Positions 1 to 25,200 of a stretch of DNA of 25,200 nucleotides are shown piece after piece (within the stretch, counting starts at the first letter, position 1; every line of letters begins with the position of its first letter). Source of the stretch: a virus. The position numbers and the translations under genes are program-made. The notes beneath the pieces were generated by a model, which did no database searches, had not been told where the DNA came from, and saw only the letters and a program-made list of their open reading frames with translations. The DNA lies in the IMG/VR virus record IMGVR_UViG_3300031758_003960, positions 1 to 25,200 of that record. One strand, 5' to 3'.

Positions 1-346
1 CTGATTTGATTGCATCTTCTGCAAGCACCGAGCAATGTATCTTGACGGGCGGTAACGCAAGTTCTTCTGCGATATGTGAGTTTTTGATGGTCTGTGCCTC
101 ATCCAGCGTCTTGCCCTTGAGGAGCTCAGTGACAAGGCTAGAGCTAGCAATAGCACTGCCACAACCATACGTTTTAAATTTGGCATCTGTTATGATTCCT
201 TCATGCACTTCAATCTGTAATTTCATCACATCACCGCAGGCTGGTGCACCTACCATACCTGTTCCTACATCTGGACTATTCTTGTCCAAGGTGCCCACAT
301 TACGAGGATTTTCGTAATGGTCTAATACTTTTTCTGAATAAGCCAT
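1..346 (-). CDS. iscU: IscU Fe-S cluster assembly scaffold, C-terminus cut off by window edge
   Basis: The first 115 residues are readable, starting at the ATG at 346 (MAYSEKVLDHYENPRNVG). IscU assembles [2Fe-2S]/[4Fe-4S] clusters from sulfur delivered by IscS and passes them on through HscA/HscB in the cytoplasm. The family's ligands are all present: C37 and D39 in GAPACGDVMKLQI, C62 in TYGCGSAIASSS, and H104-C105. The HscA-recognition motif LPPVK (99-103) is also there. E. coli IscU is 128 residues, so only about a dozen are missing. A late-promoter box at 379-386 and a GGAG ribosome site about 6 bases before the ATG support expression as a late phage gene. No IscS, HscA or ferredoxin gene is visible, so it probably works with the host machinery. 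The close match to proteobacterial IscU suggests acquisition from such a host. The next gene upstream is a radical SAM enzyme, which needs a [4Fe-4S] cluster. Confidence 0.95.
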   Translation of the reverse strand, partial: MAYSEKVLDHYENPRNVGTLDKNSPDVGTGMVGAPACGDVMKLQIEVHEGIITDAKFKTYGCGSAIASSSLVTELLKGKTLDEAQTIKNSHIAEELALPPVKIHCSVLAEDAIKS

Positions 347-378
347 GTAAACTCCAATAGTATAGTAAAATACTAAAG

Positions 379-386
379 TATTTATT
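379..386 (-). promoter_or_regulatory. T4-type late promoter box for iscU
   Basis: The minus strand reads AATAAATA, one base from the T4 late consensus TATAAATA. It overlaps the stop codon of the radical SAM gene upstream. The iscU ATG lies 32 bases downstream, leaving a leader of about 26 bases that contains GGAG. Confidence 0.6.
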
Positions 387-1230
387 ATTGTTTGTCAACC
401 GGAAGATGTTCTCTATATCTGTATAATTGAGATTCGTCTATAGGAGTAGTGTCAAAAATTGGTTTTGGTAGGTTTTCTTTAAATTCACCCAGTGCTGTAT
501 GCCATCGTAGATCTTGTGGGCAAAACTCACATTGTGCTATATGTTGATCTTTTGTAGCGGCAAATTGTTGTAATTCTTCTTCACTGCAATCAGCTGATAA
601 TGGTTGATAACTATACAATAATTCTCGTTGACGATCGTCTAAGCGTAGATCGAACTGCTGATCAAAGTCTGGTAAATTACTCATAGCAGGACACTTATAT
701 AATTTACCTTGATACATAGTGTGATCATGTTTCATATCGCAGGCTGCAAATGCTTTTACTGGATTACTGCGGTGTAAAACATAATGATCGTTCTGTTTTA
801 TTACTGTACTTTGATGGAATGTAAATGCCTCAATGAATCCTGCTTTATATTTCCATCTTTCTTTAATTTCGTCAGCAATAGCGGGATCGTGTAAGCTCAC
901 TCCAAAAGCAACATTATATTTTTCCCAGAAGTTCATATGTTCTTCTCGTTGATATGTGCCGTTAGTCTGTACCATAATAACAGCATTAGGCCACAATCTG
1001 CGTAGATTACTGACCCACAATTCTAAATCCGGGTTAAGTGTAGGTTCGCCACCTATGATAGTAATACGTGGTAAATCTAAGCGTTTACTCCAAGCTTCAT
1101 ATGCGTCTGCATGATCAGCCCAGCGTTGATGTCCTTTGAAATTTAAATCGTTAAAACGGTTACAGCCGCGACAACTTAGATTGCAGACATTGGTTATGTA
1201 AAACTCTACTACAGGAAATAAACGAATCAT
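385..1230 (-). CDS. Radical SAM enzyme with C-terminal cysteine cluster (SPASM/twitch-like)
   Basis: This 281-residue protein carries the radical SAM cysteine motif CNLSCRGC (C16, C20, C23) that binds the [4Fe-4S] cluster used to cleave S-adenosylmethionine. The SAM-contacting GGEP follows at 60-63, after a beta strand (ITIIGGEPTLNPDL). Cysteines at 164, 180, 215, 234 and 237 (ending CEFC) look like a C-terminal auxiliary-cluster domain of the SPASM/twitch kind. The core is complete. The substrate cannot be told from sequence; SPASM proteins often modify peptides, but no precursor peptide is obvious nearby. The gene precedes iscU on the same strand, which fits a shared dependence on Fe-S clusters. 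Its start ATG is only 4 bases from a late-like box AGTAAATA and has no Shine-Dalgarno. Base composition resembles neighbouring phage genes, unlike the two other radical SAM genes here. Confidence 0.9.
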   Translation of the reverse strand: MIRLFPVVEFYITNVCNLSCRGCNRFNDLNFKGHQRWADHADAYEAWSKRLDLPRITIIGGEPTLNPDLELWVSNLRRLWPNAVIMVQTNGTYQREEHMNFWEKYNVAFGVSLHDPAIADEIKERWKYKAGFIEAFTFHQSTVIKQNDHYVLHRSNPVKAFAACDMKHDHTMYQGKLYKCPAMSNLPDFDQQFDLRLDDRQRELLYSYQPLSADCSEEELQQFAATKDQHIAQCEFCPQDLRWHTALGEFKENLPKPIFDTTPIDESQLYRYREHLPVDKQ

Positions 1231-1234
1231 CTAG

Positions 1235-1242
1235 TATTTACT
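1235..1242 (-). promoter_or_regulatory. Late-promoter-like box AGTAAATA, 4 bases from start codon
   Basis: The minus strand reads AGTAAATACTAGATG across 1228-1242, in the short gap between two genes. It matches TATAAATA at six of eight positions. If it is used, the radical SAM mRNA would start at or next to its ATG. Confidence 0.4.
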
Positions 1243-1243
1243 A

Positions 1244-1630
1244 CTAGAATCCAGGTGCGCCGCGTTTTTTAGCGGCTTTTTTTGCCATGTTTGCGACAGT
1301 GTCTACAGGTGCGGTTGTAGCATCACCTGCGGGAGTATTTGTGGTCGTAGCATCTGTATCATCTAGTTCGCCAGCTGGACGTAATTCTATATAATCTTTG
1401 TTATAGCTTTTAATAAGATTTTTTAATGCTGGATTTGTTTCATTAGCTGAAACTAGTGCGTCATAATCAAAGGTCTTGTCTGTATTGAGCACAAGATTAA
1501 TTAGACTCTGTGTTGAGATTTTTGGGAGTTGTTTCTTATCTTTGTATCTGTGGCGAATAAGCTCCAGAGCTGTTGTTAAATTAGACTCTGGAGTATTCTT
1601 TGGACTGTGTACGAATTCATCTAAGCGCAC
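1244..1630 (-). CDS. Small protein of unknown function with Ala/Thr/Asp-rich tail (GTG start)
   Basis: This 128-residue protein is not recognised. It begins MRLDEFVHSPKNTPESNL from a GTG codon at 1630, 2 bases after the stop of the 229-residue gene upstream, which suggests translational coupling. Residues 1-85 look folded and helical. Residues 86-115 are low-complexity (D/T/A-rich), and the end is basic (AKKAAKKRGAPGF). The acidic linker plus basic tail, and the position among small late genes, would suit a structural or capsid-assembly protein, but that is a guess from context only. Confidence 0.7.
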   Translation of the reverse strand: MRLDEFVHSPKNTPESNLTTALELIRHRYKDKKQLPKISTQSLINLVLNTDKTFDYDALVSANETNPALKNLIKSYNKDYIELRPAGELDDTDATTTNTPAGDATTAPVDTVANMAKKAAKKRGAPGF

Positions 1631-1632
1631 GA

Positions 1633-2322
1633 TTATCTTAGTTCGCGGCCAAGTTCTTCTGCACCACCAACTGCGGCGTCAGTAGCACCAAATCCGTCGG
1701 TTTCGTCTTGATCTAGATCGCTACCCGGTGCTGGAGGTAATTCTGTATCACTACCACTTAAATCAGCTTGATCGCCTGGCATAGCCATTGGATTATTAAG
1801 TTGTTCACCAGTTAAGATACGCACACCACCATCGACACCTTCACGTGCTGATTGTAAGTTACCCATCAGTGTATCTAATGTAGAGCCTACTGCGTTTTTA
1901 AATCCGTCAGCTTGTTCTGAACCAATTTGATCGCGGATGCTGTCTAATAATTCTGGTAGTTGTTCGTTTTGCATCTTACCAACTTTTTCGATAGCATCTT
2001 GTATTGAATCTACCATGTTCTTAGCGGCTAGTAATACTTCAGCATTACCTACTTCGCCTTCTACTAGAGTTTGGCGATTTTCTTCTAACCAAGTATTCAA
2101 TCCTTCTTGGACTGTGAGTAGTTCCATATAACGTGGATTCTTTTCTGCTGTGTGTAAGTCCACACTGTGGCGGATCTTGTCTAAGTTTGCTGAGATAGTT
2201 TCACTTAGACGTTCTGCTTTTTCAACGGTTAGATTACTGAAATTAATAGCAAAACCAAAGCGGCTTTCCATTAATTTGTTAATCTTACGTGTTGATTTCG
2301 TAGACATTTCTGCTAGTTTCAT
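1633..2322 (-). CDS. Helical protein of unknown function, possible capsid-core/virion component
   Basis: This 229-residue protein starts MKLAEMSTKSTRKINKLMES. I chose the ATG at 2322 over an in-frame TTG at 2328 because AGGA lies 8 bases before the ATG and would be too close to the TTG. Residues 1-160 are predicted to be mainly helical with heptad-like spacing. The C-terminal 60 residues are acidic and disordered (Gly/Asp/Ala-rich, with LPPAPGSDLDQDETDGFG). Long helical acidic proteins with disordered tails are typical of phage scaffolds and prohead cores, but no specific family is recognised. It sits in a run of small genes on one strand (3003 down to 1244), likely co-transcribed. Confidence 0.75.
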   Translation of the reverse strand: MKLAEMSTKSTRKINKLMESRFGFAINFSNLTVEKAERLSETISANLDKIRHSVDLHTAEKNPRYMELLTVQEGLNTWLEENRQTLVEGEVGNAEVLLAAKNMVDSIQDAIEKVGKMQNEQLPELLDSIRDQIGSEQADGFKNAVGSTLDTLMGNLQSAREGVDGGVRILTGEQLNNPMAMPGDQADLSGSDTELPPAPGSDLDQDETDGFGATDAAVGGAEELGRELR

Positions 2323-2336
2323 GGTCAAATTCCTAT

Positions 2337-2828
2337 TTAGACTTTAATATATTTAGCCAAGTTTAGGTTTTTCTTAATTTCTTTTTTAACTTGTTCTATA
2401 CGATGCTGTATTTCTGTATATCTATTGCTGTAGTATTCTTCACCCCAAGAATCACCTTTAGTCTGCGCTTTTTTATAGCGTAAACGATATAAACTAGCTT
2501 CAAATTCCAATTTGTTTAATAGGCTATCGTTGTCACGTATTTCCCTAGCCAATTGCGTTTGTTGTTTATACAGGGCTATACAGTAGAATATAGCGTCTTT
2601 ACGATTGAAAAAATCAAATGCCTGCTGACCTTCTACCATCACACGCCAGCAGTGTTCATTGATTTTAACTACACGATTAGCACCGACTAATACATCCGTA
2701 CCTATCTGATAGCAGAATGGCAGTTCTGAATCTTCTTGGGCTAATCGGGCTAGTTCAGACTGGGTAAATCGGCGGATTTTTTCAACATCAAATTCAGCTA
2801 ACGATTTTTTTGTAGTAGATTTTGCCAT
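2337..2828 (-). CDS. Conserved-looking phage protein of unknown function, helical C-terminus
   Basis: This 163-residue protein begins MAKSTTKKSLAEFDVEKIRR. Residues 40-85 look like a small mixed fold (YQIGTDVLVGANRVVKINE, then HCWRVMVEG). Residues 85-160 form a long charged helix with many Arg, Lys and Tyr, likely a coiled coil. It overlaps the 69-residue gene upstream by 35 bases and is followed 14 bases later by the 229-residue gene. No Shine-Dalgarno is seen, so translation may depend on coupling to the upstream gene. The function is not recognised. Confidence 0.75.
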   Translation of the reverse strand: MAKSTTKKSLAEFDVEKIRRFTQSELARLAQEDSELPFCYQIGTDVLVGANRVVKINEHCWRVMVEGQQAFDFFNRKDAIFYCIALYKQQTQLAREIRDNDSLLNKLEFEASLYRLRYKKAQTKGDSWGEEYYSNRYTEIQHRIEQVKKEIKKNLNLAKYIKV

Positions 2829-3003
2829 CAGTATTGGTTCGAGTTAGGACATCTTTGACTGTTAGATTGTTGGCCAACAGTTGTTCACGTTCATCTAGGT
2901 GGCTTTTTGGAATAAGGGTATCACCAACGAAACGATCAAGTAATTCGTTTTCTTCATTGGTAATAGGCAATAATAGTTTGTTGGTTAGTTCTACAATCTT
3001 CAT
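2794..3003 (-). CDS. Small acidic protein of unknown function
   Basis: This 69-residue ORF begins MKIVELTNKLLLPITNEENE. It looks like a compact helical protein with a KIYYKKIVS end. It is supported by a late box CATAAATA at 3009-3016, 5 bases before the ATG, and by its place as the first gene of the 3003-1244 run. It overlaps the next gene by 35 bases in another frame. The family is not recognised. Small proteins in this part of T4-like genomes are often prohead-core parts, but that link is only positional. Confidence 0.65.
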   Translation of the reverse strand: MKIVELTNKLLLPITNEENELLDRFVGDTLIPKSHLDEREQLLANNLTVKDVLTRTNTDGKIYYKKIVS

Positions 3004-3008
3004 GCAAG

Positions 3009-3016
3009 TATTTATG
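3009..3016 (-). promoter_or_regulatory. T4-type late promoter box CATAAATA, 5 bases from start codon
   Basis: The minus strand reads CATAAATACTTGCATG. Seven of eight positions match TATAAATA. The distance to the ATG leaves no room for a Shine-Dalgarno site, so a transcript from here would be leaderless. Confidence 0.55.
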
Positions 3017-3280
3017 TTACTTGAAGAGGGCGTGTCCGATAAATCCGATAAGTCCTGCTAGGATTACACCCAATACGCTGACTAGGACGCTGACGCTTTG
3101 TTTACCGCGACCTTCTAGTTTCTCGTCTAGACTTTCCTTGATGCCAACTAAGTAGCCTTCAAGTTTATCCATACGATGTTCAAGATTCTGTAGTTTAGTT
3201 TCCAAGTTGCTGTACCTTACAGCACATATCTCAACGTGGGCTTCTAGACTCTGTTTTTCAATTTCTGATGGTTTGGCCAT
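3017..3280 (-). CDS. Coiled-coil protein with C-terminal membrane helix, XhlA-like
   Basis: This 87-residue protein has a long amphipathic coiled coil (about 10-58, NLETKLQNLEHRMDKLEG region) followed by one membrane helix near the C-terminus (about 64-84, VSVLVSVLGVILAGLIGFIG) and a short basic end. That layout matches the haemolysin XhlA family, small phage proteins often encoded near lysis genes, and it is a reasonable holin-accessory candidate. No endolysin is visible nearby, so lysis is unproven; it could also be a membrane anchor. The start has a strong ribosome site (GAGGAA, 5 bases before the ATG). Its 5' end overlaps a 39-residue ORF in another frame. Confidence 0.75.
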   Translation of the reverse strand: MAKPSEIEKQSLEAHVEICAVRYSNLETKLQNLEHRMDKLEGYLVGIKESLDEKLEGRGKQSVSVLVSVLGVILAGLIGFIGHALFK

Positions 3281-3363
3281 CTCGCTTCCTCTGTGTAAGC
3301 GATGCTGTTCTTATGAGCCTTGACGTATGCCTTAATATGTGCCTTAATGAATGCCTTAAGCAT
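3244..3363 (-). CDS. Possible 39-residue cationic peptide with four KA-repeats
   Basis: An ORF from ATG at 3363 to TAG at 3244 encodes MLKAFIKAHIKAYVKAHK and then a polar tail ending KNRV. The first half is a four-residue repeat, KA-aromatic/His-Ile/Val, giving a strongly basic amphipathic segment. At the DNA level it comes from four 12-bp units. A late-like box ACTAAATA ends 6 bases before the ATG, and the ORF overlaps the start of the XhlA-like gene by 37 bases. It may act as a leader coupled to that gene or as a membrane-active peptide. The alternative is a chance ORF over a DNA repeat. Confidence 0.4.
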   Translation of the reverse strand: MLKAFIKAHIKAYVKAHKNSIAYTEEARWPNHQKLKNRV

Positions 3364-3364
3364 C
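3317..3364. repeat. Four tandem 12-bp units starting GCCTT
   Basis: On the plus strand the units are GCCTTGACGTAT, GCCTTAATATGT, GCCTTAATGAAT and GCCTTAAGCATC, with no gaps. The first five bases are constant and GCCTTAA is shared by three. The 12-bp period keeps the minus-strand reading frame open, which fits a coding repeat. Confidence 0.75.
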
Positions 3365-3369
3365 TAATA

Positions 3370-3377
3370 TATTTAGT
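3370..3377 (-). promoter_or_regulatory. Late-promoter-like box ACTAAATA before the 39-residue ORF
   Basis: The minus strand reads ACTAAATATATTAGATG. The box overlaps the stop codon of the upstream 144-residue gene and ends 6 bases before the ATG at 3363. It matches TATAAATA at six of eight positions, so it is a weak call. Confidence 0.3.
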
Positions 3378-3807
3378 TGTTGGGTATACTTATAAAGTAT
3401 ATGTTTTTACTTGGACCGTTTGTGTAGAATATCGGCATGGGCGGTTGTGCAGTTTCATCTAGTCCTAAGATGACAGGAGTATGGCTAAAGTCATTTTTAA
3501 GCACACCATAAGGATCTCGATCTTGTAGATAGAGATTTTCAAATTCAACTTCAAATTCAAAAGTCCAAACGCGGTGTTTGCCAGTATAGCTATCACCAAA
3601 TTCAAATTTTAAAAGTTCTTTAGTTTCTGTGGGTAATTGTTTGCTAGACATGATCTGTGTTCGTAATCCCAATACCTGCATGACTGTTTCCCAGTTACGC
3701 TGCTTGTTTCTCATGCGTTCAAGCTCTGGAGTATACTTGGTTATATCTGTTTTGGTAACGTCAACTAGAGTATAACCACGGTGGCGATGTATTCTTGGAT
3801 CTATCAT
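3373..3807 (-). CDS. Phage protein of unknown function
   Basis: This 144-residue protein begins MIDPRIHRHRGYTLVDVTKT. It has a charged helical stretch (about 24-62) and a beta-rich second half with an aromatic/acidic strand (VWTFEFEVEFENLYL, about 80-94). The even alternation of hydrophobic and charged residues suggests a real, soluble protein, perhaps a virion part. No family is recognised. A late box lies 8 bases before the ATG and the preceding gene ends in a terminator, so this gene begins a transcription unit. Confidence 0.75.
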   Translation of the reverse strand: MIDPRIHRHRGYTLVDVTKTDITKYTPELERMRNKQRNWETVMQVLGLRTQIMSSKQLPTETKELLKFEFGDSYTGKHRVWTFEFEVEFENLYLQDRDPYGVLKNDFSHTPVILGLDETAQPPMPIFYTNGPSKNIYFISIPNN

Positions 3808-3815
3808 TATAAGAG

Positions 3816-3823
3816 TATTTATT
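3816..3823 (-). promoter_or_regulatory. T4-type late promoter box AATAAATA
   Basis: The minus strand reads AATAAATACTCTTATAATG. Seven of eight positions match the T4 late consensus. It lies between the terminator at 3842-3866 and the gene starting at 3807, so position and sequence agree. Only 8 bases separate the box from the ATG. Confidence 0.65.
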
Positions 3824-3841
3824 GACCAAGTATTAGGTCAC

Positions 3842-3866
3842 AAAAAAAGCACCTTACGGTGCTTTT
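3842..3866 (-). terminator. Rho-independent terminator after the 148-residue gene
   Basis: On the minus strand, AAAAGCACC and GGTGCTTTT pair around a GTAA loop and continue into a run of Ts. It starts 14 bases after the stop codon at 3881. Confidence 0.9.
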
Positions 3867-3880
3867 ATGTTGAGCTTGGA

Positions 3881-4327
3881 TTAAGCTACTGTGAAACTTG
3901 TACCTTCAACTACCTGTGTACCGCTGATGTCAATAAGATTTCCACCTGCTGATTGTATCGCTGTATTAGCGTAAGTAAATGTTGTTGATGTTAAGCGTGT
4001 TGCAGCTGTGTTTGCACCAATTTGACGAATGCGATGTTGTAGATCTGCAGCACTTACTTGTTTATCTGTAACAATAAAAATATTAGCTTGGTTAGTTGCT
4101 GTAGAACCAGTAGTGTAGTATGCTAATGGATTAACTTCATCAACGATAGATTCTATCACACCACCAGTTAGTCCTGAGTCAGTAACTAGATTCGCACGGA
4201 TCGCTATTGAATTATTAACTGTGATCACGTGTAATTTTGAGTTGACACCGTACAATGTACCTACTGTAGTCTGCGTACCAACTAAGGTATTTGCTTGACC
4301 TAATTTCCATTTCTGCAATGTTGCCAT
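3881..4327 (-). CDS. Probable abundant virion protein in its own transcription unit
   Basis: This 148-residue protein begins MATLQKWKLGQANTLVGTQT. It is Thr/Ser/Ala/Asn-rich with low charge and alternating beta strands, like many phage decoration or tail proteins, but no family is recognised. It has its own late promoter (CATAAATA at 4355-4362), a GGAG ribosome site 8 bases before the ATG, and its own terminator, so it is transcribed as a single gene. That arrangement fits a protein needed in many copies. The next gene upstream has the same arrangement and a near-identical terminator stem. Confidence 0.8.
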   Translation of the reverse strand: MATLQKWKLGQANTLVGTQTTVGTLYGVNSKLHVITVNNSIAIRANLVTDSGLTGGVIESIVDEVNPLAYYTTGSTATNQANIFIVTDKQVSAADLQHRIRQIGANTAATRLTSTTFTYANTAIQSAGGNLIDISGTQVVEGTSFTVA

Positions 4328-4354
4328 TTGTATATCTCCAAAGGATCTTTTTAT

Positions 4355-4362
4355 TATTTATG
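4355..4362 (-). promoter_or_regulatory. T4-type late promoter box CATAAATA
   Basis: The box lies between the terminator at 4385-4414 and the ATG at 4327. Seven of eight positions match TATAAATA. The leader of about 21-27 bases includes TTTGGAGATA. Confidence 0.7.
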
Positions 4363-4384
4363 CGAGATCATAGAATATCAAGAC

Positions 4385-4414
4385 AAAAAAAAGCACCGCG
4401 AACGGTGCTTTTTT
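4385..4414 (-). terminator. Rho-independent terminator after the 120-residue gene
   Basis: The minus strand has a perfect 12-bp stem, AAAAAAGCACCG with CGGTGCTTTTTT, around a TTCG loop and followed by further Ts. It begins 25 bases after the stop at 4440. Confidence 0.92.
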
Positions 4415-4439
4415 AAGTTACTATCAGTAACTACTGATC

Positions 4440-4802
4440 TTACATACCTTCTAGGTCTGTTGGCTCAGTAACTGTTACAGTTTGTGAGTCAGATAGTGTA
4501 GCTACGCCACCTGATAATGAGAATGTACCAGTATCTAACACTTTAGCGATTGCTTGAGCAACTGCGCCGATTGAAGTGTTAACGCGATCAACGATCATGT
4601 AGATTTCGTTACCATCTGATTTGAATTGGAATGTACCAGTGATTGAACCTAGTGCATCGCTGATCTTAGCTGCAGCTGCGTCTGAAGCTGCTACTGCTAG
4701 ACCTGAACCACTTAATACAACTTTGTATACTGATTGAGCTGTGTTGCGTTGGATTGTACCACGAGCAACTGCTGTTGGGTTAGTACGTGTAAATGTTGCC
4801 AT
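4440..4802 (-). CDS. Probable abundant virion protein with hairpin leader
   Basis: This 120-residue protein begins MATFTRTNPTAVARGTIQRN. It is Ala/Ser/Thr/Val-rich, without cysteine, and beta-strand-like (VYKVVLSGSGLAVAAS; TGTFQFKSDGNEIYMIVDRV). Composition and size suit a head-decoration or tail component, but the family is not recognised. Codons ending in T or A (GCT, GGT, GTA) dominate, as in strongly expressed phage genes. It has a late-like box (ACTAAATA, 4843-4850), a hairpin at the predicted 5' end of the mRNA, an AGGAG site 7 bases before the ATG, and a strong terminator. It therefore forms a second single-gene unit beside the 148-residue gene. Confidence 0.8.
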   Translation of the reverse strand: MATFTRTNPTAVARGTIQRNTAQSVYKVVLSGSGLAVAASDAAAAKISDALGSITGTFQFKSDGNEIYMIVDRVNTSIGAVAQAIAKVLDTGTFSLSGGVATLSDSQTVTVTEPTDLEGM

Positions 4803-4821
4803 TTTATTTCTCCTAATGTTT

Positions 4822-4839
4822 GTACGCTTTCGCGCATAC
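4822..4839 (-). promoter_or_regulatory. Hairpin at the predicted 5' end of the 120-residue gene's mRNA
   Basis: On the minus strand GTATGC and GCGTAC pair (one G-T) around GCGAAA. The hairpin lies between the late box at 4843-4850 and the AGGAG ribosome site. A hairpin at the very 5' end could slow mRNA decay. Confidence 0.5.
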
Positions 4840-4842
4840 TAT

Positions 4843-4850
4843 TATTTAGT
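4843..4850 (-). promoter_or_regulatory. Late-promoter-like box ACTAAATA
   Basis: The minus strand reads ACTAAATAATAG. It matches TATAAATA at six of eight positions. It sits between a terminator (4852-4881) and a gene with a good ribosome site, which raises its credibility. Confidence 0.5.
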
Positions 4851-4851
4851 C

Positions 4852-4881
4852 CAAAAATAAAAAAATAACTGAGTAGTTATT
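4852..4881 (-). terminator. Terminator overlapping the stop codon of the 409-residue gene
   Basis: On the minus strand AATAACT pairs with AGTTATT around ACTC, followed by TTTTTATTTTT. The stem is short and AT-rich, and it contains the TAA stop of the gene ending at 4877. Confidence 0.65.
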
Positions 4882-6106
4882 GGCGTTTAAGGAAGTTAGT
4901 GCGGCTGAACTCTAATCTGTCTACTAGTTTAACAGCACCCCCATCGTGGCCTATAGCAACAAAACCCTCTGGTGTGGTTACCTTATAGCCGTCGTTAGTT
5001 TTTTGGAAGGTGCCTATGCCTTCTACCTGTTGTAGTTTGCGTAGGAGCATGATTTTCATTTCAACTATGCGTTTATATGTGGCTAATATACCAAGCAAAT
5101 TATTAGCGTTATCTGCGACCCATTGTTCTTTTTCTTTGATCTTGGCTAGGCGATTCTGTGCCGCACGACTAGTGACGACATCTATATCTTTAGTCATCAG
5201 CTCATGATAGTACGTCATGAAATCTTTTAGGAAAGCTGTGGGTTCTGCGGCAAAAGTTCCACTACGCACAGTTCTGTTAATATAGGGTTTGATATTGCGG
5301 GCAAATTCTTTGTTGGTTAAGATGATGTCGAATCTAGCTTGACCAATTTTTTCCATGGTATTATATGTGGCAGTCAGCATAGATCTGATCTTGCGATCTT
5401 CTGTTGGTGTTAGACTAGCGATACCTGTATAGTCTTTGTAGGTAGCATCATCAAACCAAACATCTGGGTGTTTGTTTAAGCCCTGTATGTTTACCATATA
5501 TCCAGCACGCATAGATTCTAGACTTTCTCCTTCATAGCTGGTATGGAAGATGATGCCTAATTTAGCACGTGCGATACGTTGTCCTAATTCACTATCTGTT
5601 GGCACAGCGTAAGTTATGGTATTTGGTGTAAACGTAAGACATTGCTCACCATTGATGTCGGCTGTTTCTACCCAACCTTCCTTGAATAGTAGATCACCTT
5701 GTATGACTCCACCTATGTTTAGTTTCTTTAGGTGCTGTAGGGCACTGGCTAAGATTTCCGCTAGCTCGGGTTGATCACCGTAGAAACGTTCTATGTCTCT
5801 GGCAGTTTTACAAACCTTAGGTTCTGCTTTGGCGAACACACTTTTAGTACCTACAAAGAAACGACCGTCAGCAGGATCGATACCGCAGATGATAGCCGGA
5901 CTTCCATCCCACTTGACTGTGAGTTTAGTAGTAGTACCTGTGCCTTCTGCTAACATGCCGCGTAGGCTTTCTACATAATCTAGTGCGGCCATAGCGCCAG
6001 CATGGCCTTGATTAAACACTAGATCTTCTAGATGTTCAAGATGAGTGTTCTTGCTTTCTGTTAGCAAGAACTCTGGAGTCTGTTGTTTTATTTCAAATAG
6101 TTTCAT
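4877..6106 (-). CDS. Nucleotidyltransferase/ligase-like protein with KxDG motif
   Basis: This 409-residue protein has a set of motifs in the order expected of covalent nucleotidyltransferases (ATP-dependent DNA/RNA ligases and capping enzymes). KWDGSPAI at 65-72 matches motif I, with K65 as the likely AMP-accepting lysine. GTKS at 86-89 is a motif III candidate, and GVIQGDLLF at 133-141 a motif IIIa candidate. PEGFV at 379-383 matches motif IV, and AVKLVDRLEFSR at 391-402 matches motif V. About 240 residues lie between motifs IIIa and IV, far more than in normal ligases, and include helical segments. The second half of motif I (usually followed by Arg) is altered to Ser-Pro. The family reading comes from motifs alone; the substrate is unknown. 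It starts at an ATGA overlap with the gene upstream and ends in a terminator. Confidence 0.75.
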   Translation of the reverse strand: MKLFEIKQQTPEFLLTESKNTHLEHLEDLVFNQGHAGAMAALDYVESLRGMLAEGTGTTTKLTVKWDGSPAIICGIDPADGRFFVGTKSVFAKAEPKVCKTARDIERFYGDQPELAEILASALQHLKKLNIGGVIQGDLLFKEGWVETADINGEQCLTFTPNTITYAVPTDSELGQRIARAKLGIIFHTSYEGESLESMRAGYMVNIQGLNKHPDVWFDDATYKDYTGIASLTPTEDRKIRSMLTATYNTMEKIGQARFDIILTNKEFARNIKPYINRTVRSGTFAAEPTAFLKDFMTYYHELMTKDIDVVTSRAAQNRLAKIKEKEQWVADNANNLLGILATYKRIVEMKIMLLRKLQQVEGIGTFQKTNDGYKVTTPEGFVAIGHDGGAVKLVDRLEFSRTNFLKRQ

Positions 6107-6558
6107 TTGGCTGTCTGCATTATTTTAGCGTATCTAGGATCTGAAGGTTGTATGAGTTCTTTGCCTATTTGTATTGGTTCTTGTTTAGTTGATGGGGTAA
6201 GTCTCTTAAGACCCAATGGCATTGGTGTCTGTGGTTTTTGTATAACGTTTATGCCACTACGTTTTAATCGATCAATAACATATTGTGTGACTTCCCAGCG
6301 TTTTTGTTCATTGCCAGTTTCACCTGATCTAGGTAATTGTGATGCTACGTATTGATCGGTTATTTGTGTGCCACTACTAGCCCGTTGAGCAATGATATCT
6401 GCAAATTTATCATACTTGGCCATAGTAGGATCGCCAGCAGTTTGTGGAGTCTTAAGGGCATTTTTCTGTCGGTCGTATGTTTGGACTGTTTGTGGAGCGA
6501 TAGCTCTGGCAATACCTTTTAAAAATCCCGCTTCATTGATAATTTCATTAATCTTCAT
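6103..6558 (-). CDS. Small basic phage protein of unknown function
   Basis: I start this gene at the ATG at 6558 (MKINEIINEAGFLKGIARAI), giving 151 residues. A longer reading to 6666 would overlap the upstream gene by 119 bases. The chosen start overlaps it by 11 bases and has GGAAG upstream. The N-terminus is a helix of the kind T4-like phages use on many small proteins (compare MKLFEIKQQ on the next gene). The rest is Gln/Thr/Pro-rich with a central helical segment (WEVTQYVIDRLKRSGINV). It overlaps the ligase-like gene by 4 bases (ATGA), so the two are probably translated together. Function is not recognised. Confidence 0.75.
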   Translation of the reverse strand: MKINEIINEAGFLKGIARAIAPQTVQTYDRQKNALKTPQTAGDPTMAKYDKFADIIAQRASSGTQITDQYVASQLPRSGETGNEQKRWEVTQYVIDRLKRSGINVIQKPQTPMPLGLKRLTPSTKQEPIQIGKELIQPSDPRYAKIMQTAK

Positions 6559-6796
6559 CTTTGATCTTCCTAATGCCGCGAGCAAATTTAGCAGGATCTT
6601 GACCCTTGATAGCATTAAGAAGACGACGCTCAAGCTCAAGAGCTTGTTCGGCATCATAGTTTTCACGGATATACTTGATTAGATTAATAGCACCATTGAT
6701 GATGTTATTGGCACGGGACTCTAGGAGGTTATCCTTGTCTTTGTGCGTGAGTAATTCGTCAAGCTCTGTAAGTATGCTACGGGTGCGTTTCTGCAC
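6548..6796 (-). CDS. Small helical phage protein of unknown function (GTG start)
   Basis: This 82-residue protein begins MQKRTRSILTELDELLTHKD. It is all-helical and charged, with a basic end (KFARGIRKIKDED). The GTG at 6796 is chosen because GGAG lies 8 bases before it and a late box (GATAAATA, 6818-6825) is just upstream. It is the first gene of a three-gene unit ending at the 4852-4881 terminator. Function is not recognised. Confidence 0.75.
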   Translation of the reverse strand: MQKRTRSILTELDELLTHKDKDNLLESRANNIINGAINLIKYIRENYDAEQALELERRLLNAIKGQDPAKFARGIRKIKDED

Positions 6797-6817
6797 AGTT
6801 TAGACTCCAATTTAGTA

Positions 6818-6825
6818 TATTTATC
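6818..6825 (-). promoter_or_regulatory. T4-type late promoter box GATAAATA
   Basis: The minus strand reads CTTCGATAAATATACTAAA, matching TATAAATA at seven of eight positions. The same CGATAAATATACTAAA string occurs before the tail gene at 18711. It serves the unit 6796-4877. Confidence 0.75.
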
Positions 6826-6830
6826 GAAGA

Positions 6831-7970
6831 TTAAAATAATAACATCGCAAATTCTGGACATAATTTCTCAAAACTTGTATTTCTAATTTTATCAAGTTTA
6901 TCGATATATTCCAAAAATTTACCGTGATCATCATCGCTTTCTTTTAAAGAATAGACTAAATCCAATAACATTGGATAACTTTTAAATTTTTCTATTAATT
7001 TAGATTTACATGCACTTGATATATGATCGATCGCACAATCGCCGATGGCTTTTTGAAATATCAGTTTGGTATTATCACCCAATCGATTAGCATTAAAGGC
7101 AGATTGATGCCAGTCAACTAACTCATTTAGATAGTATAAATTTAAATATCCCCATGTACAATTAACGTTGAATAGATGATTTACAGGCATATTATCGATA
7201 TACCAATTGAGATTGCTTGTTACTTCAGACCAATTTGCACCTGTGCGTTGATAGTTAAATCGTTCGCCAATATCATCGATACTAAAATATAATTCAACTA
7301 ATTGACATTCACTCCATATTTCTAATACTCGATCGGATACTCTTGTAGTTCCATTAACGTTATAACATATACGCAGATCTGCTAACCCTTTAACAGATTT
7401 AATTTGCTCTAATAGATCTATGTGTGTAGTGGATAATAAAGGATCCCCGCCACCATGAAAATGAATATTTTTTATTTCTGATAAAACTGCTGGGTTATTT
7501 AATTTAATTTGATTAAATTTTTCATGTTTAAATTTGATAATATCTGTCTGGGGATAAATTTTCTCATAATCTGATATCCACGCGGTGCTATTATTTGGTC
7601 CGCATATTATGCATTTTAAATTACATAAATTACCTACACTGTAGTCAATGCTGACTGGGCTTGTTAGATTGATGTTAGTGTCTTTTCTGTATTGCTCGTA
7701 TAGTTCTTTAGAACTTAAACGTCTGCTTTTAAGACCGTGAGTTTCTTCATGGTAACATCTATGGCATTGGGGAATTGGTTGATCATTCTCTACTAATTTT
7801 TTTAATTCCTGATGTTCTGGGCTATCCCATACTTCCGATATATCTAATCTATCAGATGTTTTTATAAATCCGTCGAAATACGAGCAGGGATTGTATGCAA
7901 TTTTGCCGTTTGCAGACCAAATGGCGAGATTTTTATAAATCTCATAGCAGAAATATTTTTTATTCTGCAT
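6831..7970 (-). CDS. Radical SAM enzyme with N-terminal twitch cysteines
   Basis: This 379-residue protein has the radical SAM motif CNLKCIIC (C116, C120, C123). Instead of a C-terminal auxiliary domain it has four cysteines before the core (C8, C29, C69, C72, the last two in CHRCYHEE). That matches the N-terminal-twitch type of radical SAM protein. The SAM-contact motif is HGGGDPLL (172-179), with Asp where Glu is usual in GGEP. A conserved SIDD strand follows later (about 236-239). The substrate is unknown. The gene overlaps the SDR-like gene upstream by 11 bases. It is visibly AT-richer than its neighbours (15 G/C in bases 6841-6900), which suggests recent acquisition. It is one of three radical SAM genes here, and resembles the one at 20804-22300 in layout. 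Confidence 0.9.
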   Translation of the reverse strand: MQNKKYFCYEIYKNLAIWSANGKIAYNPCSYFDGFIKTSDRLDISEVWDSPEHQELKKLVENDQPIPQCHRCYHEETHGLKSRRLSSKELYEQYRKDTNINLTSPVSIDYSVGNLCNLKCIICGPNNSTAWISDYEKIYPQTDIIKFKHEKFNQIKLNNPAVLSEIKNIHFHGGGDPLLSTTHIDLLEQIKSVKGLADLRICYNVNGTTRVSDRVLEIWSECQLVELYFSIDDIGERFNYQRTGANWSEVTSNLNWYIDNMPVNHLFNVNCTWGYLNLYYLNELVDWHQSAFNANRLGDNTKLIFQKAIGDCAIDHISSACKSKLIEKFKSYPMLLDLVYSLKESDDDHGKFLEYIDKLDKIRNTSFEKLCPEFAMLLF

Positions 7971-7972
7971 TA
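7960..7972 (-). repeat. 13-bp direct repeat, downstream copy, at SDR/radical SAM junction
   Basis: The minus strand reads TAATGCAGAATAA, which contains the last codons of the SDR gene (NAE-stop) and the first of the radical SAM gene (MQN). An identical copy lies at 8483-8495. Confidence 0.9.
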
Positions 7973-8493
7973 AGTTTTTCTATGCCAATTATTGGTATAT
8001 TAACTTTACTGTCTAATATCCACTTAATCGCATTGGCTATTTCGATTGTATCTAACCAGTCAGTGTGTTCCTGTTTACCATCATTCAATCCGCCCACAGT
8101 TATGTGTGTAGTTTTAAATTTACCAGAACACATGCTTAAACTCATATCTCTAAGGGCACGTTTTTGCACACTGTATAAGGGAAAAAAACTATTACGACCT
8201 TCATACTCCGCTGTGCTACCTACGTTAAAAACATAGCCTTCTGTCCAAAGTTCACGAGTAATTTCTAAGATTTTTTGTTGGGCACCACCTGATATAAAAC
8301 TGCTGTTGATTAATACATTATAATTTACAATATTTTTCTTAAAATGCTCCTCATCAGATAATTCCCACATTCTTAAATCATATCCTGTTGTTCGGCAGGC
8401 AAAATCAGCTGAGGGAAATACTTGTTTAATAGCACGAGCAACAGTAAAGTCTTGAGGATTTCCGGTGCATAGTATTTTATAATTATTCTGCAT
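7960..8493 (-). CDS. SDR-like (Rossmann-fold) protein, possible oxidoreductase
   Basis: This 177-residue protein resembles a short-chain dehydrogenase/reductase. A first beta strand and glycine turn is YKILCTGNPQDF (5-16), VLINSS lies at 60-65, VGST at 91-94 (candidate catalytic Ser93), and YSVQK at 107-111 gives the YxxxK catalytic pair. ITVGGLNDG (131-139) sits where SDRs have their PG-loop. It is shorter than the usual 240-260 residues, and the cofactor loop lacks the normal TGxxxGxG pattern, so activity and cofactor are uncertain. It overlaps gp41 by 11 bases upstream and the radical SAM gene by 11 bases downstream; both overlaps contain the same 13-bp sequence. Joint action with the radical SAM enzyme is inferred from the coupling. 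Confidence 0.75.
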   Translation of the reverse strand: MQNNYKILCTGNPQDFTVARAIKQVFPSADFACRTTGYDLRMWELSDEEHFKKNIVNYNVLINSSFISGGAQQKILEITRELWTEGYVFNVGSTAEYEGRNSFFPLYSVQKRALRDMSLSMCSGKFKTTHITVGGLNDGKQEHTDWLDTIEIANAIKWILDSKVNIPIIGIEKLNAE

Positions 8494-8495
8494 TA
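8483..8495 (-). repeat. 13-bp direct repeat, upstream copy, at gp41/SDR junction
   Basis: The sequence TAATGCAGAATAA occurs again here, with the same NAE-stop/MQN reading. The copies are 523 bases apart. Confidence 0.9.
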
Positions 8496-9877
8496 TTCTT
8501 AAGTCCAGCTAGCATACTTTTTAATTTACTACTGTCCACACCGGCCTGTATCTTGGGAGAATCTTCTGATGGTGTTACACTACTGCCTGTTTTGATCTGG
8601 CTTAAGATGTTTGTTGCTCCAACTCCACGTAGGCCGCTTTCCTGTGCCTCTTCACCTGGATCAGTGATGCGCAGAGTTTCTAAATCATACTCTAGATCCA
8701 CCTTCATGCCTACGCCACTTGAACTACGTGTCTTCATAAGTTGTAGTTGATAGCGACCACGCTCACGCATAGCACGGCTTGTAAAGATACCAAACACGTT
8801 GTCTGCTGTGTTAATCTTACTCAAGCCACCTGCGATATGGCTATGATCAAATTCGATTTCTTCTACTGCACCACGATTCAACTGTGATGCTGTGATCATT
8901 AAAATGTTAAGTTCTTTAGCTAGATTACGTAGTTCTTCTGATACATATTTGTCTTTGACAAACAGATCATTTGGACTGACTTTAGCACTGACCGGCATGA
9001 CCAAATCTAAATAGTCTACCATGATAAAATCTAATTTTTTACCTGTCTGTATCTGTAATTCTTTAAGATAACTACGTATCTGATTTACGTTTGATTGTGC
9101 TGGCATATACTTGATACGCAGGCTACCTGACTTTTTACCAGTCATCTTGATCTTCATCTCAACAGTGTCTAATTCTTTAAACACTTCTTTAGTTGAAACG
9201 TTGGCTACCATACTATCCATACGCATAGCACAAAGTCCTTCACTCAACTCTAGACTTAGATATACGCCGTTGAGTCCCTGTGTAACCCAATTGATACTGA
9301 TGTTCTGCATGAACAGACTTTTACCTGAACCAGATCCACCCGCAAAGATGTTTAGTTCACCACGGTTCATACCACCAAACAAACGCTTGTCTAAAGTTGG
9401 CCAACCTGTTGATACTTGTCCGTTGTTGCTCTTGATTGCCATCAAACGAGCTCTAGGATCTTCAAAGTATTCTGTGCCCAAATCTTTCGTCAGACTGATC
9501 TGCACTGCATCTTTGATCAGTTTCTCTACAGGGTCATACTCACCCTTTTCCAACATGTCTGCAGCTTTAAGGATAGCACGTTCTAGTTCATTACGTTTGG
9601 TAAAGCCTTCAAACTCTGCCAAGAACCAACTGTAGTGATCTTCTGACAGGTCTGGCACGTGTTTGCATTCAACCCCTGTGACTGCCTTGACCTGTTCAGC
9701 AGTGGGCATGGCTTTGTGATCATCTGTGTGTGTTTTGATAAACTTAGCTACATCACGTAAGGACCTATCAAAGTTTTCTGGATTATAGATGTTCTGCACA
9801 CGCACATAACTCTGTGCGTCTTGTAGCATCATTTCTAAAAATAGTTTCTGTAGTTCTGGAGAGTATTCTTTTGTCAT
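8483..9877 (-). CDS. 41: Replicative DNA helicase (T4 gp41/DnaB type)
   Basis: This 464-residue protein is a hexameric RecA-fold helicase that unwinds DNA 5'-3' at the replication fork and works with the gp61 primase. The N-terminal domain covers about 1-140. The ATPase domain begins at GGMNRGELNIF, with Walker A AGGSGSGKS at 179-187. Walker B is FIMVDYLD at 284-291, and the ASQLNRG segment (about 335) is a typical DnaB motif. T4 gp41 is 475 residues, so this is full length. It follows the primase gene after 6 bases. A TATAAT box with a TTGAAT -35 at 17-bp spacing ends 9 bases before its ATG, but lies inside the end of the primase gene. The C-terminal codons form part of a 13-bp repeat shared with the next junction. 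Confidence 0.96.
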   Translation of the reverse strand: MTKEYSPELQKLFLEMMLQDAQSYVRVQNIYNPENFDRSLRDVAKFIKTHTDDHKAMPTAEQVKAVTGVECKHVPDLSEDHYSWFLAEFEGFTKRNELERAILKAADMLEKGEYDPVEKLIKDAVQISLTKDLGTEYFEDPRARLMAIKSNNGQVSTGWPTLDKRLFGGMNRGELNIFAGGSGSGKSLFMQNISINWVTQGLNGVYLSLELSEGLCAMRMDSMVANVSTKEVFKELDTVEMKIKMTGKKSGSLRIKYMPAQSNVNQIRSYLKELQIQTGKKLDFIMVDYLDLVMPVSAKVSPNDLFVKDKYVSEELRNLAKELNILMITASQLNRGAVEEIEFDHSHIAGGLSKINTADNVFGIFTSRAMRERGRYQLQLMKTRSSSGVGMKVDLEYDLETLRITDPGEEAQESGLRGVGATNILSQIKTGSSVTPSEDSPKIQAGVDSSKLKSMLAGLKNNAE

Positions 9878-9883
9878 ATATAG

Positions 9884-10915
9884 TTAATTATACAGTTTCT
9901 TTTTCATCAATTCAATCTTGAGTTTGCTCGTCTGTTTGCTGTCTAAGATAGACTTTAGCACAAACAACTTGCCATATTTACATACTGCTTCATTGATGTC
10001 TTTTGAAGTTTCTAACCATACAGGAAAACTTACACTCCATCCGTATTCTATAGCATTGTTAATCATCCGAGCACCAGCACGATCCTTGTCTGCTACTACG
10101 ATAACTTCACGACCTAATGATTCAATTATATCTGCTTGTGTTTCATTACATTCATTGTTCAGCACTGCTACCCCATCTACGCTCATCGCATCAAACGGTC
10201 CTTCACAGACTATGACAAATTTGCTGTCTACCAGTTGATTGTTCATGTTAAAAACAAAGTTGGGTTCATAGTGACTATAGTATTTTGGTTTAACTCCATC
10301 AGCAAATGCTCTTGATGTATAGCCAATGGTCCGACCTTGCCAAATACAGGGGATAATCACACGCTGATGTAGGCTATGATCTGTTGAGTCAGTCCAAAGA
10401 AAATCATATTTTTGTAAATCAATTTTACGATTTTTAACATAGTCAACTGCCGAATTTAATAGTCCAGGAACATTTTGAAAGTTATCCAAGATATGAAATG
10501 ACAAGAACTGTTGGAAACTTATAGCACCTTCTGGTAAGTCACGGGCTTTGAATTCAATACGTTCTTCTTCATCTTCCTGTTTAACCTCTTCAGGATTAAC
10601 CAATTTACGGACACGTATTGCTTCAATAACCAACCGTTTGATGTCTGTGTCATCTGCACCTAACCATTTTAATAACTTACGGAATTTAAATGTTAAGTGT
10701 CGACCAGGTTGATATGATGCTTTGAAGTTACAGTTGAAACAGTGATAGCTGACACTGCCATCTGGATTGGCAGTCAAGCCACCACGACCACGGGTATCTG
10801 CTGTTTCACCGTTATGATGACAGCAAGGTGCGTTGAAGCTGGTCCAACCACTGGGTGTGGTCTTCTTCTTAGCTGGTAATATGCTTTTTATAAAGTCTGA
10901 GATAATGTTCAGCAT
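9884..10915 (-). CDS. 61: DNA primase (T4 gp61 type)
   Basis: This 343-residue protein makes the short RNA primers for lagging-strand synthesis. An N-terminal zinc ribbon is visible: CCHH at 31-34, then CFNC at 59-62. The TOPRIM catalytic core follows: E238 in VCEGPFDAMSVDG and D276/D278 in VVADKDRAGARM. T4 gp61 is 342 residues. It is next to the helicase gene, as in T4, and the two proteins form the primosome. Its ATG is preceded by a near-consensus sigma70-type promoter whose -10 box ends just 6 bases upstream, so the mRNA should be leaderless. Confidence 0.95.
   Translation of the reverse strand: MLNIISDFIKSILPAKKKTTPSGWTSFNAPCCHHNGETADTRGRGGLTANPDGSVSYHCFNCNFKASYQPGRHLTFKFRKLLKWLGADDTDIKRLVIEAIRVRKLVNPEEVKQEDEEERIEFKARDLPEGAISFQQFLSFHILDNFQNVPGLLNSAVDYVKNRKIDLQKYDFLWTDSTDHSLHQRVIIPCIWQGRTIGYTSRAFADGVKPKYYSHYEPNFVFNMNNQLVDSKFVIVCEGPFDAMSVDGVAVLNNECNETQADIIESLGREVIVVADKDRAGARMINNAIEYGWSVSFPVWLETSKDINEAVCKYGKLFVLKSILDSKQTSKLKIELMKKKLYN
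9887..9915 (-). promoter_or_regulatory. Possible sigma70-type promoter before gp41
   Basis: The minus strand has TTGAAT, 17 bases, then TATAAT, and the gp41 ATG 9 bases later. It overlaps the end of the primase coding sequence, where TATAAT also encodes Tyr-Asn, so it could be chance. Confidence 0.35.
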
Positions 10916-10921
10916 ACTAAT

Positions 10922-10950
10922 ATTATACGCTGATTTTTTGGTTAGATCAA
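10922..10950 (-). promoter_or_regulatory. Sigma70-type promoter for primase-helicase unit
   Basis: The minus strand has TTGATC, a 17-base spacer and a perfect TATAAT, in the gap between the adhesin and the primase genes. The ATG begins 6 bases after the -10 box, which is where transcription should start. This is likely a host-polymerase promoter that turns on replication genes. Confidence 0.75.
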
Positions 10951-10960
10951 GAGTTTTTGA

Positions 10961-11653
10961 CTAGAGACCGTAGGTGGCCTTAGTATTGTTGTAATTTTGT
11001 AGTACCTCACCAGCTGTAAGCGCACGATTATATATGTGTACCTGCCCAATCCTACCTCGGAGCAGATTGCCAGCACCAAATGCGGCTAAGTTCGTAGAAC
11101 CGTTGCCTGAGTGTGCTGTTTTGTTAGCAGTGTATGTGCTGTCCTGGGCACCATTTAAATAGAGAGTCATGCCGACAGTAGTATTAAAAGTCAGAACCGC
11201 ATAATACCAAGTGCTGAGACTGAGATTAGCAGTACTAGGATAGGCAGTATAAACACCCCAATTGGCATGGCCACAATACAATTTTTGAGTACTGGCCATA
11301 AACATAAAATGTCCGCCTGTGTCACTGCTGACTAAATTATTATCATTAAAACCATTAAGATAAAACCAAACGGATTTAGTATAATTTGTAGTTGGTACTA
11401 CTCCTGTTTTAGAACCTGTACCGTATTGTGTTGTTCCGTTGAAGGTAAAATAACTTGGCGAGCCTAATGTATATGTCGGACTATTGACTAAAGTTATATT
11501 TGCTGTGTTAGGCGAACTATCTGCCCAATTAGTGCCAGAACCGCTGTAGGACACTGAATCTAGCCACATGGTCAAATTGGCCTGCAAAATACCCGTAGGA
11601 GTGCTGCCGTCTTTAATCGTTCCACCAAGAATTGTTCCGCCAATGATCTGCAT
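10961..11653 (-). CDS. LamG/concanavalin-like adhesin with shared N-terminal tag
   Basis: This 230-residue protein has a jelly-roll lectin domain of the LamG/concanavalin A type at about 25-225. Typical signs are FTFNGTTQYGTGS, KSVWFYLNGF, WYYAVLTFNTTVGMTLYLNG, and the end GRIGQVHIYNRALTAGEV followed by the LQNYNNTK tail. Such domains bind sugars, so this is a likely receptor-binding part at the fibre tip. The first 13 residues (MQIIGGTILGGTI) share the pattern MxIxGxTxxGxxI with the next two adhesins. It is the last gene of the fibre block and overlaps the glycine-rich adhesin by TAATG. It ends in YGL like the 242-residue paralogue. Confidence 0.88.
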   Translation of the reverse strand: MQIIGGTILGGTIKDGSTPTGILQANLTMWLDSVSYSGSGTNWADSSPNTANITLVNSPTYTLGSPSYFTFNGTTQYGTGSKTGVVPTTNYTKSVWFYLNGFNDNNLVSSDTGGHFMFMASTQKLYCGHANWGVYTAYPSTANLSLSTWYYAVLTFNTTVGMTLYLNGAQDSTYTANKTAHSGNGSTNLAAFGAGNLLRGRIGQVHIYNRALTAGEVLQNYNNTKATYGL

Positions 11654-12813
11654 TATAGTCTCACTATGCTGATATAACCAGCGGTGTTATTATAGAAGCC
11701 TAGGTTAGTGATAGCTGCACCATTGAATGTGCTGTCACGATCAAATTGTCCGTCACTGGTCGCTACACTGGTAGCATTTGCATCAATATAGCTGCCGCCG
11801 CCGCCACCTGAATCTATAGCTGGGTTCGCACCACTGTAAGTACCACCACCACCTGAGTATCCACCTCCACCACCACCTGTGATTGGACCGGCGCCGCCGC
11901 CTCCACCAAATCCACCAAAACTTGTAGCAGGTGGGGGGTAGGCCGTAGCACTTATACCCCCCACTGCTTTGAATTGTATGCTGTTACCTGCTCCACCGCC
12001 CTGACCGCCACTGGTAAGGAAACTGGTATTACTTGACCAACCCGTGCCGGCATTCCAAACAAGGCCGTTGCCTGACCAACCACCGCCACCGCCACTGTCA
12101 TAGCCATTGTTGCTGATTGTGCCATTAACATTCACATGTGTATTACCACCTAGGCCATTTACGCCGCCAGGAGCACCCACACGATTTGCTGTAATAGTTG
12201 CTCCACCATTACCAGCACTATTGCCACCACGGCGAGTAGTTGTACCATATCCGCCCGGAAATATCACAGTGTTACTGCTCCAAGTTCCACAAGCACCACC
12301 GCCACCTGCTATCACCAACGGAGTGACATTAGCGAATCCCACGCTGGCGATGTTGCCTAACATGACAAAACTACCGCCACCGCCCCCTGGACTGCTGAAA
12401 CCTGTGGTAGAGGTATTGGCACTAGGCTGTCCTACTACCAAAGTAATCTTTTGTCCTCGCTGTAGATTAAACACACTGCTAATTACAGCACCACGTCCAA
12501 ATGCGTTGGATGCTAGAACATTACTGGTCCAACTGTTGGCTATACCGCTGCGACTACCTGCGGCTATGATCTGATAAGGTCCTGTGCGTGGAACAGTCCA
12601 GATTTGGAATCCACGCCAATCGTTAGGCACTGTGAAATATTCTGTATTGGTTATCCAAGTGTTGCCTGCATTGCTGTAGATATTATACAAGTTGCCCAAT
12701 GTAGGACCACCTGCACCAACGATGCTTGACGTAAAGGTAAAGGAACCAAATGGGTATAGATCGCTTTGATCGTATATGCTGGTACCGTAAATAGTTGCGC
12801 CTTGGATTATCAT
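11653..12813 (-). CDS. Glycine-rich adhesin, gp38-like in style
   Basis: This 386-residue protein begins with the shared tag (MIIQGATIYGTSI). Residues 20-95 look like a small beta domain (FTVPNDWRGFQIWTVP region). From about 110 to the end it is a series of glycine-rich segments separated by variable loops: PGGGGGSFVML, AGGGGACG, DSGGGGGWSG, FGGFGGGGGAG, GGGGGGYSGGGG and DSGGGGGSYIDA. This matches the glycine-rich family seen in ALK-type receptors (Pfam Gly_rich) and recalls the polyglycine sandwich of T-even adhesin gp38, in which loops between glycine strands bind the receptor. The exact relation to gp38 is not shown. It is coupled to both adhesin genes by ATGA and TAATG overlaps. Confidence 0.85.
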   Translation of the reverse strand: MIIQGATIYGTSIYDQSDLYPFGSFTFTSSIVGAGGPTLGNLYNIYSNAGNTWITNTEYFTVPNDWRGFQIWTVPRTGPYQIIAAGSRSGIANSWTSNVLASNAFGRGAVISSVFNLQRGQKITLVVGQPSANTSTTGFSSPGGGGGSFVMLGNIASVGFANVTPLVIAGGGGACGTWSSNTVIFPGGYGTTTRRGGNSAGNGGATITANRVGAPGGVNGLGGNTHVNVNGTISNNGYDSGGGGGWSGNGLVWNAGTGWSSNTSFLTSGGQGGGAGNSIQFKAVGGISATAYPPPATSFGGFGGGGGAGPITGGGGGGYSGGGGTYSGANPAIDSGGGGGSYIDANATSVATSDGQFDRDSTFNGAAITNLGFYNNTAGYISIVRL

Positions 12814-13538
12814 AATCCGTATAATCCTCTATTAGCATTGTAATTTTTTAGCACCTGTGCGTCAGACAGTGCGATGTTGTAAAGTCTAGTTATACCTATT
12901 CTACCATTGAACCATTGTGCATATTCGCCGCCATTATACGATCCAATATATAGATTAGCTGAGGTGTTGAGTATGCTTGAAAAACTGTGTGAAGTTGATC
13001 CTATACTACTTCCATTGATATATGTTTCTAAACTATTAGTTGCTATATTTTTCCAAACATAAACCACTTGCACCCAAGTGTTTAACACAGTTTGGTAGTT
13101 TGAACTGTTTACAACTGTTGTGCCATTACCAATTTGAGCATATACAATACCGGTGTTATTAGTTCTAATACTGTATGACACATCAGCTGACAGACCACCT
13201 GGATCAAATTTACCTAATATTACGCCAGCACTACCTGTTTTAAAAGCAGTAGTATTAAACCATGCTTCCATAGTCCAATCACCAGTGCCGGGTTCTAGTA
13301 AAGCATTGTCAGCAATGGTGACCTGTGACGAAGTTCCGTTATAATCAAAATAAGGGCTAGTGTAGGTAATGTTAGACATAGTACCGTTACGAGCATTGTC
13401 AGATAAGTCATATACTGTTGTACCTGAACCTGGATAACTTGAAATATTACTAGGGTCGTAATATAACACCAGTCCGTCAGTTACGTATCCAACATCAACT
13501 ATATAAGTGCCTGTGAGTGTTACGCCTGATATCAGCAT
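12810..13538 (-). CDS. LamG-type adhesin, paralogue of the 230-residue one
   Basis: This 242-residue protein has the shared tag (MLISGVTLTGTYI) and then a LamG domain at about 22-235. Its signs are GLVLYYDPSNISSY, YFDYNGTSSQVTI, WTMEAWFNT, WVQVVYVWKN and FNGRIGITRLYNIALSDAQV, with the end KNYNANRGLYGL. The domain probably binds a surface sugar. It differs from the other LamG adhesin through most of its length, so the pair may target different receptors. It starts 2 bases after the stop of the large fibre gene and overlaps the glycine-rich gene by ATGA. Confidence 0.88.
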   Translation of the reverse strand: MLISGVTLTGTYIVDVGYVTDGLVLYYDPSNISSYPGSGTTVYDLSDNARNGTMSNITYTSPYFDYNGTSSQVTIADNALLEPGTGDWTMEAWFNTTAFKTGSAGVILGKFDPGGLSADVSYSIRTNNTGIVYAQIGNGTTVVNSSNYQTVLNTWVQVVYVWKNIATNSLETYINGSSIGSTSHSFSSILNTSANLYIGSYNGGEYAQWFNGRIGITRLYNIALSDAQVLKNYNANRGLYGL

Positions 13539-13540
13539 GG

Positions 13541-16500
13541 TTAGCCTAAGTATGTCACTGACCAGTTGTCGTTTTGGTCAAAGGTCACATTACCTGTTAA
13601 TATATTAGCACTTAGGTATTCACCTGCCGCCATTATAACAGTACCGCCTGTGCCAAAGTGTGTGGCTGTACCTGTGCTGGCATCAGCCTCCCAGAAACAG
13701 ACAATATTACCACTGCTGTTTATTCCGTTCTTTAATACCGCAATCTGGCTGGTGATATTAGTATTAACACGAGCAACTAAACTTACTTGATATATACCTG
13801 CCACAGGTGCTGTAAACTTACCATTGGTATCATTGTAATAACCGCCTTGGTTAAATACCACTAAGGTTTGTGGCGATTTGAGGTTAACGTTGCTGGTTGT
13901 TTGTGCTGGGCCAGCAGTTCCATTTACACGGAACGCTGGGCGAGTTGGCATAACAGCACCAAATCCACCAACTGTGATATTACCTGGGAATGTTACATTA
14001 CCATAGATGTCAAATGTCGTTACATAGGTATTGGCAATGATACGTGTGTTAGCTTCGTTACCTACTAGGTTACCAACTGTGGCATTACCTGAGACTGCTA
14101 ATGTCGCCAATGTGCCAACTGCTGTGATATTTGTTTGGCTAGCTGTAGCAATAGTGCCAATAATGTTCTGTGCTAGGACGTTACCAGAAGAATTGATCGT
14201 GCCTGCATTGACCACACTGGCAGTCACGTTGGCCACTGTGTTTAGGCTATATGCTGATACGGCATTAGCGATTAAGTTACCTGTGGTGTTTAATTGAGCT
14301 GCGAATACCGTGCCAGCTACACCAATACCACCCATGACACGCAGAGCACCTGTGGCTGTGTTAGTAGCTGCTGTGGTAGCTTGTATATTAGCTGAGGTTG
14401 TCTGTACGTTGCTTGACTGTACAGCACCACCATATAGTGGGAGATATGTTGCTACCTGTACGTTGCTGTAACTGCCGCCACCTGCTGTGACCTGTGTCGT
14501 TCCATCAGCGAAGGTCAATACTCCACTGACCCCTAAACGGATATTTGCTATGTTGCCTGAGTATGTTGGCAAGTATGTGGCTACGTTTACGTTGCTATAT
14601 GAACTAGGTAATCCAGTCAATTGACTGCCATTACCAAATAAGTATTGAGCAGTGACATTACCAGCAACTGTTATGTTTGAAGCAGTTACTACACCAGTGT
14701 AGGTTGGTAGATATGTGGCTACTTGGACATTACTGTAACTACTACCAGTTACCACGCCAGTCAAGAACGCACCATTGCCGTATAGGTAACCTGCGGTTTG
14801 TATATTACCAGCTGTGAATAATCTTGGAACTGTGACGTTACCCAGATTGTCAAACACACTCGAATAACTACCAGCTTGTAAGGTCACATTAGGACTTGTG
14901 CCTGTAACATTACCAGTAATACTAATGTTACCTGTGATATATGCGGCTGTGATATTACCAGTTGTGTTAATTGTTGCTGTACTAAGATATACGGCTACGT
15001 TGACGTTACTGTATAAGTTATAACCTTGGCTGTTTAAATAAGCCGCGGTATTAACATTACTGTAATTGGTTAATCCATTGGTAGTAATCAATGCCGCTAC
15101 ATTAACATTACCGTAGTTTTGGAAGCCCATCGTTTCAGTATAAGCTTTGACATTAATATTTCCATAGATTGATTGGCTAGCCACACTGTCAACATATCCC
15201 TTCATACCAATGTTTGCAGTAGATACACTGTTGTCTACATAACCTTTCATACCAAGATTAGCTGATGTAACATTGGCGTTATAGGCATAGTTACTAAGAT
15301 TAGTGAACACTTCAACTTGAACGTTGCTGTAATTACTACTTGCGGCAATACCAGTTAGTAGAGCACCATTGCCAATGAAGTAACCTGCTGTGACATTTCC
15401 TGTGACATAAGCAGTTGGTAATATGACATTACCTGTGGTATCAAATACGCTGTTATATGATCCTGCTGTTAGGGTTACGTTTGGTGTCGTACCTAGCAAG
15501 TAGTCTACACCCACATTGCCTGTGTGGCTTGGTAGGTAACTTGAGACGTTAGCATTGCCATAATTTTGGAATCCCATTGATTCAGTGTAGGCTTTGACGT
15601 TTACGTTGCTGTAGTTAGTACCACCGCCACCTACATTAGCGTTCCACGCATACAGTGATAGGTTTGCTGTGGCTGAGGTTAGATAACTGTTAGTGGACAA
15701 GTATGCCGCTACATTAACGTTACCGTAGTTAGCAAAACCCATAGTTTCAGTATAGGCTTTGACATTTATATTACTGTAGGTCACAGGAATTACGATAGTA
15801 GACACTGCATTATCCACATAACCTTTCATGCCCACATTAGCCGCCGTGATTGCCGCTGATTGTATTGAGTTGCCTTGATCTATGTATCCAATAACGCCAA
15901 CATTAGCAGCCGCAATCTGTTGTGACTGTATGGTGTTGGCAAACGCTATGGCCGCATTGGCCGCCGCTATGTTATCGTTAATTGCTGTGATAGTTGGGCT
16001 GGTAATATTACCTAATACTAGGTCATCATATATGGCATCAGTAAAGTCTACTGTGGTACCTACGTCTTGTGTTACATTACTGAACAAACGCCATTGATTA
16101 GCACTGGCATCACGGATTAAGCCAGTGTGCTGTAATACTGAATTTATATTACGATGTGCTGTGATGCCAAGATCCACGCTGTTATCAGGATTTAAATCAG
16201 CAAGGTTGATGATATTATCGCCAATGGCTACATTATTAACACTGATATAAGTCACATTACCGTTGACGAATAGATTACCTTCGATCGTTACATTACCACC
16301 AAATGTTTTTGCTGTGCTGTCTGCAAGATACGTAGATACTTTAGTATTACTATAGTATGATTGGCTGTCTACATATCCTTTCATACCTACGTTAGCAGCT
16401 GTAATACCAGTAGTCTTTGCATATCCTTCTGTGGTTAAATATGCCGTAACATTTATATTACTGTAGGTACTACCTGTATAAGCTGTAGTTTGAGTGGTAT

Positions 16501-18214
16501 TGTCGGCAAATTTAATACCAGTATTGACTTTTAGATTACCGTCAGCCGCACTGATCCTTAGATCGCCCATGTAAATACTAGTTGGACTCACATATAGATC
16601 ACCAGTCACTCTTAGGTCGCCTGCTACGGTCATGTCACCACCAGAACTGATACCAGTGTCAGCACTCAATCCACGTGACCAGTAGACTGGATTACCATAG
16701 CTGTTTTCTACAGTAGTATAGCCTATTGCGGTTCTACCAAACTCTACACTGAACTTGTTATCTGATATAGTAGCGGTAGTACCTGCATTGTTTATTATAT
16801 TATTATTTACATACCAAATAGCATTATCGATATCATAGGTTAGGATGTTTGGTAATGCTTCTCGGTTTAGGTAGTCATAAACAGCCTGGTAACCACCAAC
16901 AGATCCTCCTGACCCGCTAGCTATTAACCAACCGTAATCGTTAGTAGATTGATAGTCTAACAACCAATCCTGCCATTCTTGTGCTGATGTCAGAGCTGGC
17001 AATGCCGGAGTATAACTCCAGCTGGTCGACATATTAGCAGTCCAATCAATGGTTATACTAAATGTAGATCCACTGTTACCAGTCCAAGTATAGGTATTTG
17101 ATCCAACTGTTGGAGCTGCTGGTCCACGTGTGATATCAGGGCCTCCGGAATAGCCACGTATTAAGTATGCGACATTACCTAGGTCGCTGGCTGTGGTAGG
17201 TATAAGGTCTATGCGCCTGAAGGTAGCACCTGTGGGTGAACCTGTGTAAGATTGACCAATGTAGTTACTATTATAGCCTGTAGGATCTGTGGCATAGTAT
17301 GGATAGTATGAGTCATAACCCACACCACCATCGGTAATGGTGATGCTGGCGATATTACCAGTGGTATCTAAGGTACAGACAGCGTTAGCAAATCTGCCAC
17401 CTGACGTATCTAATGCTGAAAAACCTGGTGTAGCGCCTCCAATTATGAGACTATTTTCATAAAATTTAGCACTTCTTAGTTGATCCCATACGATAGGAGC
17501 AGTAGTCCAACTCTTGAGGTTAGCTGTATAACCAAAGTTATTGTCTACATAATAACTGCGAATCTGGGCGAAATCTGTTGGTGCTTCAAATTGCACATTG
17601 GCGAATCCCACCGCACCTGTTGGTGGACTGATCGCCGCACCTGTAGTTACTAATCTACCACCTTCTGTAGTAATGGTAGCATCACCTAAGAAAATAGTAT
17701 TACCACTTAGATATAGATCTCGCCAACGATGTGTGTTATCTCCTAAACTGTAGGTAACATTAGCACTTGGGACGATATTTCCATCAAAGCTGGTTAGATA
17801 TGCACGAACATTAGCGTTGTCATAACTTGTTCCGCCTGCTACGCTGTCCACGTAGCCTTTCATGCCTAGGTTGGCTGCCAGGATTACTGAGGCTTGTATG
17901 GTATTGCCTAGATCTATATATCCTTTGATGCCTATATTGGCTGATGCTATTTGTGCTGATTGTATAGTATTGGCCTGATCGACATAACCTTTCATGCCTA
18001 AGTTGGCCACAGTTATGTTAGCGTTTACAGACGAGATTTGATTGTTGATGCTCGTGGTATTTGTTGTAGTAGCGTATCCACCCACGGTACTGCCATCATG
18101 AACATACAGCGTCCAATCGGTGGTATTGACTACCAACTCGCCAGCCGCACCAGTATAACTACTGATCGCTGTTGAATTACCGCGTCTTAACTGTAATCTT
18201 CTTGGTGCAGTCAT
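13541..18214 (-). CDS. Giant tail fibre: Mtd-N-like start, repeat shaft, C1q-like tip
   Basis: This 1557-residue protein begins with LQLRRGNSTAISSYTGAAGE and LYVHDGSTVGG, matching the N-terminal domain of the Bordetella phage major tropism determinant (Mtd_N), found on many fibres. The shaft is repetitive. About fifteen copies of a YSNVNVAAYLPTYSG-type unit and eight of LGMKGYVDS-type units occur. Three copies of GNGALLTG-type motifs and three of an AGSYNSVFDTTGNVILP-type unit also occur. A less repetitive insert lies around residues 210-480. The last 136 residues (PAFRVNGTAG, then GGYYNDTNGKFTAPVAGIYQ and EYLSANIL) form a C1q/TNF-like trimer head, a likely receptor-binding tip. The coding DNA shows internal repeats that could recombine. 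It starts in a TAATG overlap with the 165-residue gene and is followed by three adhesins. Confidence 0.92.
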   Translation of the reverse strand: MTAPRRLQLRRGNSTAISSYTGAAGELVVNTTDWTLYVHDGSTVGGYATTTNTTSINNQISSVNANITVANLGMKGYVDQANTIQSAQIASANIGIKGYIDLGNTIQASVILAANLGMKGYVDSVAGGTSYDNANVRAYLTSFDGNIVPSANVTYSLGDNTHRWRDLYLSGNTIFLGDATITTEGGRLVTTGAAISPPTGAVGFANVQFEAPTDFAQIRSYYVDNNFGYTANLKSWTTAPIVWDQLRSAKFYENSLIIGGATPGFSALDTSGGRFANAVCTLDTTGNIASITITDGGVGYDSYYPYYATDPTGYNSNYIGQSYTGSPTGATFRRIDLIPTTASDLGNVAYLIRGYSGGPDITRGPAAPTVGSNTYTWTGNSGSTFSITIDWTANMSTSWSYTPALPALTSAQEWQDWLLDYQSTNDYGWLIASGSGGSVGGYQAVYDYLNREALPNILTYDIDNAIWYVNNNIINNAGTTATISDNKFSVEFGRTAIGYTTVENSYGNPVYWSRGLSADTGISSGGDMTVAGDLRVTGDLYVSPTSIYMGDLRISAADGNLKVNTGIKFADNTTQTTAYTGSTYSNINVTAYLTTEGYAKTTGITAANVGMKGYVDSQSYYSNTKVSTYLADSTAKTFGGNVTIEGNLFVNGNVTYISVNNVAIGDNIINLADLNPDNSVDLGITAHRNINSVLQHTGLIRDASANQWRLFSNVTQDVGTTVDFTDAIYDDLVLGNITSPTITAINDNIAAANAAIAFANTIQSQQIAAANVGVIGYIDQGNSIQSAAITAANVGMKGYVDNAVSTIVIPVTYSNINVKAYTETMGFANYGNVNVAAYLSTNSYLTSATANLSLYAWNANVGGGGTNYSNVNVKAYTESMGFQNYGNANVSSYLPSHTGNVGVDYLLGTTPNVTLTAGSYNSVFDTTGNVILPTAYVTGNVTAGYFIGNGALLTGIAASSNYSNVQVEVFTNLSNYAYNANVTSANLGMKGYVDNSVSTANIGMKGYVDSVASQSIYGNINVKAYTETMGFQNYGNVNVAALITTNGLTNYSNVNTAAYLNSQGYNLYSNVNVAVYLSTATINTTGNITAAYITGNISITGNVTGTSPNVTLQAGSYSSVFDNLGNVTVPRLFTAGNIQTAGYLYGNGAFLTGVVTGSSYSNVQVATYLPTYTGVVTASNITVAGNVTAQYLFGNGSQLTGLPSSYSNVNVATYLPTYSGNIANIRLGVSGVLTFADGTTQVTAGGGSYSNVQVATYLPLYGGAVQSSNVQTTSANIQATTAATNTATGALRVMGGIGVAGTVFAAQLNTTGNLIANAVSAYSLNTVANVTASVVNAGTINSSGNVLAQNIIGTIATASQTNITAVGTLATLAVSGNATVGNLVGNEANTRIIANTYVTTFDIYGNVTFPGNITVGGFGAVMPTRPAFRVNGTAGPAQTTSNVNLKSPQTLVVFNQGGYYNDTNGKFTAPVAGIYQVSLVARVNTNITSQIAVLKNGINSSGNIVCFWEADASTGTATHFGTGGTVIMAAGEYLSANILTGNVTFDQNDNWSVTYLG

Positions 18215-18711
18215 TATATCGTACCTAGGTCAACGTTGCCACTGTAATCTGTAGTGCTTGAAGTAAATGGATCTGTTTCAAATGCTGGGTTGATGTTTAG
18301 TTCAGCATAGACTCCAAAATTATCATTGCTGTATGTAGGTGTTTCATAAGTGCCATCATACTTTAAGAAAGCCAGTTTGTATTTGTTCTGAGGAAGTGTA
18401 TTTAAGAAATCGCTGGTCAACATGGTACTGGCAGTGGCAGTCGTAACATTGCTCACAGTCACGCCGACATTGGCTACAACGTTGCCTTTTAAGTAATCAA
18501 TAATATAACCAGTAAAGGTCAGGCCCGCGATATTAGCGGCTTTTTGATCCTGATTCTTGAATTTAATGGTTATGGGATTGTCTGCTCCACGGTAGATTTC
18601 AATTGGTCTTTGATACACGACACGGTTCCTCGTTGTTATAGCGGTGTTGCCATAGTCCAAAATCTGAACGGTGAAAGTATTTGAATATAAATAACTTGTG
18701 ATTAATGGCAA
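18214..18711 (-). CDS. Tail/baseplate-fibre connector-like protein (TTG start)
   Basis: This 165-residue protein begins MPLITSYLYSNTFTVQILDY from a TTG at 18711. That start is supported by an AAGGA site about 11 bases upstream and a strong late box (GATAAATA, 18732-18739). Sequence is beta-rich: GADNPITIKFKNQDQ, GLTFTGYIIDYL, KYKLAFLKYDGTY. This resembles small immunoglobulin-like or baseplate proteins that precede fibres, but no family is firmly recognised. It is the first gene of the five-gene fibre unit ending at 10961. Confidence 0.8.
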   Translation of the reverse strand: MPLITSYLYSNTFTVQILDYGNTAITTRNRVVYQRPIEIYRGADNPITIKFKNQDQKAANIAGLTFTGYIIDYLKGNVVANVGVTVSNVTTATASTMLTSDFLNTLPQNKYKLAFLKYDGTYETPTYSNDNFGVYAELNINPAFETDPFTSSTTDYSGNVDLGTI

Positions 18712-18731
18712 TTTTGCTTGATCCTTTAGTA

Positions 18732-18739
18732 TATTTATC
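18732..18739 (-). promoter_or_regulatory. T4-type late promoter box for the fibre unit
   Basis: The minus strand reads GCGATAAATATACTAAAGGA, with GATAAATA as the core. Sixteen bases are identical to the promoter at 6818-6825. It lies in the 37-base gap between divergent genes. Confidence 0.75.
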
Positions 18740-18748
18740 GCGATTCAT

Positions 18749-19123
18749 ATGGAAGACAGTTACAAGAAACTCCTAGATCAATACCCTTTTATCAGCTACA
18801 TCACCTACGGCGGTAATGATTATATAGGAATCATACAGAATTCAGACGAAATCATCACCACTATCTATGACTATGCGGCTCTGCGCACTCTAGCACAAAA
18901 GAGTTTGTTTTTAGAGCTAGCAGATCAATGGTGGTGGGAAAGCAATAGGCTAGTGCCTATCAATGTATTTTTAAAGCAGGATTGGGTGGAATTCCGAGTT
19001 TGTTTGAAAACATTCAACAGCAAAGATGTAGAGATCAAACACGGACCTTATGTAAGCCTAAAAGAAATATCAAATAAACGTAGTAAAAGGCGTAGTATTA
19101 CACTGGTTCGCAAAGTAGGTTAA
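18749..19123 (+). CDS. Only plus-strand gene: small protein of unknown function
   Basis: This 124-residue protein begins MEDSYKKLLDQYPFISYITY. It reads as a compact, aromatic-rich folded protein (ADQWWWESNRLVPINVFLK, then FRVCLKTFNSKDVEIKHGPY) with a basic tail (SNKRSKRRSITLVRKVG). This regular composition, together with the lack of any competing minus-strand ORF, supports a real gene. It diverges from the fibre unit and converges on the DnaE-like gene, whose end it overlaps by 26 bases. No Shine-Dalgarno or clear promoter is seen on this strand. The family is not recognised. Confidence 0.75.
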   Translation: MEDSYKKLLDQYPFISYITYGGNDYIGIIQNSDEIITTIYDYAALRTLAQKSLFLELADQWWWESNRLVPINVFLKQDWVEFRVCLKTFNSKDVEIKHGPYVSLKEISNKRSKRRSITLVRKVG

Positions 19124-19670
19124 GATTTACCACAACCAGAGTCGCATAAGCTACAGCATGCGCCTTTTTAAAACTATATTCACCCTCAACCTTATCCCAC
19201 ACTGTATCTGCAACTTCCTTCCAAGTTTTGCCAACTAGATGTCGTTTACCTGGACGTATTACTGCTAGAAACATAGCCAAGCGTGGAATAGTATCCACAG
19301 GCTCTGGCATTTTAAGCAAGGTATCATAATGATTGTTGATATGAATTAGTTGGGAGCAAATCGCAGGATCATATAGCTTAGTCCAGTCTGGTTCCTGCAT
19401 GAGTGTAATCAAATGCGCTTCATCTCTGACTTGTTTATACACATGGACGTTTAATAAGTCTAGTTTCATATAGCCACGATCTTCTGCGGCATTATAATCT
19501 AAGCTGGCAGATCCTGTGAATGGATCTACGGGTATGTCTGTAGCATAAACACCAGTGTTATGACGAGTCAACTTACCATCTCTGATAATGCTTGCTGGTG
19601 TGACGTTTAACAAGCGTAATACCTGTTCACGATCAGCAAAGTCTATGTCAATATCACTTTTAAATTTCAT
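19098..19670 (-). CDS. Miniature DnaE (Pol III alpha)-like protein
   Basis: This 190-residue protein contains, in order, several landmarks of the bacterial C-family polymerase DnaE. SDIDIDFADREQVLRL (5-20) matches the palm PDFDMDF motif that holds two catalytic aspartates (here D8 and D10). RHNTGVYATDIPV (36-48) resembles the GRHACG segment. DRGYMKLDLLNVHVYKQV (64-81) resembles the KFDFLGL segment with the third aspartate (here D71). LAMFLAVIRPG (131-141) resembles LAALVALYRPG. SFKKAHAVAYATL (166-178) resembles FNKSHAAAYAL. DnaE is about 1160 residues, so PHP, most of the fingers and the C-terminal domains are absent. Whether it polymerises DNA is unknown. It overlaps the zinc-finger gene by ATGA and the plus-strand gene tail to tail. 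Confidence 0.75.
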   Translation of the reverse strand: MKFKSDIDIDFADREQVLRLLNVTPASIIRDGKLTRHNTGVYATDIPVDPFTGSASLDYNAAEDRGYMKLDLLNVHVYKQVRDEAHLITLMQEPDWTKLYDPAICSQLIHINNHYDTLLKMPEPVDTIPRLAMFLAVIRPGKRHLVGKTWKEVADTVWDKVEGEYSFKKAHAVAYATLVVVNLNLLCEPV

Positions 19671-20368
19671 AAGCCTGCTTCCTTAAGGATGGTCTTAACC
19701 CATTCTGTGTCCGCTACATAATCTTGAAACTTACGTTGCCAGTATTCTGGATCAATCCAAGGAAGTATTATTCCAATCTGTTCTTCATTTAATCCATCAA
19801 GGAAATCAACACCGCTGGCACAGTTATAGACAATCCAAGGACTAACCCTGCCATTAGCGATATGATGGCAAATGCGATTAGCATTACCAAACCTAAAGTA
19901 ATCACTAAATCCGTTTTTAAACTCTCCCAATTCATCTGCATAATCCTGCATCTCCTTCAGAGCACGTTCAAGCGCATCTTGAACTGCTTCTTTACGCATA
20001 TATTGTTTTAAATATTCTAGATAGATCTTCTCATGACACCAATGATCAAGTTTTTTGTTTTCTTTGATCACATAGTCTATAAACATACGTGGATTAACAG
20101 CACGGATACCTACCATATGGCGACCAAATTTGACGAATGCACGGTAATAAGGACTGGCTACAAAGTCCACATATGACTTCATCTTGGCTGACCCCTGTGT
20201 GAGCTCATAAAAACGTAGATATGCTTGTAGACCAAACTGCACTCCAGTTTCTTTTTCCTGCTGCCAGCGACGTTTTTCTTCGCAGAGATGCGCCGCAAGA
20301 GTTGATTCCTTGCGGAATTCTTTGGCGCAATATTTACATTTATAGCTCGGCTTTAATTGATTTGTCAT
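19667..20368 (-). CDS. Protein with N-terminal zinc-finger-like motif, function unknown
   Basis: I use the ATG at 20368 (MTNQLKPSYKCKYCAKEF), giving 233 residues. A longer start at 20413 would overlap the upstream gene by 74 bases instead of 29. Residues 11-29 look like a zinc finger, C-x2-C-x12-H, with a cysteine two residues after the His as a possible fourth ligand. That spacing is not standard, so metal binding is likely but unproven. The remaining 200 residues are helical and aromatic, with LDHWCHEKIYLEYLKQYM and a conserved-looking end (WIDPEYWQRKF). It overlaps the DnaE-like gene by ATGA, so the two may act together in nucleic acid metabolism. No family is recognised. Confidence 0.78.
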   Translation of the reverse strand: MTNQLKPSYKCKYCAKEFRKESTLAAHLCEEKRRWQQEKETGVQFGLQAYLRFYELTQGSAKMKSYVDFVASPYYRAFVKFGRHMVGIRAVNPRMFIDYVIKENKKLDHWCHEKIYLEYLKQYMRKEAVQDALERALKEMQDYADELGEFKNGFSDYFRFGNANRICHHIANGRVSPWIVYNCASGVDFLDGLNEEQIGIILPWIDPEYWQRKFQDYVADTEWVKTILKEAGL

Positions 20369-20807
20369 CAAATCCGAGGTCTCTTGCCATGTCTGCAATA
20401 TCTCGTTTATCATTGATTTTCGCTAGTAGTTCTATTTCGTCTGATTTCATCGTAGGATATATCTTGGCCAAGAATTTTTGACTTTTGTTATCTCCCTCTT
20501 TCTTTTTTGCTTTCAACCAATAGTGGAACTGATTACCCATCTGTGGACTTACTGTAGTACATGTTAACCATTGTAACTTGGTATGGCGATTGATGTCAAA
20601 AAAGTGTTTGTTCACTCGTTCATTGGTGGCCATTAGATAATAGGCCTGCATATCACCACTGCCTGATACATTAGCACCGTATTTCAACATTAGATAAGTT
20701 GAAAAGCTCTTGCTCTGCTCATCAGTAAACTTGTCATAGTAAGCACGATCTTTGCGATCGAATGCAGCCATCTCGTTACCGATGTATAATGGATCTGGAT
20801 TATTCAT
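20340..20807 (-). CDS. Phage protein of unknown function, replication-region position
   Basis: This 155-residue protein begins MNNPDPLYIGNEMAAFDRKD. It is helical and aromatic (DKFTDEQSKSFSTYLMLKYG; NKHFFDINRHTKLQWLTC), ending in a charged helix (IADMARDLGFDDKSIKAEL). I considered a clamp-loader small subunit (gp62) because of size and neighbourhood, but could not match it to T4 gp62 by sequence. It overlaps the radical SAM gene by ATGA. A TATAAT box 5 bases before the ATG lies within that gene's last codons. Confidence 0.72.
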   Translation of the reverse strand: MNNPDPLYIGNEMAAFDRKDRAYYDKFTDEQSKSFSTYLMLKYGANVSGSGDMQAYYLMATNERVNKHFFDINRHTKLQWLTCTTVSPQMGNQFHYWLKAKKKEGDNKSQKFLAKIYPTMKSDEIELLAKINDKRDIADMARDLGFDDKSIKAEL

Positions 20808-22300
20808 GCTTTATTATAACACCTATTTCGATATTCTTCAAGCTCAGGAATATAGTCTTTTAATCGAATGTTTCTCGATTGATCTAATTTATCATTAAAT
20901 TCAAAAAATTCTTTAAGAATTTGCGTGTTAATTTTTGGATTTTCGTAATATGAGATCAATCCATCAATAAAACTTTTTAACAATTGGTCGTTTTTGTAAT
21001 AATTTAATTTGGTTATTTTGACTAATCTATCTTTTAATGTGTGATCAAAATAATTCAAAGGATTTAGTAAATCATCTTTAAATTCTGCTAAACTGCAATG
21101 AACTAATGTATTAGGAAATTCTTCATCTAAAAATTTCAATAATTGATCTAATCTACTTATAGTATAAATCGATACAACAACATTAAACACAACTTTATGT
21201 TTATGTTCTGTCAGATAATGTGTATTTTCTATGATAGTATCCCATTCGCTAGGCCATCTGACATAATGATTTATTTTTTCAAATCCGTCAATGCTTACAA
21301 TAAAGTGTAAATTAGTAAAATGTTTGAACAATTCTTTTAACTTGTCACTGAATTTTACAGCATTGGTATTGATTAGAAATTCAAAATCTACATTATTTTC
21401 ATCGATACATTTTTGTAAGAATGTATATACGTCTGGCATTGCTGTTGGTTCACCACCTGCTAGATATAATTTTTTTAAGTTATCAAATTTAACAAAATTA
21501 AAATTAGTGTGCGTAAACTTTTGATCTGCGTCGTGCAAACCAATTTTAATGTATTCTTTTTCTATTAGATTACTATTTCCAGGGTTACAGGATCTACATT
21601 GTAGATTACAGATGTTGCTAGGTCTTACTTCATAATAACTAGGAGTTTGTATATTGATTAAGTCATCTAATGATTTAAGATTTAACCTATTGGCCCACTC
21701 AATTGTTTCTTGTTGCCTGGCGCTGAGCATACCTTTATTTTCGTAATTATAACAACTTTGACAATGCTCTGGTATTAATTCACCAGACAACATTTTATTT
21801 CTTATTTTTAAATAATGTATATCTGAATTATAATTTTCTAACTTGTCTATGGTCGTGATTGGTTTAGACGATCTACAACAAACAGTTGTAGAACCATTTT
21901 GTACTAACAATTCAATGAAGGGGAATATACAAAAACTTTTATTAGTCTGAACTAATGATTCAAAGAATGCGATGTCTTTAGCTTCTTCAGTATTTTGATA
22001 AACTACAGGGATAGAAGAATTTTTTGCTACTTGTATTGTAGTATAAAATGCATCAGGATGTGACCAAGTCTCTTTGGGTTGATTTAAAATTATCAGAGTA
22101 TCAAAATTATCAATCAAATCTAATAATTTACCAAATTCTAAATCATAAACACTTGAATGATAATATCCTGTCGCGATCGGTAAATGTTCAATAATTAATC
22201 CATGGCAGACTGTATTATCTACTTTGGCTAATTCTCGCGTTTGTATATCAGTATCTCTGGTATTGTTGCCAAGACACAATATTTTTTTACTAAAACTCAA
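20804..22300 (-). CDS. Radical SAM enzyme with extra N-terminal domain and twitch cysteines
   Basis: This 498-residue protein has three parts. Residues 1-110 form a Rossmann-like domain of unknown role (KKILCLGNNTRDTD at 5-18; DTLIILNQPKETWSHPDAFY at 67-86). Cysteines at 124, 141, 142, 180 and 183 (EHCQSCYNYE) form an N-terminal twitch-like region. The radical SAM core has CNLQCRSC (C231, C235, C238), LAGGEPTAMPD (280-290) and VSIDGFEK. Layout resembles the 379-residue enzyme at 6831-7970, and the ILCxGN start of the N-domain resembles the SDR-like protein beside that enzyme. It starts with TTG right after the upstream stop, with AAAGGTAG before it. It is AT-rich (14 G/C in bases 21301-21360), suggesting acquisition. 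The substrate is unknown. Confidence 0.9.
   Translation of the reverse strand: MSFSKKILCLGNNTRDTDIQTRELAKVDNTVCHGLIIEHLPIATGYYHSSVYDLEFGKLLDLIDNFDTLIILNQPKETWSHPDAFYTTIQVAKNSSIPVVYQNTEEAKDIAFFESLVQTNKSFCIFPFIELLVQNGSTTVCCRSSKPITTIDKLENYNSDIHYLKIRNKMLSGELIPEHCQSCYNYENKGMLSARQQETIEWANRLNLKSLDDLINIQTPSYYEVRPSNICNLQCRSCNPGNSNLIEKEYIKIGLHDADQKFTHTNFNFVKFDNLKKLYLAGGEPTAMPDVYTFLQKCIDENNVDFEFLINTNAVKFSDKLKELFKHFTNLHFIVSIDGFEKINHYVRWPSEWDTIIENTHYLTEHKHKVVFNVVVSIYTISRLDQLLKFLDEEFPNTLVHCSLAEFKDDLLNPLNYFDHTLKDRLVKITKLNYYKNDQLLKSFIDGLISYYENPKINTQILKEFFEFNDKLDQSRNIRLKDYIPELEEYRNRCYNKA
20813..20841 (-). promoter_or_regulatory. Possible sigma70-type promoter before the 155-residue gene
   Basis: The minus strand has TTGAAG, 17 bases, TATAAT, then ATG after 5 bases. 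It lies within the end of the radical SAM gene, where TATAAT encodes Tyr-Asn, so coincidence is possible. Confidence 0.35.
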
Positions 22301-22537
22301 TTATCTACCTTTACGTAGATAGTTTAAGATCTGTGCCACGCTCTGTTGTAAGTCAGCGTATTTGTTTTTAAGTGTTTCTAATTCTTCTGATTGCCTACGC
22401 ACACGATCTTCTAACTGTGTGAATGCAGCCTGGCCTTCACGTATGGTCTTGTCATGTGACAACAGATTTGGGCGCGGTGGCGCATTTGGATCAACCTCAC
22501 GTTTCTTTTTCTGTTTGAACATTTTTGGATTAAACAT
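22301..22537 (-). CDS. Small coiled-coil phage protein
   Basis: This 78-residue protein begins MFNPKMFKQKKKREVDPNAP. A basic N-terminus and a proline-rich segment (to about 28) lead into a coiled coil (about 37-75, with heptads LEDRVRRQSEELETLKNKYA). It has a good ribosome site (GAGGAA, 8 bases before the ATG) and overlaps the gene upstream by 8 bases. The radical SAM gene starts directly after its stop. Function is unknown; the coiled coil suggests oligomerisation. Confidence 0.75.
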   Translation of the reverse strand: MFNPKMFKQKKKREVDPNAPPRPNLLSHDKTIREGQAAFTQLEDRVRRQSEELETLKNKYADLQQSVAQILNYLRKGR

Positions 22538-22778
22538 CTTTATATTCCTCTGAGAGCTTATATATAATTATACATTCTTCCACCGCATGTTGTAAAGCCT
22601 TATTTCTATTACGGTGTTTATAAATGTCAGTCCACATGCGTTGTTCTACTAATTCTCGAGCTTGCCAGCTTTGCCCTATCATTATGCGTTCTGTAGTTCC
22701 TTCTAATCGAGCATAGGTAGTTAGCCCACCGTCTGGGCTTTCATATATGTATGTGCCACCTGGTATCAAATTACCCAT
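22530..22778 (-). CDS. Small phage protein of unknown function
   Basis: I start at the ATG at 22778 (MGNLIPGGTYIYESPDGGLT), giving 82 residues, because it forms a TAATG overlap with the gene upstream. A TTG two codons earlier is less likely. The first half is beta-like (TYARLEGTTERIMIGQSW) and the second half helical (WTDIYKHRNRNKALQHAVEE). Function is not recognised. Confidence 0.72.
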   Translation of the reverse strand: MGNLIPGGTYIYESPDGGLTTYARLEGTTERIMIGQSWQARELVEQRMWTDIYKHRNRNKALQHAVEECIIIYKLSEEYKDV

Positions 22779-22927
22779 TACCAATGCCTGATAATACCTG
22801 CAATAATGAAGAGATTAGTTACGATATATAGAGCCACTATCGCTGTTCTTAATAGTGCAACTATGTCTGCTTCTTTATCTGTAATTCCCTCTTTTTGGCC
22901 TAGAGCTTTGGCCCAGAGTCTCCACAT
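22778..22927 (-). CDS. Small single-span membrane protein
   Basis: The ATG at 22927 gives 49 residues (MWRLWAKALGQKEGITDKEA and on). It has AAAGGA 6 bases upstream, so I prefer it to an ATG at 22948 or a far upstream one at 23008 that would lie within the neighbouring gene. Residues 27-46 form one membrane helix (LLRTAIVALYIVTNLFIIAG), ending IIRHW. The short basic/aromatic N-terminus should face the cytoplasm. A role in the membrane, perhaps lysis or exclusion, is possible but unsupported. Confidence 0.72.
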   Translation of the reverse strand: MWRLWAKALGQKEGITDKEADIVALLRTAIVALYIVTNLFIIAGIIRHW

Positions 22928-22941
22928 GCTCAATCCTTTCT

Positions 22942-23442
22942 TTACCATATTTTTCCGTAATCCACTACTTCGCTTTGTCTGCTTATGTCCTTGACAAAGT
23001 AAGCACATAAGGGATGTTCACCATCTGTTATAGGTACTGCCAGCATCTGTCCAGGGCGTAGTTTTGGAAAATACCATTTGACATCTTGATAGATATCCAC
23101 GATCTCAATTGGGTGGAACTCTGGTTTGAAGCTGTCCAAGGGATTGAAACAGAATACACTGAATCCACGATCGTTAATACTTGTTAATGGTATGACTTCC
23201 AAGTCACCAAAGTCTGGTTCACCTATGAGTATCTGCCAATCCACAGGCATCTTAACCAAGTGACTGCCGATACGCAATACCAATGCGGGACTGTTAAACG
23301 ATTCTAAGAAGATCAGAGGTATAAAGAAATAGTCTGGATTTTTCGGATCGCTGTTGTCTAATATAGCGAAACGCAGATCCTCAACTTCATCTGGAATCTC
23401 ATTCATCTCATAAGCGGTGTTTTCTAATGTTAGTATATACAT
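22942..23442 (-). CDS. Beta-rich phage protein of unknown function
   Basis: This 166-residue protein begins MYILTLENTAYEMNEIPDEV. It is acidic and beta-rich, with well-spaced hydrophobic strands (YFFIPLIFLESFNSPALVLR; DLEVIPLTSINDRGFSVFCF; MLAVPITDGEHPLCAYFV). It directly follows the UvsW helicase gene (3 bases), so it may be co-expressed with it. No enzyme motif is visible and the family is not recognised. Confidence 0.75.
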   Translation of the reverse strand: MYILTLENTAYEMNEIPDEVEDLRFAILDNSDPKNPDYFFIPLIFLESFNSPALVLRIGSHLVKMPVDWQILIGEPDFGDLEVIPLTSINDRGFSVFCFNPLDSFKPEFHPIEIVDIYQDVKWYFPKLRPGQMLAVPITDGEHPLCAYFVKDISRQSEVVDYGKIW

Positions 23443-23445
23443 AAA

Positions 23446-24903
23446 TTATTGCCAATCGGTCTTTTCAACGACGAATGGGTAGTTAGCCTCCTTGTAAAAT
23501 TGCTTTCTTTTAGTTAAGTGCCGTTTGGCAAACTTGCAGGTACTTGTTATATCCCAGATCTGGACGAAATCTTTGTCTTCAGCTTTACGAATACCTCGAC
23601 CAATTGACTGGATAACTCGAACAAAGCTCTTACCAGGCTCAATGAGCACAAGATTAAAAATACGAGGAATATTGATGCCAACAGCGGCAACACCGTAAGT
23701 GGCAACAATAACTTTGTCGTCCATTTCTGCAACTTCGTCATATTGTTCTTTTCTATCATCTGCTTTAGTACCTCCTGATACAAATACTGAATCCTTTATG
23801 CGTTCTACCAAGGCTTTTCCTGGTGCTAGACGATCAACTAACACTAAAGTATTACCTGTCTTGCGGATCGACTCTACTAGCTTGGCTATATAATCCAATC
23901 GGCCTTCTGTTTCTAACAGATATCTCAACTCACTTTGATAATCCTTATATTCTACATGATCAACTAGTTGTAGGACGTTTACATGACAATTAGCTAATAC
24001 TCCTTGCTCTTGTAATTCACTGGCACTTAAACGGCCAATAACGTCTCCTATTGAGCACTTTAGGCTGATAAATTCGTAATCTTCTTTAGGAATCGTGCCG
24101 GTTAATCCCCACCTGATAGGTATATGTGCCATTACACCAGTAAGTAGAGTTTTAAGCGCATCTGCTTTGGCCATGTGTACTTCGTCAACCATAACACAGA
24201 CAACGTCTTGTAAGAATTCACCAATAGTGACATCTACTTCATGATTGCGTGATCCTTTGAGCAAGATATTTAGGCTCTGCCAAGTGCAGATAGTATGTGT
24301 GCGTCCAAATTCTTTACGGTCACCAAAGTAGACCCCAACATCTAATCCCATGTTGATATAGTCAGCTTCTGTTTGTGTGACCAGACTCTTGTTTGGAACG
24401 ATGACGATAGTGCGTCCATGTGGTTCACAGCTATAACTTAATGCGGCTGTGATTAGGGTTTTACCTGCACCTGTAGCTACTTCTTGTAGGCATTGTGGAT
24501 TAGCTAGGAACTTGTTGATGATCTCAACTTGATAATCTCTGAGCATGATCGGCTGTCCTGCCATTGGGTGCTTGGCTGGCCAAGTGATGTGACTGAATGT
24601 ATTTTCATCTACTTGATTAAACTCATATTGAGTTTTATAATCTCTGATATCTTCTACTTCTAAATTATATCCCTGCTTGTCTAGGTAAGCAATAATCTCT
24701 GGCAGTAGGTTGATATAAGTGCTACCACCTAGTTGGAAGAAAGCCACTTTACCATCCCACCGCCCTAGACGTACCGCAGGTAGATAACGAGCTCCCGGAA
24801 TCTCATATTTGAACTTATTTGATAGTTCCTTACGTTCATGTAAGTCTAGTCCCTCTATCTTTACATTCACTTCATCTTTAATTAATAATTTTGCTGTGGC
24901 CAT
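23446..24903 (-). CDS. uvsW: UvsW-type recombination helicase
   Basis: This 485-residue protein is a superfamily 2 DNA helicase. UvsW unwinds branched recombination and origin R-loop intermediates in T4 and shifts replication from origin- to recombination-driven. The N-terminal DNA-binding part covers about 1-110 (AVRLGRWDGKVAFF at 43-56). The helicase motifs follow: QVEIINKF, Walker A ATGAGKT at 143-149, DEVH at 240-243, TGT at 268-270, and motif VI QSIGRGIRKAEDK near 433-445. T4 UvsW is 503 residues. Its start codon follows a TATAAT/TTGGAA promoter with a 7-base gap. Confidence 0.95.
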   Translation of the reverse strand: MATAKLLIKDEVNVKIEGLDLHERKELSNKFKYEIPGARYLPAVRLGRWDGKVAFFQLGGSTYINLLPEIIAYLDKQGYNLEVEDIRDYKTQYEFNQVDENTFSHITWPAKHPMAGQPIMLRDYQVEIINKFLANPQCLQEVATGAGKTLITAALSYSCEPHGRTIVIVPNKSLVTQTEADYINMGLDVGVYFGDRKEFGRTHTICTWQSLNILLKGSRNHEVDVTIGEFLQDVVCVMVDEVHMAKADALKTLLTGVMAHIPIRWGLTGTIPKEDYEFISLKCSIGDVIGRLSASELQEQGVLANCHVNVLQLVDHVEYKDYQSELRYLLETEGRLDYIAKLVESIRKTGNTLVLVDRLAPGKALVERIKDSVFVSGGTKADDRKEQYDEVAEMDDKVIVATYGVAAVGINIPRIFNLVLIEPGKSFVRVIQSIGRGIRKAEDKDFVQIWDITSTCKFAKRHLTKRKQFYKEANYPFVVEKTDWQ

Positions 24904-24910
24904 ATAGTTT

Positions 24911-24939
24911 ATTATAATGTCTTTATTTTAAATTTCCAA
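24911..24939 (-). promoter_or_regulatory. Sigma70-type promoter for uvsW
   Basis: The minus strand has TTGGAA, 17 bases and a perfect TATAAT in a true gap between genes, with the ATG 7 bases after it. The -35 matches at four of six positions. Confidence 0.6.
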
Positions 24940-24951
24940 ATTTTTCTAAAC

Positions 24952-25200
24952 TTATTCTTTTTCCGAAGCATTCAAATCTTCATACCATCGCAACAGGTTG
25001 ATTAATTGTTCTGTATCGTGTGCCACCTGCGAACGTTTTTCCTCAGACTCTACGTGTGGTAAAGTAAGCTCACAAAGTTGTTCTAAAGAATATTCATCGA
25101 CTCCGCTAGTGATGATATGGTCTACGAAATTTATTCTTGTGGCTGTTCTGTCAATCATGACATTTACTACTTTATCGATTTCTTCATGATATGTTGAAAA
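24952..25200 (-). CDS. Partial ORF of unknown function running off the right edge
   Basis: An ATG at 25158 gives 68 residues (MIDRTATRINFVDHIITSGV). However, the frame stays open to the window edge, reading FSTYHEEIDKVVNVM before it, so the true start may lie outside. The sequence is acidic and helical, ending RWYEDLNASEKE. It ends 48 bases before uvsW; no terminator is obvious in that gap. Function is not recognised. Confidence 0.65.
   Translation of the reverse strand, partial: FSTYHEEIDKVVNVMIDRTATRINFVDHIITSGVDEYSLEQLCELTLPHVESEEKRSQVAHDTEQLINLLRWYEDLNASEKE

Follow-up and report, generated by a model that had tools for sequence, protein, structure and literature searches.

The 190-residue protein studied here and the PHROG 11127 protein of related phages are probably the two halves (C-half and N-half, respectively) of a split, miniaturised C-family nucleotidyltransferase core, which would assemble non-covalently. 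The C-half gene lies in a stretch of viral DNA of 25,200 nucleotides (IMG/VR record IMGVR_UViG_3300031758_003960; the window). The window is a 25 kb fragment, and the N-half of its own phage lies outside it. Each half is homologous to a different part of the bacterial DNA polymerase III alpha subunit (DnaE), and the boundaries of the two are complementary. The chance that the pair is a true minimal polymerase of family C, with two subunits, about 360 residues and one active site built from both halves, and that it works beside a family B replicase, was considered to be about even.

The initial annotation had recognised five DnaE landmarks, in DnaE order, in the window protein. All five quoted motifs were found in the 190-residue ORF, and the results showed that they are real and homologous. 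The alignment of the C-half family (A2; 63 members, down to 33% identity to the window protein) was compared by hhalign with an alignment of nine DnaE proteins from phage records (A3), several of which are partial and one of which (CAKLQF020000001) may be a bacterial dnaE. The match covered residues 34-142 with E=1e-9, and the best of 60 column-shuffled controls reached E=0.02. In a smaller first comparison, residues 99-178 (E=1.3e-5, with the FKKAHAVAYA end as the convincing part) and the DIDID segment (E=0.016) were found as separate local alignments. The DnaE fingers profile PF17657 scored above its curated cut-off at the C-half locus in three records and matched 12 of the 63 members at E<=1. 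The Pfam search with the window protein itself gave zero matches, and PDB sequence searches with this protein and with profiles A1 and A2 returned nothing. The absence of a match to PF07733 had been named beforehand as evidence against the relationship. This was literally the outcome for the window sequence, but it was overruled by the profile–profile and structural comparisons. The direct searches were empty because HMMER fails across large deletions, which hhalign and Foldseek bridge.

The AlphaFold2 model of the C-half (pLDDT 93.7, pTM 0.81) was searched with Foldseek. The top 13 PDB matches were only Pol III alpha and PolC, with a probability of 1.0 for several of them and a TM-score by query length of up to 0.51. 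Phage DnaE was matched in BFVD with E down to 2e-4. The fold-search E-values against the PDB were modest (4e-3, the best for the C-half, and 1.3e-2), which for the C-half reflects its small size and extensive deletions; the evidence lies in the consistency of the matches. The profile and structure comparisons proposed with the initial annotation therefore both point to Pol III alpha, which upholds its assignment of the protein to the C family. The model also matched BFVD entry A0A249Y020 (probability 0.84), an unnamed viral protein of 374 residues. Its length is approximately that of both halves together, and it may be a relative in which they are fused, or one that has been reduced in another way.

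Three catalytic aspartates are kept, as had been suggested, but the register given for them (D8, D10 and D71) was wrong. In the alignment with Taq DnaE, PDxDxDF has D463 and D465 as its first two aspartates, and KMDFLGL contains D618 (numbering counted from the alignment). We take these three to be the catalytic aspartates of Taq DnaE, and their counterparts in the window protein are D6, D8 and D71. The E. coli equivalents are D401/D403/D555, and H760 of the E. coli KSH motif has been proposed as the steric gate (PMC8485763). D10 is also invariant, yet it is the third aspartate of the motif equivalent to PDxDxDF. Residues D6, D8, D10, H37, G40, K69, D71, R139, P140, H171 and Y175 were identical in 63 of 63 C-halves (Table 1). 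In the model, strand 7-11 opens with D6 and D8, while D71 lies in strand 69-74. The C-half is under strong purifying selection, with dN/dS of 0.045-0.11 against 11 relatives.

Table 1. Features of the window around the putative C-half gene and within it.
Feature	Position	Strand	Remarks
Putative C-half of a split C-family core	19098..19670	-	190 aa, stop included in coordinates; PHROG 11778
DIDID (D6-D10), corresponding to PDxDxDF, with the first and second catalytic aspartates at D6 and D8	19641..19655	-	Taq alignment; invariant in 63
H37-N-T-G40, counterpart of the DnaE HAxG element	19551..19562	-	hhalign; H37 and G40 invariant
K69-L-D71, with the third catalytic aspartate (D71) and its adjacent lysine (K69)	19458..19466	-	hhalign; invariant
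R139-P140 of the RPG segment, edge of fingers	19251..19256	-	hhalign; invariant
F167-KKAHAVA-Y175, counterpart of FNKSHAxAY, with H171 at the position of the steric gate (E. coli H760)	19146..19172	-	hhalign, conservation, PMC8485763
Upstream neighbour, weak (sub-threshold) C2H2 zinc-finger Pfam match	19667..20413	-	PHROG 11058; in 191/202 related loci
Convergent neighbour, overlaps the 3' end of the C-half gene by 26 bp	18749..19123	+	PHROG 11637; in 186/202 related loci
Primase-type Toprim protein	9884..10915	-	Replication context
DnaB-type replicative helicase	8483..9877	-	Replication context
UvsW-type helicase	23446..24903	-	Replication context

In the alignment of DnaE proteins, an invariant RGS (the GS motif of the palm) stands about 40 residues ahead of PDxDxDF. 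The window protein starts at PDxDxDF, and the GS motif is missing from it. When 14 records carrying the C-half were searched with PF07733, a second small ORF was found in 13 of them (E 1.4e-8 to 7.9e-13), and it matched only profile positions ~13-98, the GS part. A partner gene encoding GRGS accompanies the C-half in these 13 records. The family of this ORF is PHROG 11127, which is named 'DNA polymerase', as is PHROG 11778, to which the window protein belongs (E=3e-60, full length). N-half proteins have about 160-205 residues, typically ~170, and end in ...GVGRGSSVASYVLYLIGxHKINSxYYDLxIxEFL[KR] followed by the stop. GRGSS is almost invariant among them, GRGS is invariant in the 61 aligned members, and all 61 match PF07733. 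In most N-halves, R404 of the FERF motif is replaced by E. Against DnaE, hhalign gave E=7e-11 (A4) and 7e-8 (A5), with shuffled controls no better than 1e-3. The N-half model (pLDDT 92.9) had Pol III alpha as all of its top 12 PDB matches in Foldseek. It has scarcely any beta-strand around the GS motif, which is consistent with a need for the sheet of the C-half. The earlier suggestion of a complete minimal polymerase does not hold for the window protein, because a separate gene carries the portion of the palm with the GS motif. Nor would it be a polymerase of one-sixth size; it is better read as one half of a split core whose two parts together reach about one-third of the DnaE size.

Exactly 24 residues follow the GS match in 82 of 89 N-halves, and 23 or 25 in the others. 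On DnaE, the last residues of the N-half correspond to FERFLN (FERFIS, residue 407, in the Finch protein), and PDxDxDF begins at residue 414 of Finch DnaE, so the halves meet within about six residues and do not overlap. The C-half begins 0-20 residues ahead of DIDID. Splitting by an intein was considered and rejected, since these two boundaries leave no room for one.

A query made by joining the N- and C-halves of Phosso matched 200 places in 111 phage records. No fused form, that is, no single place covering 80% of the joined query, was found among 50,697 phage records. Both halves appear to be present at separate places in 89 of the 90 C-half records, a count which assumes that no record has more than two places in this search. 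Among the matches listed, the C-half records all had two places except PP728206, a partial record of 109 kb. In IMG/VR, the C-half was present on 10 of 15 large N-half contigs. No C-half was found on two long N-half contigs even at E<=10, and no N-half on one C-half contig of 216 kb; these contigs may be incomplete. The N-half was also absent from the contigs nearest to the window (24-87 kb), which is uninformative because the halves are often tens to hundreds of kb apart. Where measured, the distance between the two genes was 4 to 224 kb: ~4 kb in genome G006, 10-15 kb in genome G004, XacN1 and RAS14, 31-44 kb in 121Q, CBB and PA5oct, and 104-224 kb in the others. For 13 genomes, the distance matrix of the N-halves correlated with that of the C-halves (r=0.76; 0 of 5000 permutations), as co-inheritance predicts, although this alone does not demonstrate an interaction.

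Relatives of the C-half were found in 90 deposited phage records, mostly of jumbo phages of the RaK2/121Q/CBB/PA5oct/Phosso/XacN1 groups, and in more than 500 IMG/VR stretches. A search for a cellular home of the family in a genome collection of 84,980 species returned only two matches: one on a MAG contig of 6.8 kb and one partial match at a contig end. Both are probably phage DNA. The first (positions 6263-6823 of the contig) was assigned to Bacteroidales and was probably binned with that genome. A viral scan with the SCTP-2 protein as query found no relatives. In Atu_ph07, the C-half occupies positions 6001-6576, but with the annotated start at 6082 the DIDID segment is left out, and two of the three catalytic aspartates are missing from the deposited protein.

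The start of the C-half ORF in the window overlaps the stop of the upstream zinc-finger ORF (ATGA), and the gene downstream is convergent with the C-half in every annotated phage examined. The UvsW gene, the zinc-finger-like ORF and an ORF at 20340-20807 lie on one side of the C-half, and the convergent gene, the primase and the DnaB-type helicase on the other. The ORF at 20340-20807 was tried as T4 gp62, which would have made the locus mirror the T4 order 44-62-regA-43; hhalign gave a probability of 0.5%, and this idea was dropped. The N-half of CBB and 121Q adjoins topoisomerase II subunits, a chaperonin or head-morphogenesis gene and a gp44-type clamp loader, and that of Phosso adjoins a GroES-like gene and an AAA ATPase. 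A DnaQ-type exonuclease was above the cut-off in 8 of 13 genomes.

Other genes of the window were also noted. Three radical SAM proteins are encoded at 385-1230, 6831-7970 and 20804-22300, all on the minus strand; the last is present in just 26 of 202 related loci. A DUF6267 protein (4877-6106, minus strand, E=6e-111) contains KWDGSP, a sequence similar to KxDG, the motif around the nucleotidyl-lysine in ligases. Two concanavalin-like lectin (Laminin_G_3) proteins (10961-11653 and 12810-13538, minus strand) adjoin a repetitive protein of 1557 residues (13541-18214), and this set probably represents fibre or adhesin parts.

Bacterial replicative DNA polymerases of this type have more than 1,100 residues. 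The two halves together come to about 360 residues, each fragment being shorter than 220, which is about one-third of the size of DnaE. Between them, the GS motif, the triad, the lysine, the RPG segment and the steric-gate helix are all kept. The half alignments leave no residues for the thumb, the OB fold or the clamp-binding segment. The PHP domain profile PF02811 was unmatched in 13 genomes, with the control positive in 14 of 14. Of the fingers, RPG and FxKSHxxxYA are present, and the YQEQ and LRxxxGKK segment is absent from the halves; no third fragment carrying it was found in the 13 genomes. In DnaE, the incoming triphosphate may be bound by the LRxxxGKK segment together with arginines located between the halves, so the activity of the phage core may be impaired by their loss.

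In the nucleotidyltransferase fold, the GS element holds the incoming triphosphate. We believe that the N-half would supply the N-terminal half of the palm with this element (GRGSS), and the C-half the metal ligands D6/D8/D71, the lysine, the RPG segment and the nucleotide-facing fingers helix with the steric-gate histidine. On the sequence evidence, the halves would associate without intein splicing and form a single two-metal active site for the addition of deoxynucleotides. That the metal ligands and the steric gate are conserved speaks for genuine chemistry on dNTPs. A core lacking the PHP, thumb, OB and clamp-binding parts and the YQEQ/LRxxxGKK segment would probably be slow and distributive. 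The missing thumb points to low processivity or a DNA-binding partner, for which the zinc-finger neighbour is a possible candidate. The enzyme would probably play an accessory role (gap filling, end or Okazaki processing, or translesion synthesis) beside the family B replicase, and the production of both halves may serve to regulate it.

A family B polymerase is also encoded in 12 of the 14 C-half records, in line with the remark of the initial annotation that T4-like phages normally use one. Its presence also suits a different explanation, in which the associated halves have no catalytic role and serve at the fork as a scaffold or decoy that binds, for example, the host polymerase, the clamp loader or the ends of primers; they would be a relic of an ancestral phage DnaE. 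The loss of the thumb and much of the fingers and the replisome genes nearby would agree with this. However, the metal ligands, the lysine, the steric gate and the GS motif are absolutely conserved while the rest has diverged to ~33% identity, and scaffolds usually lose such residues; we consider this explanation unlikely. A decoy role without catalysis, which had been offered for the window protein itself, is disfavoured by the same absolute conservation, which in this protein covers the triad, the lysine next to D71 and the histidine of the steric gate. Somewhat less probable still is a repurposed, non-templated nucleotidyltransferase acting in terminal transfer, on primers or ends, or in nucleotide or protein modification. 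The fold supports many such reactions (PMC11646218), and a core without a thumb would grip a template-primer poorly, but the RPG segment and the steric-gate helix of DnaE have been retained, and replication genes surround both halves. That the two proteins are independent degenerate pieces of DnaE with separate functions is very improbable: their genes lie far apart (up to 224 kb) in different neighbourhoods and a few contigs carry only one half, but the exactly complementary boundaries, the co-occurrence in 89 of 90 records and the parallel divergence stand against it.

Family C polymerases are known as very large enzymes, single-chain or intein-spliced. A core of ~360 residues cut in the middle of the palm and kept in distantly related jumbo phages would approach the least protein around a C-family active site and, if the two-halves reading is true, would be a natural complementation system. 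It would also explain two 'truncated' or unexplained DNA polymerase annotations in some 90 deposited phage genomes. Two questions follow: what a C-family active site is capable of once the thumb, the PHP domain and most of the fingers are gone, and why phages with a family B replicase keep the split core under strong selection.

The two halves themselves are PHROG 11778 and PHROG 11127 (CBB gp287 and gp328), whose annotations present separate or truncated polymerases and not one enzyme. The N-half CBB_328 was named a 'truncated' Pol III alpha (PMC5259590), a Pol III alpha subunit was reported in Atu_ph07 (PMC6102473), and two Pol III subunits were listed for a Sinorhizobium jumbo phage (PMC11242549). 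Within the passages searched, the split goes unmentioned in the RaK2 paper, the MIJ3 paper, a jumbo-phage overview, a survey of phage polymerase swaps (PMC11348598) and surveys of bacterial C-family polymerases (PMC3919608, PMC12926913). No statement that PHROG 11778 and PHROG 11127 are complementary halves was found in the open literature, and the novelty of the two-halves reading is provisional.

Compared with known systems, the halves are most like bacterial Pol III alpha (DnaE; PDB 2HPI/3E0D from Taq and 2HNH from E. coli) and PolC in fold and motifs, sharing GS, DxD, the third D, the adjacent lysine, HxxG, RPG and FxKSHxxxYA with the steric-gate histidine. Unlike these enzymes, they have one-third of the size, are two polypeptides with genes far apart, and lack the PHP, thumb, OB and clamp-binding parts and the YQEQ/LRxxxGKK segment. 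The full-length DnaE of phages (PHROG 405; Finch, Pbunavirus and others) is likewise a phage-encoded C-family protein, and separate stretches of it are matched by the N-half (361-429) and the C-half (581-693 and 772-808). It is a single chain and the main polymerase, whereas phages with the split core mostly also encode a family B polymerase. Cyanobacterial DnaE is also encoded by two genes (PMC3919608), but it is split by an intein, which the phage halves lack. African swine fever virus PolX is a minimal viral polymerase of the nucleotidyltransferase fold with only palm and fingers (PMC11646218); it differs in being a single-chain family X enzyme with a repair role. The divPolA1 of Caudoviricetes (PMC11348598) is an extra reduced polymerase beside the regular replicase, as the split core may be, but belongs to family A and is a single chain.
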